Source: Rhodovarius crocodyli
GTDB taxonomy: Bacteria; Pseudomonadota; Alphaproteobacteria; Acetobacterales; Acetobacteraceae
Reading direction: 5' to 3'
Length of the DNA: 64,000 nucleotides
NCBI GenBank assembly: GCA_945901085.1
Contig: CAMDJV010000001.1
Span: 124,001-188,000 of the forward strand
A program made the position numbers and the translations under genes. The notes beneath the pieces were generated by a model. It was not told the origin of the DNA, did no database searches, and was given only the letters and a program-made list of their open reading frames with translations. Every line of letters starts with the position of its first letter. The first letter of the stretch is position 1. This document shows positions 1 through 64,000 of the stretch, piece after piece.

Positions 1-1
1 C

Positions 2-295
2 GACCGCCTGGCCATCCTGCGCGACACCGAGGATGGCTTCATCATCGCCGATGAGGATTTCCGCCTGCGCGGCGCCGGCGAGGCCCTGGGCACCCGCCAA
101 TCCGGCCACGAGATGGCCCGCCTGCCCCTCGATGACGCCGCCGCCCAGGACCGCCTGGTGGCCATCGCCCATGCCGATGCCGAAGCGCTGCTGACCCGCG
201 ACCCTGCCCTGAGCACCCCCCGGGGCCAGGCCGCCCGCCTGCTGCTGCGCCTATTTGGCAAAGATGCAGCCATGGCCACGCTGGGCGCGGGCTGA
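2..295 (+). CDS. recG: ATP-dependent DNA helicase RecG, C-terminal fragment
   Basis: The window opens inside this gene; only the last ~97 codons are present, ending in TGA. The fragment carries the RecG C-terminal signature: a DGFIIADEDFRLRGAGE stretch followed by LGTRQSG. In RecG this segment belongs to the second helicase lobe and the region after motif VI. RecG remodels stalled replication forks and Holliday junctions in the cytoplasm. The frame is open from base 2. A 62-bp gap separates it from the ABC genes, so they need not share a transcript. Confidence 0.9.
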   Translation, partial: DRLAILRDTEDGFIIADEDFRLRGAGEALGTRQSGHEMARLPLDDAAAQDRLVAIAHADAEALLTRDPALSTPRGQAARLLLRLFGKDAAMATLGAG

Positions 296-357
296 TACTT
301 GAAATCCAACCGCCGCGGGATATTTTCCGCCCGGCGAGAACAGAGCCGGGAAATTCC

Positions 358-1083
358 GTGACCGCATTGATCGAGATCGACCGTCTGACGAAACGTTTCG
401 GCAGCTTCACCGCTGTCGATGATGTCAGCTTTTCCGTCGCCCGTGGCGAGGTTGTGGGCTTCCTCGGCCCCAATGGCGCCGGCAAATCCACCACCATGCG
501 CATGCTGGCCGGCTTCATGGCCCCCAGCGCTGGCACCGCACGCATTTGCGGCGCCGATGTGGTGGATGAGCCGGTCAAGGCCAAGCGCGCTTTGGGCTTC
601 CTGCCCGAGGGCGCGCCCACCTACCCAGAAATGTCCGTCGCCGGTTTTCTCGGCTTCGCCGGCCGAATCCGTGGCTTTCGCGGCGCTGAACTCTCCCGCC
701 GGGTCGGCCGCGCCATGGAACGCACCCAGCTCGAAGGCGTTCGCCTGCAACCCATCGAAACCCTCTCCAAAGGCTTCAAGCGCCGCGTCGGCCTCGCCCA
801 GGCGCTGCTGCATGAGCCCCCCGTGCTGGTGCTCGACGAGCCGACTGACGGCCTGGACCCCAACCAAAAACACGAGGTCCGCAGCCTGATCCGCGAGATG
901 GCGCCGGACAAGGCCATCATCATCTCCACCCATATCCTTGAGGAGGTGGGCGCCGTCTGCACCCGCGCCATCATCATCGCCCGGGGCCGGGTGGTGGTGG
1001 ATGCGCCCCCCTCGGTGCTCGAAGAATCCGGCCGCAGCCTCGAAGACGTGTTCCGCAGCCTCACCACCGGAGAAGCGGCATGA
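358..1083 (+). CDS. ABC transporter ATP-binding protein, GldA-like
   Basis: Cytoplasmic ATPase of 241 residues that should power the permease encoded next. Walker A GPNGAGKST is at about residues 37-45, the signature motif is the variant LSKGF at 136-140, and Walker B with the catalytic Glu is VLVLDEPTDGLDP from about 156. Translation starts at GTG; no closer in-frame ATG precedes Walker A. The gene overlaps the permease by four bases (ATGA), which implies translational coupling. The set ATPase, permease, GldG-like protein and DUF4340 protein matches the 'gliding motility auxiliary' ABC exporter of Bacteroidetes and its homologues in non-gliding Proteobacteria. The substrate is unknown. Confidence 0.93.
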   Translation: MTALIEIDRLTKRFGSFTAVDDVSFSVARGEVVGFLGPNGAGKSTTMRMLAGFMAPSAGTARICGADVVDEPVKAKRALGFLPEGAPTYPEMSVAGFLGFAGRIRGFRGAELSRRVGRAMERTQLEGVRLQPIETLSKGFKRRVGLAQALLHEPPVLVLDEPTDGLDPNQKHEVRSLIREMAPDKAIIISTHILEEVGAVCTRAIIIARGRVVVDAPPSVLEESGRSLEDVFRSLTTGEAA

Positions 1084-1802
1084 TCACCATCGCCCGCCGC
1101 GAACTCGCGGCCTATTTCGCAACGCCCGTGGCCTATGTCTTCATCGTCATCTTTCTGGTCATGGCCGGGGCGCTCACCTTCACGCTGGGCAATTTCTTCA
1201 CCCGCGGCCAGGCCGATCTGAACCCCTTCTTCTCCTTCGTGCCCTGGCTCTTCCTCTTCCTGGTACCCGCACTCACCATGCGGCTCTGGGCCGAGGAGCG
1301 CCGGCTGGGCACCATCGAACTCCTGCTCACCCTGCCAATCGCGCAATGGGAGGCGGTGCTGGGCAAATTCCTCGCTGCCTGGGCGTTTTGCGGCATCGCC
1401 CTCGCCCTCACCTTCCCGCTCTGGCTCACGGTGAATTATCTCGGCGAGCCCGATAATGGCGTCATCCTGGCCGGCTATGTCGGCTGCATGATGGTGGCCG
1501 GCGCCTATCTCGCCCTCGGTGCGGCGATTTCGGCGCTGACCAAGAACCAGGTCGTGGCCTTCGTCATCGCCGTGGCCGCCTGCTTCATCTTTGCCGCCGC
1601 CGGCTCGCCGGTCGTCACCAGCTTTCTCTCCGCCAACCTGCCGCAATTGGCCGAAATCTCCCGCGCGCTGTCGGTGGCGGACCGCTTCCAGGGCTTCACC
1701 CGGGGCGTGGTCTCCGCCCGCGATATCATCTTCTTCGCCAGCTTCATCGGCTTCTGGCTCTTTGTGAACAACCTGGTGCTCGACCACCGGAAGGCGGATT
1801 GA
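1080..1802 (+). CDS. ABC-2 type permease, GldF-like
   Basis: Integral membrane permease of 240 residues and the partner of the preceding ATPase. It opens with the short cytoplasmic helix typical of this family (ITIARRELAAYFATPVAYVF) and shows about six hydrophobic segments. The conserved stretch after the second segment, RLWAEERRLGTIELLLTLPI, is characteristic of ABC-2/GldF permeases. The start ATG overlaps the ATPase stop, and its own end overlaps the next gene, so the operon is translated as a chain. What it exports cannot be read from the sequence. Confidence 0.92.
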   Translation: MITIARRELAAYFATPVAYVFIVIFLVMAGALTFTLGNFFTRGQADLNPFFSFVPWLFLFLVPALTMRLWAEERRLGTIELLLTLPIAQWEAVLGKFLAAWAFCGIALALTFPLWLTVNYLGEPDNGVILAGYVGCMMVAGAYLALGAAISALTKNQVVAFVIAVAACFIFAAAGSPVVTSFLSANLPQLAEISRALSVADRFQGFTRGVVSARDIIFFASFIGFWLFVNNLVLDHRKAD

Positions 1803-1807
1803 CCCCC

Positions 1808-3769
1808 ATGCCAGACCCCACTCGTCCCCCCGCACGCCCCCCCGCACGCCCCGGGGCGCGCACCCTCTGGTTCTCCGCCGCCGGCCTTCTCGCCGCCGCC
1901 GCCCTGGCGCTGGGCCTCAATATGCTGACCGAGCGCTTCGCCACCCATTGGCGGGTCGATCTCACCCAGGCCCGGCTCTACACCCTGTCGGATGGCACCC
2001 GCCAAGTGCTCGCAGCCCTGCGCGAGCCCGTCACCCTGAGGCTCTACTATTCCCGCCGCCTCGGCGCCGAGGTGCCGGCCTATGGCGCCTATGCCGAGCG
2101 GGTGCGCGATATGCTGGGCGAATATGTCGCCGCCAGCGGGGGCAAGCTGCGCCTCGAACAACTCGACCCCGAGCCCTTCTCGGATACGGAGGACCGCGCC
2201 ACCGCGCTGGGCCTGCAGGCCGTGCCGCTGGACCAGGCCGGCGAGCAGGTGTTTTTCGGCCTCGCCGCCAGCAATATGGCCGATGAGGAACGCACCATCC
2301 CCTTCTTCCAGCCGGAGCGCGAACGCTTCCTGGAACTCGATCTCACCCGCCTCATCTACGACCTCTCCTCCCCCACCCGCCCGGTGGTGGGCGTGCTGAC
2401 CGCCCTGCCGCTGAATGGCGACCCGCGGGCGATGATGATGCGCCAGCCGCAACTGGCCCAGCCGCAGGTGGTGATGACCCAGTTGCGCCAATTCACCACG
2501 CTGCGCGACATCGCCCCCGATACCCAGGTGATCGACCCCGAGATTCGCGTGCTCATGCTGGTCCACCCGCAAAACCTGCCCCAGACCACGCTCTACGCCA
2601 TCGACCAATTCGTCATGCGCGGCGGCCGCCTGCTTGCGATGCTCGACCCGCATAGCGAAATGCAGGCCGCCCGCGCCCCCGGCGGCCCCGGCGCGCCCCC
2701 GCCCGCGACATCCTCCAACCTCGACCGCCTGCTCCATGCCTGGGGTGTGGAAACGGTGAGCGACCAGGTGGTGCTGGATCTGCGCGGCGCCTGGCGCGTG
2801 CGCGCCGGGCAGAATGACCGGGTGCAGGCGGTGGATTACGTCGCCTGGTTCGCCATGCAGGGCGATAGCCTGAACCGCAATGAGCCGGTCACCGCCCAGC
2901 TCGAACAGGTCAGCCTGGGCAGCGCCGGCCTCATCCGCCCCCGCCCCGGCGCCGCCATCGAATTCACCCCGCTGCTGACCAGCTCCGCCCAATCCATGCT
3001 GATGGACGCGACCCGGGTGCGGGTGGAACCCAACCCCACCCGCATCCTGGCCGATTTCCGCGCCGAAGGTCAGCGCCACGTCATCGCCGCCCGGCTGCGC
3101 GGCGCCCTGCGCAGCGCCTTCCCCGATGGCCCGCCCGCCCTGGAAGAGGGCCAGGAGCGCGCGGCCGACATGCCCGCCCACAAAACCGCCAGCGACGACA
3201 TCGCCAACCTCGTGGTGATCAACGACACCGATATTTTGGATGACCGTTTCTGGGTCCGTGTCGAAAACTTCTTCGGCCAGCCCATGGCGACCCCCTTCGC
3301 CGGCAATGGCAGCTTCATCGTCAATATCGCCGAGCAATTGGGCGGCTCCGATGCGCTGATCGGCCTGCGCAGCCGCGGCGAATCGCTCCGCCCGTTTGAG
3401 GTGGTGGACGCCATCCGTCGCAGCGCCGATGCGCAATACCGCCAGACCGAACGCGGCCTGCAGGAGCGGCTGGAGGCCACCGAAAGGCGCCTGCGCGAAC
3501 TCCGCCAGGGCAGCACGGCCCCCGCCGGCGAGCGCAGCCAGAGCCTGATCACCCCCGAACAGCGCGCCGAGATCGACCGCGCCCGCGAGGAGATTGCCAA
3601 TACCCGCCGCCAATTGCGCTCGGTGCAATTGGAACTGCGCCGCGACATCGAAGCGCTGGAAACCAACCTGCGCATCATCAACATCGCCCTGGTGCCGCTG
3701 CTGATCACCGGCCTCGCCATCGGCCTGGCCCTTTTGCGGGCGCGGCGCCGGTCGGCGGCACGGGCATGA
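1808..3769 (+). CDS. GldG-like ABC auxiliary protein
   Basis: About 653 residues with a proline-rich N-terminus, one membrane segment near residues 18-40, a long periplasmic region and a second membrane segment close to the C-terminus (INIALVPLLITGLAIGLALL). An Arg/Glu-rich coiled coil lies just before that last helix. This is the architecture of GldG/ABC_transp_aux proteins (family knowledge). ATG at 1808 is used; an in-frame TTG at 1799 would overlap the permease stop and is also possible. The last bases overlap the DUF4340 gene. It probably forms the extracytoplasmic part of the GldA/GldF-type transporter. Confidence 0.88.
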   Translation: MPDPTRPPARPPARPGARTLWFSAAGLLAAAALALGLNMLTERFATHWRVDLTQARLYTLSDGTRQVLAALREPVTLRLYYSRRLGAEVPAYGAYAERVRDMLGEYVAASGGKLRLEQLDPEPFSDTEDRATALGLQAVPLDQAGEQVFFGLAASNMADEERTIPFFQPERERFLELDLTRLIYDLSSPTRPVVGVLTALPLNGDPRAMMMRQPQLAQPQVVMTQLRQFTTLRDIAPDTQVIDPEIRVLMLVHPQNLPQTTLYAIDQFVMRGGRLLAMLDPHSEMQAARAPGGPGAPPPATSSNLDRLLHAWGVETVSDQVVLDLRGAWRVRAGQNDRVQAVDYVAWFAMQGDSLNRNEPVTAQLEQVSLGSAGLIRPRPGAAIEFTPLLTSSAQSMLMDATRVRVEPNPTRILADFRAEGQRHVIAARLRGALRSAFPDGPPALEEGQERAADMPAHKTASDDIANLVVINDTDILDDRFWVRVENFFGQPMATPFAGNGSFIVNIAEQLGGSDALIGLRSRGESLRPFEVVDAIRRSADAQYRQTERGLQERLEATERRLRELRQGSTAPAGERSQSLITPEQRAEIDRAREEIANTRRQLRSVQLELRRDIEALETNLRIINIALVPLLITGLAIGLALLRARRRSAARA

Positions 3770-4758
3770 GGCGGCGCGGCCTGCTGCTGCTGGGCGGAAG
3801 TGCCGCCGCCAGCATTGGCGCAGCCCTCTATCTCGCCCCCCGCCCGGACAACACGGCAGCCCCCGGTGCCGGCATGCTCGCCTTCCCCGGCCTCGCCGCC
3901 CGCCTGCCACAGGCGGCGCTGCTGGAAATCCGCCGCCATGACGCCACCCTGCTGGTGCGCCGCGATGGCGAGCGCTGGCTGCTGCCCGACCGCAACAACT
4001 ACCCCATCCGCGAGGCAAAGCTGCGCGAATTGCTCACCGGCCTCAGTGAACTTCGCCTCATGGAACCCCGTGGCAGCGACCCGGCCAATCTCGCCCGGCT
4101 GGGGGTGGATGACCCGCAAACCCCAGGCAGCACCGCCAGCCATCTGCGCCTGCTCGACGCCCCGGGCACGCCGATTATCTCGGTCACCCTCGGCCGCCGC
4201 CGCGTCCGCACCCAGGGCAATATCCCCGAAACCATCTATATCCGCCGCGCGGGCGATGCCGAGGCCTGGGCCGCCGAGGGCCGCATCCCGCTCGATGGCG
4301 ATGCCGCCTCCTGGATGGAGCGTGATGTGGCGAATTTCCCCGCCGAGCGCCTGCTGCGCGCCGCCATCAACCGCCTGGGCGCCGAGCCCCTCACCCTGGC
4401 CCGCGCCGCCCCCGGCGCGCCACTGCTGCTGACCACCCCGCCCGACGCCGCCACGCCGAATCCCGGCGCGCTCGATGAAGTGGCCCGCGGCCTCGAATAC
4501 CTCACCTTCATCGATGCGCTGCCCGAGGCGCAGAACCACGGCACGCCCCTGGGCGAAGCACGTTTCGAACTCACCGGCGGCCTCACCATCCAAATCCGCT
4601 GCAGCCGCCTCGACCAATTCCTCTTCATCCGCCTCACCGCCGAAGGCCCAGAGGCGCAAAGCTTGAACGCCCGCTGGCAAGGCTGGGCCTACCAGGTAGG
4701 CATCTGGAAAGAAAAAGCCTTCCTGCCCACGCTGGAAGAACTGACCCAAAGCCCATGA
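3766..4758 (+). CDS. DUF4340 domain-containing protein
   Basis: 330-residue protein with an N-terminal signal or anchor (MRRRGLLLLGGSAAASIGAALYL) and a soluble periplasmic remainder rich in beta-strand-like sequence. DUF4340 proteins are regularly encoded directly after GldG-like genes, and that is the arrangement here. The ATG overlaps the previous stop, and the 3' end overlaps the Nudix gene by four bases. No catalytic motif is visible. The context points to a structural or substrate-handling partner of the ABC complex; the molecular role is unknown. Confidence 0.85.
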   Translation: MRRRGLLLLGGSAAASIGAALYLAPRPDNTAAPGAGMLAFPGLAARLPQAALLEIRRHDATLLVRRDGERWLLPDRNNYPIREAKLRELLTGLSELRLMEPRGSDPANLARLGVDDPQTPGSTASHLRLLDAPGTPIISVTLGRRRVRTQGNIPETIYIRRAGDAEAWAAEGRIPLDGDAASWMERDVANFPAERLLRAAINRLGAEPLTLARAAPGAPLLLTTPPDAATPNPGALDEVARGLEYLTFIDALPEAQNHGTPLGEARFELTGGLTIQIRCSRLDQFLFIRLTAEGPEAQSLNARWQGWAYQVGIWKEKAFLPTLEELTQSP

Positions 4759-5189
4759 CCGGCCGCGAATTCCCCACCCGCCCCTGGGTGGGCATCGGCA
4801 CGATTATTTTTCGCGGTGAGGCGGTGCTGCTGGCCCGCCGCGGCAAGCCGCCCCGGCTGGGCAGTTGGTCACTGCCCGGCGGCGCACAGCATCTGGGCGA
4901 GGGCGCCGAGGCCTGCGCCCGCCGTGAACTCTTGGAAGAAACCGGGATAGAGGCCGGCCCCCTCCTCCTGGCCGATGTGATCGATTCCGTCAGCCTCGAT
5001 GAGCAGGGCCAGGTGCGCTACCACTACACCATCATCGATTATTGCGGCCATTGGTCAGCCGGCGAGGCCCGCCCCGGCGATGATGTGGCCGAAACCGCCT
5101 GGGCGCTGCCTGATGAATTGTCGGCCTATGCCCTCACCCGCGAGGCGATGGCCGTCATCGCCAAGGCCCGCAGGATTCTCGCCGCCTAG
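4755..5189 (+). CDS. Nudix hydrolase
   Basis: 144-residue cytoplasmic hydrolase of nucleoside-diphosphate-linked substrates. The Nudix box is complete: GGAQHLGEGAEACARRELLE followed by ETGI fits Gx5Ex7REUxEExGU. The ADP-ribose or (d)NTP preference cannot be told from sequence alone. Its start overlaps the DUF4340 stop, so it is co-transcribed with the ABC set. The function may be incidental to that operon. A structured repeat follows 14 bp after the stop. Confidence 0.93.
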   Translation: MTGREFPTRPWVGIGTIIFRGEAVLLARRGKPPRLGSWSLPGGAQHLGEGAEACARRELLEETGIEAGPLLLADVIDSVSLDEQGQVRYHYTIIDYCGHWSAGEARPGDDVAETAWALPDELSAYALTREAMAVIAKARRILAA

Positions 5190-5202
5190 CGAGAACTGAA
5201 CA

Positions 5203-5355
5203 GTGCTGATGGCAGGAAAAAAGAGCGAAAGGGCTTTGCCCTTTCGCGCTCTCCCAGCAGGGTCGACATGTATGTCGACCCTGCTGGGGTGCTCGAGGAG
5301 CAAAGCCCCTCGATCTTGTCCTCCCCCCCCTCGCTACTCGTCTTTCCGCAGCGGC
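5203..5355. repeat. Dispersed multi-hairpin repeat, copy A (short form)
   Basis: Shares its outer parts with three other copies in this window. A GAGCGAAAGGGC...GCCCTTTCGCGCTC hairpin lies on the left and a CGAGG(A/G)GCAAAGCCCCTCG hairpin on the right. The AT-rich middle found in the other copies is replaced by a perfect palindrome at 5253-5288: 17-bp arms CCCAGCAGGGTCGACAT and its complement around a 2-base loop. The element fills most of the gap between the Nudix gene and the TTT binding protein. It has no coding potential and behaves like a MITE or REP-type element. Confidence 0.75.
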
Positions 5356-5445
5356 TAAACCAAGCTGCGTTTTAGGCGTTGCCGCGAAAGCCTATCACGC
5401 CAGAACCCGCTGGATCGCAGCCCAGGCTTGGGCCATGCTGCGCCC

Positions 5446-6438
5446 ATGATGATCAACCGCCGCACCCTTCTCGCCACCCCCGCCCTGCTGGCCTTACCCG
5501 CCCATGCCCAACCCATCGCCGGCGGCCGCCCGGTGCGCCTCGTGGTGCCCTTCCCGCCCGGCGGCGCGGTGGATTTGCTCGGCCGGCTGCTGGCGGAGCG
5601 CCTCGCCCCCGCCCTGGGGCAGAATGTGGTGGTGGAAAACCGCGGCGGCGCCGGCGGCATCCTCGGCGCCGATGCCGTGGCCAAGGGCGACAAGGATGGC
5701 ACCATGCTGGGGCTGATCGGCGTGACCACCCTGGCCGCCTTCCCCTTCATGACCAACCGCCTGCCCTTCGACCCGGTGCGCGACCTCGCCCCGGTCAGCC
5801 AGATCACCGATGGCGCGCTGCTCTGCGTCGTCAATGCCGAGATCGCCCGGCGGCATGGCTGGACGGATTTCCGCAGCATGCTCCTCTGGTCACGCGCCAA
5901 TCCGGAAAAGGTGCGCATGGGCTCCTCCGGCAGCGGCACCTCGAGCCATCTCAATATCGAGGCGATCAACCGCGCCGCCCAGGCGCAGATTCTGCACGTG
6001 CCCTATCGCGGCGGCGGCCCTGCCATCAATGACCTGCTGGCCGGCAATATCGAGATGATGTTCGACGTCATGCCCGCCCTGATGCCGCATGTCGAAAGCG
6101 GCCGCTTCCTGGCCTTCGCCGTCTCCTCCAACGCCACCCTGCCCTTCCTGCCGAATGTGCCGGGCATGGCCGCCTTCGCCGATCTCGGCCTGGGCCGCCA
6201 CAATGTGGTCACCTGGAACGCCATCATGGCCCCCGCCGGCGTGCCGGAAGCCACCATCACCCGGCTGCACCAAGCCATAGGCCAGGTGGCGGCCGCCCCC
6301 GCCTTCGTCCAGCGCCTGCAACCGCTGGGCTATGGCACCGTGGTCAGCCGCGCCCCGGCCGATCTCGCGGCCCTCATCCAGGCCGAGCGGCCCTTCTGGC
6401 AAAACCTGGTGGAAATTTCCGGCGCAAGGCTGGATTGA
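5446..6438 (+). CDS. TTT-family (Bug) periplasmic solute-binding protein
   Basis: 330-residue extracytoplasmic binding protein. After MMINRRTLLATPALLALPAHA (signal peptide, cleavage after AHA) comes the Bug signature RPVRLVVPFPPGGAVDLLGR, then NRGGAGG and a C-terminal TTT lobe. Such proteins bind carboxylates for TctAB permeases; no permease is encoded here, as is common for the many orphan Bug proteins of Acetobacteraceae and Burkholderiales. ATG at 5446 (or 5449) is preferred over an upstream TTG at 5428 because it places the Arg pair directly before the hydrophobic core. It converges on prmA with a 2-bp gap. Confidence 0.92.
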   Translation: MMINRRTLLATPALLALPAHAQPIAGGRPVRLVVPFPPGGAVDLLGRLLAERLAPALGQNVVVENRGGAGGILGADAVAKGDKDGTMLGLIGVTTLAAFPFMTNRLPFDPVRDLAPVSQITDGALLCVVNAEIARRHGWTDFRSMLLWSRANPEKVRMGSSGSGTSSHLNIEAINRAAQAQILHVPYRGGGPAINDLLAGNIEMMFDVMPALMPHVESGRFLAFAVSSNATLPFLPNVPGMAAFADLGLGRHNVVTWNAIMAPAGVPEATITRLHQAIGQVAAAPAFVQRLQPLGYGTVVSRAPADLAALIQAERPFWQNLVEISGARLD

Positions 6439-6440
6439 AT

Positions 6441-7328
6441 TCAGCCCCGCCGGCGCAGCACCAGCGTGGTCCAGGGCCCCACATCAATCCGCCGCTCCAG
6501 CACCATGCCCTGTCGCCGATGCGCCGCCAGCACCATCCGCGCCTGGGTGCCCAGCAGCCCGGCCAAAATCGCCGTCCCCCCCGGCGCCAGCGCGCCCGCC
6601 ATATCCCGCGCCATGGCGCAAAGCGGCCGGGCCAGAATATTGGCAAAGACCAGATCATAAGGCCCATCGGTCTTCACCCGATGATGCCGCCAGCCATCCG
6701 CCAGCCGCGCACGCAGAATATTCCGCAGCCCGTTCATCACCCCATTCTGCGCCGCAATGCGGACCGACCATGGTTCGATATCGGTGGCCAGCACCGGCCG
6801 ATGCAGCCATTTCGCCGCCGCCATGGCCAAAATGGCCGAGCCACAACCCAAATCCAAAATCCGCCGCGGCCTTCGATGGGCCATGCCCTCAAACGCCATC
6901 AGGCAGCCGCGGGTGGAATTATGCTCGCCACTGCCAAAAGCCAGCCCGGCATCCAGCACCAGCACATGGCGCTCATAATCCCGCCGATTGGCCACATGGG
7001 TGGGGCGAATGAGAAACCGCCCGCCAATCGGCTGCTCGGGAAAGCTCTGCACCGTGCGCGCCAGCCAGCCCTCGGCCTCCACCGGCGCATGCTCCGCCAC
7101 CGCATCATGGCCCGACACCAGCGCCGCCAGCGCAAGCGCCGCCGTCAGCGCCCCTTGATCAGCCGATTGCGGCCGCACCGCCTCCAGCCGCCAGGTCTCA
7201 CCCGGCTCCTCGCGGAAATAGCCCACTGAAGTCGCCACCGATTGCAGCGCCGCCTCATAGACGGGCACCGCCTCATCCGGCAGGCCACTCAGGGTGATGG
7301 TCTCCAGAATTTCGGCCCGGCGCTTCAC
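6441..7328 (-). CDS. prmA: Ribosomal protein L11 methyltransferase
   Basis: 295-residue SAM-dependent methyltransferase that modifies ribosomal protein L11. The SAM-binding loop ILDLGCGSAILAMA lies at about residues 157-170. The PrmA-specific LDAGLAFGSGEHNSTR precedes it (125-140), and motif IV is present as DLVFANILARPL. The length is normal. The start overlaps the end of the helicase gene by four bases, so the pair is translationally coupled. Confidence 0.95.
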   Translation of the reverse strand: MKRRAEILETITLSGLPDEAVPVYEAALQSVATSVGYFREEPGETWRLEAVRPQSADQGALTAALALAALVSGHDAVAEHAPVEAEGWLARTVQSFPEQPIGGRFLIRPTHVANRRDYERHVLVLDAGLAFGSGEHNSTRGCLMAFEGMAHRRPRRILDLGCGSAILAMAAAKWLHRPVLATDIEPWSVRIAAQNGVMNGLRNILRARLADGWRHHRVKTDGPYDLVFANILARPLCAMARDMAGALAPGGTAILAGLLGTQARMVLAAHRRQGMVLERRIDVGPWTTLVLRRRG

Positions 7329-9520
7329 GATTTTGCTTCCACGAACCGGTCCAGCACCTTCTTCAACCCCGCCTTCTCAAAGGAAATTTCCAGCTTCTCG
7401 CCCTCCACGCCAATAATCCGCCCATAGCCGAATTTCTGGTGGAACACCCGCCCCCCCAGCGCGAAGCCCCCCGGCTTGGCCGGCCGCGCCTGCACCTCCC
7501 AGGCGCCGGTATCGATCACCTTCGGCCGGGTGGAAATCGGAAAGGCACCACCAAAAGCCGGCGCCGCCCGCGCGGCGCCGGCACTGCCCTCGCGCGTCAC
7601 AAACTCCGCCGGCAATTCATCGAGAAACCGCGAGGGGATGGAACTGGTCCAACTGCCATAAATCTGCCGATTGGCGGCATGGCTGATGATCGCATGTTTG
7701 CGCGCCCGGGTGATGCCGACATAGGCCAGCCGCCGCTCCTCCTCCAACCCCTTGCCGCCGGCATCATCCAGCGCGCGCTGATGCGGAAACAGCCCCTCCT
7801 CCCAACCCGGCAGAAAGACCATGTCGAATTCCAGCCCCTTGGCGGCATGCAGCGTCATCAGCGAGAGCCTCTCACCCGCCGCATTCTCATCATTCTCCAT
7901 CACCAGGGCGACATGTTCCAAAAACCCCTGCAGCGACGGGTAATCGCCCATCGCCCGCAGCAATTCCTTCAGATTGTCCAACCGCCCCGGCGCCTCGGGT
8001 GAGCGGTCCTGCTTCCACATCTCGGTATAGCCGCTCTCATCGAGCATGGTGGCGGCCACCACCACATGCCCCTCGCCATCCAACCCGGCGCGCCAGCGGG
8101 AAAACCCCTCCATCAATTCGCGCAAGGCCGCGCGCGGCCGCGGGCGCAGCCCATCCGTCTCGCAGAGCAGGCTGGCCGCCACGCTCATCGGCACCCGCTT
8201 CTCCCGCGCCATGGCCTGCATGTCGCGAATTGCCGTATCCCCCAGGCCGCGCTTGGGCTGATTGACGATGCGCTCAAAGGCCAGGTCATCCGCCGGCTGG
8301 GCGATGATGCGCAAATACGCCATCGCATCGCGGATTTCCGCCCGCTCATAGAATTTCGCCCCCCCCACCACGCGATAGGGCAGGCCGAGCGTGATCAGGC
8401 GCTCCTCAAAGGCCCGGGTCTGAAACCCGGCGCGGACCAGAATCGCCACCTCGGAGAGATTCTGCCCGGCACGCCGCGCCGCCTCGATGCGCTCGCCCAC
8501 CGCGCGCGCCTCCTCCTGGCTGTCCCACAGCGAGAGCACCCGCACCGTCTCACCGGCAGCATCGCGGCGCCCCGCGCGGAGCGTCTTGCCCAGCCTTCCC
8601 TCATTATGCGCGATCAACCCGGCGGCCGCCCCCAGAATCGGCACGGTGGAGCGGTAATTGCTCTCCAGCCGCACCGTCTTCGCCCCCGGAAAATCCCGCT
8701 CAAACCGCAGGATGTTCTCAATCTCCGCGCCCCGCCAGGAATAGATCGACTGATCATCATCCCCCACGCAGCAAATATTTTTCGAGTATTGCGCCAGCAA
8801 CCGCAGCCATAAATACTGCACCGTATTGGTGTCCTGATACTCATCCACCAAAATATACCGAAACAACCGATGATATTGCGCCAAAATTTGCTCGTCAGTG
8901 CGGAGAATTTCCGTCACCAACAGCAGCAAATCGCCAAAATCCACGGCGTTGAGCTGACGCAAGCGCGCCTGATAATTGGCATAAAACTCCATAGCCCGAT
9001 TATTGGCGAAATCAGTGTCCTCCGCCGGGGTCACCCGCTCGGGCGTCAGGCCGCGATCCTTCCAGCGCTGGATGATCGCCATCAAATTGTTCAGCGGCCA
9101 GCGCTTGGTATCCAGCCCCCCCGCCTCACACACCTGTTTCAGCAGGCGGTTCTGGTCATCGGTGTCCAGAATGGTGAAATCCGAGCGCAGCCCCGCCGCC
9201 TCGGCGTGCCGGCGCAACATCCGCGCACACAACGCGTGAAACGTCCCCAGCCACAGCCCCTCAGCCGGCTGGCCCAGAATCGCACTCACCCGCTCGCGCA
9301 TCTCGCGCGCCGCCTTATTGGTGAAGGTCACCGCCAGCACCTGCCAGGGCTGGGCGCGGCCAGTCATCAGAATATGGGCGAAGCGGGTGGTCAGCACCCG
9401 CGTCTTGCCGGTGCCAGCCCCGGCCAGGACCAGCAGGGGCCCATCCACCGCCTCCACAGCCTCGCGCTGCTCGGGGTTGAGGCGGGAGAGATATTCGGGG
9501 GGGAGAGGTGCGGAGATCAC
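7325..9520 (-). CDS. pcrA: PcrA/UvrD-type superfamily 1 DNA helicase
   Basis: About 731 residues. The Q-motif LNPEQREAV, Walker A LAGAGTGKT, Walker B VDEYQDTN, DDDQSIYSWRGA, the FERIVNQPKRG region and motif VI AYVGITRA are all seen. The C-terminus has the Tudor-like KFGYGRIIGVEGEKLEISFE segment of PcrA that contacts RNA polymerase in other bacteria. GTG at 9520 is chosen because conserved sequence starts right after it; a longer open frame reaches 9577 but would overlap the divergent gene. Acts in nucleotide excision repair and replication restart. Confidence 0.94.
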   Translation of the reverse strand: MISAPLPPEYLSRLNPEQREAVEAVDGPLLVLAGAGTGKTRVLTTRFAHILMTGRAQPWQVLAVTFTNKAAREMRERVSAILGQPAEGLWLGTFHALCARMLRRHAEAAGLRSDFTILDTDDQNRLLKQVCEAGGLDTKRWPLNNLMAIIQRWKDRGLTPERVTPAEDTDFANNRAMEFYANYQARLRQLNAVDFGDLLLLVTEILRTDEQILAQYHRLFRYILVDEYQDTNTVQYLWLRLLAQYSKNICCVGDDDQSIYSWRGAEIENILRFERDFPGAKTVRLESNYRSTVPILGAAAGLIAHNEGRLGKTLRAGRRDAAGETVRVLSLWDSQEEARAVGERIEAARRAGQNLSEVAILVRAGFQTRAFEERLITLGLPYRVVGGAKFYERAEIRDAMAYLRIIAQPADDLAFERIVNQPKRGLGDTAIRDMQAMAREKRVPMSVAASLLCETDGLRPRPRAALRELMEGFSRWRAGLDGEGHVVVAATMLDESGYTEMWKQDRSPEAPGRLDNLKELLRAMGDYPSLQGFLEHVALVMENDENAAGERLSLMTLHAAKGLEFDMVFLPGWEEGLFPHQRALDDAGGKGLEEERRLAYVGITRARKHAIISHAANRQIYGSWTSSIPSRFLDELPAEFVTREGSAGAARAAPAFGGAFPISTRPKVIDTGAWEVQARPAKPGGFALGGRVFHQKFGYGRIIGVEGEKLEISFEKAGLKKVLDRFVEAKS

Positions 9521-9558
9521 ACCCCAGTCTATAGTCCACCCATAAAAGGGAACAAAGC

Positions 9559-10494
9559 TTGCACGCCATCCGTCCATTTCTGGAGGCCTGCGCCCGGCAG
9601 GGGGCGCGCATTCTGGCCATCAGCATTTTCATCGGCCTGGCCGTGCCGCCGCTGGCAGGGCTGTTCCGCGATGTGGTGACCATCACGGTGGCCGGCCTGA
9701 TGACGTTGGTGCTGCTGCGGGTGGATTTCTCCCAGGTGCTGGCCTGGCTGCGCCGGCCATTGCTGATCGCCGCCCTATTGGCCTGGCTGCTGCTGGGCTG
9801 CCCCATTTTGGCCTATGCCGCCGCGTCATTCCTGCCGATCAGCCCGGGCTTTGCCGCGGGCCTCGTGGTGCTGGCCACCGGCTGCGCCGCCACCTCCAGC
9901 CCCGCCTTCGCCCGGCTGGTGGGGTTGGATGGCGATGTCGCCTTCGTGGTCTCCATCCTCTCCACCTTCCTCGTGCCCTTCACCGCGCCACCCATGGCGC
10001 TGGGGCTGATGAATATCGACCTCGCCCTCAGCCTGGGCGGGCTGATGACGCGGCTCGCCCTGCTGGTCGGGCTGCCCATGGCGCTCTCGCTCGTGCTGCG
10101 GCGGATCATCCCAGCCCCCGCCCTGGCGCGCGAGGCCCGGGCGGTTGATGGCATGGTGGTGCTGCTCGTCGCCGCCTATGGCGTGGGGGTGATGGATGGC
10201 GTGCTGGCGCTGTTCATGGCCTCGCCGCTGCATGTGCTGAGCGGCGTGGCCCTGGCCTTTGGCGGTTGCCTGGGCCTCAATATCGCAACAGCCCTGGCAT
10301 TTTCCGCCGCCGGCCCACGGCTGTCGCTGGCCGCCGGCCTGCTCTCCGGCAATCGCAACATGGCGCTCTACCTCGCCGTTCTGCCGCAGGAGACGGCGCC
10401 GGATATCCTGCTCTTCCTCACCCTCTGCCAATTCCCGCTCTTTCTCTCCCCCTTCCTGCTGGGCCCGGTCTATCGGCGGCTGCGCGGTGGCTGA
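9559..10494 (+). CDS. Bile acid:sodium symporter (BASS)-like membrane protein
   Basis: 311-residue polytopic membrane protein with about nine to ten hydrophobic segments. Glycine/serine-rich stretches such as [13 protein letters not shown] and [15 protein letters not shown] resemble the crossover segments of the BASS family. The start is TTG at 9559 preceded by AAAGGG at suitable spacing; the first hydrophobic segment begins soon after. The substrate is unknown. It is divergent from pcrA, with only 38 bp between the two starts, and overlaps rnhB by eight bases. Family placement is moderate, membrane topology firm. Confidence 0.75.
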
Positions 10495-11125
10495 TTTTTC
10501 CCATGAAACCGCCGCCGGCGGCCGGGTGGCAGGGGTGGATGAGGCCGGGCGCGGCCCCCTGGCCGGCCCCGTCATGGCCGCCGCCGTGGTCTTCCCCCAG
10601 GGCGTGCCCGCGCCCCTGGCCGCCCTGCTCGATGACAGCAAAGCGCTCTCCCCCCGACAACGCGAGCAGGCCTTCGCCGCCCTGGTTGCGGCACGGGCTT
10701 CCGGCATCGCCGAATATGCCGTGGCCGCCGCCTCGGCCCGCGAGATCGGCCGGCTGAATATTCTGGGCGCCACCCACCTCGCCATGCGCCGCGCCATACT
10801 GGGCCTGCCATCGCCGCCCGATCTGGCACTGATCGACGGCAACCGCCCCCCCGCCCAGGCCCCCTGCGCCACGGCCTGCCTGGTGGGCGGCGATGGCCTT
10901 TCACTCTCCATCGCCGCCGCCTCCATCCTGGCCAAGGTGCTGCGCGACAGGGCGATGACCCGGCTGGATGCGCGCTGGCCCGGCTATGGCTTTGCCCGCC
11001 ATATGGGCTACCCCACGGCGGCGCATCGCGCAGCCCTGGCCCAACTCGGCCCCAGCCCGCATCACCGCCGCGGCTTCGCCCCGGTCGATGCCGCCTGGCA
11101 GGCCCTGGCCGGGCACGCGCCATGA
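10487..11125 (+). CDS. rnhB: Ribonuclease HII
   Basis: 212-residue enzyme that removes ribonucleotides and RNA primers from RNA-DNA hybrids. The catalytic start [14 protein letters not shown] gives Asp18 and Glu19; LIDGN and [10 protein letters not shown] supply the rest of the RNase HII core. GTG at 10487 is chosen because it lies 16 residues before the first catalytic Asp and overlaps the upstream stop. The longer open frame from 10259 only reads through the transporter gene. Its end overlaps the next gene by four bases. Confidence 0.95.
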
Positions 11126-12150
11126 TCGCCGCCCTGCAATCCTGCCTGCATGACCTCTCGGCCCTCGGCCCGGGCGGGGTTCTGGCCCTGGTCTCGGCGC
11201 TGTTCCTGGCCGGGCTGGCCGGCGGTGCCACGCATTGCGCGGCCATGTGCGCCCCCTTCGTGCTGGCGCAGCTGCGCCCCGATAATGCCGGCGGCGCCAT
11301 GCTGCAAAGGCTGAGCGGCGCGGCGCTGCTGCCCTATCACGCCGGCCGCATGCTGGGTTACGCCACCCTGGGCGCCCTGGCCGGGGCAGGGGCCGGGCTG
11401 TTCAGCCAGATCACCGGCTTGCGCTGGCTGCTGGCGCTGCTGCTGGCGGCCGCAGCCCTGCTGATGGCCGCACAGGCGGCAGAAAGACTGGGCCTTGCCG
11501 CGCGGCTGCACCTGCCCGCCCTCCCCCTGCCGGCAGCACTCAACGCCCCGCTGCATCGCTTGCTGACAAAACCCGGCGACAGAAGCGGCTTCGCGCTGGG
11601 GGTGCTGCTCTCCGCCCTGCCCTGCGGCCTGCTCTACGCCGCGCTGGCGGCCGCCGCCGCCTCAGGCTCGGCCCTGGGCGGCGCCTTGGGCAGCCTCGCC
11701 GATGATGACTGGCTCTGGGGCGGTGACCTCGCCGCCATCCACACCACCATCACCCACGGCATCCGCAACCAGGACAGCGACGAAGCCCGCCTCTCCATGA
11801 TGCCCGTCTTCGGCAACGGCATCCTCACCCCCGCCCAAATCAGCGACGTAACCGAATACGTCCTCGCCCTCAGCGAACGCAGCACCAACCCCGAAGCCAC
11901 CACCCGCGGCGCCACCCTCTTCACCGAAAACTGCACCGCCTGCCACGGCGATGCCGGCCGCGGCAACCCGGAATTCGGCGCCCCCAACCTCACCGACCGC
12001 ATCTGGCTGCACGGGGCCGAACGCAGCCAAATCCAAGCCTCCATCACCCGCCCCCGCATGGGCGTGATGCCCGCCTTCAACCAACGCCTGGACCCAGCCG
12101 TGGTGAACATGCTGGCAGTGTACGTGCATAGCCTGGGTGGGGGGCGGTGA
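11122..12150 (+). CDS. Chimeric gene: SafE-like membrane protein fused to CcoP C-terminus
   Basis: 342-residue open frame made of two unrelated parts. Residues 1-190 are a TauE/SafE-like membrane protein of the type found in cbb3 clusters ([10 protein letters not shown] motif, [13 protein letters not shown] segment). From about residue 192 ([19 protein letters not shown]) it is cytochrome c subunit CcoP/FixP, retaining the axial Met region MMPVF, the second heme site CTACH (271-275) and its Met in VMPAFN, but lacking the membrane anchor and the first CxxCH. The junction lies near 11690-11705. In related clusters ccoNOQP lie between these parts, so the likeliest origin is an in-frame deletion of about 3 kb or a mis-assembly. 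A functional protein is doubtful. Confidence 0.85.
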
Positions 12151-12166
12151 TGGGTGGTGCAAGCTG

Positions 12167-12272
12167 CCCGGGGAAGGGCTTTGCCCTCCCCCGATACCCC
12201 CACCCACCAGGGGCCAACGGGCCCCTGGACCGCGGGGTAAAAGCCTGGGTGAGGGAGGGGGGCCAAATGCGC
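12167..12272 (+). repeat. GC-rich hairpin repeat, left arm of a head-to-head pair
   Basis: A 106-bp unit beginning CCCGGGGAAGGGCTTTGCCC. It contains its own hairpin AGGGGCC-AAC-GGGCCCCT and ends with GCCTGGGTGAGGGAGGGGGG. Its reverse complement recurs at 12287-12390 at about 80% identity by eye, with a 14-bp spacer. It occupies the gap between the chimeric ccoP remnant and ccoG. Confidence 0.8.
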
Positions 12273-12286
12273 ACCGCTCACGACAA

Positions 12287-12390
12287 GCGCACACCGCCCC
12301 CCTCCCTCACCCAGGCTTTCTCATGGGATCCAAGGGCCTCCCGGCCCTTGGTGGGGAGGGGTACGGGGAGGGGCAAAGCCCTTCCCCGGG
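12287..12390 (-). repeat. GC-rich hairpin repeat, right arm of a head-to-head pair
   Basis: A 104-bp inverted copy of the unit at 12167-12272. The internal stem is AAGGGCC-GGGA-GGCCCTT, and the outer end is GGGCAAAGCCCTTCCCCGGG. The compensating changes in the internal stem (AGGGGCC/GGGCCCCT in one arm, AAGGGCC/GGCCCTT in the other) suggest that the fold is maintained. It ends 13 bp before the ccoG start, so it forms part of the presumed ccoG leader. Confidence 0.8.
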
Positions 12391-12403
12391 CAACCAGCAC
12401 CAC

Positions 12404-13846
12404 ATGACCCTCTACGCCACCCACACCAAGGTCCAGCCTCGTGCCGTCCAAGGCCGTGTGCGGCGGGTAAAATGGCTTGTGCTCTGGGTCCTGCTTGCCC
12501 TGTATTACATAGTGCCCTGGCTCCGCTGGGACCGTGGCGCTTCCGTGCCCAACCAGGCCGTGCTGGTCGATATCGCCCATGCCAGGTTGTTTTTCTTCTG
12601 GGTCGAGTTATGGCCGCAGGAGGTCTATTTCCTCACGGGTGTGCTCATTTTAGGCGCTATAGGCCTGTTTGCCGTCACTTCGCTGTTCGGCCGGGTCTGG
12701 TGTGGCTTCACCTGCCCGCAGACGGTCTGGACCGATCTTTTCATGTGGGTCGAGCGGCAGATCGAGGGTGACCGCAATGCCCGCATCAGGCTCGATGCCG
12801 AGCCCTGGACCCCACATAAGCGCCGCCTGCGCCTGACCAAACACGCCGCCTGGATTTTTATTGCCATGGCAACCGGTGGCGCCTGGATCATGTATTTCAA
12901 CGATGCCCCAACCATCTTGCGGCAGATGCTCACCCTGCAGGCCAGTGCCACGGTCTATTTCTTCTTCGGCCTTTTCACCCTCACCACCTATACCCTGGCC
13001 GGTTTCGCCCGCGAGCAGGTCTGCACCTATATGTGTCCCTGGCCGCGCTTCCAGGCTGCCATGCTCGATGACCAATCGCTGGTGGTCAGCTACCGCGACT
13101 GGCGGGGCGAGCCGCGCGGCAAGTTGAGGGAGGCGGGCCATGGCGATTGCGTCGATTGCGCCGCCTGCCTGCATGTTTGCCCCACCGGCATTGATATCCG
13201 CGATGGCCAGCAATTGCAGTGTATTGGCTGCGGCCTTTGTGTTGATGCCTGTGACGATGTGATGCGCCGGCTTGACAGGCCACAGGGCCTGGTGGCCTTC
13301 GAAACCCTCGCCAACCTCGCCGCCAGCCAGGCCGCCACAAAGGGCATGGCGGCCAATGCCGCGCGGCAAAACGCCGGCATGGCGGTCCGGCGCATCCCCC
13401 GCCTGCTGCGGCCGCGCACGGTGATGTACACCGCCGTGCTCTCGGTGGTCGCAGCCATCATGGTCGCAGGCTTCCTCACCCGCGACACACTCTCGCTCTC
13501 CGTGCTGCGTGACCGTGCGCCGCTTTTCGTGCCCCTCTCCGATGGCAGCGTGCGCAACGCCTTCACCATCAAGCTGGTGAACAAGACGCATAAGACAGCG
13601 CGCTATACCCTGGTGCTGGAGGGCGCGCCGGGCGTCACCATCCTGGCCCAAGGTGCGGATACCGACCAGCAAGGCCGCCCCGTCCTCACCACCCGCCCCG
13701 ATGGCATCACCGAATGGCGCGTGCTGGCCACGACACCGGCCAGGGCGCACCTGCCCGCCAACCTGCCCATCTCCTTCCATCTCCACGACCCGCAGGGCCA
13801 TGATGTGGCCCATGCCCAAAGCGTCCTGCTGGGACCGCCACCATGA
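12404..13846 (+). CDS. ccoG: cbb3 oxidase assembly iron-sulfur protein CcoG (FixG/RdxA)
   Basis: 480-residue membrane-bound ferredoxin-like protein that delivers reduced copper during cbb3 oxidase maturation. WCGFTCPQTVW and CTYMCPWPRFQ lie in the membrane part. Two 4Fe-4S clusters are given by CVDCAACLHVCP and CIGCGLCVDACD, and an Ig-like periplasmic C-terminal domain follows. ATG at 12404 gives the normal family length; the frame is open back to 12137, but only through the inverted repeats. It overlaps ccoH by four bases. The oxidase it should serve is not encoded in the window. Confidence 0.94.
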   Translation: MTLYATHTKVQPRAVQGRVRRVKWLVLWVLLALYYIVPWLRWDRGASVPNQAVLVDIAHARLFFFWVELWPQEVYFLTGVLILGAIGLFAVTSLFGRVWCGFTCPQTVWTDLFMWVERQIEGDRNARIRLDAEPWTPHKRRLRLTKHAAWIFIAMATGGAWIMYFNDAPTILRQMLTLQASATVYFFFGLFTLTTYTLAGFAREQVCTYMCPWPRFQAAMLDDQSLVVSYRDWRGEPRGKLREAGHGDCVDCAACLHVCPTGIDIRDGQQLQCIGCGLCVDACDDVMRRLDRPQGLVAFETLANLAASQAATKGMAANAARQNAGMAVRRIPRLLRPRTVMYTAVLSVVAAIMVAGFLTRDTLSLSVLRDRAPLFVPLSDGSVRNAFTIKLVNKTHKTARYTLVLEGAPGVTILAQGADTDQQGRPVLTTRPDGITEWRVLATTPARAHLPANLPISFHLHDPQGHDVAHAQSVLLGPPP

Positions 13847-14313
13847 CAACACAGCCCTTCGACCCCCGGCGCAGCCGATGGATCCCCGGCGTCTTCATCG
13901 CCCTGATGCTATTGGTTGTGGTGGTGAATGGCACCATGGCCTGGCTGGCGCTGCGCAGTTTTACGGGTGTGACCACGCCACGCGCCTATGATCGCGGCCG
14001 CACATACAACGATGTTCTGGCCGAGGCGGCGCGGCAGGATGCGCTGGGCTGGCGGGCCGAGGTGAGCCTCGCCGATGCCACGCTGCGCCTGCATGTCACC
14101 GATGCCGCCGGCAACCCGGTCGCCGGCAGCGTCGAGGGCCTTTTGCAACGCCCGCTCACCGCCCAATCCTACCCGCTGGATTTCCGCCCCGTGGCCCCCG
14201 GCCGCTGGCAGGCCAATGCCATGCCAGGCCTGCCCGGCCAATGGGAGGCCCGCCTCACCCTGTTCGGCCGCGAAGGCCCCTTCGATATCCGCGCCCGATT
14301 GCTGCTGCCATGA
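13843..14313 (+). CDS. ccoH: cbb3 oxidase assembly protein CcoH (FixH family)
   Basis: 156 residues with one N-terminal membrane helix (WIPGVFIALMLLVVVVNGTM) and a periplasmic FixH domain containing YDRGRTYNDVLA near the start and a beta-rich remainder. CcoH is needed for assembly and stability of the cbb3 complex. It is translationally coupled on both sides: its start overlaps the ccoG stop and its stop overlaps the ccoI start. Confidence 0.92.
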   Translation: MTTQPFDPRRSRWIPGVFIALMLLVVVVNGTMAWLALRSFTGVTTPRAYDRGRTYNDVLAEAARQDALGWRAEVSLADATLRLHVTDAAGNPVAGSVEGLLQRPLTAQSYPLDFRPVAPGRWQANAMPGLPGQWEARLTLFGREGPFDIRARLLLP

Positions 14314-16662
14314 ACGCCCTCACCCCCCTCACCCCGGCCGAACCCGCACTCTCCCGCCGCCCCTGCCTGCATTGCGCAGCAGCCCTGCCCCCCGGGGCCA
14401 CCGTCTATTGCTGCACCGGCTGCGAAGCCGCCCATGCGCTGATAACAGGCCTAGGCCTCGATGCCTTCTACGCCAGGCGCGAGGCCGCCGCCGGCGAGTT
14501 GCGCCCAGTGCCCCCGCCCCCCCCTCGATTTCACCACCCGGGCACAGCCCCTGCCCGGGGGCGACCATAGGCTGGAATTGCTGATCTCCGGCCTGAGTTG
14601 CGGCGCCTGCGTCTGGCTCATCGAACAGGCGCTGGCCGCGGAGGCGGATGTGCTGGCCGCGCGGGTCAGCCTCACCACCCGCCGCCTCACCCTGCGCTGG
14701 CGCGGCCCGGCCGCACGCGGCAATGAACTGGTCGCCCTGCTGGCCCGCCTGGGCTTCCGCACCGCCCCCTGGTCCCCCGCCTGCCTGCGCGCCGCCGATG
14801 ATGCCGAGGGCCGGGCACTCATCCGCGCCCTCGGCATCGCCGCCTTCGGCTCCATGAACGTGATGCTGGTCTCCGTCGCCGTCTGGGCGGGCGGCGATAT
14901 GGGCGATGCCACCCGCGCCCTCATGCATGGCCTGGCCATGCTGATAGCCCTGCCGGTGGTGCTGCTGGCAGGCCTTCCCTTCTATCGCTCAGCCTGGGCC
15001 GGGCTGCGGGCGGGGCGGCTGAATATGGATATGGCCGTCTCCCTCGGCGTGCTGGCAACCACGGCCATGTCGGTCTCCGAAACCCTGCGCGGCGGCGCCT
15101 TCACCTGGTTCGATGGCGCCACCACGCTGCTCGCCTTACTCCTGGCCGGGCGGGTGCTAAACCATGGAGGCCGCCGCCGCGCCCGCCAGGCCAGCGCCCA
15201 GCTCCTGGCCCTGCAACAAGGCAGCGCCACCCGCCTCAACCCCGATGGCAGCAGCCAAACCCTGCCCCTGGAAGCCATTCTGCCCGGCCACCGCATCCTG
15301 GTCGCCGCCGGCGAGGCACTGCATCTCGACGCCGTGCTGGAAGATGCCACCGCCCTGCTCGACACCGCCGCCATCACCGGCGAGAGCCTCCCCCACCCTT
15401 ACAGACAGGGCGATACGCTCCCGGCCGGCGCCACCAATATGGGCGCGCCCTTCGTGGCACAGGTCAGCGCTACCCTCGCCGAAGGCTCCCTAGCGGCCAT
15501 GGCCCGCCTGCTGGAACAGGCCGAACAATCCCGCAGCCGCATCACCACCCTGGCCGACCGCGCCGCCGCCATCTACATCCCCGCCGCCCATGCCATTGCA
15601 GTGGCCACTTTCCTCGGATGGTGGCTGCTGGGCGGTGAAACCTGGCAGGGGGCCCTGGTGCCAGCCGTGGCAGCCCTCATCATCACCTGCCCCTGCGGCC
15701 TGGCCATCGCCGTCCCCGCGGTGCAGGTGGTGGCCGCCGGCGCGCTGTTCCGCCAGGGCGTGCTGCTCGCCCGCCCCGATGCGCTGGAGCGCCTGGCCAG
15801 CGCCGACCACGTGGTGCTGGACAAAACCGGCACCCTCACCCAAGGCCGCCCCACCCTACTCCCCGACCCCCACCCCGAGGCCGCACTCCGCCAAGCCGCC
15901 GGCCTCGCCGCCGCCAGCCGCCACCCCCTGGCCCGCGCCCTGCACCGCGCCTGCCCCGATGCCACCCTGGCCGATGGCGTGCGCGAATTCCCCGGCCAAG
16001 GCCTCCAGGCCCCAGGCATGCGCCTGGGCAGCGCCCAATTCCTCGGCCTAGACCAGCAAGATGATGGCATGGCCCTATGGTTCGCCGCCCCCGGCCAGCC
16101 CCCTCAGTGTTTCCGCTTCACCGATGCGCTGCGCGCCGATGCCCCCGCCGCCATCGCCGCCCTGCAGGCCCAGGGCCTCAGCCTGGAAATCCTCTCCGGC
16201 GACGCCCCCCCGGCAGTCGCCGCGGTCGCCGCCACCCTGGGCCTCGAACACTTCACCGGCGGCGTAACACCGCAAGGCAAGGCCGCCCGGCTGCAATGCC
16301 TGACCGCCACCGGCCACCACCCCCTGATGATCGGCGATGGCAGCAATGACGCCGCCGCCCTCGCCATGGCGCATGTCTCGGCCTGCCCCGCCGGCAGCAC
16401 GGAATTGGCGCAATCCGCCGCTGATATCCTGCTCACCGCCGAGGGCCTCGCCCCCATCCCCGCCGCCATCGCCACCGCCCGCCGCGCCCAACGCATCGCC
16501 CGGCAGAATATCGGCCTCTCGCTCGCCTATAACGCCCTGGCCGTGCCGCTCGCGGTGGCGGGTCTGGTCACGCCGCTGCTGGCCGCCGCCGTCATGGCCT
16601 CCTCCTCGCTCATCGTCATCCTCAATGCGCTGCGCGCCGGGGGGCGGACATGGACGCGCTGA
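14310..16662 (+). pseudogene. ccoI: Copper P1B-type ATPase CcoI (FixI), split by a frameshift
   Basis: Heavy-metal ATPase that exports copper for cbb3 assembly. The first part (14310 to about 14520) encodes the Cys-rich N-terminus PCLHC...VYCCTGCEAAH. After a run of eight C at about 14517-14524 the rest continues one base out of frame: metal-binding GLSCGACV, TGES, ion-channel TCPCGLA, phosphorylation site DKTGTLTQG and GDGSNDAAALA. Joined together the product would be about 780 residues, normal for CcoI. All catalytic motifs are intact, so the lesion is recent, a sequencing error in the homopolymer, or a slippage site. The second frame alone has a start only at 14461. Confidence 0.88.
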
Positions 16663-16808
16663 TCCTGCTCATCCCCATCGCCCTCTTTCTCGGCCTGCTG
16701 GGGCTGGCCGGCTTTCTCTGGGCCCTGCGCGCCGGCCAATATGACGATCTGGACGGTGCGGCCGCGCGCATTCTCTTCGACGACACCCCACCCCGAAAGG
16801 ACCCCTGA
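16650..16808 (+). CDS. ccoS: cbb3 oxidase maturation protein CcoS
   Basis: 52-residue protein starting at the ATG at 16650 and overlapping the end of ccoI by 13 bases. The sequence has one membrane helix (LILLIPIALFLGLLGLAGFL) followed by the CcoS hallmark WALRAGQYDDLDGAAARILF. CcoS is required for heme and copper insertion into the catalytic subunit. The position directly after ccoI is the canonical gene order. Confidence 0.93.
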   Translation: MDALILLIPIALFLGLLGLAGFLWALRAGQYDDLDGAAARILFDDTPPRKDP

Positions 16809-16811
16809 CCC

Positions 16812-16991
16812 ATGCCCGCATCGCGCGTGTTCTTTTTCGGCCTCAGCCTGCTCATCGGCGTGATCGGCCTGCTCGCCGCTGCCTGGGCGGAGGATTACCT
16901 GCACGGCTTCGGCCTGGCCCTGCTCGGCTTCGCCCTCTTCTTCGCCGGCCACACCGTCAAACGCCACTTCGACGAGCAGGAGGGCCACTGA
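16812..16991 (+). CDS. Small two-helix membrane protein after ccoS
   Basis: 59-residue protein beginning MPASRVFFFGLSLLIGVIGL, three bases after the ccoS stop. Two hydrophobic segments (residues about 6-24 and 32-46) are separated by the short polar turn AEDYLHG, and the tail is charged (KRHFDEQEGH). I do not recognise a named family. The tight spacing in the maturation operon suggests a membrane role in oxidase assembly, but nothing in the sequence shows this directly. Confidence 0.7.
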   Translation: MPASRVFFFGLSLLIGVIGLLAAAWAEDYLHGFGLALLGFALFFAGHTVKRHFDEQEGH

Positions 16992-17091
16992 CCCCATGCC
17001 GTTCACCCGCCACCTTCACATTCACGGCATGCAACTTGAGGAAGGCCATCGGCGTTCGCTACCCTGCCTAGATCATTGAGGAGGGGCGCCA

Positions 17092-17826
17092 GTGAATCCA
17101 CTCGACAGCCTGTCAGGCCAAAAAACCGCCCAAAACCCCGCCGCCCCCTGCGCGCGCTGCGGCAGCCGCATAGCCGGCATCTGCGCCGCGCTGGACATTG
17201 CCGGCCTCGACGAGATCGCCCATGACGCCCGCCGCAGCCCGGTGCAGGCGCGCGAAACCCTGTTCCGTGAGGGGGACCCTACCAGCGCCGTCATCATGCT
17301 GGTCAGCGGCATGGCCAAGCTGTCACGGCTCATGGCCGATGGCAGGCAGCAGGTGCTGGGTTTTCGCTTCGCCGGCGATATCATGGGCTTCACCCATGGC
17401 CATTCCCATTCCGCCGATGCCGAGATGCTGACCGATGGCCTGGTCTGCCGCATGACCCGCACGCAACTCGACGCCATGCTCGTGCGCTTCCCCGCCGCCC
17501 AGCGCCGACTGATGGAGCTCTGCGTGCAGGAATTGGCCCTCACCCAGGACCAATTGGTGACAGTCGGCCGCCGCCATGCCGAACAGCGCGTCGCCGCCTT
17601 CCTGATCTCCCTCTCCGTCGCCGCCCGCCGCCGCGCCGAATTCTCCCAGCAACTCGAAATGCCCATGACCCGCGCCGAAATTGGTGACCTGCTGGGCCTG
17701 GCGCTGGAGACGGTAAGCCGCGCCTTCACCGCCCTGCGCAAGCGCGGCCTGGTGATCGAGCACCCCGGCCATCGGGTGGAATTGCCCGATCTGGAAGCCC
17801 TGGCCCTGGTGGCGGATGGGGTTTAG
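17092..17826 (+). CDS. fnr: FNR-type oxygen-responsive transcription regulator
   Basis: 244-residue Crp/Fnr regulator. Cysteines at 20, 23, 31 and 119 match the four [4Fe-4S] ligands of FNR, so it should sense oxygen directly. The DNA-recognition helix reads LALETVSRAF; the E..SR residues are those that in FNR contact TTGAT half-sites. Translation starts at GTG, preceded by GAGGAGG. It sits just downstream of the cbb3 maturation genes, which FNR or FixK proteins normally control. I could not find a convincing TTGAT-N4-ATCAA box in this window. Confidence 0.92.
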   Translation: MNPLDSLSGQKTAQNPAAPCARCGSRIAGICAALDIAGLDEIAHDARRSPVQARETLFREGDPTSAVIMLVSGMAKLSRLMADGRQQVLGFRFAGDIMGFTHGHSHSADAEMLTDGLVCRMTRTQLDAMLVRFPAAQRRLMELCVQELALTQDQLVTVGRRHAEQRVAAFLISLSVAARRRAEFSQQLEMPMTRAEIGDLLGLALETVSRAFTALRKRGLVIEHPGHRVELPDLEALALVADGV

Positions 17827-17830
17827 CAGC

Positions 17831-17886
17831 CTTTTGTTTTTCGAGCATCTTTATCCGTTCAAACGATCCCGTTTGAACGGGTGATG
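17831..17886. repeat. 56-bp palindromic repeat, copy 1
   Basis: Contains a perfect stem CCGTTCAAACG (17855-17865) / CGTTTGAACGG (17870-17880) with a 4-base loop, preceded by a T-rich CTTTTGTTTTTCG and GCATCTTTAT. The same block recurs at 63400-63455 with a handful of substitutions. It lies immediately after the fnr stop. The stem is not followed by a T run in either direction, so it is not an ordinary intrinsic terminator. Confidence 0.75.
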
Positions 17887-17959
17887 GTCCAGATCCGTTT
17901 CACCGCAAGCGAAGACGGCGAGACGGCTCTAGCCTTTGTTTTACCGCATTTTTCGAGAG

Positions 17960-17979
17960 GCCTTGCGAAGCCGCAAGGC
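17960..17979. terminator. Perfect hairpin between convergent genes
   Basis: Eight-bp arms GCCTTGCG and CGCAAGGC enclose a four-base loop, 11 bp past the stop of the minus-strand hydrolase and 133 bp past fnr. It could end transcription from either side. There is no clear U tract, so the terminator role is inferred from position and symmetry. Confidence 0.45.
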
Positions 17980-17990
17980 TGGGAAATGCC

Positions 17991-18914
17991 CTAACCGCCC
18001 AAAAACGCCATCACCACCGCCACCGACTCCTCTGGCGCCTCCTCCATCGGCACATGCGCAACCCCCGGCAGCAGCACCAGCCGCGCATCGGGAATCTCAC
18101 GCAGATAATCCCGCGCATTGCTCGGCGGGATCATTCTGTCCTGATCGCCCCAGAGCAGCAGCGTGGGCGCCTGAATGCGGCCCAGCAATGGCTCAGGCGG
18201 CTGCAGCATATGGCCACCCGTGCGGTCCACAATCGCCTGCCGCACCCCCGGCGCCAACATCATCGCCCGGTAGCGCTGAAAAACCTCCTCCGGGATGCGC
18301 TCCGGCTGGGCATAGGCCGGCGTAATCGAGGGGCGCAGCATGGCATCGGGCAGCACATAGGGCAGCGCGCGCAGCATCAGCGGCACCTTCCCCGCCTGGC
18401 CATATTCTATCCCGGGGCTGGCAAAACCATCCGGCGCCAGCAGCACAAGCCGATCCGTCCGCTCCGGATGGGCGGCGGCAAAGCTCCAGGCGATGCGCCC
18501 CCCCATGGAACTGCCCAGCAGCGTCGCCCGGCGGAGCCCCAGCCGGTCCATCAGCGCCATCACAATTCCATGCGCCCGGGCATCGGAATAATCCGCCGCC
18601 GGGTCTGCCCCGGTCAGGCCAAAGCCCGGCAGGTCAAAGCGGATCATCCGATAACGCGCCTCCAGCGCCGGCGCCCAACCCTCCCAGGCATGCAGCGAAC
18701 TGGCAAAACCATGCAGCAGGATGATCGCCGGCGCATCGCGCGGCCCGGTATCGCGCATGTGCAAGCGAATGCCCGCCACCTCAACAAATTGCGAGGGCGC
18801 GGGCGCCCAGCGCCGTTCCAAGGCCGCACGATCCTCATCGGGCACATAAAGCCACCAACCGGCAGCCAGCAGGGCAAGCAGCAGGACAAGCAGGATCAAC
18901 CAGAAGATGCGCAT
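17991..18914 (-). CDS. Alpha/beta hydrolase, membrane-anchored
   Basis: 307 residues with an uncleaved-looking N-terminal hydrophobic helix (IFWLILLVLLLALLAAGWWL), so the enzyme is probably anchored with its catalytic domain in the periplasm. The oxyanion motif LLHGFASS is near residue 67 and the nucleophile elbow GSSMG gives Ser136. The acidic residue lies in LLLWGDQDRMIPP and the His in GVAHVPMEEAP, completing the triad. It resembles the dienelactone/haloperoxidase-like hydrolases; the substrate is unknown. Confidence 0.9.
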   Translation of the reverse strand: MRIFWLILLVLLLALLAAGWWLYVPDEDRAALERRWAPAPSQFVEVAGIRLHMRDTGPRDAPAIILLHGFASSLHAWEGWAPALEARYRMIRFDLPGFGLTGADPAADYSDARAHGIVMALMDRLGLRRATLLGSSMGGRIAWSFAAAHPERTDRLVLLAPDGFASPGIEYGQAGKVPLMLRALPYVLPDAMLRPSITPAYAQPERIPEEVFQRYRAMMLAPGVRQAIVDRTGGHMLQPPEPLLGRIQAPTLLLWGDQDRMIPPSNARDYLREIPDARLVLLPGVAHVPMEEAPEESVAVVMAFLGG

Positions 18915-18950
18915 ACCACCTTAATCGGCAGCTTCACCGCCCCTGTCCAC

Positions 18951-19691
18951 TCAGCGCCCGAGATCAAACCGGGTCTTCTCCGCCAGCGTCGCGCCGAACC
19001 AGGCGTCAATCCCGGCCGCCAGATGCCCCATGGGCTGGGCCATGCCATCGGCGCCCAACACCATCGGCACATCATGGCCGGGCATCAGCACGCAACCCGG
19101 CCGCGCCGCCCATTCCGCCTTGAGCCTGGCGATGGAGGCCGCCGATTGCGCCGCATCGAGCGTCATATCCGTCTCGCCCGTGGTCAGCTCCACCCGGTTT
19201 TTCGCGCAATCCGAGGCAAAAATGGTGGCAGGCGCGCCATCCAGCGCAAAGGCCACATGATGCGGCGTATGCCCAGGGGTGGGGAAGGAATGAATGCCGG
19301 GCAACACGCTATCCCCCGCGGCAAAACGCCGCAGCCGCGCACAGGCCGCCATGGGGTGCACCGCCTCAGGCACGGACAAATGCCCCACCGGCAGCGACAG
19401 CGCCCAATCCAGCTCCTGCGTCTCGGCATAAATCGTCGCCCGGGGAAACAGCGTCCAATTGATGCAATGATCATGATGCAGATGGGTGAGGAGCAGGTCG
19501 GTCACATCCTCCACCCCCAACCCTTCGGCGGCGAGGCCTGCCACAATATTCCGCCGGGCAGGAAAGCCCCCAGTATCAAGCACCACCACCCGCTGCCCAT
19601 CCCGGGCCAGGCCAATGGTGGACCAGCCAAGGCCGCCATGATGGGTGGTTTTGCCGGGATAGCCGAGCTGCAGGGTTTTGACGGTCCACAT
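18951..19691 (-). CDS. Metallo-beta-lactamase-fold hydrolase
   Basis: 246-residue cytoplasmic metal-dependent hydrolase. The metal motif THLHHDH supplies His70, His72, Asp74 and His75. Later ligands appear in FPTPGHTPHH, ASDCAKN and LMPGHDVP. The HLHHDH variant and the length recall AttM/AhlB-type lactonases, but many glyoxalase-II-like enzymes share them. It lies 36 bp upstream of the alpha/beta hydrolase on the same strand, so the two may be co-transcribed. Confidence 0.88.
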   Translation of the reverse strand: MWTVKTLQLGYPGKTTHHGGLGWSTIGLARDGQRVVVLDTGGFPARRNIVAGLAAEGLGVEDVTDLLLTHLHHDHCINWTLFPRATIYAETQELDWALSLPVGHLSVPEAVHPMAACARLRRFAAGDSVLPGIHSFPTPGHTPHHVAFALDGAPATIFASDCAKNRVELTTGETDMTLDAAQSAASIARLKAEWAARPGCVLMPGHDVPMVLGADGMAQPMGHLAAGIDAWFGATLAEKTRFDLGR

Positions 19692-20165
19692 GGGATAATG
19701 CCTTGGGTTGCTGACACCAATTCCACCCGCAATTGCCGGCCGAAGCTAGAGGCGGCGCGCTGCTGGCGGCGCTGGCGGCCATTCCCCCATACCTCATCTT
19801 GACAAGATCGGAAATAAATCCTAAATTATATCCTCGTTGTTTGAAACCCGCATCAGCCCCGCCCCGCACAACCTCTTGTGCGCAGCCCCGCCCAACGCCC
19901 CACATTTGGTATTTGTCCGAATAGAACATGTTTCGCGCCCCAAGCGCCCCCTCCAACCCCTGGGGCCACTCATCCGCCCAACCACCACCCCTGGTATTTG
20001 TCCGCAAACCACCCAAACCGCGCCCATCGTCGCCGCCTTCAAAACCAGCAATTCCGCCCAAGTTAACGGCAATTTTGTGCCCACATCCACAATCTGCACA
20101 AAATTGAGTCTTTCCGCCGCCCACCCCCCATCCAGCACGCTCCCCACAGCACAAGGAGCCCTGCC
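19692..20165. other. 474-bp intergenic region with a degenerate direct repeat
   Basis: No convincing gene. It separates the divergent metallo-hydrolase and the damaged binding-protein gene, so it must carry both promoters; an AT-rich stretch (TAAATTATATCC) sits at about 19820. Two related ~31-bp segments, 19888-19919 and 19974-20004, both begin CCGCCCAAC and end GGTATTTGTCCG, with a divergent middle. They lie 86 bp apart. They may be regulator sites or degenerate copies of a short repeat. Confidence 0.5.
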
Positions 20166-20854
20166 ATGACCCCAACCCGCCGCGCCCCGCTCCCCCCCCC
20201 CTCGCCGCCGCCGCCCTGCCCTGGGATATCACCCAGGCCCAGGCGCAAAGCCCCGCCACCACACTCCGCGTGGGCATGACGGCCGCCGCCGTCCCCCTCT
20301 CCAACGGCGTCCCCGACCAGGGCGCCGAGGGCCACCGCTTCATGGGCATCACCCTCTATGACCCATTGGCCAGGTGGGACCTCACCAAATTCGACACCCC
20401 GGTGGATATCCGCCCCGGCCTCGCCACCGCCTGGCGGGTGGACCCCAACAATGACAAGCGCTGGATCATCACCATCCGCCAGGGCGTGAAATTCCATGAC
20501 GGCAAAACCCTCACCGCCGAGGATGTCGTCTTCTCCTATGACCGCGCCCTGAAAAACGACGCCCCGCATTACGACCCCCGCGCCGCCGCCCAGGCCCGCA
20601 TCCGCATGCCCACCATCACCGGCTGGAGCGCCGAGGGCCCCAACACCCTCATCATCGAAACCCGCATCGACGCCACCTTCGAACCTGCGGCGCAAACCAG
20701 GCTGCTGGGCCAATTGCACAGCAAGGTAGTCGATGACGCGCTCTTCCTCTTCGTGGCGCATGACCTGAACCCCCGCGCGATGAGCCGGCGCGTGCAGGGC
20801 TTCGTCCAGGCGCAAAGCTGGTTCCAGGACCTTAATCCGATCCGCCTGCAATAA
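20166..20854 (+). pseudogene. Peptide/nickel ABC substrate-binding protein (family 5), frameshifted and internally deleted
   Basis: The ATG at 20166 follows AAGGAG at correct spacing and begins a secretion signal (MTPTRRAPL), but a run of ten C (about 20192-20201) breaks the frame; the mature part continues in another frame. That part starts like a family 5 binding protein (TTLRVGMTAAAVPLSNGVPD, VKFHDGKTLTAEDVVFSYDR). It then jumps at about 20655-20680 straight to a typical C-terminus (DPAAQ-like segment, FVAHDLNPRAMSRRVQGFVQ, SWFQDL). About 230 residues encode what should be about 530, so both substrate lobes are incomplete. No permease genes follow. Confidence 0.85.
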
Positions 20855-20940
20855 ATCCCCCGCCGGGCCCGCCGCTAACTTTTTGTTCGTTGTCAGCGGC
20901 CATACTCCAAAGCCCGGGCAGCCAGGCCCGGCGCAGGAGA

Positions 20941-23055
20941 ATGGCTGATGGCGTGTGCAAGCCCTTTGCCGGGCCAGGAGCCGGGACCTTCACACGCCCC
21001 TGCTGCGCGCGCGTGACGATCGCCGCCCGCGCCACAACCAGGCCCGTCCCTGCCGCACAAGGCCGCCGCCTACGGCGGCTGCGCATCGCAGCAGCCCTGC
21101 TCATCGCCGGCCTTGGCCATGCTCTGCAGCCAGCCAGCGCCGCCGCCCCGCCTGGAGGGGCGAGCCTCATCCGCAGCATAGGCGCCGATGATAGCGGGCA
21201 TTGGCCCACCTCTCCCGGCCTTGGCGAGATCGAGGCCGGCTTGCGGCGCCACCTCACGGCCGAAATTCTGTTGCTCTTCGCACTCGGCTTTGTTGTCCTG
21301 CTGCTGGGCAGTGCCGCGCTGATGCTGCGCCTCAGCCTCGCCGGCCGGCAGGCCCGCCGCGCACTCGCCCAGGCCCGCACCGCCCATGCCACGCTTCGCG
21401 CCCTGATGGATAATCTGCCCAGCCTGATCGCCACCTTCGATACTGAGCTGCGCCTAGTCTATGCCAATCGGGCCGCGCAGGATTTCTTCGGCCTCGATGA
21501 ACAGGCGCTGATCGGCCAGCACGCGCGCAACCCCAGCCTGCCGGAGGAGTTGGAGGCCGAGCTGCGCGCGGTGCGTGACAGCCACGCCCCGTCGCGCACC
21601 CTGGAGCAGCGGCGGACCGACAGCGCCGGCCAGGAACATCACCTGCTGGTCAGCACCATCCCGCTCTTCGATGCCACGGGGGCGCTGCACCAGATTCTGC
21701 GCACCGGTGTGGACGTCACTCAATCCCGCCAGGCGGAGGAGCGGATCCGCCATCTGATCGAGCATGACCCGCTGACCGAATTGCCCAACCGCCTGCGCTT
21801 CAAATCCGAACTCTCGGCCATGCTGTCCCACGCCCCATCGCCCGGCCTCGCCCTGCATGTGATCGATCTGGATGGCTTCCGCTCAGTCAATGACACCCAT
21901 GGCCAGGCGATGGGGGATATGCTTTTGCAGGCGGTGGTGCGCCGCCTCGCCGGGCTGGTGCGGCCGGGTGACATGCTGGCGCGGCTGGGCGGCGATGAAT
22001 TCGCGCTGCTGCAACGCATCCGTGGTGAGGGTGAGGCCATGGCCCTGGCGGGCCGCATCACCCAGGCGCTCGCCCAGCCCTATCAGCTCGGCCCTGCCAT
22101 GATCCGCTGCAGCGCCAGCCTTGGCGTCAGCGCCCTAGTCAGTGGGCAGGCAAGTGCCGAGGCCATGCTCGCCCGCGCCGATCTGGCATTGGCCAATGCG
22201 CGGCGCATGGGCATGGGCCATTTCAAGGCCTATCGCGAGGAGATGGAGGGCGAGGCGCTGCTGCGCCGGCAATTGCAGGCGGAGTTAATGGCGGCGCTCT
22301 CCTCCGGCGCGCTGCATCTCGACTACCAGCCCAAATTCTCGCTGCGCGATGGCCGGATGGAGGGGGTGGAGGCGCTGCTGCGCTGGAACCACCCCCAACG
22401 CGGCCCCGTCAGCCCCAGCGAATTCGTCCCGCTGGCAGAGGAGGCTGGTCTGGCCCTGCCCCTCGCCCGCTATGTGCTGGACCAGGCCGCGGCCCAGGCC
22501 ATGCAATGGCGCGGCATGGGGCTAGAACTGCCCGTGGCGGTGAACCTCTCGGGCGAGTTGATTGGCATGACCGAGGCGCTGGCGATGGTCGAGCAGGTGC
22601 TGGCGAGCACGGCGATCCCCGCCCGCCTGCTGGAGATCGAGGTGACGGAAAGCACCTTCATCGGCGATGGCGAGGCGGCGCGGAGCATGTTGCTGGGCCT
22701 GCGCCGGCTCGGCATCACCGTGGCCTTGGATGATTTCGGCACCGGTTTTTCCTCGCTGGCCTATCTGCAGGCCCTGCCCATCGATGTGCTGAAGGTGGAT
22801 CGCCGCTTCGTCCAGGGGCTGGAGGGCGGCGGGGCGAGTGCGCGAATCGTCGACACCGTGGTGCGGCTCGCCCATGGGCTTGGGGTGCGCGTGGTGGCCG
22901 AGGGGGTGGAAAGCCAGGCCCAGCTCGAAGCCTTGCGCAAGCTGGGTTGCGATACGGCCCAGGGCTATTTGCTGGCCCGGCCGCAGCCGCCGCAGGCCAT
23001 TACAAGCCTGCTTCTGGGGATAAGAGCGACCAAAACCCTGGCAATTCCCGCATGA
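20941..23055 (+). CDS. PAS-GGDEF-EAL protein (cyclic di-GMP turnover)
   Basis: About 704 residues. Two membrane segments (RIAAALLIAGLGHAL and ILLLFALGFVVLLLGSAALML) frame a short periplasmic loop. A PAS domain (LMDNLPSLIATFDTELRLVY), a GGDEF domain with the intact motif LGGDEF, and an EAL domain follow. The EAL part retains EALLRW, DDFGTGFSSL, KVDRRF and EGVES, the residues for metal binding and catalysis, so both synthesis and hydrolysis of c-di-GMP are possible. The start is uncertain: AGGAG lies only two bases before the ATG at 20941, and an in-frame GTG at 20953 is an alternative. It lies just upstream of the ATP synthase genes. Confidence 0.92.
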   Translation: MADGVCKPFAGPGAGTFTRPCCARVTIAARATTRPVPAAQGRRLRRLRIAAALLIAGLGHALQPASAAAPPGGASLIRSIGADDSGHWPTSPGLGEIEAGLRRHLTAEILLLFALGFVVLLLGSAALMLRLSLAGRQARRALAQARTAHATLRALMDNLPSLIATFDTELRLVYANRAAQDFFGLDEQALIGQHARNPSLPEELEAELRAVRDSHAPSRTLEQRRTDSAGQEHHLLVSTIPLFDATGALHQILRTGVDVTQSRQAEERIRHLIEHDPLTELPNRLRFKSELSAMLSHAPSPGLALHVIDLDGFRSVNDTHGQAMGDMLLQAVVRRLAGLVRPGDMLARLGGDEFALLQRIRGEGEAMALAGRITQALAQPYQLGPAMIRCSASLGVSALVSGQASAEAMLARADLALANARRMGMGHFKAYREEMEGEALLRRQLQAELMAALSSGALHLDYQPKFSLRDGRMEGVEALLRWNHPQRGPVSPSEFVPLAEEAGLALPLARYVLDQAAAQAMQWRGMGLELPVAVNLSGELIGMTEALAMVEQVLASTAIPARLLEIEVTESTFIGDGEAARSMLLGLRRLGITVALDDFGTGFSSLAYLQALPIDVLKVDRRFVQGLEGGGASARIVDTVVRLAHGLGVRVVAEGVESQAQLEALRKLGCDTAQGYLLARPQPPQAITSLLLGIRATKTLAIPA

Positions 23056-23084
23056 ACGGGTTGACACCCAATGGGTCAACCCGT
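23056..23084. terminator. Stem-loop between the c-di-GMP gene and atpI
   Basis: Perfect 10-bp arms ACGGGTTGAC and GTCAACCCGT around a 9-base loop start directly at the stop region of the GGDEF-EAL gene, 43 bp before the atpI start. It has no T run. It may separate the two transcripts or lie in the atp leader. Confidence 0.5.
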
Positions 23085-23127
23085 ATCCGCCCCCTGCCTT
23101 CAGCGGGTATCCGCAGGAGGGGCACGA

Positions 23128-23421
23128 ATGAGCAAGCAGGACGGCTTTGAAAAGCGGCTGAACGAGGCACGCGCCCGACAAGGGCTGGATCGTGCCGAGG
23201 GGAGCAGTGCGGGCCTTCCTGGCGGCTCATACGGGGTTGGTTTTCGGGCCGGGGTTGAGGTGTTCTCGGCCCTTCTGGTCGGCGTGGTCGCAGGGCTGCT
23301 GCTGGATCGGTGGTTGGGAACCTGGCCTTGGCTCTTCCTGGTGATGTTCGTGATGGGCAGCGCTGCGGGCCTGCTGAACGTGTTTCGGCTGTTCAAACCG
23401 CGGGCGTTGAAACGAGACTGA
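23128..23421 (+). CDS. atpI: ATP synthase assembly protein AtpI
   Basis: 97 residues with two membrane helices (VFSALLVGVVAGLLLDRWLG and WLFLVMFVMGSAAGLLNVF), matching alphaproteobacterial AtpI of the Mg2+/c-ring assembly type. ATG at 23128 is chosen for the strong AGGAGGGG ribosome site ahead of it; the frame is open further upstream, but only through the stem-loop. First gene of the F0 operon. Confidence 0.92.
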   Translation: MSKQDGFEKRLNEARARQGLDRAEGSSAGLPGGSYGVGFRAGVEVFSALLVGVVAGLLLDRWLGTWPWLFLVMFVMGSAAGLLNVFRLFKPRALKRD

Positions 23422-23439
23422 TTTTTTGGGGGCATACCC

Positions 23440-24195
23440 GTGGCGGCCGAAGGCAAATCGATTGACGCGCTGAGCCAGTTTGAACTGGGTACGGCGCTTG
23501 GGCCACTGGGTGCCTCGGTGAATTTCACCCAGTCCAACCTCCATATGGTCATTGTGGCGGCTCTGATCTTCGCCCTGATGTCCTATGGCATGCGCGCCCG
23601 CGCGCTCGTGCCGGGCCGGCTGCAGTCGCTGGCCGAGGCCTCCTACGAATTCATTATGGGCATGGTGACGGAGCAGATTGGCCATGAGGGCCGCCGCTTC
23701 TTCCCCTTCGTCTTCACGCTGTTCATGTTTGTCCTCTTCGGCAACATGCTCGGCTTGTTCCCCTATGCCTTCACCTTCACCAGCCATATTGCAGCGACCT
23801 TCGCTCTGGCTGCGATGGTTTTTGTGCTGATCACCGTGGTTGCGCTGATGTTGCACGGCAAGAAATTCTTTGGCTATTTCTTCCCGGAAGGCGCGCCGCT
23901 GTGGCTGGCGCCGATCATTATTCCGGTCGAGATTGTCTCCTATCTGTCGCGTCCGATCAGCCTGTCCATTCGTCTCTTCGCCAATATGGTGGCGGGGCAC
24001 GTGATGCTGAAAGTGTTTGCGACCTTCATCGTGATGCTGGCCGGGCTTGGCGCGGTTGGACCTTTCCTCTCCCTGCTGCCGCTGACGATCAATGTCGCGC
24101 TGGTGGGCTTCGAAGTGCTGGTGGCGTTCCTGCAGGCTTATGTCTTCGCCATCCTCACCTGCATCTACCTGCATGACGCGGTGCACCTGCACTAA
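23440..24195 (+). CDS. atpB: ATP synthase F0 subunit a
   Basis: 251 residues with five to six membrane helices. Subunit a forms the proton half-channels against the c-ring. The essential Arg lies in PISLSIRLFANMVAGH. The start is GTG at 23440 and the N-terminus, rich in polar residues, is periplasmic-loop-like (FELGTALGPLGASVNFTQSN). Order and spacing are those of other alphaproteobacterial F0 operons; the F1 genes are encoded elsewhere, also the usual situation. Confidence 0.96.
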   Translation: MAAEGKSIDALSQFELGTALGPLGASVNFTQSNLHMVIVAALIFALMSYGMRARALVPGRLQSLAEASYEFIMGMVTEQIGHEGRRFFPFVFTLFMFVLFGNMLGLFPYAFTFTSHIAATFALAAMVFVLITVVALMLHGKKFFGYFFPEGAPLWLAPIIIPVEIVSYLSRPISLSIRLFANMVAGHVMLKVFATFIVMLAGLGAVGPFLSLLPLTINVALVGFEVLVAFLQAYVFAILTCIYLHDAVHLH

Positions 24196-24258
24196 CGCAG
24201 GCCACTCACTCGGGCAGCCATTTTAACCACAGATAATCTGACAAGAAGGATTGAGACC

Positions 24259-24483
24259 ATGGAAGTTGCAGCCGCGAAGGCGCTTGGCGCCGGTATCGCC
24301 GTGATCGCCCTGTTCGGTGTTGGCCTGGGCATCGGCAACATCTTCTCCTCGCTGATCACCAGCGTGGCGCGTAACCCCGCCGCCCGTGACGCCGTCTTCC
24401 CGATCGGCATTCTGGGCTTTGCGCTGACGGAAGCGGTGGCGCTCTTCGCTCTGCTGATCGCCTTCCTCATCCTCTTCGCCTGA
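24259..24483 (+). CDS. atpE: ATP synthase F0 subunit c
   Basis: 74-residue hairpin proteolipid. Helix 1 carries the glycine ladder [10 protein letters not shown], the polar loop has ARNPAARD, and helix 2 contains the proton-carrying Glu in [14 protein letters not shown]. This is a proton-type c subunit: no Na+-site Gln/Ser/Thr signature is seen. Confidence 0.97.
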
Positions 24484-24544
24484 TCCGGCTTGGGGGGCCG
24501 CCGCCGGCGGGCCCCCGCCCCATCATTCGAACAGGGAGGGCGCG

Positions 24545-25045
24545 ATGCCGCAGCTCGATTTCGCCAACCCGATGGTGCTGGCGCAGGCCGTATGGCTGCT
24601 GGTCATCTTCGGCGGCCTTTACTTTATCCTGAACAGCTATGTGCTGCCGCAGGTGGCCACGGTGCTGGAAGACCGCGCCCAACGGATCGCGGCCGACCTT
24701 GACGCCGCGCGTGCGTCCAAGCTCTCGGCCGATGCCGCTATGGCAGAGTTGCAGGCGGCGACCGCCAAGGCCCGGGCCGAGGCACAATCCGCTATTGCCG
24801 CCGCCGTGCAACAGGCCAATGCCCATGCTCAGGCCCAGGCTGAGGTTCTCAATGCCCGCCTGGCTGAGCAGATCACCGCGGCCGAGGGCCGGATCAGCGC
24901 CTCGCGCGATGCCGCCATGGCCTCGCTGCGCAGCGTTGCCACCGATACCGCGACCGCCCTTGTCACCCGCCTTGTCGGCCGTGCCGATGCGGCGGCTGTG
25001 GATGGCGCCGTGGGCCTTGCGCTCAGCGCGCGTGGGAGCCTCTGA
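24545..25045 (+). CDS. atpF': ATP synthase F0 subunit b' (second b-type stalk subunit)
   Basis: 166 residues: one N-terminal membrane helix (AVWLLVIFGGLYFILNSYVL) and a long Ala/Glu-rich coiled coil. It is preceded by GGGAGGG. Photosynthetic and many other alphaproteobacteria carry two different b subunits that pair as a heterodimeric peripheral stalk; this one, lying first, corresponds to b'. The stop overlaps the start of atpF (TGATG). Confidence 0.93.
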   Translation: MPQLDFANPMVLAQAVWLLVIFGGLYFILNSYVLPQVATVLEDRAQRIAADLDAARASKLSADAAMAELQAATAKARAEAQSAIAAAVQQANAHAQAQAEVLNARLAEQITAAEGRISASRDAAMASLRSVATDTATALVTRLVGRADAAAVDGAVGLALSARGSL

Positions 25046-25554
25046 TGCATCACCATTACGAACATTTCTGGCTTGACCCTAAATTTTGGGTAGCGGCCAG
25101 CTTCACGATCTTTGCCGCCCTGGCGATTAAATTTGCCTGGGGGAAATTGACCGCAATGCTTGATGGCCGCGGGCAGCGCATTGCAGCCGAATTGGCCGAG
25201 GCGGCACGCCTTCGCCAGGAGGCTGAGGAGATGCTGCGCAAGGCCGAGGCTGAGCGTCAGGCGGCGATGGCGGAAGCTGCCGCCATGATTGAACGTGCCA
25301 AGTCCGAGGCCGAGCGTGTGGCCGCCAATGCCGCGGCCGATGCCCTGGCGCAGGCCGCCCGGCGCGAGAAAATGGCCATGGACCGCATTGCCGCGGCCGA
25401 GGCCTCTGCCGTGGCCGAGGTGCGCTCTGCCGCGGCCGAAGTGGCCACGATCGCCGCACGCAGCCTCATCGCCGAGACCTTCTCGGCTGAGGATGACGCG
25501 GCGATGATCGACCAGGCGGTGACTGAATTGCCCAAAGCGCTGCGCGCAGCCTGA
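25045..25554 (+). CDS. atpF: ATP synthase F0 subunit b
   Basis: 169 residues. A His-rich start (MHHHYEHFWLDPKFWVAASF) leads into one membrane helix, followed by a coiled coil of about 130 residues with the ring-contacting region FAWGKLTAMLDGRGQRIAAE. It completes the peripheral stalk with b'. Last gene of the F0 operon. Confidence 0.95.
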   Translation: MHHHYEHFWLDPKFWVAASFTIFAALAIKFAWGKLTAMLDGRGQRIAAELAEAARLRQEAEEMLRKAEAERQAAMAEAAAMIERAKSEAERVAANAAADALAQAARREKMAMDRIAAAEASAVAEVRSAAAEVATIAARSLIAETFSAEDDAAMIDQAVTELPKALRAA

Positions 25555-25569
25555 GGCGAAAAGCCATAG

Positions 25570-25585
25570 CCCGGCCCAGGCCGGG
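25570..25585. terminator. GC hairpin after the F0 operon
   Basis: Arms CCCGGCC and GGCCGGG with a two-base loop, 15 bp past the atpF stop. No T tract follows, so the terminator role is an inference from position. Confidence 0.4.
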
Positions 25586-25687
25586 GCGGGCATTGTGGCC
25601 GTTAGTGATTCGCGGCGGCGGTATTTCCAGGCTGGGGCAATATGCTCTAGCCTGGGTCCCACCGAAACAGCGACAGGTCAAACATCC

Positions 25688-27262
25688 ATGCGTAAAATCT
25701 TTGCCGCCGCCCTCCTGGCGGGCACAATGCTGGCTGGCATCGCCAATGCCAATGTCTTCCGTTGGGCAAATGACGGTGACGTCAATTCGATGGACCCCTA
25801 TACCCGGTCCGAAACCTTTCTGCTGACCTTCAACGCCAATATCTATGAGCCGCTGCTGCGGCGCGACCGGCAGCTGCGCCTTCAGGCCGCGCTGGCCGAG
25901 CGTTGGGAGCAGGTGAACCCGCTGACCTGGCGCTTCCATATCCGCCGCAATGTGCGCTTCTCGGATGGCTCGCCGCTGACGGCCGAGGATGTGGTGTTCT
26001 CCATCGCCCGCGCCCGGGGCCCAGGCTCCAATGTCGCAGCGTATTTCGCTGCCGTGGCTGAGGTGCGCAAGGTCGATGACTTCACCGTGGACCTCGTCAC
26101 CCGCAACCCCAGCCCCATCCTGCCCGAGGAATTGACCAGCTTTGGCATCATGTCCAAGGCCTGGCTGGAGCGGAACAATGCGGCGCGCGTGGCTGACCTG
26201 ACCTCACGCGAGGAAAATTTTGCGACGCGCAACGCCATGGGCACCGGCCCCTTCGTGCTGGTGAGCCGCGAGCCGGATCGGCGCACCGTTCTCGCCCCGA
26301 ACCCGCTCTGGTGGGACCGGCCCGAGCACAATCTGACCCGGGTGGAGTTCAACGTCATTGCCAATGACGCGACCCGCGTGGCGGCGCTGCTGAGCGGTGA
26401 GGTGGATATGATCTACACCGTGCCGCCGCAGGATATGGAGCGCATTGGCCGCACGCCGAATCTGCGCATCATCCAGGGGCCGGAATTGCGCACCATCTAT
26501 CTGGGCATGGACCAGATGCGCCCCGAATTGCTGAAGAGCGATGTGCGCGGCCGCAACCCCTTCCAGGATGTGCGGGTGCGCCGGGCGATGTATCAGGCGA
26601 TCGATATCGAGGCGATCCGCACCCGGGTGATGCGCGGCCAGGCGCGGCCCACCGGGCAGATTTTTGGCCCCGGGGTGAATGGCTTCGTCGAGGCCAATGA
26701 CACCCGCCCGGCGGTGGATCTTGAAGGTGCCCGCCGCCTGCTGGCCGAGGCGGGCTATCCCAATGGCTTTGGCGTCACCCTCGATTGCCCGAATGACCGC
26801 TATGTGAATGACGAGGCGATCTGCACGGCCGTGGTGTCGATGCTGGCGCGGATTGGCGTGCGGGTGACGCTCAATGCGCAGACCCGGGTGCGCTTCTTCG
26901 CCGAGGTGAATGGCCCGCGCTACAATACCAGCTTCTACCTGCTGGGCTGGACGCCCAATACTTATGACGCGCAGAACGCGCTGTTCAACCTGGCGGGCAC
27001 GCGCGATGGCACGCGCGGCGTGTTCAACAATGGCGGCTATTCCAACCCGCGCTTCGATGCGCTGGTGAGCCAGATCGAGGTGGAGACCACCCCGGCGCGG
27101 CGGCAGGCGTTGATCACTGAGGCGAGCCGACTGTTGCAGGAGGATGTGGCCTATATCCCGCTGCACCAGCAGCAGGTGGTTTGGGCTTCGCGCAGCAATA
27201 TCACGCTGCAGCAGCAGGCTGATAATGGCTTCCCGCTGCGGCTGGTGCGGGTGGGTAACTAA
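25688..27262 (+). CDS. Peptide/nickel-type ABC substrate-binding protein (family 5)
   Basis: 524-residue periplasmic protein. MRKIFAAALLAGTMLAGIANA is a clear signal peptide. The mature part has the family 5 features: SMDPYTRSE, LAERWEQVNPLTWRFHIRRN, VRFSDGSPLTAEDVVFSIAR, and the conserved VRRAMYQAIDIEAIR. The length is complete, unlike the damaged paralogue at 20.2 kb. No ABC permease or ATPase is adjacent, so it must serve components encoded elsewhere. ATG at 25688 is chosen for the signal peptide; the frame is open upstream. Confidence 0.93.
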   Translation: MRKIFAAALLAGTMLAGIANANVFRWANDGDVNSMDPYTRSETFLLTFNANIYEPLLRRDRQLRLQAALAERWEQVNPLTWRFHIRRNVRFSDGSPLTAEDVVFSIARARGPGSNVAAYFAAVAEVRKVDDFTVDLVTRNPSPILPEELTSFGIMSKAWLERNNAARVADLTSREENFATRNAMGTGPFVLVSREPDRRTVLAPNPLWWDRPEHNLTRVEFNVIANDATRVAALLSGEVDMIYTVPPQDMERIGRTPNLRIIQGPELRTIYLGMDQMRPELLKSDVRGRNPFQDVRVRRAMYQAIDIEAIRTRVMRGQARPTGQIFGPGVNGFVEANDTRPAVDLEGARRLLAEAGYPNGFGVTLDCPNDRYVNDEAICTAVVSMLARIGVRVTLNAQTRVRFFAEVNGPRYNTSFYLLGWTPNTYDAQNALFNLAGTRDGTRGVFNNGGYSNPRFDALVSQIEVETTPARRQALITEASRLLQEDVAYIPLHQQQVVWASRSNITLQQQADNGFPLRLVRVGN

Positions 27263-27275
27263 GTATCGGCTGCTT

Positions 27276-27304
27276 CCCGCCAGGGCCTGGGTGGCCCTGG
27301 CGGG
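27276..27304. terminator. Bidirectional hairpin between convergent binding-protein genes
   Basis: Perfect 12-bp arms CCCGCCAGGGCC and GGCCCTGGCGGG around the loop TGGGT. It lies in the middle of the 51-bp gap between two convergent genes, as expected for a shared terminator. No T run on either strand. Confidence 0.6.
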
Positions 27305-27313
27305 GGTGCGGCC

Positions 27314-28396
27314 TCAGCGTGCCGCGGCGCTTGCGGCGGCCAGGAAGTTCGCCTGGGTGTCCTCTGCAATGCGGAACCATTGCGTCTGATCGAGGCGATA
27401 GGCATCCCAGGTCTGATGGATGCGGCGGAAGCGCGGATTGGCAGCACCCACCTCAGCGTAGAATTCCTGCGTGGCGCGGTAGCTGGCATTGAGCACCTCA
27501 CGCGGGAAAAGGCGAAGCTGGGTGCCCGCCGCGATCAGCCGGCGCAGCGCGGTGGGGTTGAGGCTGTCATAACGCGCCATCATCCAGTGCCAGGTTTCGG
27601 AGCAGGCGGCCTCGAGGATCGCCTTGTAATGGCTAGGCAGCGCCTCATAGGCAGCGGGGTTCACCATCATGTCGATGGAGGGGGCGTATTCCCACCAGCC
27701 CGGGGCGTAATAGAAGCGTGCAACGCGCTGGAAGCCCAGCTTTTCGTCATCATACGGGCCGACCCATTCGGCGCCATCGATCACGCCGCGTTCCAGGGAG
27801 GGGTAGATATCGCCGCCGCCGATGAGCTGCGGCACCACACCGAGCTTTTGCAGGATATTGCCGCCGAAGCCGGCAATGCGGAATTTCAGCCCTTGCAGGT
27901 CGGCCACCGAGTTGATCTCGCGCCGGTACCAGCCGCCCATCTGAGCGCCGGTATTGCCGGCGGGAATGCCGACCACGCCCTGGTCACGATAGACCTCGGC
28001 CAGGGCCTGCTTGCCACCGCCTTCCTGCAGCCAGGACCAGAGCTGGCGCGACGACATGCCAAAAGGCAGGCAGGTGGCGATGCACAGCGAGGGGTCCTTG
28101 CCGAGATAGTAATAGGCCGAGGTATAGCCGCATTCGACGCTGCCATTGCCCACGGCATCCATCACCTGCAGCGCGGGCACCACCTCGCCCGGGCCGAAGG
28201 GGGTGATCTCGAAGGCGCCATCGGTCATTTCGCGCACGCGGCGGCAAATGCGCTCATGCGCGCCATAGAGCGTGTCCAGGCTCTTGGGGAAGCTGCCGGG
28301 CATGCGCCAGCGGATGCGCGTCTGGGCATGGGTGATGGCCGGCATGGCCAGAATGGGGGCCACCGCACCGGCGGCCAGAATATTGCGACGATCCAT
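27314..28396 (-). CDS. TRAP transporter solute-binding protein (DctP family), paralogue 1
   Basis: 360 residues with a signal sequence (MDRRNILAAGAVAPILAMPA), then TRIRWRMPGSFPKSLDTLYG, which opens the DctP domain. The central GLKFRIAGFGG and GVIDGAEWVGPYDD segments place it in the TRAP subfamily for monocarboxylate, mannitol or chloroaromatic type ligands. The Arg in KFRIAG is the usual carboxylate anchor. ATG at 28396 follows GAGGAATT. The downstream neighbour is a close paralogue, and no DctQ or DctM membrane subunit is nearby. Confidence 0.92.
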   Translation of the reverse strand: MDRRNILAAGAVAPILAMPAITHAQTRIRWRMPGSFPKSLDTLYGAHERICRRVREMTDGAFEITPFGPGEVVPALQVMDAVGNGSVECGYTSAYYYLGKDPSLCIATCLPFGMSSRQLWSWLQEGGGKQALAEVYRDQGVVGIPAGNTGAQMGGWYRREINSVADLQGLKFRIAGFGGNILQKLGVVPQLIGGGDIYPSLERGVIDGAEWVGPYDDEKLGFQRVARFYYAPGWWEYAPSIDMMVNPAAYEALPSHYKAILEAACSETWHWMMARYDSLNPTALRRLIAAGTQLRLFPREVLNASYRATQEFYAEVGAANPRFRRIHQTWDAYRLDQTQWFRIAEDTQANFLAAASAAAR

Positions 28397-28493
28397 GGGG
28401 CAATTCCTCGTTGGTTTCCTCTGTTCCAAGCTTGCGCGGGAGTGCATTGATGCGCAACTGGGATTATTGTAGCCTCCGGGTAATACGCTTGGC

Positions 28494-29573
28494 TCAGCGC
28501 TGTTGGCTGGCGAGCGCGAGAAAATTCGCGATACTGTCCTCAGACAGGCGGAACCATTGCGCCTGGTCGCGGCGATAGGCCTCCCAGCCCTGGCGGATGC
28601 GGCCGAATCGCGGATTGGCGGCCCCCATTTCGGCGTAGAATTCCTGGGTGGCGCGGTAGCAGGCCATCAGCACATCGCGGGGGAAGAAGCGCAGTTGCGT
28701 GCCTGAAGCGATCAGGCGGCGCAGCGCTGTGGGGTTTTGGCTGTCGTAGCGCGCCATCATCGCATGCCAGGTGCCGGCGCAGGCCTCCTCGAGGATAGCC
28801 TTGTAGTGGCTGGGCAGCGCCTCATAGGCGGCGGGGTTGATCATGAGGTCGAGCGAGGGGGCGTATTCCCACCAGCCCGGCGCGTAATAATATCGCGCCA
28901 CGCGCTGGAAACCGAGTTTTTCGTCATCGTAGGGGCCGGCCCATTCCGCGGCGTCGATCACCCCGCGCTCAAGGGCGGGGTAGACATCGCCACCGCTGAT
29001 CAATTGCGGCACCACGCCCAGGCGGGCGAGAATTTGGCCACCAAAGCCGGCGATGCGGAATTTCAGGCCATTGAGGTCATCGACATCTTTGATTTCCTCC
29101 CGGAACCAGCCGCCCATCTGTGCGCCGGTATTGCCGGCGGGAATGGCGATTACCCCCTGGTCACGATAGACCTCGCGCAGCGCCTCGCGCCCGCCGCCAT
29201 CCTGCAGCCAGGACCAGGTTTGCCGCGAGTTCATGCCAAAGGGCAGGCCGGTGCCGATGCATAGCGCCGGATCCTTGCCGATATAGTAGCTGGCCGGGGT
29301 ATAGCCGCATTCCACGCTGCCGCTGGCCACCGCATCCATCACCTGCAGCGCCGGCACCAATTCGCCCGGGCCGAAGGGGGTGATCTCGAAGGCGCCATCG
29401 GTCATCTCCCGCACGCGGCGGGCGATGCGCTCCATCCCGCCATAGATCGTGTCGAGGTTTTTTGGGTAGCTGCCGGGCATGCGCCAGCGGATGCGCGTCT
29501 GGGCATGGGTGAGGGCCGGGATCGCCAGCATGGGTGCCACCGCGCTGGCTGCGAGAATATGACGACGGATCAA
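28494..29573 (-). CDS. TRAP transporter solute-binding protein (DctP family), paralogue 2
   Basis: 359 residues, aligned to paralogue 1 end to end without evident gaps; roughly four in five residues match by eye. It has the signal IRRHILAASAVAPMLAIPA, then TRIRWRMPGSYPKNLDTIYG. The start is TTG at 29573, at the position equivalent to the ATG of paralogue 1 and preceded by AAGGAA. The two genes are a tandem duplication separated by 97 bp. Orphan with respect to membrane subunits. Confidence 0.92.
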   Translation of the reverse strand: MIRRHILAASAVAPMLAIPALTHAQTRIRWRMPGSYPKNLDTIYGGMERIARRVREMTDGAFEITPFGPGELVPALQVMDAVASGSVECGYTPASYYIGKDPALCIGTGLPFGMNSRQTWSWLQDGGGREALREVYRDQGVIAIPAGNTGAQMGGWFREEIKDVDDLNGLKFRIAGFGGQILARLGVVPQLISGGDVYPALERGVIDAAEWAGPYDDEKLGFQRVARYYYAPGWWEYAPSLDLMINPAAYEALPSHYKAILEEACAGTWHAMMARYDSQNPTALRRLIASGTQLRFFPRDVLMACYRATQEFYAEMGAANPRFGRIRQGWEAYRRDQAQWFRLSEDSIANFLALASQQR

Positions 29574-29665
29574 GGCTTAATTCCTTACCGGAGGGCTTGA
29601 TTGGCGAGGTTGCACGCCCCGATGCCCCATGCAACTGATTGTTGCTGCAAAGCAGAGGGAACGTC

Positions 29666-30553
29666 ATGGAAAAGATCGGCTTTATCGGCCTGGGCAATAT
29701 GGGCCGTGGCATGGCGAGCAATATTCGCCGCAAGCAATTCGCCATGATGGTCTATGACCTGAATCCCAAGCCGGTGGCGGCGCTGATGGAGTTGGGCGCC
29801 GAGGCGGCCGCCGATGTGGCGGCGCTGGGGCGGGCGAGCAGCATTGCCATCACCATGCTGCCGGGGCCCAAGGAGGTTTCGGCCACCGCCGCCACGCTGT
29901 TGGAGCATATGGCGCCGGGCAGCCTGCTGATCGACATGTCCACTGTTGACCCCGAGACGACGGACGCCCTGGCGGCGGCAGCGGCGGCGAAGGGGGTGGG
30001 CTTTGTCGATGCCCCGGTGGGCCGCCTGGCCGCGCATGCGGATCGGGGCGAGAGCCTGTTTATGGTCGGCGCCTCGGATGCTGATTTCGCCCGGGCGAAA
30101 CCGCTGCTGGAGGCGATGGGCACCACGATCCATCATTGCGGCGGCCCTGGCAGCGGCACCCGCACCAAGCTGGTGAACAACTACCTCGCCATCATCCTGT
30201 GCCAATTGAATGCCGAGGCGCTGTCACTCTCACAAGGCTTTGGCCTGACGCTGGAAACCACGCTGGAGGTGCTGCATGGCACCACCGCCACCAATGGCCA
30301 GTTGAAGGTGAATTGGCCGAATAAGGTGCTCAAGGGCGACATAGCACCCGGCTTTGCCATTGATCTGGCGCATAAGGATTTGTCGCTGATCATGCAGGCG
30401 GCCAATGCCGCCCGGGTGCCGCTGCCGGTGGCCGCGGCGGCCAGAGAGGCGTTTTCCGCCGCCCGCGCCCAGGGGCATGGGGCGCTGGATTTTTCTGCGA
30501 TGCTGGATGTGCAATGCGCGGTGGCGGGGGTGAAGCCGCCACGCCTGGCCTGA
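29666..30553 (+). CDS. NAD(P)-dependent beta-hydroxyacid dehydrogenase, sulfolactaldehyde reductase (YihU)-like
   Basis: 295-residue cytoplasmic oxidoreductase. The N-terminal GFIGLGNMGRGMA is the dinucleotide-binding loop. VDAPVGRLAAHADRGESLF, GTRTKLVNNYLA (catalytic Lys) and NWPNKVLKGDIAPGFAIDLA resemble YihU-type reductases more closely than 3-hydroxyisobutyrate dehydrogenase, whose motif is DAPVSGG. It may reduce sulfolactaldehyde or another small aldehyde-acid. ATG at 29666 follows AGAGGGAA. It is divergent from the TRAP proteins, with 92 bp between. Other sulfoquinovose genes are not seen, so the substrate is open. Confidence 0.85.
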   Translation: MEKIGFIGLGNMGRGMASNIRRKQFAMMVYDLNPKPVAALMELGAEAAADVAALGRASSIAITMLPGPKEVSATAATLLEHMAPGSLLIDMSTVDPETTDALAAAAAAKGVGFVDAPVGRLAAHADRGESLFMVGASDADFARAKPLLEAMGTTIHHCGGPGSGTRTKLVNNYLAIILCQLNAEALSLSQGFGLTLETTLEVLHGTTATNGQLKVNWPNKVLKGDIAPGFAIDLAHKDLSLIMQAANAARVPLPVAAAAREAFSAARAQGHGALDFSAMLDVQCAVAGVKPPRLA

Positions 30554-30570
30554 AGGCTTCTGGCCCAAGA

Positions 30571-30793
30571 GGCTGATGCGAAGCGCTTGTGTTGGGGGAA
30601 AAGAGCGAAAGGGCTTTGGCCTCCCGCGCCCTCCCACCAGGGACGACATATACGTCGACGATTTTCCCAAACTTTTGAAAATTATCAAAATAAACAATCT
30701 AACGAAGGTGCAGGAAACTCAGTTTCCTGCTGGGGTGCTCGAGGGGCAAAGCCCCTCGATCTTGTTGCCCCTCGCTATTGGTCTCTCAGCAGG
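30571..30793. repeat. Dispersed multi-hairpin repeat, copy B (long form)
   Basis: It has the left block AGAGCGAAAGGGCTTTGGCC, then an AT-rich centre (30659-30715). The shared string CTAACGAAGGTGCAGGAAAC follows, then the TTTCCTGCTGGGGTGCTCGA block and the CGAGGGGCAAAGCCCCTCG hairpin. It ends with TCAGCAGG. The element fills the gap between the convergent YihU-like and SDR genes. Confidence 0.75.
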
Positions 30794-30801
30794 CTGCCAA
30801 C

Positions 30802-31587
30802 TCACACCACCGGGCTGCGCCCGCCATCGACATTGATGGCGGTGCCGGTGATGTAGCCGCCCATCTCGCTGGCCAGCAGCAGCGCTTGGGCGGCGAATTC
30901 ATGCGCATAGCCCATGCGGCCGAGGGGGACGGTTTTGCCCTGCTCGGCCTTCCATTCCTCCCAGGTGATGTTGCGCTGCTCGCTGGCATGGCGGCGGACC
31001 CATTGGTCGCTCTCGATGATGCCGACCAGCATGGCGTTCACCAGCACATTATGCGGCGCGTATTCATTGGCCAGCGCCTTGGTCAGCGCCATGCCGGCCG
31101 CACGGCTGACTGAGGTGGGCGTGGAGGTCGCCGCCGGCGCCTTGGCGCCGATATTGAGCACATTGATGATCCGGCCCCATTTGCGCTCGGCCATGCCCGG
31201 CAGCACGGCGCGGCAGAGGCGGATGGCGGCCATCAGCTTGAGGTCCAGGTCATCCTTCCACAGCGCCTCGGAAATTTCGAGGAAGGGGCCGCGCTGCGAG
31301 GTGCCGGCATTATTGACCAGGATATCCACCTGGCCGAGGCCGGCGATCGCGGCGGCCGCGGCATCGGCGCAGCCCTGCTCGGTGCGGATATCGGCCGGCA
31401 CCGTCACCACTTTGGCCCCCGGGGCTGCGGCGCGGATTTCGGCTGCCGCGGCCTCCAGCGCCTCGGCACCGCGGGCGACGAGGGCGACATGGCCGCCCGA
31501 TTCGGCGAACATCTTCGCCATGGCCAGCCCCAACCCCTTGGAGCCGCCGGTGATCATGGCCGTGCGGCCGTCCAATGTGATATGCAT
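30802..31587 (-). CDS. Short-chain dehydrogenase/reductase family protein lacking the YxxxK pair
   Basis: 261 residues with a normal Rossmann half: TGGSKGLG cofactor loop, ADIRTE, and LVNNAG. At the catalytic site, where SDRs have Tyr-x-x-x-Lys, the sequence reads PTSVSRAAGMALTKALA. Tyr is replaced by Thr and Lys by Arg, while the helix that follows is well conserved. The protein may therefore bind a nucleotide without classical SDR catalysis, or use other residues. The C-terminus is regular (GTAINVDGGRSPVV). It converges on the YihU-like gene. Confidence 0.88.
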   Translation of the reverse strand: MHITLDGRTAMITGGSKGLGLAMAKMFAESGGHVALVARGAEALEAAAAEIRAAAPGAKVVTVPADIRTEQGCADAAAAAIAGLGQVDILVNNAGTSQRGPFLEISEALWKDDLDLKLMAAIRLCRAVLPGMAERKWGRIINVLNIGAKAPAATSTPTSVSRAAGMALTKALANEYAPHNVLVNAMLVGIIESDQWVRRHASEQRNITWEEWKAEQGKTVPLGRMGYAHEFAAQALLLASEMGGYITGTAINVDGGRSPVV

Positions 31588-31649
31588 GTGTTGTCCCTCC
31601 GAAGCGGCAATGTAACCACGGCCTGGGCGGAAGGGCCATCAGGCGGGGA

Positions 31650-31991
31650 CTAATCCGGCAGGCAGCGCACCGCCCCAGGCTGGGCGGAGGGGGTTGGCTG
31701 GGTGCCCGGCGGGCAGGGCATTTGGCCGCGATGGGGCGCGGGCAGGCCGGTGTCCCAGCCGCGCGCCTCACTGTCATCGCCAAAACCGCCGGTGGCGGGG
31801 ACGCAGCGCCCACCGCGCCGGCCATTCACCGCGCGCTGCGGCGTGCCGCCATGCGGGCAGAGGTAGCGCCTTGCCGCCTCCATCGCCGCTGATGTGGGCC
31901 GCGGCGGGGGCGCGCGCTGCGCCTCGGCCGTCCCGGCCAGCAGGATCATGGTTGCGAGCATGGCCCAGCCATGCCTACTTGGCCTCGCCAT
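31650..31991 (-). CDS. Small secreted protein, unknown
   Basis: 113 residues. The signal peptide MARPSRHGWAMLATMILLAG with cleavage near AEA is clear. The mature part is rich in Pro, Gly and Arg, with four Cys spaced as in YLCPHGG, GRCVPAT, MPCPPG and VRCLPD, which may form two disulfides. I recognise no family. ATG at 31991 gives the best signal peptide. It overlaps no other gene and is divergent from the PH-domain gene. Confidence 0.6.
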   Translation of the reverse strand: MARPSRHGWAMLATMILLAGTAEAQRAPPPRPTSAAMEAARRYLCPHGGTPQRAVNGRRGGRCVPATGGFGDDSEARGWDTGLPAPHRGQMPCPPGTQPTPSAQPGAVRCLPD

Positions 31992-32007
31992 GGTGGAGTA
32001 TCGGCGG

Positions 32008-32397
32008 ATGAGTGAGCAGGTCATTGTCGAAACACGTGAGAGCAGGCGTTCCTACGGCGCATGGGGAATTTTCGTGGCCATCCTGTGTTTGGGCCTTCCC
32101 TTTCTGGGGCGCCAGCGGGTGCGGGTGACCAATGAGCGGATCGTCATCGAATCGGGGTTTTGGAACAAGGTGCGCGATGATGTCGAAATCTTTCGCATCC
32201 GCGATGTGGTGGTGAAGCAGAATATCTGGAACCGGATGTTCGGCATTGGCGATGTGGTGGTGAAGGCGACCGAGGGGCGGAGCGAGGAAATCCATGTCCT
32301 GCGGGGCATGCCGGATCCGTTGGCGGTGAGCGAGGCGATCCGCCAGGCCTGGAACCAAGCTGCCCGCCCCACCGGCCCCGCCACCGCGCTCGACTGA
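32008..32397 (+). CDS. Bacterial PH-domain membrane protein
   Basis: 129 residues. A short polar N-terminus, one hydrophobic segment (AWGIFVAILCLGLPFLG) and a beta-rich domain follow: RVRVTNERIVIESGFW, VEIFRIRDVVVKQNIW, GIGDVVVKATEG. This is the pattern of the bPH2 (YdbS/YdbT-like) family, which is membrane-associated and of poorly known function. Its last base is shared with the start of the next gene. Confidence 0.75.
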   Translation: MSEQVIVETRESRRSYGAWGIFVAILCLGLPFLGRQRVRVTNERIVIESGFWNKVRDDVEIFRIRDVVVKQNIWNRMFGIGDVVVKATEGRSEEIHVLRGMPDPLAVSEAIRQAWNQAARPTGPATALD

Positions 32398-32666
32398 TGT
32401 CCCGCCGCCCGGCCAACCCCGATGAGGCGGTGCGCCCCACCCGGGATATCGACCCGATGGAGGCGCTGGAAGCCCTGCCGCGCGCCGATATCGCCGTGTT
32501 GGAAACCTCGCAGCCCAAGCTGATCGACGCCGCCCTGCGCGGCGCCGTGGTGCTCACCCGGCATGGGCGGGATGCATTCGTGCTGCTGCCGGTGGATGAA
32601 TTCCAGACCCTGGCGCGTGAGGCCATGGCGCGGCGCATCACCTCGAAGCGGGTGATCGAGGGCTGA
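32397..32666 (+). CDS. Phd/YefM-like antitoxin-fold protein, without a visible toxin
   Basis: 89 residues. The segment AAVVLTRHGRDAF-like (read here as GAVVLTRHGRDAFVLLPVDE) followed by FQTLAREA resembles the beta-hairpin and helix of Phd/YefM antitoxins, where the protein binds DNA through its N-terminal half. The N-terminal 25 residues are polar and Pro/Arg-rich. No RelE, Doc or PIN toxin lies beside it. It overlaps the PH-domain gene by one base. Family call tentative. Confidence 0.5.
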   Translation: MSRRPANPDEAVRPTRDIDPMEALEALPRADIAVLETSQPKLIDAALRGAVVLTRHGRDAFVLLPVDEFQTLAREAMARRITSKRVIEG

Positions 32667-32766
32667 GGGCGGCGGTTCCGATAGACATTCGGGGCCGGCT
32701 CAGGGCAGATACAGGCATGGCCGAACGCCCCTCTCCTCAGGATTCGCGCCGGACCCGCGCCGGCTG

Positions 32767-35700
32767 ATGGACCACGCGACCGATATCTTCCCCGAGCCTT
32801 CGCCGGAACCTTCGGATGAGCCGGCACGCAAACCGGTCTCGGCCACGCTGGCGCGGCTGCGCATTGCCGGGTTCAAGAGCTTCGCCGAGCCCACCACGGT
32901 GGAGATTCGCCCGGGCCTGACCGGCATTGTCGGCCCCAATGGCTGCGGCAAATCCAATGTGGTGGAGGCGCTGCGCTGGGCGATGGGCGAGAGCAGCGCG
33001 CGCTCGCTACGGGGCGGCGAGATGGATGACGTGATCTTCGCTGGCACCGCCACCCGCCCGGCGCGCAACCTGGCCGAGGTGACGCTGAGCCTGGAGGATG
33101 CGCTGGGCGTGGCCCCCGCACCGCTCGATGGCGAGCATGAATTGGAGATAGCCCGGCGCATCACCCGGGGCGAGGGCTCGGGCTATCGCATCAATGGGCG
33201 TGAGAGCCGCCAGCGCGATGTGCAAACGCTGTTTGCGGATCTGGCCTCCGGGCCGCGCGCCTCAGGCATGGTCAGCCAGGGCCGGGTGGCGACGCTGATC
33301 GCGGCCAAGCCGGAGGAGCGGCGCGCGGTGCTGGAGGAGGCGGCGGGCATTGCGGGCTTGCGGGCCCGGCGGCACGAGGCGGAGCTGAAACTCCGCCAGG
33401 CGGAGAACAACCTGCTGCGCGCCGATGACCTGACCGGGCAATTGGAGGCGATGCGCGAATCGCTTGGCCGGCAGGCAAAGCAGGCGAGCCGCTACCGCAA
33501 CCTTTCGGGGCTGGTGCGCGATGCCGAGGCGGCGATGTTCGCCCTTATGGTGGCGCGTGCCGGCATGGCGGTGGAGGCCGCGGGGGAGAATCGCAGCGCC
33601 GCTTTGGCCGCGACCCGCCGGGCGGAGGCCCAGGCCGAGGCCGCGACCATCGCCGCGCACGAGGCCGAACAGGCCCTGCCTGCCCCCCGCGCCGCCGAGG
33701 CCGAGGCGCGCACTGCCCTCGAACGCCGCAGGCTGGAGGCCGAAGGGGTGGAAGCGGCCCTGGCCCGCGCCCAGGCCGCGCTCGAGGCCGCCCAGGCCTT
33801 GGCGACGCAAATCGCCGCCGACCTCGCCCATGCCGAGGCGATGGCCGCCGATGCCGCCCAGGCCGAGGCCCGCGCCGGGCGCGAGGATGCCGCCGCCGCC
33901 CAGGCCCTGGCTGCCCTGCCCGCCCGGGTTGAGGATACCACTTCGCGGTTGAGCATGGCCGAGGAGGCGGTGCGCGCGGGCGAGCAGGCGGCCAATATCG
34001 CCACCGACGCCGCCGCCCAGGCCGCCGCCCAGGCCAATCAGATGGCGGCCGAACTCGCCTTTGCCGAGCAGCGGGCGCGTCGGCTCGCCGAGCAGCAAGC
34101 CCGGCTGGAGGCCGACCACGCCGCCGCCGAGGCCACCGCCGTGCCACCCGAAGCCCTGGCGACAGCCGAGGCCGAGGGCGAGGCACGCGGGGTGGCGCAG
34201 CGCGAGGCCCGCGCCCGGCTGGAGGCGGCGGAGGCGGCCCGGGCCGAGGCGGCGAACCAGGCGGCCGAGGCCAATCGGGCCATGGGGGATGCCGAGGCCA
34301 ATCGCGCCCGGACCCGGCGGGAGTTGGAATCGGCCGAGGCGCGGGCCCGCCGCGCCGCCGATCAGGCCCAGGCCATCACCCGCCAGCATGAGCAGGCGCT
34401 GGCGCAGCGCGTGGCCGCCGAGGCCCTGGCCAAGGCCGAGGCAGCGCAGGAGGCGGCCGAGGCCGGAGCGCGCGCCACCGCCCAGGCGCTGAGCGAGGCC
34501 GCCACCGCCCGGCAGGAAGCGGCCGAGGCGCTGGGCCTCGCCCGCCAGGGGGCCAGCGCCGCTGAGGCCGCCGTCACCCGCCTCGCGGCTGAGGTGGAGG
34601 GGCTGAGCGCCACCCTAGCCGGGGCCCGCCCGGCCAATGCGGCGCCGATTATTGATGCCATCACCGTGCCCGAGGGGCTGGAAGCGGCGCTGGGGGCGGC
34701 GCTGGGTGAGGCTTTGGATTCAGCGCGCGACCCGCATGCGGCGCGGCATTGGCGCGCCTTGCCGCCGCTGGCCGTGGCAGCCGCCCTGCCGGCGGGGGCG
34801 ACGGCGCTGGCTGATCTGGTGCAGGCGCCGCCGGAATTGGCGCGGGCCTTGTCGCAGATTGGGCTGATCGAGGGCGATGGCGCGGGATTGCAGGCGGCGC
34901 TGGCCGCTGGGCAATCCCTGGTGGACCGGGCGGGCAAGCTCTGGCGCTGGGATGGCCATACGGTGGCGGCCGGTGGGCCCAATCCGGGCGCGGCGCGGCT
35001 GCAGCAATTGGCCCGGCTGCGGCAGGCCGAGGCGAAGTTTTCCGCCCTGCGCGCGGCGGAGGCGGCGGCGGCGGAGGCCCGCAGCGCGGCCCAGCGCGAG
35101 GAAAACAGAACCGCTCAGGCCGAGGCCGCCGCCCGCAGCGCGCGCGATCAGGCCGAGGCCACGGCGCGGGAGGCCCGGCGCATGGCGGCCGATATCGCCG
35201 CCCGCCACGCCGCCGCGGAGGGCCGGCTGGCCGCGCTGGCGCCGCAAATCGCCCGCATGGCGGCAGAAAGCGAGGAGGCCGAGGCCGGGCTGCGCGCGGC
35301 CCGGGCCGTGCTCGCCGCCCTGCCGGAACTGGCCGCGATGGCCCAGGCCCAGGCGGCGGCCAACCTTGGCCTGCGTCAGGCCCAGGCCGAGGAGCATGCG
35401 GCGCGCGAGGCCCGACGCCTGGCCGAGACGGCGCTGGAACAGGCGCGCGGCACGGCCTCGGCGCTGGCGGCGCGCGCGGCCTCGGCGGCGGCGCGTATTG
35501 CGGCTCTCGCGCCGCAGCGCGAGCGGCTGGGCGCGGAATGGCGTGAGGCGGAGGCCTCGCTGGCGGCCTCGCGCGCTGCCCGGGCCGCGCTGCCGGACCT
35601 CGCCACCGCGCGCGAGGCGGTGGAGCAGGCCAGGCGCGGGCTGAGCGAGGTGCGCGGCGCCGAAAACACCGCCCGGGCCGAGCGCGCCAGCTTGCTGGCC

Positions 35701-36831
35701 GAGGGCGAGCGGCTGGCCCTCCGCCGCGCCAGCCTGGCTGAGGAGCGCGCCGGCTGGGCGGCTCGGCGGGAGGATGCGGCCGGCCGCGTGACGGGGCTGC
35801 AGGCGCGGGCCGAGGCCGCCGTGGCCGAGGTGGCGCGGCTGGCGGATTTGCCCTCAGAGGCCACAGCCCAGCGCGATGCCGCCGCCCGCCACCTCGCCGC
35901 CGCCGAGGCCGCGCATGCCGAGGCACAGGCCGCGTTGAATGCGGCCGAGGCCCGGCTACGCGCTGCCCTTGATACCAGGCGTGACGCCGATGCCGGCTTC
36001 AGCATTGCGCGCGAAAACCAACTGCGCGCCGAGGCGGCGCTGGAGGCGGCACAGACCGCCGGGCAGGCACTAGCCGCCCGAGTGATCGAACGGCTGGGTG
36101 AGGATGCCAGCCTGCCAGACCCTGGCGAAGACCCAGGTGAGGCCGCCGAGGAGCGCGCCCGGCGCAAGCTCGACCGGCTGAGCCGTGAGCGGGAGGAGAT
36201 GGGGCCGGTCAATCTTCGTGCTGAGATTGAATTGGCCGAGGTGGAGCAGCGGCTGGTCGATATCGCCCGCGAGCGGGAGGAGATCACCGCCGCCATCGCC
36301 AAGCTGCGCGGCACGATCGGGCATTTGAACCGCGATGCGCGGGCGCGGCTGCGCGAGGTGTTCGACCGGGTGGACCGGGAATTTCAGGCACTGTTCCAGA
36401 AACTCTTCGGCGGTGGGCGGGCGCATATTGCGCTCGTCGGCAATGAGGACCCGCTGGAGGCTGGCCTCGAGATTTTCGCCGAACCGCCGGGTAAGAAGCT
36501 CTCCGCCCTCTCGCTGCTCTCAGGCGGCGAGCAGGCGCTGACGGCGCTGTCGCTCATCTTTGCGGTGTTTCGCTGCCAACCGGCGCCGGTTTGCGTGCTG
36601 GACGAGGTGGATGCGCCGCTGGATGACGCGAATGTGGAGCGGCTTTGCGACCTGCTCGATGCCATGGTGCAGGATGGCGCGACCCGGTTTCTGATCATCA
36701 CCCACCATGCGCTGACCATGGCGCGGATGCATCGGCTCTATGGTGTGACGATGCAGGAGCGGGGGGTTTCGCGGCTGCTGAGTGTTGATCTGGGCCAGGC
36801 GGTGGCGATGGTGGAGCAGCCGCTGGCTTAA
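32767..36831 (+). CDS. smc: Chromosome segregation protein SMC
   Basis: 1354 residues, clearly longer than the usual ~1150-1200. The N-terminal head has FKSFAEPT and Walker A GPNGCGKSN at about 56-64. The hinge lies near residues 615-740 (PIIDAITVPEGLEAALGAAL). The C-terminal head has LSGGEQALTALSLIFAV (signature) and CVLDEVDAPLDDANV (Walker B and D-loop). The two arms are extremely rich in Ala, Glu and Arg. SMC compacts and segregates the chromosome with ScpA and ScpB, not encoded here. The start at ATG 32767 is close behind a short 16-codon frame of no evident value. Confidence 0.94.
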   Translation: MDHATDIFPEPSPEPSDEPARKPVSATLARLRIAGFKSFAEPTTVEIRPGLTGIVGPNGCGKSNVVEALRWAMGESSARSLRGGEMDDVIFAGTATRPARNLAEVTLSLEDALGVAPAPLDGEHELEIARRITRGEGSGYRINGRESRQRDVQTLFADLASGPRASGMVSQGRVATLIAAKPEERRAVLEEAAGIAGLRARRHEAELKLRQAENNLLRADDLTGQLEAMRESLGRQAKQASRYRNLSGLVRDAEAAMFALMVARAGMAVEAAGENRSAALAATRRAEAQAEAATIAAHEAEQALPAPRAAEAEARTALERRRLEAEGVEAALARAQAALEAAQALATQIAADLAHAEAMAADAAQAEARAGREDAAAAQALAALPARVEDTTSRLSMAEEAVRAGEQAANIATDAAAQAAAQANQMAAELAFAEQRARRLAEQQARLEADHAAAEATAVPPEALATAEAEGEARGVAQREARARLEAAEAARAEAANQAAEANRAMGDAEANRARTRRELESAEARARRAADQAQAITRQHEQALAQRVAAEALAKAEAAQEAAEAGARATAQALSEAATARQEAAEALGLARQGASAAEAAVTRLAAEVEGLSATLAGARPANAAPIIDAITVPEGLEAALGAALGEALDSARDPHAARHWRALPPLAVAAALPAGATALADLVQAPPELARALSQIGLIEGDGAGLQAALAAGQSLVDRAGKLWRWDGHTVAAGGPNPGAARLQQLARLRQAEAKFSALRAAEAAAAEARSAAQREENRTAQAEAAARSARDQAEATAREARRMAADIAARHAAAEGRLAALAPQIARMAAESEEAEAGLRAARAVLAALPELAAMAQAQAAANLGLRQAQAEEHAAREARRLAETALEQARGTASALAARAASAAARIAALAPQRERLGAEWREAEASLAASRAARAALPDLATAREAVEQARRGLSEVRGAENTARAERASLLAEGERLALRRASLAEERAGWAARREDAAGRVTGLQARAEAAVAEVARLADLPSEATAQRDAAARHLAAAEAAHAEAQAALNAAEARLRAALDTRRDADAGFSIARENQLRAEAALEAAQTAGQALAARVIERLGEDASLPDPGEDPGEAAEERARRKLDRLSREREEMGPVNLRAEIELAEVEQRLVDIAREREEITAAIAKLRGTIGHLNRDARARLREVFDRVDREFQALFQKLFGGGRAHIALVGNEDPLEAGLEIFAEPPGKKLSALSLLSGGEQALTALSLIFAVFRCQPAPVCVLDEVDAPLDDANVERLCDLLDAMVQDGATRFLIITHHALTMARMHRLYGVTMQERGVSRLLSVDLGQAVAMVEQPLA

Positions 36832-36845
36832 ACACAGGGGTGGTA

Positions 36846-36865
36846 TGAACCCACTGGTTCGTTCA
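36846..36865. promoter_or_regulatory. Candidate TetR-family operator upstream of the regulator gene
   Basis: TGAACCCACTGGTTCGTTCA has palindromic outer arms TGAAC/GTTCA and an inner GAACC/GGTTC. It matches the site at 38427-38446 in 15 of 20 positions and starts 30 bp before the TetR start codon, which suggests autoregulation. It is inferred from symmetry and recurrence. Confidence 0.65.
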
Positions 36866-36875
36866 AACTTGGGTT

Positions 36876-37502
36876 ATGGAAAAACGCAGCCGCGCGCCGG
36901 AGCAGACCCGCCGCGCCATTATTGATGCCGCCATCGTGGAATTCGCCGATAAGGGGCTGAGCGGCGCCCGGGTGGATGAGATCGCCGCGCGCACCGCCAC
37001 CACCAAGCGGATGATCTATTATTATTTCGGCGGCAAGGAGCAGCTCTACGCCACGGTGCTGGAGGAGCTGTATGGCGGCATTCGCGATGCCGAGCGGGCG
37101 CTGGATCTGGACCGCCTCGCCCCCATGGCGGCGCTCAAGCGGTTGGTGGAGACGACTTTTGACTATCATGCCGCGCATCCCGAATTCGTTCGGCTGGTGG
37201 CGGTGGAGAATATTCATTCCGCCCGGCATCTCGCTTTGCTGCCCAATATCATCGCCCGCAATGCTTCGGTGCTGGAGGGGCTGCAAAGCCTGCTCGACCG
37301 TGGCGTGGCCGAGGGGGTGTTTCGCCCGGGGATCGCGGCGCTGGACCTGCATATGCTGATCAGCGGCCATAGCTTTCACCGCGTTTCCAACCGCCACACC
37401 CTCGCGGCGCTATTTGGCGAGGATTTGACCCTGGGCGCGGTGGCAGCGCGGCAGCGTGGGATGCTGGTGGAGGTTGTGGCGCGCTATGTCAGCCCCGGGT
37501 GA
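36876..37502 (+). CDS. TetR/AcrR-family transcription regulator
   Basis: 208 residues. The N-terminal helix-turn-helix reads TRRAIIDAAIVEFADKGLSG then VDEIAARTATTKRMIYYYFG, complete and typical of TetR proteins; the C-terminal ligand-binding part contains TFDYHAAHPEFVRLVAVEN. It probably represses the shikimate dehydrogenase and TTT genes downstream, since the same palindrome lies before this gene and in their divergent promoter. The ligand may be quinate, shikimate or a derived aromatic acid. It overlaps the convergent dehydrogenase gene by 19 bp. Confidence 0.92.
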   Translation: MEKRSRAPEQTRRAIIDAAIVEFADKGLSGARVDEIAARTATTKRMIYYYFGGKEQLYATVLEELYGGIRDAERALDLDRLAPMAALKRLVETTFDYHAAHPEFVRLVAVENIHSARHLALLPNIIARNASVLEGLQSLLDRGVAEGVFRPGIAALDLHMLISGHSFHRVSNRHTLAALFGEDLTLGAVAARQRGMLVEVVARYVSPG

Positions 37503-38386
37503 CTGATCGCGGCGAGAAAACCCTGGCGCATGCGCGGCGCATCGGGTTCGCGCCCGGTGAAGTGGCGGAAGGCATCGGCCGCCTGATAGACCGCCATGCC
37601 GCCGCCATCGGCCACCCTGGCACCCTGTGCGCGCGCGGCCTGGAGCAGCGCCGTGTCGATGGGCACATAGACCACCTCGGCCACCCAGAGATCGGCCCGC
37701 AGCAGCGCCGCCGGCAAGGGCAGGCCGGGATGCTTCGCCATGCCCATGGGGGTGGCATGCACCAGGCCGTGGGCTGCCGCGATGGCGGGGCCGAGCGCGG
37801 GGCCTGCCACGGCGCGGCCGGGGCCGAAATGGGCGTTGAGATTGGCGGCCAGGCCCGCCGCGCGGGTATCATCCATGTCGAAAATCGTGAGTTGCGCGGC
37901 CCCCATGGAGAGCACGGCATGGGCCACCGCAGCGCCTGCGCCGCCGGCGCCGATCTGCACCACCTGGCCCATCGCCGCACCGGGCAATTGCAGGCGAAAG
38001 CCGGCGGCAAAGCCCGAGGCATCGGTGTTGTGGCCCATACGGCGCCCGGCCTCGAAGACCACGGTGTTCACCGCACCCAGCGCCCGCGCCTCGTCGGAGA
38101 GCGCATCGAGCAGCGGGATGACCGCCTGCTTGGCGGGATAGGTGATGTTCAGGCCGCGATAGCCCGCGGCCTGCGCGTGATCGAGCAATTGCGGCAGGGC
38201 CTCGACGCCCAAGCCCAGCACATCGAGGTCAATGCGGCGATATTCCAGCGCAAAACCCTGCGCCGCCGCCTCGGCCACATGCATGGCGGGCGTGCGGGAG
38301 CCGGCAATGCCGCTGCCGATCAGCCCGAGCAGCATGGTGCCGGGGGCGGCGGGGGCGAAGACATCGCGCTCGGCCAAAGGGGGCAT
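37484..38386 (-). CDS. Shikimate/quinate dehydrogenase (AroE family)
   Basis: 300 residues. GLIGSGIAGSRTPAMH opens the substrate domain; the catalytic Lys and its setting appear in NITYPAKQAVIPLLD, the Asp in GHNTDASGF, the cofactor loop is GAGGAGAAVA, and the conserved end has GMAVYQAADAFRHFTG. The N-terminal SxS of biosynthetic AroE is replaced by SRT, as in catabolic quinate/shikimate dehydrogenases. ATG at 38386 is preferred over 38404 because GAGGAAG lies before it. The context (TTT uptake, dehydroshikimate dehydratase) supports a catabolic role, oxidising quinate or shikimate. Confidence 0.88.
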   Translation of the reverse strand: MPPLAERDVFAPAAPGTMLLGLIGSGIAGSRTPAMHVAEAAAQGFALEYRRIDLDVLGLGVEALPQLLDHAQAAGYRGLNITYPAKQAVIPLLDALSDEARALGAVNTVVFEAGRRMGHNTDASGFAAGFRLQLPGAAMGQVVQIGAGGAGAAVAHAVLSMGAAQLTIFDMDDTRAAGLAANLNAHFGPGRAVAGPALGPAIAAAHGLVHATPMGMAKHPGLPLPAALLRADLWVAEVVYVPIDTALLQAARAQGARVADGGGMAVYQAADAFRHFTGREPDAPRMRQGFLAAISHPGLT

Positions 38387-38426
38387 GATGGGCTTCCTCA
38401 GCATTGTATTGGTGCTTGACGGTTAA

Positions 38427-38446
38427 TGTACCAACCGGTACGTACA
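38427..38446. promoter_or_regulatory. Candidate TetR-family operator in the divergent promoter
   Basis: TGTACCAACCGGTACGTACA: arms TGTAC/GTACA around the palindromic core ACCGGT. It sits 41 bp from the dehydrogenase start and 61 bp from the TTT start, so one bound repressor could block both. The sequence matches the site before the TetR gene at 15 of 20 positions. Confidence 0.7.
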
Positions 38447-38506
38447 CGTCAACGACGTAACATCGTCGGGCCAAGGAACATCCATCCAGGGAACGGAGCG
38501 CAATCC

Positions 38507-39481
38507 ATGTCAGCCATTTCACGCCGTCAGCTTGCCGCAGGCCTGGGGCTTTTCGCCCTGCCCGCCAGCGCGCAGGAGGCCTTTCCGGGCAGCCGACCCG
38601 TTACCATCGTCGTCGCCTGGGCGCCGGGTGGTTCGACCGATTTCGTGGGCCGCCTGGTGGCCCAGGCGCTGACGGCGCAGCTCGGTGGCAGCTTTGTGGT
38701 GGATAATCGCCCGGGTGCCTCGGGCACGGTGGGCCATGCCTCGGTGGCGCGGGCGCGGCCTGATGGCCATACCCTGCTGATGGGGGTGAACTCCACCTTC
38801 GCCATGAGCCGCCATCTCTTCCCGCAGCGCGGCTATGATGATGATCGCGGCTTTGTCGGCATCGGCCGGGTGGCGATCTCGCCGATCATGCTCTGCACCA
38901 ATGCGCAAAGCGGGGTGCGCGATATTGCCGCTTTCGTGGCGCGGGCGAAGGCACAGCCGGGGCAGATGAGCTATGCCTCCTCTGGGGCGGGTTCCTCGGC
39001 GCATCTGGCGACTGAATTGTTCCTCCGTGGCGCTGGCATCACTGTGCAGAACGTGACCTATCGCGGCGGCGCGCCGGCGGTGCAGGCGCTGATCACCAAT
39101 GAAGTGCAGCTTGCCATGGTTGATGCGGTGACGGCGCTGCCACTGATGCAGGCGGGGCAGATTGTCGCACTCGGCGTCTCGACGCTGGCGCGCAACCCGC
39201 TCGCGCCCGCCGTGCCGACCATCGCCGAGAGCGGTTTCCCCGGCTTTGAGGCGACCTCGGATTTCGCCCTGATGGCGCCGGCCGGCACGCCGGATGCGAT
39301 CATCCGTACGCTCTCCCGTGGCCTGACTGCGGCACTGGCCGATGCCGATGTGGTGGGGCGGATGCGGGCGAGTTCCATCATCCCCACCCCCGGCACGCCG
39401 GAGGCCTTCCCGGCCTATCTGACCGCCGAGAGCGCCAAATGGGGTGAGCTGATCCGCGCGCGTGGCATCACACTGGAATAG
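38507..39481 (+). CDS. TTT-family (Bug) periplasmic solute-binding protein
   Basis: 324 residues. Signal sequence MSAISRRQLAAGLGLFALPA with cleavage near ASA, then RPVTIVVAWAPGGSTDFVGR and VVDNRPGASGTVG, which are Bug-family hallmarks, and a regular C-terminal lobe. It probably delivers the module's substrate (quinate, shikimate or a related carboxylate) to a TctAB permease encoded elsewhere. ATG at 38507 follows GGAACGGAG. It is 22 bp upstream of the dehydratase gene and very likely co-transcribed with it. Confidence 0.92.
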   Translation: MSAISRRQLAAGLGLFALPASAQEAFPGSRPVTIVVAWAPGGSTDFVGRLVAQALTAQLGGSFVVDNRPGASGTVGHASVARARPDGHTLLMGVNSTFAMSRHLFPQRGYDDDRGFVGIGRVAISPIMLCTNAQSGVRDIAAFVARAKAQPGQMSYASSGAGSSAHLATELFLRGAGITVQNVTYRGGAPAVQALITNEVQLAMVDAVTALPLMQAGQIVALGVSTLARNPLAPAVPTIAESGFPGFEATSDFALMAPAGTPDAIIRTLSRGLTAALADADVVGRMRASSIIPTPGTPEAFPAYLTAESAKWGELIRARGITLE

Positions 39482-39503
39482 GCGTATCCGCCCGGGAGCA
39501 GCC

Positions 39504-41327
39504 ATGAAACGCGCCATCGCCACTGTCTGCCTCTCGGGCTCGCTGCCGGATAAGTTGGAGGCCGCCGCCGCTGCCGGCTTTGAGGGGGTGGAGATTTTCG
39601 AGAGTGATCTCCTCACCTTTGAGGGCTCGCCCTCCGAAGCGGGAGCGATGGCGCGTGATCTGGGGCTGGAGATTTCGCTCTTTCAGCCCTTCCGCGATTT
39701 TGAGGCCATGCCCGCGCCGCTGCGAGCGAGGAATATGGACCGGGCGGAGCGCAAATTCGACACCATGGCGGCGCTGGGTGCCGGGCTGATTCTGGTCTGC
39801 AGCAATACCCAAGCCACCTGCATCGACGACCCCGCCCGCGCCGCCGCTGATCTGCATGAGATGGCCGAGCGGGCGGCCAGGCGCGGCTTTCGCGTGGGTT
39901 TTGAGGCGCTGGCCTGGGGCCGCCACACGAAGCGCTGGCGCCAGGCCTGGGACATTGTGCAAAGGGGCGACCACCCTGCGCTGGGGCTGGTGCTGGATAG
40001 TTTCCACACCCTCGCACTGGGCGACGATCTGGCAGGGCTTGATGTGCCGGGGGAGAAGATCTTCTTCGTCCAACTCGCCGATGCGCCCCGGCTGGATATG
40101 GATGTGCTCAGTTGGTCGCGGCATTTCCGCAATTTTCCCGGCCAGGGGGATCTGGCGGTGGCGGGGTTTACCCGGGCGGTGTTGCAGGCGGGCTATACCG
40201 GGCCGCTCTCGCTGGAAGTGTTCAATGATGAGTTCCGCGCCGCCCCCGCCCGGCGCATTGCCCGCGATGGGCTGCGCAGCCTGATCTGGTTGGCCGATCA
40301 GGTGGGGTTGGCGCCGCTGCCGGCGCTGCCGCGGCTTTCGGGCATTGAGTTCATCGAATTCGCGGTGGATGAGGCGGCGCGTGAGGCGCTTGGGGGCTAT
40401 CTGGCCACGCTGGGCTTTCATCACGCGGGGACGCATAAATCCAAGCAGGTGGAGCTGTGGCGGGCCGGTGCGGCCAATCTGGTGCTCAATGCCGAGCCTG
40501 ATAGCGCAGCACAGGAACGCTTCCAGATGACCGGACCCACGGTCTGCGCCATGGCGCTGCTGGTGGATGACCCGGCCCGGCTGGCGGCCCGCGCCCGCGC
40601 CCTGCTCTGCAGCGTCTGGCACGAAAAACGCGGCGCGGGGGAGCGCGACATCCCTGCCATCCGCGCCCCCGATGGCATGCTGCTGCATCTGGTGCAGGCG
40701 GGGGCGGCGCCGATTTGGCAGGATGATTTCCATCTGCTGCCCACGCCGCCGGGTGCGGCGCTGGGGGTGGATCACGTCGCACAGGCGCTCTCGCCCGAAT
40801 TGATCGAGGGTTTCGCGCTGTTTTATCGTGCGGTGCTGGGCCTCGCCCCGGATGCGCCCTGGGAATTGCCCGACCCCTTTGGCATTGTCCGCTCGCGTGC
40901 CTGGGTGAGCGCGGATGGCGCGGTGCGCCTGCCGCTCAATGTCAGCGAAAGCAGCCGGACAGGGACGGGGCGTTTCGTCTCGGCCTATGCCGGGGCGGGG
41001 GTGCATCATATCGCCTTAGCGGTGCGCGACGCGGCAGCAGCGGTGGCGGGCATGGCAGGGGCGCCGCTGCTGGAAATTGCCGAAAATTACTACGAGGATC
41101 TCGGGGCGCGGCTGGACTTGGATGAGGCTGGGCTGGAAGCACTCCGGGCGCATCATCTGCTCTATGATCAGGATGGCTCAGGGGCAGGCTTCCGCCATGC
41201 CTATACCCTGCCCTTCGAGGAGCGGTTCTTCTTTGAATTCGTCGAGCGCGATGCCGGCTATGCCGGGTTTGGCGCGGCGAATGCGGGGGCGCGGATGGCG
41301 GCGCAGCGGCGGGGCGCCAGGCGGTAA
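39504..41327 (+). CDS. 3-dehydroshikimate dehydratase, QsuB-like two-domain enzyme
   Basis: 607 residues. Residues 1-280 are a sugar-isomerase-type TIM barrel whose metal ligands Glu134 (GFEALAW), Asp165 (LDSFH), Gln190 (FVQLAD) and Glu238 (SLEVFN) sit where QsuB has its own. Residues 290-600 are a 4-hydroxyphenylpyruvate-dioxygenase-like domain with a His-His-Glu set (GVDHVAQAL, GVHHIALAV, FFFEFVERDAGY). QsuB converts 3-dehydroshikimate to protocatechuate through the barrel domain; the second domain has no established role in that reaction. The enzyme completes the pathway begun by the neighbouring dehydrogenase, apart from the quinate branch's dehydroquinase. Confidence 0.9.
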   Translation: MKRAIATVCLSGSLPDKLEAAAAAGFEGVEIFESDLLTFEGSPSEAGAMARDLGLEISLFQPFRDFEAMPAPLRARNMDRAERKFDTMAALGAGLILVCSNTQATCIDDPARAAADLHEMAERAARRGFRVGFEALAWGRHTKRWRQAWDIVQRGDHPALGLVLDSFHTLALGDDLAGLDVPGEKIFFVQLADAPRLDMDVLSWSRHFRNFPGQGDLAVAGFTRAVLQAGYTGPLSLEVFNDEFRAAPARRIARDGLRSLIWLADQVGLAPLPALPRLSGIEFIEFAVDEAAREALGGYLATLGFHHAGTHKSKQVELWRAGAANLVLNAEPDSAAQERFQMTGPTVCAMALLVDDPARLAARARALLCSVWHEKRGAGERDIPAIRAPDGMLLHLVQAGAAPIWQDDFHLLPTPPGAALGVDHVAQALSPELIEGFALFYRAVLGLAPDAPWELPDPFGIVRSRAWVSADGAVRLPLNVSESSRTGTGRFVSAYAGAGVHHIALAVRDAAAAVAGMAGAPLLEIAENYYEDLGARLDLDEAGLEALRAHHLLYDQDGSGAGFRHAYTLPFEERFFFEFVERDAGYAGFGAANAGARMAAQRRGARR

Positions 41328-41348
41328 AGCCCAGCGCCCCGGCATTTT

Positions 41349-42185
41349 TTACTTCAGCGGGAAGCCCATGCCGCGCAGCACGGCGACCATCTTGTCGCGC
41401 CCGCTCAGCGCGGCGAGTTTGCCCATGCGCAGCAGCACCCGGCCGGACCAGTTTTCATCGCCCATGCCGCTGCGGCGGGAGAAGCCGGCCATTTCCTCGT
41501 CATAGGCTTTTACCAGCGCCGGCTCCTCGGTGTTGCCATAGCTGTCGTGGAACAGGATGGCCTCTTGCGGCAGGCGGGGCTTGACCGCATTGGCCACGCC
41601 ATCGGCCGCGTAACCCACGCAAAGGCCGAAGACGCCCATGGTTCCCTGGGGCAGGTTCAGCAGCGCGCCGACCTCGGCGGGGTTGTTGCGCATCGCGCCG
41701 ATATAGACGGTGGACATGCCCAGCGATTCGGCGGCGATGACGGCGTTCTGCCCGGCGAGGGCGGCATCGATCGCGGCGACCAGGAAGGTCTCGAGGAAGG
41801 GCATGGTCTCCATCTCGACGCCCATGGCATCGGCCATGCGCTGGTTGCGCGAGACATCGGCGAGGAACACCAAAAAGAGCGGGCACTGCATGATGTGCTT
41901 TTGGTTGTTCGACAGCCGGGCGAATTCGGCCTTTTTCGCGGGGTCCGTGACGGCGATGGCCGACCAGGTTTGCAGGTTGGAGGAGGTGGCGGCGGATTGC
42001 GCGGCGGCGATCAGCGTCTCCAGCGTGCCTTCGGGCAGGGCGTCGGGCTTATAGCCGCGGATGGAGCGGTGGCTGAGCAGCAGCGCGATATGCTCGTTCC
42101 AGGGGCCGGCGGCCGGGATGGCGGCGCCATAGCGCAGGGCAAGGGCTTCGGTGCGGCTGGTGGTGCCGGGGGTGGCGATATCCAT
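41349..42185 (-). CDS. NfsA-type nitroreductase family flavoprotein
   Basis: 278 residues. HRSIRGYKPDALPEGTLETL is the FMN-binding start of the NfsA/FRP group, AAQSAATSSNLQTWSAIAV the next flavin contact, and PQGTMGVFGLCVGYA the dimer segment. It should use NAD(P)H to reduce nitro or quinone compounds, with FMN as cofactor. It converges with the QsuB-like gene over 21 bp, and its promoter faces that of queG. Confidence 0.9.
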   Translation of the reverse strand: MDIATPGTTSRTEALALRYGAAIPAAGPWNEHIALLLSHRSIRGYKPDALPEGTLETLIAAAQSAATSSNLQTWSAIAVTDPAKKAEFARLSNNQKHIMQCPLFLVFLADVSRNQRMADAMGVEMETMPFLETFLVAAIDAALAGQNAVIAAESLGMSTVYIGAMRNNPAEVGALLNLPQGTMGVFGLCVGYAADGVANAVKPRLPQEAILFHDSYGNTEEPALVKAYDEEMAGFSRRSGMGDENWSGRVLLRMGKLAALSGRDKMVAVLRGMGFPLK

Positions 42186-42307
42186 GGGCTTTGGTATCCG
42201 TGATGGGTGTTCTGGGGCGACATGTTGCAGCAGCGGGCGCGCGGGGCAAGGTGGGGGCTAGGGGCGCATGCTGGGCAGCGGCGGCCGCAAGCTGATAGAA
42301 GCCCCGC

Positions 42308-43372
42308 ATGGCTCCACACCGCAATTCGGCCCATGCCGCCATGGTGGCAAAATCCGTCATCACCGCCGCCGCACGGGCCCAGGGCTTTGATGCGGTGGGG
42401 TTTTGCGAGGCGGTGCTGCCTGATGCGGTGCGGCTGCGGCTGAACAATCATCTCGCGGCGGGCGAACATGGCTCCATGGCATGGATGGAGCGCCGCGCCG
42501 AGCAGCGCGCCCAGCCGCGCGCCCTATGGCCGGAGGTGGTGAGTGTCATCTCGCTCGGGTTGAATTATGGGCCGGAAGGCGACCCCTTGGCAGCGCTGGC
42601 GCGGGGCGGCCATGGCGCCATCAGCGTCTATGCCCAGGGGCGGGACTACCATGATGTGGTGAAGAAAAAGCTCAAGGCGCTGGGGCAATTCATGGCTCGG
42701 GAATATCGCGAGCATCAGTTGAAGGTGTTTGTGGATACAGCACCGGTGGCGGAAAAGCCGCTGGCGCAGCAGGCGGGGCTGGGCTGGCAGGGTAAGCACA
42801 CCAATCTGGTGGCGCGCGGGCATGGCAGTTGGCTGTTTCTGGGCGAGATTTTCACCACCCTGCCCCTGCCCGCCGATGCGCCCGAGGCCGATCATTGCGG
42901 CCAATGCCGCGCCTGCCTTGATGCCTGCCCGACCGCGGCCTTCCCTGCCCCGTACCGGCTGGATGCGCGGCGTTGCATCGCCTATCTCACCATCGAGCAT
43001 GCCGGGCCGATCCCGGAGGAATTTCGCGCCGCCATGGGCAATAGGATTTATGGTTGCGATGACTGCCTGGCGGTCTGCCCCTGGAACAAATTCGCCCGCG
43101 TGGCCCGGGAGGCGGCCTTGCAGCCGCGCGAGGCGGCGAAAAACCCACCGCTGGAGGAATTGGCCATGCTGGATGATACCAGTTTCCGCGAGAGGTTTTC
43201 CGGCTCGCCGATCAAGCGCATCGGGGTTGGACGGTTTTTGCGCAATGTGATGATCGGCATTGGCAATTCCGGCCAGGCGCGGCTGCGGCCGGCGGCGCAG
43301 CGCCATGCTGAGAGCGCTGACCCGGTGCTGGCCGAGGCGGCGCGCTGGGCTGTGGCGCGGCTGCCGGTATGA
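42308..43372 (+). CDS. queG: Epoxyqueuosine reductase
   Basis: 354 residues. The cobalamin- and iron-sulfur-dependent enzyme that reduces epoxyqueuosine to queuosine in tRNA. The two 4Fe-4S sites are [12 protein letters not shown] and [14 protein letters not shown]. The catalytic-domain motif [20 protein letters not shown] is intact. ATG at 42308 is used; an in-frame ATG at 42341 is possible. The stop overlaps queC by four bases. Confidence 0.95.
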
Positions 43373-44049
43373 ACGCCGCCCTCGTTCTCTTCTCCGGCGG
43401 CCAGGATAGCGCCACCTGCCTCGCCTGGGCGCTGGAGCGGTTTGAGCATGTCGAGACGCTGGGCTTTGATTATGGCCAGCGGCATGTGGTGGAACTCTCC
43501 TGCCGTGAGGTGCTGCGCAGGGGCATGGCCTCGCCCCGGCTGGGGGCTGACCATACGCTGCATATCCCCACCCTGGCAGAAATTGGTGGCTCGTCGCTCA
43601 CCGAGGCGCGCGAGATTGCGCTGCGTGAGGATGGGCTGCCCAATAGTTTCGTGCCCGGGCGCAACCTGATTTTCTTGACCTTTGCCGCCGCACTCGCCGC
43701 GCGGCGCGGCATTCGCCATCTGGTGGGTGGCATGTGCGAGACGGATTACTCCGGCTATCCCGATTGCCGCGACGACACGCTCAAATCATTGCAGGCCACG
43801 CTCAATCTGGGCATGGCGACGCGCCTTGTGCTGCACACGCCGCTGATGTGGCTGGACAAGGCGGCCACCTGGCGGCTGGCGGAGAGGCTGGGCGGTGCGG
43901 CGCTGGTCGAACTGATCCGCGCCGAGAGCCATTCCTGCTATCTGGGCGCGCGCGACAGCCACCCTTGGGGGCATGGTTGTGGCCATTGCCCGGCTTGCGA
44001 CTTGCGCGCCCGGGGCTGGCAGGCTTATGCCGCGCGGCATGAACATTGA
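43369..44049 (+). CDS. queC: 7-cyano-7-deazaguanine synthase
   Basis: 226 residues. Makes preQ0 from 7-carboxy-7-deazaguanine with ATP and ammonia. The PP-loop is [16 protein letters not shown], and the zinc site is the C-terminal Cys cluster HSCYLG...[11 protein letters not shown]. It is coupled to queG and overlaps the transporter gene by 11 bases, giving a three-gene queuosine unit. Confidence 0.95.
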
Positions 44050-44596
44050 TATCGCCCGCCGCGAGGGTTTTTGGGCCCTTGCCGGTTTCGCGCTTTGCAT
44101 TCCGGCCGCCAATTGGCTGATCGGCCATGTTGGCACCTATTGCGTGCCCAATGGACCTTGCCTGGTGCCGGTGGCGCCGGGGGTTGCCGCACCTTCGGGG
44201 GTACTGATGGTGGGGCTGGCGCTGGTGTTGCGCGATGTGGTGCAGCGCCGGCTGGGGATGGGCTGGGCGATGGGGGCGATTGTGGCCGGGGCGGGGCTTT
44301 CGGCCTTTCTCGCGCCGCCGGCTTTGGTGCTGGCCTCGGCCGTGGCGTTCCTGTTGAGCGAGGTGGTGGATATGGCCGTCTATACCCCCCTGGCGCGGCG
44401 GGGCCTGGTGCTGGCGGTGGCTTTGAGCGGCGTGGCCGGCCTCGTGGTGGATAGTGTGGTGTTTCTCTGGCTGGCCTTTGGCAGCCTGGACTTCCTGGCC
44501 GGGCAGGTGATTGGCAAGGCCTGGATGGTGCTGCTGGCGCTGCCGGTTATCGCCGCCCTGAAGCGGCGCGATGACCGGAGCGCCATGGCGGGCTGA
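44039..44596 (+). CDS. VUT-family (YhhQ-like) queuosine precursor transporter
   Basis: 185 residues with about five membrane helices. The family signature [19 protein letters not shown] (a conserved RD pair in a helix) and [14 protein letters not shown] are present. YhhQ imports preQ0 or preQ1 in E. coli; that use fits the queG-queC context, although here a synthesis gene is also present. ATG at 44039 is chosen because it begins the polar lead [10 protein letters not shown]; the frame extends upstream only into queC. Confidence 0.85.
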
Positions 44597-44995
44597 TCAG
44601 GCCGCGACAGGGGCGGCCAGCCGCTCCAGGATGGGGCATTCAGGGCGGTCATCGCCCTGGCAATGCTCGGCCAGATGGCCCAGGCTTTGCACCATCTCCT
44701 CCAACTCCAGGATGCGTTGGCGCAGGGCGGCAGCATGGCCCAGTGCGAGCGCCTTGACATCGGCGCTCGCCCGGCCGCGATCATTCCACAACGCCAGCAA
44801 CTCGGCGATTTGCTTGATGGAGAAGCCCAGGTCGCGGGCGCGGCGGATGAAGCGCAGCCGATGCAGGTCACCTTCGGAATAATGCCGGTAATTGCTCTCG
44901 GAGCGCGTGGCGGCAGGGACCAGGCCCTGCTGCTCATACCAGCGGATCATCTTGGCCGAGACCCCGGTGGCGCGTGCGGCCTGTCCGATATTCAT
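44597..44995 (-). CDS. cueR: Copper-responsive MerR-family regulator CueR
   Basis: 132 residues. A MerR helix-turn-helix (MNIGQAARATGVSAKMIRWY) and a dimerisation helix lead to the Cu(I) site: two Cys in HCQGDDRPECPIL, the CueR pattern of C-x7-C. It overlaps the end of copA by four bases and should be co-transcribed from the copA promoter, so it is part of its own regulon. Target sites are seen in the copA/copZ intergenic region. Confidence 0.94.
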   Translation of the reverse strand: MNIGQAARATGVSAKMIRWYEQQGLVPAATRSESNYRHYSEGDLHRLRFIRRARDLGFSIKQIAELLALWNDRGRASADVKALALGHAAALRQRILELEEMVQSLGHLAEHCQGDDRPECPILERLAAPVAA

Positions 44996-47157
44996 AGTTT
45001 CACCCCGCGTAAACGTAATGCATTGCCCAGGACGAAGAGGCTGGAGAAGCCCATCGCCCCCGCCGCTAACATGGGTGAAAGTCCCGGCCCGCCAAGGAGT
45101 TGCAATGCACCGGCAGCAACCGGGATCAGCGCGGCATTATAGGCGAAGGCCCAGGCCAAATTCTGTTTGATATTGGCCAGGGTGGCGCGCGATATCGTGA
45201 TGGCTTGGGCGACGATTTTCAGATCATCGCCCATCAGCACGACATCGGCGCTGTCGATGGCGATATCCGTCCCGGTGCCGATGGCGATGCCCACCGAGGC
45301 TGCGGCCAGGGCCGGGGCGTCATTGATGCCATCGCCGGTGAAGGCGAAGCCGGGGGCGGCGGCGAGGGCAGCGACCTTATCGGCCGGCAGCAACCCGCCC
45401 TTCGCTTCCTCGATGCCCAGGCTGCGGGCCATGGCGGCGACGGCGGCGGGGTGGTCGCCGCTGAGGATCATCAGGCGCAGCCCGAGGCGGCGCAGCAGGG
45501 CGATGGCCTCGGCGGTATTGGGGCGCAGCCGGTCGGCCACCAGCAGCAGCCCTGCTGCCTGTTCGCCCAGGGCGATGAAGACCGGGGTTTGCCCTTGGGA
45601 CGCCGCCTCGGCCGCCATGGGCTCCAGCGCATCGGGGCTGATGCCGGCCCGGCGGAGATAGGCGGCCGAGCCTAGGCGGATGGTCTGGCCCTCCACCTCG
45701 GCCGCCGCACCCTCGCCGGAGGTGGCGAGGAAGCCCTGCGCCGGCGGCGGGTTGGGGTGGGCGGCGAGGATGGCGCGGGCGATGGGGTGCTCGCTATGGG
45801 CCTCGACGGCGGCGGCCAGGCGCAGCAGCGCTTCGGGTGTGAAGCCTTCCGCCGGCCTTGTGTCGATCAGGGCGGGGTGGCCCTCGGTGAGCGTGCCGGT
45901 CTTGTCGAAGGCCACACCTTGCACATCGGCCAGGCGCTGCAGGGCGTCGCCATGGCGGAACAGCACGCCCAATGCGGCGGCGCGGCCCATGCCCACCATG
46001 ATGGAGGTGGGGGTGGCAAGGCCCATGGCGCAGGGGCAGGCAATGATCAGCACCGCCACCGCATGGGTCAGCGCCACCGCCAGCGAGGGGCCGAAGGCCA
46101 GCCACAGGGCGAAGGTGAGCGCGGCCACCGCCATCACCGCGGGGACGAACCACAGGGTGATGCGGTCCACCAGCGCCTGGATGGGCATCTGGGCGTTCTG
46201 CGCCTCCTCCACCATGCGGATGACGCCGGCGAGGAGGGTATCGCCGCCCAGCTTATCCACCCGGATGGTGAGTGCTCCCGATTGGTTCACGCTGCCGCCC
46301 AGCACCGCATCGCCGGGGCCGCGCGCCACTGGCATGGGCTCGCCGGTGAACATGGATTGGTCAAGAAAACTTGTCCCCGTCAGCACGGTGCCATCGGTGG
46401 GGATGGCCTCGCCGGGACGGATGAGCAGGGCGTCGCCCAGCACCAAGGCATCGAGCGCCACCTCGCTGCCATCGGCCCGGCGGGCGGTGCGCGGCGCCAG
46501 GCGGGAGAGGGCGCGGATGGCGCCCGAGGTGCGGCCGCGGGCGCGGCCCTCCAGCCAGCGGCCGAGCAGCACCAGGGCCACGATCACCCCGGCGGATTCG
46601 AAATACACCGCCTCCTCAGGCGTGGTGGCCAGGATGGCGGCGGAATAGACCCAGGCGGCGCCGGCGCCGATGGCCACCAGCGCATTCATATCCGGCGCGC
46701 GGCGCCACAGCGCCGGCAGGCCCAGGCGGAAAAAGCGAAGCCCGGGGCCGAAGAGGATGGCGGTGGCGAGGCCGCCCTGGATCATGTGGCTGGCGGGCAG
46801 GCCGATGGTGTGTGCGATCCAGTGATGGATGGCGGGGAGCAGATGGCCGCTCATCTCCAGCAGCAGCAGCGGCAGGGCGAGCGCCAGGGCCAGGGCGGCG
46901 GCGTGGCCCAGCCTTTGCTGTTCGGCCGCGCGGGCGGCGGCACGGTCTTCGGCCGGGGTGAAGGCATGGGCGCCGTAGCCGCTCTCCTCCACCGCCGCGA
47001 GCAGGGTGGCGAGGGTGACATCGCCGGTGATCTCGGCCCGCTCGGTGGCCAGGTTCACATGGGCATGGGTGACGCCGGGCACGGCCTGAAGGGCGCGGCC
47101 GACGCGGCTGGCGCAGGCGGCGCAGGTCATGCCTTCGATGGTGAGTTGGGTGTTCAT
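44992..47157 (-). CDS. copA: Copper-exporting P1B-type ATPase
   Basis: 721 residues with one N-terminal metal-binding domain (GMTCAACAS), eight expected membrane helices, the CPC transport site in ACPCAMGLATPTS, phosphorylation site DKTGTLTEGHP, TGEPMP and GDGINDAPALA. Exports Cu(I) from the cytoplasm. ATG at 47157 is preferred over 47181 because it starts the metal-binding domain and coincides with the predicted transcription start of the CueR-type promoter. That would make the mRNA leaderless. Confidence 0.95.
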   Translation of the reverse strand: MNTQLTIEGMTCAACASRVGRALQAVPGVTHAHVNLATERAEITGDVTLATLLAAVEESGYGAHAFTPAEDRAAARAAEQQRLGHAAALALALALPLLLLEMSGHLLPAIHHWIAHTIGLPASHMIQGGLATAILFGPGLRFFRLGLPALWRRAPDMNALVAIGAGAAWVYSAAILATTPEEAVYFESAGVIVALVLLGRWLEGRARGRTSGAIRALSRLAPRTARRADGSEVALDALVLGDALLIRPGEAIPTDGTVLTGTSFLDQSMFTGEPMPVARGPGDAVLGGSVNQSGALTIRVDKLGGDTLLAGVIRMVEEAQNAQMPIQALVDRITLWFVPAVMAVAALTFALWLAFGPSLAVALTHAVAVLIIACPCAMGLATPTSIMVGMGRAAALGVLFRHGDALQRLADVQGVAFDKTGTLTEGHPALIDTRPAEGFTPEALLRLAAAVEAHSEHPIARAILAAHPNPPPAQGFLATSGEGAAAEVEGQTIRLGSAAYLRRAGISPDALEPMAAEAASQGQTPVFIALGEQAAGLLLVADRLRPNTAEAIALLRRLGLRLMILSGDHPAAVAAMARSLGIEEAKGGLLPADKVAALAAAPGFAFTGDGINDAPALAAASVGIAIGTGTDIAIDSADVVLMGDDLKIVAQAITISRATLANIKQNLAWAFAYNAALIPVAAGALQLLGGPGLSPMLAAGAMGFSSLFVLGNALRLRGVKL

Positions 47158-47164
47158 GGGTTGG

Positions 47165-47234
47165 TCAATGGGCTTTCCCAATATGGCAAGGTCAAGAGGG
47201 CGCTTGACCTTGCCATAGGGGAAGGCGCGATGCT
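47165..47234. promoter_or_regulatory. Divergent copA/copZ promoters with two CueR-type operators
   Basis: A perfect 15-bp inverted repeat, TATGGCAAGGTCAAG (47182-47196) and its complement (47203-47217), is separated by AGGGCG. Each arm carries a TTGACC -35 element (minus 47195-47190, plus 47204-47209). Each is followed after a 19-bp MerR-type spacer by CATTGA (minus) or GATGCT (plus) as -10. The spacers hold ACCTTGCC...GGGAAAG and ACCTTGCC...GGGGAAGG, close to the CueR operator. Both start codons lie 7-8 bases past the -10. Confidence 0.8.
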
Positions 47235-47240
47235 GTGGTT

Positions 47241-47438
47241 ATGACCCAGATCAACCTCACCATCCCCGATATGCATTGCGATGGCTGCCTGCGCGCGATC
47301 ACCCGCCTGGCGCAGAAGCTGGACCCGCAGGTGCGGGTGAGCGCCGATCTGCCGGCGCGGCAGGCCAGTTTTATCGGCGCGCTGGATGAGGCGGTGCTGC
47401 GGGCGGCGCTGGCGAAGGCGGGGTATCAGCCGGGCTGA
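47241..47438 (+). CDS. copZ: CopZ-like copper chaperone (HMA domain)
   Basis: 65 residues: a single heavy-metal-associated domain with the metal motif MHCDGC. It should bind Cu(I) and pass it to CopA. ATG at 47241 falls exactly at the expected +1 of the plus-strand CueR-type promoter, so there is no room for a Shine-Dalgarno sequence. Divergent from copA. Confidence 0.88.
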   Translation: MTQINLTIPDMHCDGCLRAITRLAQKLDPQVRVSADLPARQASFIGALDEAVLRAALAKAGYQPG

Positions 47439-47517
47439 TCGGCAAGACGCGCGGGCGGCGGCTTGGCGCTGGCGGGCGGCGGGATTAGTTTTACATCCGC
47501 AATCTTGAGGAAACACC

Positions 47518-48720
47518 ATGCCCGCCCTGGCTGACCGCCTGAACATCATCAAGATGTCTGCCTCCACGATGATGAGCGTGAAATCGCGCGAATTGGCGGC
47601 GAAGGGGGTGAAGGTCATCGCGCTGACCGTGGGCGAGCCGGATTTCGCCACGCCTGGCCATGCGATTGAGGCGGCGCATCAGGCGGCGCTGGCGGGCAAC
47701 ACGAAATACCCGCCGCAGGATGGTATCCCGGCGCTGAAGGCTGCGGTGCAGCGCAAATTCAAGCGCGACAATCATCTCGACTATGCGCTGGACGAGATCA
47801 TGGTCGGCAATGGCGGCAAGCAGATCATCTTCAACGCCTTCATGGCCACGCTCAATGAGGGCGATGAGGTGGTGATCCCTGCCCCCTATTGGATCAGCTA
47901 TGCCGATATGGCGAAGGTGGCGGGCGGCAAGCCCTTGCTGGTGAATTGCCCGCAAAACAATGGCTTCAAGCTGCGGCCGGAGGATCTGGAAGCCGCCATC
48001 ACGCCGCGCACCAAATGGCTGCTGCTGAATTTTCCCTCCAACCCCACGGGGGCGGCCTGCTCACGCGCCGAAATGCAGGCCATTGCCGATGTTATGCTGC
48101 GTCATCCGGATATCTGGATTCTGACCGATGATATGTATGAGCATGTGATCTATGACGGCTTTGAATTCTGCACCATCGCCGAGGTGGAGCCGCGGCTGAA
48201 GGAGCGCACGCTGACGGTCAATGGTGCCTCGAAGGCCTATGCGATGACCGGCTGGCGCATCGGCTTTTGCGGCGGGCCGCGGGCGCTAATCAAGGGCATG
48301 ATCAATATGCAGGGCCAGGCGACGAGCGGGGTTTCCACCGTGGGTCAGGCGGCCGCGGCGGCGGCGCTGGACGGGCCGCAGGAGTTTGTCGCCGAACGCG
48401 CCGAGATTTTCCAGGCGCGGCGCGACATGGTGGTGGAAATGCTCAACGCCGCGCCGGGGATGAGTTGCCACAAGCCTGAGGGGGCGTTTTATGTCTTCCC
48501 CAATATCGCCGGCTGCATCGGCAAGACCACCAAGGGCGGCAAGCTGATCGAGACCGATAGCGATTTCGCCCTGGCGCTGCTGGAGGAGAAGCATGTCGGC
48601 ACGGTGATGGGCGCGGCCTATGGCATGAGCCCCTATATCCGCGTCTCCTACGCCACCGACACCGAGAGCCTGCGTGAGGCCTGCGGGCGGATTCAGGAAT
48701 TTTGCCGCGAGCTGTCTTGA
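47518..48720 (+). CDS. aspC: Aspartate aminotransferase (class I, PLP-dependent)
   Basis: 400 residues. VGEPDFATPGHAIEAA, the NTKYPPQDGIPALK lead, LLNFPSNPTGAACSR, and the PLP-lysine motif NGASKAYAMTGWRIGF are all present. This corresponds to the Rhizobium-type aspartate aminotransferases (subgroup Ib). It interconverts aspartate and oxaloacetate with 2-oxoglutarate/glutamate. ATG follows GAGGAAACACC. It overlaps the GNAT gene. Confidence 0.93.
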   Translation: MPALADRLNIIKMSASTMMSVKSRELAAKGVKVIALTVGEPDFATPGHAIEAAHQAALAGNTKYPPQDGIPALKAAVQRKFKRDNHLDYALDEIMVGNGGKQIIFNAFMATLNEGDEVVIPAPYWISYADMAKVAGGKPLLVNCPQNNGFKLRPEDLEAAITPRTKWLLLNFPSNPTGAACSRAEMQAIADVMLRHPDIWILTDDMYEHVIYDGFEFCTIAEVEPRLKERTLTVNGASKAYAMTGWRIGFCGGPRALIKGMINMQGQATSGVSTVGQAAAAAALDGPQEFVAERAEIFQARRDMVVEMLNAAPGMSCHKPEGAFYVFPNIAGCIGKTTKGGKLIETDSDFALALLEEKHVGTVMGAAYGMSPYIRVSYATDTESLREACGRIQEFCRELS

Positions 48721-49700
48721 TCCGCGCTGGCACCGATAGCGACACGGCCGCCTATATCAGGCTGATCGGCGAGGCCTGGGGCGAATACCCTGGGGTGATC
48801 TTCGATGTGGATGCGGAGTTGCCGGAACTCTACCGCCTGGCGAGTTGGTTTGCCGAGGCGGGCGGCAGGGTCTGGCTGGCGGAAGAGGATGGCCGGGCGC
48901 TGGGCATGGTTGGCACCCGCCCGCTTGGCGCCGATGCCGCCTTCGAGATCTGCAAGATGTATGTTGACCGAGCCGCGCGCGGCTCGGGGCTGGCGCAGCG
49001 CCTGATAGAGACCGCCGAGGCGCATGCCCGCGCGCAGGGCGCGCAACGCATGGTGCTCTGGACCGATACGCGCTTTGAGGCGGCGCATCGCTTCTATGAG
49101 AAGCAATCCTATATCCGCCAGGGCGCGGTGCGGATTTTGGATGACCTCTCGAAATCCCTGGAATTCCGCTACGCCAAGCCACTCACCGGCCTGGTGGTGG
49201 AGATGCTGGACGGGGCTGCGGCCAGCAGCGCGGAGCGGCGCCTGTCCGACATCATGATTGGCTGCGTGGCGCAGGGCGGCTCGCTGCATTGGCGCCAGAG
49301 GCTGGCCCCCGACACTGCCCGCGCCCAAATGCGGCGCGTGGCGGCCGAGGTGGCGGCGCAGCAGAGGCTGCTGCTGGCGGCCTGGGCCGGGACGCGGCTG
49401 GCCGGCAGCATCCAGATCGACCTCGCCATGGCGGAAAGCCAGGCGCATCGCGCCGTGCTGCAGGATTGGCGGGTGGAGCCTGCGATGCGCCGCCAGGGAA
49501 TGGGCCTTGCATTGCTGGCCGGCGCTGAGGCGGCGGCGGCGCGGCTGGGCCGGCGGCTGCTCAGCCTGGAGACCCCTGCCGGGGGCAGTGGCGAGCGGCT
49601 GCTGTTGGCGGCGGGCTGGCGCGAGGCCGGGCGCATCCCGGGGCTGGCGCTGGATGCGGCGGGCGCGGGGATCGAGGCGGTGCGCTACATCAGGGCGTGA
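48717..49700 (+). CDS. Tandem GNAT acetyltransferase
   Basis: About 327 residues with two GNAT-fold halves. The first (residues 1-150) has the acetyl-CoA loop in YVDRAARGSGLAQRLIETAE and FYEKQSYIRQG. The second (about 165-327) has VEPAMRRQGMGLALLAGAEA and LLLAAGWREAG. The acceptor is unknown. The start is TTG at 48717, overlapping the aminotransferase stop; TTG at 48702 is also in frame. The two domains may reflect a duplication and fusion. Confidence 0.85.
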   Translation: MIRAGTDSDTAAYIRLIGEAWGEYPGVIFDVDAELPELYRLASWFAEAGGRVWLAEEDGRALGMVGTRPLGADAAFEICKMYVDRAARGSGLAQRLIETAEAHARAQGAQRMVLWTDTRFEAAHRFYEKQSYIRQGAVRILDDLSKSLEFRYAKPLTGLVVEMLDGAAASSAERRLSDIMIGCVAQGGSLHWRQRLAPDTARAQMRRVAAEVAAQQRLLLAAWAGTRLAGSIQIDLAMAESQAHRAVLQDWRVEPAMRRQGMGLALLAGAEAAAARLGRRLLSLETPAGGSGERLLLAAGWREAGRIPGLALDAAGAGIEAVRYIRA

Positions 49701-49706
49701 GCCGCG

Positions 49707-50558
49707 CTACCGCCGCGCACTTCGCGGGTCCAGCGCATCGCGCAGCCCATCGCCCAGCAGGTTCAGCGCCAGCACCAGCATGAAAATGGCCATGCCGGGG
49801 AAGATGGCCAGCCAGGGCGCATTCTCGATGAAGCGCTGGGCGCTGTTGAGCATTGAGCCCCAGGAGGGTGCGGGCGGCTGCTGGCCGAGGCCGAGGAAGG
49901 AGAGCGAGGCCTCGGCGATGATGGCCTCGGCGATGGAGAGCGTGGCCTGCACGAGCAAGGGCGGGGCGATATTGGGCAGGATATGCACGAGCGCCGTGCG
50001 CCAGGGCGGATTGCCCATGGCCCGGGCAGCCTCGGCATAATCGGTGGTATTGGCCTCCAGCGCCATGCCGCGGGCGAGACGGGCGAAGACCGGGCTGGCC
50101 GAGATAGCGATGGCCAGCATGGCGTTTTCCAAGGCTGGGCCGAGGAAGGCCGCCAGGGCAATGGCCAGGATGAGGAACGGTACCGCCAGCATGGCATCGG
50201 CCACGCGGGAGATCAGCGCATCCACCCAGCCACCCGCCAGCCCGGCCAGCAGGCCTATCGGCACGCCGATCAGCAGCGCGCCGCCCACCGCGATGACCCC
50301 GGCCATCAGCGAGGCCCGCGCACCCCACAGCACGCGCGAGAGCACATCGCGGCCATTCTCATCGGTGCCAAACCAATGCGCGGCCGAAGGTGCGCGGCGA
50401 ATGGCCGACCAGGAGGTGGCCAGCGGGTCGGCCGGCGAAATCCAGGGTGCGAGCAGGGCCGCCGCCACGAAGAGCACCACCACGACCAGGCCGAACATCG
50501 CCAGGCGATGGCGCAGCAGCGCGGCCAGGGCGCGGCGGGCAGGGGAGGAGGGGCTCAT
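49707..50558 (-). CDS. Peptide/nickel ABC transporter permease (DppC-like)
   Basis: 283 residues with six membrane helices. A short cytoplasmic start leads to the OppC domain (FGTDENGRDVLSRVLWGARA), and the EAA loop is AARAMGNPPWRTALVHILPN. It pairs with the next-upstream DppB-like subunit, whose stop it overlaps by four bases. Last gene of the operon, convergent with the GNAT gene at 6 bp. Confidence 0.94.
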   Translation of the reverse strand: MSPSSPARRALAALLRHRLAMFGLVVVVLFVAAALLAPWISPADPLATSWSAIRRAPSAAHWFGTDENGRDVLSRVLWGARASLMAGVIAVGGALLIGVPIGLLAGLAGGWVDALISRVADAMLAVPFLILAIALAAFLGPALENAMLAIAISASPVFARLARGMALEANTTDYAEAARAMGNPPWRTALVHILPNIAPPLLVQATLSIAEAIIAEASLSFLGLGQQPPAPSWGSMLNSAQRFIENAPWLAIFPGMAIFMLVLALNLLGDGLRDALDPRSARR

Positions 50559-51502
50559 GCCGCGCGCAGCCTGGGGTTGATCAGCATGTAGAGAATATCC
50601 GCCACCAGCGAGAGCGCGACAAAGATCAGGGCAGTGGCCAGCACCACGCCCTGCACCACAGGATAATCCCGGTTGAACACCGCATCCACCACCAGCTTGC
50701 CAAAGCCGGGGATGGAGAAAATCTGCTCCGTCAGCACCGCGCCGGCCAGCAGGCGGCCGAACTCTATGGTGCCCAGGGTGACGACGGGGATCAGCGCATT
50801 GCGCAGCGCGTGGCGGGCGATGACGCTGCGCTCGACCACGCCCTTGGCGCGGGCGGTGCGGATGTAATCCTGCTCCAACGCGCCCAGCATGGCGGCACGG
50901 GTGTGGCGCATGAGCACGCTCGCAACCCCAGTGCCGAGCACGAAGGCCGGCATGATGGTGGTGGCCAGCGACTGCCAGGGATCCTCCCAAAGCGGCACAT
51001 AGCCCGAGGGCGGCAGCCAGCCGAGTTGCACCGAGAAGAGCAGGATCATCATGATGCCGAGCCAGAAATTCGGCATGGAAATGCCAAAGAGTGCTACAGC
51101 ATTCATAAGCCAATCCAATGGCTTATCCTTCGCCACCGCCGAGATGACGCCAGCGGGTACGCCAATCGCCACGCCAATGACAAAGCTCATCGAGGCGAGT
51201 TGTGCGGTGACCGGCAGCTTGTCCAGCAGCAATTCCCCCACCGGCACGCGGATGCGCCAGGAGAAGCCGAAATCGCCATGCAGCAGCCGCCACAGCCAAT
51301 GGCCATATTGCTCGAGCAAGGGACGGTCGAGCATGAGTTCGGCGCGGATTTGCGCCAGCACCGCCGGGTCGCCACGCTCTTCGCCGGCCAGGATCAGCGC
51401 CGGGTCACCGGGCATGAGCTGTTGCAGGGCGAAAATGCCAAAGCTGAGGATGAGCAGCGTGGGCAGAATCTGCCCAAGACGGCGGAGGAACCAGGAGATC
51501 AT
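50555..51502 (-). CDS. Peptide/nickel ABC transporter permease (DppB-like)
   Basis: 315 residues, six membrane helices. The N-terminal IPTL-like region (LRRLGQILPTLLILSFGIFA), the EAA loop RTARAKGVVERSVIARHALR, and the IPGFGKLVVDAV segment are typical of DppB/OppB. It forms the channel with the DppC-like subunit. There are 43 bp to the preceding binding-protein gene. Confidence 0.94.
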   Translation of the reverse strand: MISWFLRRLGQILPTLLILSFGIFALQQLMPGDPALILAGEERGDPAVLAQIRAELMLDRPLLEQYGHWLWRLLHGDFGFSWRIRVPVGELLLDKLPVTAQLASMSFVIGVAIGVPAGVISAVAKDKPLDWLMNAVALFGISMPNFWLGIMMILLFSVQLGWLPPSGYVPLWEDPWQSLATTIMPAFVLGTGVASVLMRHTRAAMLGALEQDYIRTARAKGVVERSVIARHALRNALIPVVTLGTIEFGRLLAGAVLTEQIFSIPGFGKLVVDAVFNRDYPVVQGVVLATALIFVALSLVADILYMLINPRLRAA

Positions 51503-51545
51503 GGGGCTATGGGCCGATGCGCGGCATGGCCCTCCATGCGAGGCG

Positions 51546-53045
51546 TCATTGCAGGCGCAGCCCCTGCACCCGGATCAGCCCATCGGCCACCGCGGTGAAG
51601 CCGGTGACGCGCGTGCTATGCGCCACGATGTTCTTGCGGTGCCACAAATAGATCCTGCCGCGATCCTGCCGGAGCGCGATGGCATAGATCTGGGCATAGA
51701 GCTCGCGCCGCCGGGCGGGGTCGAATTCCAGCCGTGCGGCATCAAGCAGGCGGTCCACCTCGGGGTTGGCGTAGCGGCCATCATTGCTGGGGCCGCGGCT
51801 GTGCATGAAGGTCCAGGTATTGCCATCGGGGTCCACCCGGCCGGACCAGCCGAGGAGATAGGTCTCGAACTCGCCGCGCGTCGCCGCCTGGAGGGAGCTG
51901 GCGAATTCCATCGTGTTGATCCGCAGGTCAAAGCCCGCCTCGCGCAGCATGGCCTGCATCACCTCGGCCGCCTGGCGCAGATCGGGGCTATTGGGCACGG
52001 TCATCTCGACGGCGAGGGGCGTGCGAACACCCGCCTCGCGCAGCAGGGCGCGGGCGCGCTCAAGATTGCGCGGCTCGGGCTGGAAGCTCGGCACATGCAG
52101 AGGGTTGGTGGGCGGCACCGGCTGGGCGGTGGGGGTGTACATGCCCTCATAGACCACCTGATTGATCACCTGGCGGTCCAGCGCCAATTCGAAGGCGGCG
52201 CGCACACGGGGGTCCTGGCCCATCGGCGTTTGCGCCCGCGCGCCATTGGCGACGTTGAGGGTGATCGACTGGTATCCCAGCTCGTCGGTGATATTGATCC
52301 GCAGGCGGCTGTTGCGGCGCACCGCGCCCACATCATCGGGGTCGATGCTCTGCACCATCTCCAGGGCGCCGGATTGCAGGTTCGCCAGGCGCACGGTGCT
52401 GTCGCTGATGACCTGGTAGGTGATGCGCGGGATGGTGGTGCTGGCGGCATTCCAATATTCCGCGAAGCGGTCCACCACGATGCGGTCCTGCGCCACCCGC
52501 TCGGTGAAGCGATAGGGGCCGGCGCAGATCGGGCGCAGGCCGAAATTGCGCCCTGCCGCCTCGGCCGCGCGTGGGCTGACGATCATGCCGGCACGGTCGG
52601 TCAATTGTGCCAGGAAGGCGGCCGAGGGCTCGCGCAGGCGGATCAGCACGGTCAGCGGGTCAACCACCTCCACGCTCTCCATGGTGTTGATCTCGCCGCG
52701 GCGAAAGCTGCCCTGCATGGTGAGGTGGCGGTTGAGCGAATAGCGCACCGCCTCGGCATCCATCGCCTCGCCATCATGGAATTTCACCCCGGGGCGAAGG
52801 GTGATGCGCAGCGTCTTCGGGTCATCCCAGTGATGGCTGGTGGCGAGTTGGGGGATGATTTCGAGCCGTGCATTGATGTCGAACAGCTTGTCGCAGAGGG
52901 CGGCGAAGACGATGCGGCCGACAAAGGTGCGGGCCAATGTGGGGTCCATGATATCGGGATCCTCACGCAGGCCGATGCGCAGGTTTTGCGCGCTGGCGGC
53001 CGAGGCGGTGAGGAGGAGGGCGAGGGCGGCGATGCGGCGGAACAT
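51546..53045 (-). CDS. Peptide/nickel-type ABC substrate-binding protein (family 5)
   Basis: 499 residues. Signal peptide MFRRIAALALLLTASAASA, then NLRIGLREDPDIMDPTLART and LRPGVKFHDGEAMDAEAVRY, as in the family. The length is complete. It probably sets the specificity of the transporter encoded around it; whether peptides, opines or amides are bound is not visible. It lies two bases after the DppF-like gene. Confidence 0.94.
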   Translation of the reverse strand: MFRRIAALALLLTASAASAQNLRIGLREDPDIMDPTLARTFVGRIVFAALCDKLFDINARLEIIPQLATSHHWDDPKTLRITLRPGVKFHDGEAMDAEAVRYSLNRHLTMQGSFRRGEINTMESVEVVDPLTVLIRLREPSAAFLAQLTDRAGMIVSPRAAEAAGRNFGLRPICAGPYRFTERVAQDRIVVDRFAEYWNAASTTIPRITYQVISDSTVRLANLQSGALEMVQSIDPDDVGAVRRNSRLRINITDELGYQSITLNVANGARAQTPMGQDPRVRAAFELALDRQVINQVVYEGMYTPTAQPVPPTNPLHVPSFQPEPRNLERARALLREAGVRTPLAVEMTVPNSPDLRQAAEVMQAMLREAGFDLRINTMEFASSLQAATRGEFETYLLGWSGRVDPDGNTWTFMHSRGPSNDGRYANPEVDRLLDAARLEFDPARRRELYAQIYAIALRQDRGRIYLWHRKNIVAHSTRVTGFTAVADGLIRVQGLRLQ

Positions 53046-53047
53046 GT

Positions 53048-54078
<1,031 letters not shown>

Positions 54079-54082
<4 letters not shown>

Positions 54083-55038
54083 GCGGCGGCGTCCAGTGGC
54101 GCGTTCCAGCAGGCCACCTGGTGCGGGCCTTCGGCCAGGGGGGGCGTGGTGTCGCAGCGCGATGTGACGAAGGGGCAGCGCGGCGCGAAGCGGCAGCCCG
54201 GCGGCGGGGCGGCCAAATCCGGCACTGTGCCGGCGATATTGGCAAGCCTGCCGCCAGGGGCTGAGAAACGCGGCGCGGCGCCCAGCAGGCCGATGGTGTA
54301 AGGGTGCTCGGGCCGGGCGAAGAGCGCCTGGGCCGGCGCTGCCTCAGCCACCCTGCCGGCATACATCACCACCACATCATCGGCGTAATCCGCCACCACG
54401 CCCAGATCATGGGTGACGAGGAGGATAGCGGTGCCGGTCTCGCGCTTGAGCGTCTCGAGCAGGGCCAGGATTTGCGCTTGGACGGTGACATCGAGGGCTG
54501 TGGTGGGTTCATCGGCAATCAGCAGGCGCGGCTTGCAGGCCAGCGCCATGGCAATCATCACCCGCTGGCGCATGCCGCCGGAGAGCTGATGCGGATAGGC
54601 TGCGGCACGGCGGGCGGGTTCGGGGATGCGCACGCGGTCGAGCATTTCTATCGCGCGTTTGAGTGCAAGGTCCGCCGCCAGGCCCTCATGCACCCGCAGC
54701 GCCTCGGCCACCTGCTCGCCGGCGGTGAAGGCGGGGTTGAGGCTGGTCATCGGCTCCTGGAAGATCATCGCCATGGCGCCGCCGCGCAGCTTGCGCCGCT
54801 CTGCCTTTGGCAGGGTGAGCAGGTCGCGCCCTTCGAAGATCACCCGGCCCTCGGTGCGGGCATTCTCGGCCAGCAGGCCCATGATGGCGAGGGAGGTGAC
54901 GGATTTGCCGCAACCGCTTTCGCCCACCACCGCGAGGGTGCGGCCGGGGGCGAGGGAGAAGCCGACATGATCCACCGCGCGCATCGCCCCGCGCTGGGTG
55001 GCGAAGGTGACGGAGAGGTTCTCAACGGTGAGCATCAT
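54079..55038 (-). CDS. Peptide/nickel ABC transporter ATP-binding protein (DppD-like)
   Basis: 319 residues. Walker [11 protein letters not shown]-loop [15 protein letters not shown], signature [16 protein letters not shown], Walker [18 protein letters not shown], and the Cys-containing C-terminal extension ([18 protein letters not shown]). It forms the ATPase pair with the DppF-like protein. Overlaps of four bases on both sides show tight coupling with the DUF1028 gene upstream. Confidence 0.95.
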
Positions 55039-55733
55039 CGGCCCGCTGCCGCGATGGAGGCGTTGATCACCTCGCGGTCAAACACGCCCGGATGGTCGCG
55101 CCCGGCGAGGAAACGGCGGAAATGCACATAGCGCTCCCGTGCCACGGAGAGCAGGCGGCGGAGTTCGGCCAGCGGGTCGGCATGGTCATCCACCCGCAGG
55201 TCGAGATCGGTATAGGGGTCGCGGCTCGCCACCATCAGGGCGGCGGCCTGCTTGCCGCGGGCATCGCCGCCCTCGGCCTCGCCGGCCTCCAGGGCTGCGA
55301 TCAGGCGGTCTGCCATCGGCAGGCCCTGGCTGTCGAGATAGGCATCGCGGGTTGCTTCCACCACGCGCGGGCCGGCCAGCATATTGCCGGCCACTGAGAC
55401 ATTCTCCGACCAGACCGCGCCGCACCAGGGCACACAATCGCGGCCGGTGTGCTGGGCGATTTCGCCGCTCATGCCCAGAATGTGGAATTGCCTTGCCTGC
55501 CGCCCGGCATCGGCGGCCAGCAGCGCCGCCAGCACGGCGGCGGGCGTTTCGCCGGCGCGCAGCCGCTCCATGCCGGCAATGCCCAGCATGGGGTTGACCA
55601 GCGCCTGGGTGGCCAGTGCCGCCACCTGGCCTTCCACCTTGGGGCATAGCGCGCCGACGGCGAAGAAGCGGGTGGCGACGGCCACGCCCAATTCACCGGT
55701 GGCGGGGTCTCGCGCAAGGATGGACCATGTCAT
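55035..55733 (-). CDS. DUF1028 protein (predicted Ntn-hydrolase fold)
   Basis: 232 residues. The start MTWSILARDPATGELGVAVA, the middle LGIAGMERLRAGETPAAVLA, and VSVAGNMLAGPRVVEA are typical of DUF1028. Family members are predicted Ntn hydrolases whose Thr2 would be the nucleophile after Met removal. It is the first gene of the peptide ABC operon and overlaps dppD by four bases. The context suggests hydrolysis of the imported peptide or amide; no signal peptide is seen, so it acts in the cytoplasm. Confidence 0.85.
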   Translation of the reverse strand: MTWSILARDPATGELGVAVATRFFAVGALCPKVEGQVAALATQALVNPMLGIAGMERLRAGETPAAVLAALLAADAGRQARQFHILGMSGEIAQHTGRDCVPWCGAVWSENVSVAGNMLAGPRVVEATRDAYLDSQGLPMADRLIAALEAGEAEGGDARGKQAAALMVASRDPYTDLDLRVDDHADPLAELRRLLSVARERYVHFRRFLAGRDHPGVFDREVINASIAAAGR

Positions 55734-55845
55734 GCCAGCGCTTCACCACGCGGGCGGGTAGCAGGCAAGTGGGGCGGCGCGGCGGCGCGGCGGCATGGCG
55801 GGAGATATGCCTGATTTTGCGGCACAGGCGGTTCTGTCACGTGCC

Positions 55846-56853
55846 TCATCCGCGCAGGGGCCGCCCTTCCAGCGGGTATTGCGGGTCATTATAGCCCGGG
55901 GTGGAGGGGTGGCCGGGGGTGACCAGCCCATCGACCAGCGCCTCATCCTCCGGGGTCAGCGTCACCGCCAGGGCGCCGAGATAGTCCTCCCATTGCGCCA
56001 TGATGCGCGGGCCAACCACGGCGCCGGTCACCAGGGGGTTATGCAACACCCAGGCGAGCGCATATTGCCCGGCCGAGCAGCCCAGCGCATCCGCCCTCGC
56101 GGCGAGTGTGGCCGCGATGTCCAGGCTCTCCGGCCGCCATTCAGTTTCCATCATCCGCCGGTCACGCCGCGCGGCGCGCGAGCCCTCGGGCGGCAGCACA
56201 TTGGGGCGGTATTTGCCGGTGAGCACACCGCGCGCCAGGGGTGAATAGGGGTATATGCCCAGGCCCAGCGCGCCGCAGGCGGGCAGATGCTCCACCTCGA
56301 TCTGCCGGTTCAGCGCATTGTAGAGCGGCTGACTGACCACCGGGCGGTCGATGCCGGCGAGGTCGCAAAGCCGGCAGATTTCCGCCACCCGCCAGGCGCG
56401 ATGGTTGCTCAGGCCGAAATGGCGGATTTTGCCGGCGCGGATGAGGTCGGCCATGGCGCGCACGCTTTCGGCCAGCGGCGTCGCGGGGTCTTCCTTGTGC
56501 CAATAGAGGATGTCGATGGTCTCGGTGTTGAGGCGGCGCAGGCTGGCCTCCACGGCGCGAAACGCATAGGCGCGGGAGAGGCCGCCATCATTGGGGCCCT
56601 GGCCGGTGGCATTGCCGAGTTTGGTGGCCAGCACCCACCAGGGGCGCTGGGCGGCGATGGCGCGGCCCACCACCTCCTCCGAGGCGCCTCCATTATAGAC
56701 ATCGGCGGTGTCGATGAAATTTACCCCGGCGGCGCGGGCGGCATCGGTGATGCGCTGGCTTTCGGCCTCATCGGTGGCGCCGCCGAACATCATCGTGCCC
56801 AGGCACAGGGACGAGACGCGCAGCCCCGAATGGCCGAGATTGCGGTATTGCAT
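55846..56853 (-). CDS. Aldo/keto reductase
   Basis: 335 residues. The TIM-barrel enzyme of the AKR family: MQYRNLGHSGLRVSSLCLGT is a typical start. The tetrad is Asp and Tyr in FIDTADVYNGG, Lys in VLATKLG and His in ILYWHKEDP. NADPH binding should be through the late segments ALAWVLHNP and GPRIMAQWEDYL. The ATG overlaps the amidase stop. It may act on a product of the amidase or on an aldehyde. Confidence 0.92.
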   Translation of the reverse strand: MQYRNLGHSGLRVSSLCLGTMMFGGATDEAESQRITDAARAAGVNFIDTADVYNGGASEEVVGRAIAAQRPWWVLATKLGNATGQGPNDGGLSRAYAFRAVEASLRRLNTETIDILYWHKEDPATPLAESVRAMADLIRAGKIRHFGLSNHRAWRVAEICRLCDLAGIDRPVVSQPLYNALNRQIEVEHLPACGALGLGIYPYSPLARGVLTGKYRPNVLPPEGSRAARRDRRMMETEWRPESLDIAATLAARADALGCSAGQYALAWVLHNPLVTGAVVGPRIMAQWEDYLGALAVTLTPEDEALVDGLVTPGHPSTPGYNDPQYPLEGRPLRG

Positions 56854-58091
56854 CAGCCCATCACCGCCTGGCGCACCCATTCGCCCCACATCAGGCAGGC
56901 GGCGTCCTGGCCCAGCGGGGTCACGATTTGCGCGCCCAGCGGCAGGCCCTGCGCGCCATGGCCAATGGGCACACTGACGGCGGGGGTGTGCAGCAGGGTC
57001 CATAGCGAGTTGAACACCGGGTCACCGGTGTTTTCGAGGCCCAGCGGCGCCTCGTCGGGGGCGGCGGGGGTGAGGACGGCGTCAAAGCCCTCGATTGCGC
57101 CGGCGAAGGCATCCTGCGCGGCGTGGAAGGCGGCGCGGCCATCGATGAGGCGCTGCGTTGGCGCGGCGCGGGCCTCCAGCATGCGCTCCAGCAGACCGGG
57201 GGAGAGTTTTTCCGGCGCGGTGGCCAATTCGAAGGCCAGCGCCTGGGCGCTTTCCATGTTCATGACCCAGGGGTGGGCTGCCATGGCGGCGGCAAAGACG
57301 GAAGGCAGGGTGAGGACCACCACCTCCGCCCCCTTGGCGCGGCAGGCCTCTGCCACGCTCTCCAGCACCGCCCGGGTCTGGGGGGTATTGGCATCCACCA
57401 AAGCCAGGCGCGGCGGGCGGGGGGCGGCAGTGTCGGGCTGGCCGTAATCGCCGCCGGTCATGGCCGACATCGCCAGGGCGCAATCAGCCACCGAGCGGGC
57501 CATGACGCCGATAGTGTCCAGGCTCTCGCTCATCACCTTCATGCCGCCGCGATGCAACGCACCGAAGCTGGGCTTGAAGCCGACCACGCCGCAATAGGCC
57601 GCCGGGCGGAGGATGGAGCCGCCGGTTTGCGTGCCAATGCCGAAATGGAAAAAGCCCGCCGCGACGCCGGCCGCCGAGCCGGAGGAGGAGCCGCCGGGCG
57701 TATGCGCCGGATTATGCGGGTTGGTGGTGGGGCCGGGATGGCGGGTGGCGAATTCGGTGGTCACGGTCTTGCCCATCACCGCGCCGCCGGCGGTTTTGGC
57801 CAGGGCCACGCAGGCGGCATCGGCGCGCGGCTGCCAGCCATCCCAGATTGGGTTGCCGTATTGGCTGGGCTGGTCGGCGGTGTCGAGCACATCCTTCACG
57901 CCGAAAAAGGTGCCGGCCAAGGGCCCGGGGCCGGCGCTGGGGGCGGGGTGGATATCCACAAAGGCGCGCACCACCGGCTCACGCTCGGCAATGCGCTGGG
58001 CCAGTGCCTCGCGCATGTCGGCAAAGCTGAGCGTGCCGGCGGCGATGCGGGCCAGGGTTTGGGTGGCGGTGAGGTCAGCGATCTGGGTCAT
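56853..58091 (-). CDS. Amidase (amidase signature family)
   Basis: 412 residues. The Ser-cisSer-Lys triad is complete: Lys in FFGVKDVLDT, cis-Ser in the signature GGSSSGSAAG, and the nucleophile Ser in GTQTGGSILRP. Cleaves amide bonds in the cytoplasm. Its last base is shared with the aldo/keto reductase start, and the peptide ABC operon lies further down on the same strand (112-bp gap). The substrate is unknown. Confidence 0.93.
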   Translation of the reverse strand: MTQIADLTATQTLARIAAGTLSFADMREALAQRIAEREPVVRAFVDIHPAPSAGPGPLAGTFFGVKDVLDTADQPSQYGNPIWDGWQPRADAACVALAKTAGGAVMGKTVTTEFATRHPGPTTNPHNPAHTPGGSSSGSAAGVAAGFFHFGIGTQTGGSILRPAAYCGVVGFKPSFGALHRGGMKVMSESLDTIGVMARSVADCALAMSAMTGGDYGQPDTAAPRPPRLALVDANTPQTRAVLESVAEACRAKGAEVVVLTLPSVFAAAMAAHPWVMNMESAQALAFELATAPEKLSPGLLERMLEARAAPTQRLIDGRAAFHAAQDAFAGAIEGFDAVLTPAAPDEAPLGLENTGDPVFNSLWTLLHTPAVSVPIGHGAQGLPLGAQIVTPLGQDAACLMWGEWVRQAVMG

Positions 58092-58226
58092 GGGGGGAGC
58101 TTAATGGCTCAGCCGTTTAGGTCCAGCGCTTCGCGAGATGTCACGGCCTTGGGTTTTGTGCCGGGTGCGGGTTTTTTGGGCGGCCCGCCGCCCCATATCG
58201 CTGCGGTCCGTGAAAAGGAGGGAAGC

Positions 58227-59567
58227 ATGGCTGCCCGGCGGCAATTGCATCTGGGGGCCTTCATGCGCCCCGTTTCCATCCACACCGGGGCCTGGCGCTA
58301 CCCCGGCGCCTGGCCGGATGCGAATTTCAATTTCCCGCGGCTGGCGCGGCTGGCGCAGAAGCTGGAGGCGGGAAAGTTCGATGCCTTCTTCATGGCCGAC
58401 CATCTGGCGCTGCTGAATATGCCCATCGAGGCGCTGCGCCGCTCCCACACCGTGACCAGCTTTGACCCGATGACCCTGCTGCCGGCTTTGGCCGCGGTGA
58501 CCGAGCGGATCGGCCTGATCGCGACCGCCAGCACGACCTATAATGACGCCTATCATGTGGCGCGGAAATTCGCCTCGCTGGATCATATTTCCAATGGCCG
58601 GGCGGGGTGGAATTTGGTGACCACCGCCAACCCGGATGCGGCGCAGAATTTTGGCCATGACGAACACATGGCGCATGGCGAGCGCTATAAGCGCGCCCGG
58701 GAATTTTATGATGTGGTGACCGGGCTATGGGATAGTTTTGCCGATGATGCCTTCATCCGCGATGTACAGAGCGGGATTTTCTGGGACCCCGCGCGGATGC
58801 ATGTGCTGAACCATAAGGGGGCGGAATTGTCGGTGCGCGGGCCGCTGAATGTGGCGCGGCCGGTGCAGGGCTGGCCGGTGATCGTGCAGGCCGGGGCCTC
58901 GGATGCCGGGCGGCAGATTGCGGCTGAAACCGCCGAGATGGTTTTTGCCGCCGGCGGCGTGATCGGCGAGGCCCAGGCCTTCTACGCCGATGTGAAGGGC
59001 CGGGCGGCGGCGATTGGCCGCAACCCAGACCATATCAAGATCCTGCCCGGTTGCCTGGTGGTGGTGGGCGCCACGGTGGCGGAGGCACAGGCCAAGCGCG
59101 CCCATTTGGACAGCCTGGTGCATTATGAGAGCGCCATCGGCTCGCTGAGTTCCATGCTGGGCGTGGATGCCAGCGGCTTTGACCCGGATGCGCCCCTGCC
59201 GGACATCCCCGAGACAGAATCCTCCAAAAGCGGCCGCGAGCGGGCGATTAAGCTGGGCGAGAGAGAGAAGCTGACGGTGCGGCAATTGGCCCAGCGCCTG
59301 GGCGGCTATGGCGGGGCGGCGCTGGTGGGCACGCCCCGGACCATCGCCGATGACATGCAGGCCTGGCTGGAGGGGCGCGCCTGTGACGGCTTCAACGTGA
59401 TGTTCCCCTATGTGCCGGGGGGCCTGGATGATTTTGTCGAGCAGGTGGTGCCAGAATTGCAGGCGCGCGGGCTGTTCCGGCGGGAGTATGAAGGCACCAC
59501 GCTGCGCGAGCATCTGGGCCTGCCCCGGCCGGAGAACCAGTTTTTTCGGGCGGCGGGGGTGGGGTGA
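58227..59567 (+). CDS. LLM-class flavin-dependent monooxygenase (NtaA/SnaA/DszA type)
   Basis: 446 residues. The bacterial luciferase-like barrel of the NtaA family: HLGAFMRPVSIHTGAWRYP, FDAFFMADHLALLN, RIGLIATASTTYNDAYHVAR and NVVT-type NLVTTANPDAAQNFG are present. It needs FMNH2 from a separate reductase and oxidises C-N or C-S bonds. ATG at 58227 has a strong AAGGAGGG site; the frame is open far upstream, but only through the amidase antisense. It shares a 135-bp divergent promoter region with the amidase. Confidence 0.93.
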   Translation: MAARRQLHLGAFMRPVSIHTGAWRYPGAWPDANFNFPRLARLAQKLEAGKFDAFFMADHLALLNMPIEALRRSHTVTSFDPMTLLPALAAVTERIGLIATASTTYNDAYHVARKFASLDHISNGRAGWNLVTTANPDAAQNFGHDEHMAHGERYKRAREFYDVVTGLWDSFADDAFIRDVQSGIFWDPARMHVLNHKGAELSVRGPLNVARPVQGWPVIVQAGASDAGRQIAAETAEMVFAAGGVIGEAQAFYADVKGRAAAIGRNPDHIKILPGCLVVVGATVAEAQAKRAHLDSLVHYESAIGSLSSMLGVDASGFDPDAPLPDIPETESSKSGRERAIKLGEREKLTVRQLAQRLGGYGGAALVGTPRTIADDMQAWLEGRACDGFNVMFPYVPGGLDDFVEQVVPELQARGLFRREYEGTTLREHLGLPRPENQFFRAAGVG

Positions 59568-59574
59568 GAATAGC

Positions 59575-59790
59575 GGCTGCTGATGGACAAATAGCGAGGG
59601 GGGGAAAAGATCGACGGGCTTTGCCCCTCGAGCACCCCAGCAGGAAACTCAGTTTCCGGCACCTTCGTTAGTTTATTGATATACATAATTATTCAAAGGG
59701 CCAGGAAAATGATTTTCCTGGCGGGAGAGCGCGATAGGGCAAAGCCGTTTGGCTCTTTTTTCCCTCCACCAACAGGGTTTTTCAGCAGCC
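59575..59790. repeat. Dispersed multi-hairpin repeat, copy C (reverse orientation)
   Basis: 216 bp bounded by perfect 9-bp terminal inverted repeats GGCTGCTGA (59575-59583) and TCAGCAGCC (59782-59790). On the complementary strand it contains the blocks of copies B and D: GAGCCAAACGGCTTTGCCC, an AT-rich centre, CTAACGAAGGTGCCGGAAAC and GCTCGAGGGGCAAAGCCC. It takes up most of the 311-bp gap between the LLM monooxygenase and the alcohol dehydrogenase. Confidence 0.78.
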
Positions 59791-59878
59791 TGCGAGGTGT
59801 TGGGGCGCCGTTCTATGCGGTTGCGCATCACCTGGGTTTCGCGCCACGCTGCCGCCTAGAAAATTGGAGGATAGCAGC

Positions 59879-60937
59879 ATGCGCGCCTGGGCCGTTACCG
59901 AGCATGGAAAACCCCTGCAGGAAATCGAACTCCCCACCCCCGAGCCGCAGGGCAATGAGGTGCTGCTTGAAGTCACCCATGCAGGGGTATGCCATTCCGA
60001 CCTGCATATCTGGGAGGGCGTCTATGATATGGGCAGCCGCGGCGAATTGCGGATGGCCGATCGCGGCATGAAGCTGCCCCTGGCCATGGGCCATGAGATT
60101 GTCGGCCGGGTGCTGAAATGCGGGCCTGGGGCGGTGGGCCATGTGAAGCCGGGCGATCATCGGGTGGTCTTTCCCTGGGTGGGTTGCGGCACATGCGCGG
60201 CCTGCCTCGATGATGAGGAGAATATGTGCGGCAATGGCCGCTCGCTGGGCGTCTACCAGAATGGCGGCTATGCGACGCATGTGCTGGCCACCCATTGGAA
60301 GCATCTGGTGGCGTTTGATGGCATCGATCCTGGCCTGGCCGCGACCTATGCCTGCTCGGGCATCACGGTCTATTCGGCGATCAACAAGGTGCTGCCGCTG
60401 CCGGCTGAGGAACCCATTGTGCTGGTGGGCGCCGGCGGGCTGGGGTTGAACGCCATCGCCATTCTCAAGGCGCTGGGGCATGGCCGGATTTGCGTGGTGG
60501 ATGTCGCGGAGGATAAATTGGCCGCCGCCCGCGCCCAGGGTGCGACCGACACCGTGCTGGCCAGTGACGAGGGCACCACCAAGCGCATCATCGAGGCCTG
60601 TGGCGGGCCAGTGGCTGCGGTGATTGACCTGGTGAATGGGACGCAAACCGCGCGCTTCGCCTTTGATGCGCTGCGCAAGGGCGGCAAGCTCGTCCAGGTT
60701 GGGCTTTTTGGCGGCGAAATGGTCATTCCTCTGCCGCTGATGCCGATCCGGGCGCTGACGGTCCAGGGCAGCTATGTGGGCAATGTGAAGGAATTGCGCG
60801 CGCTGGTCGCTATTGCCCAGAAGGGGGGGTTACCAGGCATTCCGCTGACCTTCGAGCCGATGGATCAGGCCGATGCAGCGCTGAACCGCCTGCGCTCGGG
60901 CCATGTCACCGGGCGGGTGATTCTCACCGCATTATAG
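59879..60937 (+). CDS. Zinc-containing alcohol dehydrogenase
   Basis: 352 residues of the medium-chain dehydrogenase family. Catalytic zinc ligands lie in AGVCHSDLHIW and AMGHEIVGRV. The structural zinc is bound by four Cys in CGTCAACLDDEENMC. The cofactor loop is VGAGGLGLNAIA. ATG at 59879 follows GGAGG at 8 bp. It oxidises an alcohol with NAD(P); the substrate cannot be told from the sequence. It stands alone, with 96 bp to the next gene. Confidence 0.93.
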   Translation: MRAWAVTEHGKPLQEIELPTPEPQGNEVLLEVTHAGVCHSDLHIWEGVYDMGSRGELRMADRGMKLPLAMGHEIVGRVLKCGPGAVGHVKPGDHRVVFPWVGCGTCAACLDDEENMCGNGRSLGVYQNGGYATHVLATHWKHLVAFDGIDPGLAATYACSGITVYSAINKVLPLPAEEPIVLVGAGGLGLNAIAILKALGHGRICVVDVAEDKLAAARAQGATDTVLASDEGTTKRIIEACGGPVAAVIDLVNGTQTARFAFDALRKGGKLVQVGLFGGEMVIPLPLMPIRALTVQGSYVGNVKELRALVAIAQKGGLPGIPLTFEPMDQADAALNRLRSGHVTGRVILTAL

Positions 60938-61033
60938 GCAGGACGCGGCTTCTGCGTTGGGCGGCGGCCAGGCGGTGGTGACAACCGCCTGGAACTATGG
61001 AGAGTGTCCGGAATTCGATTGGAAGGACACGCG

Positions 61034-62404
61034 ATGCAGGATGCAGCGAGAGGGTTGGGACGTCGCCTGGCGATCACCCTGCTGGCCGGCTGGTTCGGCC
61101 TTGCCAGCATCCTGATGGGGCCGGTGGGGCCTTCCCTGGCGCAAGCTGCGGCGACAGCGCCGGGCGATGCCGAGCGCCTCACCCAGGCGCAATTGGCGGC
61201 GCTGCTGGCGCCCATTGCACTCTTCCCCGATGAATTGCTGATGCAGGTGCTGATGGCGGCGACCTATCCGCTGGAGATTGTGCAGGCCGCCCGCTGGCTG
61301 GCCCAGGGGCAGAATGGCCAATTGCGCGCCGAGGCGCTGGCCGAGGCGCTGCAGGCGCAGCAATGGGACCCCTCGGTGAAGTCGCTTCTGCCCTTCCCTG
61401 ACCTGTTGCGGATGCTCAATGAGCGGCTTGAATGGACCCAGGGCCTGGGTGATGCGGTGCTGGCGCAGCAGCAGGATGTGTTGAACATGGTGCAGGTGCT
61501 GCGCGGCAGGGCCCATGCCATGGAGCATCTGCAAACCAATGAGCGGCAGGTCATCACCGTGGCGCCGCTCGACGAGGGCAAGGTGCCGTCCACCACCGTG
61601 ATGGTGCCGCCGCCGCCGCAGATCATCACCATTGCGCCGGCGGAGCCCGATCTGGTGTTTGTGCCGGTGTATAATCCCGGCGTGGTGTATGGGCGCTGGC
61701 CCTACCCGGCCTATCCGCCGGTTTATGTTGCCCCGCCGCCGGCCTGGGGCCTGAGCGATACCATGCTCACCGGCATCGCCTTTGCCGGGGGTGCGGCCAT
61801 TGTGGGTTCGCTCTGGGGATGGGCGCGGCCGGGCTGGAGGCGGGGCAGCGTGGATGTGAATGTCAACCGTTTCAATGCGATCAATGTGAACCGGGTGCAG
61901 ATTCATTCAAATGTCTGGCGCCATGATGTGACCCATCGCGGCGGCCTCGCCTATCGCAATGCCGAAGTGAATAGCCGCTTCCGCGGCGAGGTGAGCGGTG
62001 GGCGGGCTGGCAGCCGTGATGAATTCCGCGGCCGGATGCAGCAGGTGGACCGCGGCGGCGGGCTGGCATCGGCGGCGGCCGGCAAGCCAGCCGGGCGCGT
62101 GGCAGCGGTCGGTGGCAAGCAGCCCAATGCGGCCAGCACCGGCCTGCCCCATGCGCCCAGCGGGCGGCCGGAGGTGGCAAGCCGCCCGCCGATGGCCCAG
62201 CCGGCGGCCACAGCCTTCCTTGGCATGGGCCAGGGCGATGATATGCGCAGCGCCGCACAACGTGGTGCAGCAAGCCGGTTGGGCCAGCCGGCAGCGGCCC
62301 AGGCGCGGCAGCAGCGCGCCGCCGTGGTTCGGGTTCAGGCGGTGCCGCGCGCGACCCCGCCACGGCCAAGCGGCGCCGGCAGAGCCGCAGGGAGGCCTGG
62401 CTGA
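61034..62404 (+). CDS. DUF3300 domain-containing secreted protein
   Basis: 456 residues. A long signal peptide ends at SLAQAA. The DUF3300 domain follows (LTQAQLAALLAPIALFPDEL, VMAATYPLEIVQAARW-like sequence, DPSVKSLLPFPDLLRML). A Pro/Tyr-rich stretch (about 220-245) leads to a hydrophobic segment and an Arg/Gly-rich, Asn-containing disordered tail. The function of the family is unknown. ATG at 61034 has GGAAGGA before it. The last base is shared with the DUF2950 gene, so the two are coupled. Confidence 0.9.
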   Translation: MQDAARGLGRRLAITLLAGWFGLASILMGPVGPSLAQAAATAPGDAERLTQAQLAALLAPIALFPDELLMQVLMAATYPLEIVQAARWLAQGQNGQLRAEALAEALQAQQWDPSVKSLLPFPDLLRMLNERLEWTQGLGDAVLAQQQDVLNMVQVLRGRAHAMEHLQTNERQVITVAPLDEGKVPSTTVMVPPPPQIITIAPAEPDLVFVPVYNPGVVYGRWPYPAYPPVYVAPPPAWGLSDTMLTGIAFAGGAAIVGSLWGWARPGWRRGSVDVNVNRFNAINVNRVQIHSNVWRHDVTHRGGLAYRNAEVNSRFRGEVSGGRAGSRDEFRGRMQQVDRGGGLASAAAGKPAGRVAAVGGKQPNAASTGLPHAPSGRPEVASRPPMAQPAATAFLGMGQGDDMRSAAQRGAASRLGQPAAAQARQQRAAVVRVQAVPRATPPRPSGAGRAAGRPG

Positions 62405-63357
62405 TGGCCTTGCGGCCGTGGGTGATCATCGCGGCCCTTGCACTGGCCGCGCCGATGGCACTGGCACAGGAGGCGCCGCCGCGCGCGGCCGCCACGCCGC
62501 GCCCGGCCGCGGGGCTGGCCTTCGCCTCGCCCGAGGATGGTTTTGCGGCGCTCGCCACGGCTATCGCGGCGCATGATGAGGCGCGTCTGCTGCGGATCCT
62601 GGGCCCGGCCGGGCGTGAATTGGTGCTGACGGGCGATCGCGTGGTTGACCGGGGGGCGCGCGATGGCTTCACCGCCGCCTATCAGTCGCGGCAGAGCATT
62701 GAGCGCATCCCGCCCAACCGGGCCATGCTGTTGCTGGGTGCTGATGGCTGGCCTTTGCCCATCGCGATGGTCGAGCGCGAGGGTGGATGGCGCTTTGATG
62801 CCCGCGGTGCAGCGCAGGAAATGATTGACCGCGAGGTTGGCCGCAATGAACTCAATGTCATTGCCAGCCTGCGCGCCATTGCGGCGGCACAATTCGAATA
62901 TGCTGCGAGCGCCGGCCGGCAGGGGCCTTGGCGGGCCTATGCCAGGCGCTTCTTCTCCACCCCGGGCCAGCGCGATGGGCTATATTGGGCCAGTGCCGAG
63001 GGTGAGGCGGAGAGCCCCTTGGGGCCGCTGGCCGCCCAGGCGGCCCAAGGCGGCGCGAGGAGCGGCACGCGGGATGGAACGAAGCGGGCTTTCCATGGCT
63101 ATTTCTTCCGCATGCTAGAGGCGCAGGGCGCATCGGCGCCCGGCGGCGCGCGGGATTACCTGGTTGATGGCCGCATGATTGGTGGCTTTGCGGTTCTGGC
63201 CTGGCCGGCGGGCTATGGCGTTTCGGGGATTCAGAGCTTCATCGTCTCGCATGGCGGGGTGGTGTATCAGGCCGATCTGGGGGGGCGGACGGAGGAGCGG
63301 GCGGCGCGCATCATGGCCTTTGATCCCGATGAGGATTGGAGCGTGGCGGGGCCTTAG
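62404..63357 (+). CDS. DUF2950 domain-containing secreted protein
   Basis: 317 residues. Signal peptide MALRPWVIIAALALAAPMALA. The family segments FASPEDGFAALATAIAAHDE, RNELNVIASLRAIAAAQFEY, YARRFFSTPGQRDGLYW, and FHGYFFRMLEAQG are clear. DUF2950 is regularly paired with DUF3300, and the function of both is unknown. The stop lies within a partly palindromic sequence that may serve as terminator. Confidence 0.9.
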   Translation: MALRPWVIIAALALAAPMALAQEAPPRAAATPRPAAGLAFASPEDGFAALATAIAAHDEARLLRILGPAGRELVLTGDRVVDRGARDGFTAAYQSRQSIERIPPNRAMLLLGADGWPLPIAMVEREGGWRFDARGAAQEMIDREVGRNELNVIASLRAIAAAQFEYAASAGRQGPWRAYARRFFSTPGQRDGLYWASAEGEAESPLGPLAAQAAQGGARSGTRDGTKRAFHGYFFRMLEAQGASAPGGARDYLVDGRMIGGFAVLAWPAGYGVSGIQSFIVSHGGVVYQADLGGRTEERAARIMAFDPDEDWSVAGP

Positions 63358-63410
63358 AGCCTGTTCCGTTCGCCTCGGCTCACTGCACAGGCTCTAAGCT
63401 TTTGTTTGTC
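63354..63410 (+). terminator. Possible intrinsic terminator after the DUF2950 gene
   Basis: TTAGAGC-C-CTGT and ACAGGCTCTAA form an 11-bp stem with one bulged C around a loop of about 22 bases. They are followed by the T-rich GCTTTTGTTTGT. The DUF2950 stop codon lies in the left arm. Confidence 0.5.
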
Positions 63411-63455
63411 GGGCATCTTTATCCGCTCAAACGAGTTCGTTTGAACGGATGATGC
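63400..63455. repeat. 56-bp palindromic repeat, copy 2
   Basis: CTTTTGTTTGTCGGGCATCT then TTATCCG, TCAAACGA-GT-TCGTTTGA and CGGATGATG. It corresponds to the block at 17831-17886. The loop differs (GT here, ATCC there) while the arms are kept. Confidence 0.75.
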
Positions 63456-63464
63456 TCTAGCAGG

Positions 63465-63685
63465 GTGCTGAAAAACGGTGATGGCGGAGGACAGGAGCGA
63501 AAGGGCTTTGCCCTCCAGCGCTCTCTCACCCAGAAAATGATTTTCCTGGACGTTTGGATAATGTTTAAATCAGTAATCTAACGAAGGTGCAGGAAACTCG
63601 TCGGCATAAATGTCGACCCTGCTGGGCTGCTCGAGGGGCAAAGCCCTTCGATCTTTTTTTGCCAGCTATTCGCTTTTCAGCAACC
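63465..63685. repeat. Dispersed multi-hairpin repeat, copy D (long form)
   Basis: 221 bp with imperfect ends GGTGCTGA and TCAGCAACC. It contains GGAGCGAAAGGGCTTTGCCC, AGAAAATGATTTTCCTGG, the AT-rich centre, CTAACGAAGGTGCAGGAAAC, a TGTCGACCCTGCTGGG block like the arm of copy A's palindrome, and GCTCGAGGGGCAAAGCCC. It lies 9 bp past the second palindromic repeat in the 355-bp gap before the last gene. Confidence 0.75.
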
Positions 63686-63712
63686 GGTTCGGGTATTTTC
63701 AGCCCTGACGGC

Positions 63713-64000
63713 TCACCTATTCATAGCAATGGGGCGCGCTGAACTTGCACCGAGGCGTGCGGCCAAACGCTTCCCCAGCGCCTGGGTTGGTCGTTCGACC
63801 CAATAATGCAATGCGACGGCGGCGAGGAAGCCGAAGGAGAAGCCAAGGGTCAGGACTGGCCCCAGGCCCCATCCGGCATCGAGGGCCATGCGCATCAACG
63901 CCCAGCCGGCGACGGCATGGATCACGTAGAGCGGGTAGCTGATATTGGCCAGCCAATTGAGGCCCGGCCATGGCTGCTGGGCCTTGCCGCGCCATATGAA
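63713..64000 (-). CDS. Acyltransferase 3 family membrane protein, C-terminal fragment
   Basis: The gene runs off the end of the window; the last 95 codons are present. WLANISYPLYVIHAVAGWAL and the last helix (LTLGFSFGFLAAVALHYWVE followed by RPTQALGKRL) are typical of the C-terminus of acyltransferase-3/OafA proteins, which acylate sugars of the cell surface. The frame is open to the edge. A short in-frame GTG at 63925 is not the real start. Confidence 0.8.
   Translation of the reverse strand, partial: FIWRGKAQQPWPGLNWLANISYPLYVIHAVAGWALMRMALDAGWGLGPVLTLGFSFGFLAAVALHYWVERPTQALGKRLAARLGASSARPIAMNR

Follow-up and report, generated by a model that had tools for sequence, protein, structure and literature searches.

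CcoP (FixP) is the diheme subunit III of cbb3 oxidases, and proteins of the SafE/DsbD_2 family (PF13386) are six-helix membrane proteins encoded beside cbb3 genes. In the window (the whole stretch of 64,000 nucleotides of Rhodovarius crocodyli DNA that we analysed), parts of both are joined in a single reading frame. The cytochrome part is like CcoP in its match to the C-terminal portion of the TIGR00782 model and in its heme-2 CXXCH, but unlike it in having neither the anchor helix nor the heme-1 CXXCH, and in belonging to a genome without ccoN and ccoO. Similarly, the membrane part keeps the Cys motifs of SafE helices 1 and 4, but ends before helix 5, with cytochrome sequence in place of the 52 C-terminal residues (TM5-6) of full-length SafE. 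Among solved structures, the CcoP-cytochrome cy fusion (PDB 6xkx) also holds a CcoP domain inside a fused polypeptide, although the molecule name of that protein describes a CcoP with an added cytochrome, whereas the window fusion contains half of CcoP only. The orphan cbb3 subunits of Pseudomonas aeruginosa are comparable in that a subunit gene stands outside a complete operon; however, as far as the accessible portion of PMC5697931 describes them, these are whole CcoN proteins that join complete oxidases, while the window genome has no complete oxidase of this type for such a subunit to join. Among the papers listed by our literature searches, no description of a safE-ccoP fusion of the present kind was found. 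Rhodovarius is listed among genera without photosynthetic traits in the accessible part of PMC10715153, in which the strings cbb, ccoP, ccoN and FixN were not found.

The fused frame and its neighbours

The fused frame lies between an RNase HII gene and a run of intact cbb3 maturation genes, in the following order (window coordinates).

10259-11125, + strand: rnhB (RNase HII), in the place next to safE that hemN takes in relatives
11122-12150, + strand: fused ORF safE'-'ccoP, 342 aa, open frame, with Pfam DsbD_2 and cytochrome c matches
11122-11691, + strand: SafE/DsbD_2 part, codons 1-190, with predicted helices 1-4 and the conserved Cys regions CAAMC and LPCG
11690-11692, + strand: fusion joint; matches to DNA of the sister genome G004 end at 11690 and start at 11691, and the codon reading is 190/191
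11692-12147, + strand: CcoP C-terminal part, codons 191-342, with one CXXCH (TIGR00782 positions 121-284; PDB 9g83_v)
12154-12403, no strand: intergenic inverted repeats between ccoP and ccoG, whose family has numerous divergent copies across the genome
12407-13846, + strand: ccoG, intact (TIGR02745, 502 bits; cut-off 316.7)
13843-14313, + strand: ccoH (FixH), intact (Pfam FixH, 101 bits; cut-off 23)
14461-16662, + strand: ccoI, copper P-type ATPase, intact (TIGR01511, 406.5 bits; cut-off 397)
16650-16808, + strand: ccoS, intact (Pfam FixS, 75.8 bits; TIGR00847, 79.2 bits, cut-off 28.35)
17092-17826, + strand: Crp/Fnr-type regulator, FixK/FnrL-like, intact ORF (below the FixK and FnrL cut-offs)

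An earlier note on this DNA had described one uninterrupted frame that joins a SafE-like protein to the C-terminal half of CcoP, and the frame itself, Pfam and TIGR00782 all bear this out: the ORF runs from an ATG at 11122 to a TGA ending at 12150 without an internal stop. Pfam assigns residues 27-192 to DsbD_2 (E 4.6e-26; 92.4 bits against a cut-off of 24.9; model positions 2-157 of 199) and finds cytochrome c models at residues 259-337, while the NCBIfam ccoP model (TIGR00782) aligns its positions 121-284 of 285 with residues 180-341. The first 120 model positions, which hold heme site 1 and the membrane anchor, are thus missing, in agreement with the earlier note, and the score of 177.1 bits falls under the cut-off of 179.95 (the CcoP of G004 reaches 310 bits). 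The closest solved chain is likewise a CcoP (PDB 9g83_v; residues 177-341, E 2.1e-39).

As the earlier note had also proposed, the second heme site and both Met motifs are retained. The sole CXXCH of the fusion is CTACH at residues 271-275 (window 11932), where TIGR00782 proteins have two heme sites, and the Met motifs are MPVF at residue 227 (window 11800) and MGVMPAF at residue 313 (window 12058), the Met residues of which we take to be heme ligands.

The joint and the genes missing from the assembly

The joint, previously placed near 11690-11705, could be fixed at 11690-11692 by DNA matches and codon alignments. The match to G004 safE stops at contig position 135690 (window 11690) and that to G004 ccoP begins at 135691 (window 11691), with codon 190 (GGC, 11689-11691) on one side and codon 191 (AGC, 11692-11694) on the other. 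At the site of window Ser191, all 23 aligned SafE relatives have Met, and CcoP relatives carry the block (S/T/N)LADDDW or close variants of it. About two bases (CA) are common to both parental sequences, which read GGC-ATG in safE (GGG-ATG in G004) and CCC-AGC in G004 ccoP. The 21-mers that span the joint are all (19/19) single-copy in the window and five other stretches of the genome, and the joint sits deep in its contig of 291 kb, some 135 kb away from one end.

Third-position composition also shifts at the joint, as expected if two pieces with different histories were joined there. CTG and CTC are used 36 and 6 times in the SafE part, and 4 and 9 times in the CcoP part, of which the first ~100 codons (window 11692-11990) are nearly devoid of third-position G. 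Of the 100-codon slices (552, overlapping) cut from 46 putative genes of the window, the three poorest in third-position G (0.07-0.10; median 0.385) fall within the CcoP part or, in one instance, begin 15 codons before the joint. The same bias is seen in weaker form in ccoI of the cluster and in ccoP of G004.

Between the two halves, congener G005 has a block that the window genome (G000; 3.85 Mb, 91 contigs, completeness 96.8%) does not show. In G005, 6.05 kb that include ccoNOQ and the 5' half of ccoP separate the two matching pieces. A 10.5-kb G005 query, reaching from upstream of safE into ccoG, gave six matches in G000; the safE match ends at 135682 and the ccoP match starts at 135694, so that they abut across the 6.05-kb gap in the query, and the remaining matches are to ccoG and to three short stretches (30-50 bases) elsewhere with E above 1e-4. 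Apart from two short matches of 46-50 bases within the gap region, which are at chance level, no counterpart of the ~6.05-kb block was found on the 91 contigs, nor did query positions 3031-6759 of the G004 cco locus (DUF2189 gene, ccoN, ccoO and ccoP 5' half) match anything in G000. FixO/ccoO, present in all other genomes of the genus that were searched (8/9 in total; 5/6 of those with at least 90% completeness and at most 5% contamination), was not found in G000. The lone COX1 match there is CtaD (NCBIfam, 711 bits; cut-off 671), so the partner subunits of a CcoP are missing and the aa3 oxidase remains; cytochrome bd was not found in the genome. The assembly thus shows neither ccoN nor ccoO nor the 5' half of ccoP, as the earlier note implied, and these searches of the 91 contigs found none of the missing genes at another site, although at 96.8% completeness absence from the assembly is not proof of absence from the organism.

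The earlier note further expected ccoNOQP between the two parts in related clusters, and this holds in some relatives, with additional genes. G005 and G006 share the order hemN, safE, a FAD-binding gene, a DUF2189 gene on the other strand, and ccoNOPGHI; the FAD_binding_2 and DUF2189 genes thus separate safE from ccoP in addition to ccoNOQ, and G006 carries two further ORFs within this order (we name its FAD gene from the similarity of the translated sequence, and ccoQ from its position). The expectation fails in the sister genome G004, where safE and ccoNOQP are on different contigs. In a wider scan of named genomes, in which the best 80 of 207 relatives gave 79 distinct loci, 78 of these have ccoO upstream of ccoP, the exception (L088) being a sequence that starts inside ccoP; safE falls within the flanks analysed at 29 of the 79 loci, and at 23 of these it lies upstream in the same orientation.

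Among the matches listed, the fusion itself appears confined to this genome. Of 397 genomes of the family, 230 had some match to it, and among the matches listed (down to ~165 bits, a level at which a very divergent fusion could be missed) only G000 covers residues 1-342; in another set of 60 relatives, 28 match the fusion and again only G000 does so over both halves. A conserved fusion family is therefore unsupported. A G004 match over residues 120-342, considered as a second fusion, proved to be an ordinary CcoP of 288 aa that is loosely aligned on its N side.

Deletion, rearrangement or assembly error

We consider it likely that the joint records a genuine and fairly recent deletion, in which the catalytic genes of cbb3 were lost and a remnant stayed behind in frame. 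Such a deletion would have spanned about 6 kb, judging from G005, and would have been sealed with almost no homology between its ends, taking the 3' end of safE, the genes after it, ccoN, ccoO, ccoQ and the 5' half of ccoP, and leaving safE and ccoP in one frame by chance. The genome would thereby have been left without a cbb3 oxidase while keeping its aa3 oxidase, and the fused ORF would most likely be a remnant with no cbb3 role. The intact state of ccoGHIS and of the Fnr-type regulator would follow from the young age of the loss. If correct, this would be an unusually fresh case of cbb3 discard, with the catalytic core gone and the maturation genes and regulator still standing.

The other flank of safE has changed as well. 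The gene directly upstream of safE is hemN in all four congeners examined (G004, G005, G006 and G007; G001, G002 and G003 are outside this count, and G008 gave no safE match), and that of G004 passes the HemN model with 379.6 bits (cut-off 325). In the window, safE directly follows rnhB, with overlapping stop and start, and hemN was not found in G000, where the HemN search returned one stretch of 29% identity that passes the HemW model. Two neighbouring low-oxygen functions are therefore missing, one on each side of safE, a pattern that speaks for real gene loss over one error of assembly without proving it. HemF, the aerobic alternative to hemN, is present in G000 (L127 1501-2379, contig C20), but the ORF reaches only position 270 of the 295 in the Pfam model and stops about 25 residues before the end of the solved bacterial HemF 8t7w, so that it is possibly truncated or affected by a sequence error; because of this early end, a picture in which aerobic enzymes cover the loss of hemN is not a clean one. 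In G004, the interval between rnhB and safE (L102 1278-5123) holds a radical-SAM gene, which we liken to bchE, a small ORF and hemN, the first two being named by resemblance only.

A rather unlikely variant concerns the mechanism, and overlaps with the deletion reading without excluding it: safE and cco loci that lay apart would have been brought together by an inversion or translocation. G004 offers a model for such an arrangement, with safE converging on smc and ccoNOQP placed on a different contig, after a Ppx/GppA gene, and the direct ancestor may accordingly not have had the G005 order. The window has its own smc at 32767-36831, 21 kb downstream of the joint and in the same direction as safE, an orientation relative to safE that is opposite to that in G004 and suggests rearrangement. 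However, safE stands upstream of ccoNOQP on the same strand in G005 and G006, as it does in most of the named-genome loci with safE described above, and the G004 order may itself be derived, given that in G000 the Ppx/GppA gene, near the end of its contig, precedes other genes, in which stretch no ccoN or ccoO match was found. Nor was a 3' piece of safE found within the window, which speaks against such an exchange.

The earlier note had left the choice between a precise in-frame deletion and an assembly collapse. An artefact of assembly or binning, in which normal safE and ccoNOQP exist and a chimeric read, a strain mixture or a mis-join created the joint while the contig with the block went missing, seems to us unlikely. 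The fragmentation and incompleteness of the assembly would allow it, as would the intact ccoGHIS and regulator although their client oxidase is gone, and the presence of ccoO in all eight other genomes of the genus that were searched. On the other hand, no repeat crossing the joint, on which an assembler could have collapsed the sequence, was found within window 11400-12600, and the missing genes left no orphan contig. The inverted repeats at 12154-12403 lie away from the joint, and the longest of their other copies has an identity of 84%, with short pieces coming closer (97% over 37 bases), which speaks against a repeat-driven collapse. Taken with the depth of the joint within its contig and the loss of hemN on the opposite flank, these observations favour a real deletion; the word "precise" overstates it, since an in-frame junction has a one-in-three probability of arising by chance. 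Should the joint nevertheless be false, the case would be a warning on inferring oxidase loss from assemblies.

Age of the probable loss and predicted topology of a possible product

Branch lengths under LG+G4 (trees without G001) were similar in the window genome and G004 for the CcoP part (0.166 vs 0.163), and differed more for the SafE part (0.257 vs 0.139), with values of 0.164 vs 0.132 for ccoG, 0.443 vs 0.347 for ccoH, 0.225 vs 0.180 for ccoI and 0.227 vs 0.126 for fnr. None of 29 Tajima relative-rate tests, which have low power, detected significant acceleration (maximum chi-square 2.95, for fnr against G006, below 3.84). Neither half thus evolves significantly faster than its counterpart in the sister species, and a recent date for the deletion is probable. 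Nevertheless, for each of the six genes the window branch is longer than that of G004, a possible hint of some relaxation or of a small general excess.

The membrane-anchored mono-heme product that the earlier note had envisaged is topologically possible by hydropathy, but we read the ORF as a remnant. At one threshold, SafE shows six hydropathy peaks in G004 and G005, five in G006, and the fusion three, its second helix falling below the threshold, so that at most four helices precede the joint where SafE has six. The joint is at the end of loop 4, between predicted SafE helices 4 and 5. In the SafE proteins of the three relatives, Lys and Arg are absent from the N-terminal segment and from loop 4, and number 2-3 in loop 1 and 5-8 in loop 3. 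By the positive-inside rule, a loop 4 without Lys or Arg would put the CcoP part in the periplasm, the compartment in which heme c is attached. If translated, the fusion could thus form a membrane protein of four helices that carries a periplasmic cytochrome domain with a single heme.

That the fusion is a working new protein of this kind, a periplasmic mono-heme cytochrome anchored by four SafE helices and passing electrons, for example, to the aa3 oxidase, strikes us as very improbable: the open frame with its heme-2 CXXCH, the predicted periplasmic position and the unaccelerated CcoP part speak for it, but that low divergence is equally well explained by a recent deletion, SafE helices 5-6 are lost, only three hydrophobic peaks pass the threshold, a join in frame is a one-in-three event, and with no other holder among the matches listed from the 397 family genomes there is no conservation to show selection. 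It is just as hard to credit that a one-step deletion made a topologically correct membrane cytochrome that now serves electron transfer in a lineage that gave up cbb3. Such a deletion would also illustrate how chance can yield a membrane cytochrome with a workable topology.

Relatives of the large inverted repeats at 12154-12403 occur at many genomic sites, and G004 also has them between ccoP and ccoG. Its safE is followed by a short repeat (L102 5851-5962), of which the window genome contains many copies of 81-91% similarity. A second P-type ATPase, 33% identical to CcoI, is encoded on the minus strand of the window at 45013-47205.
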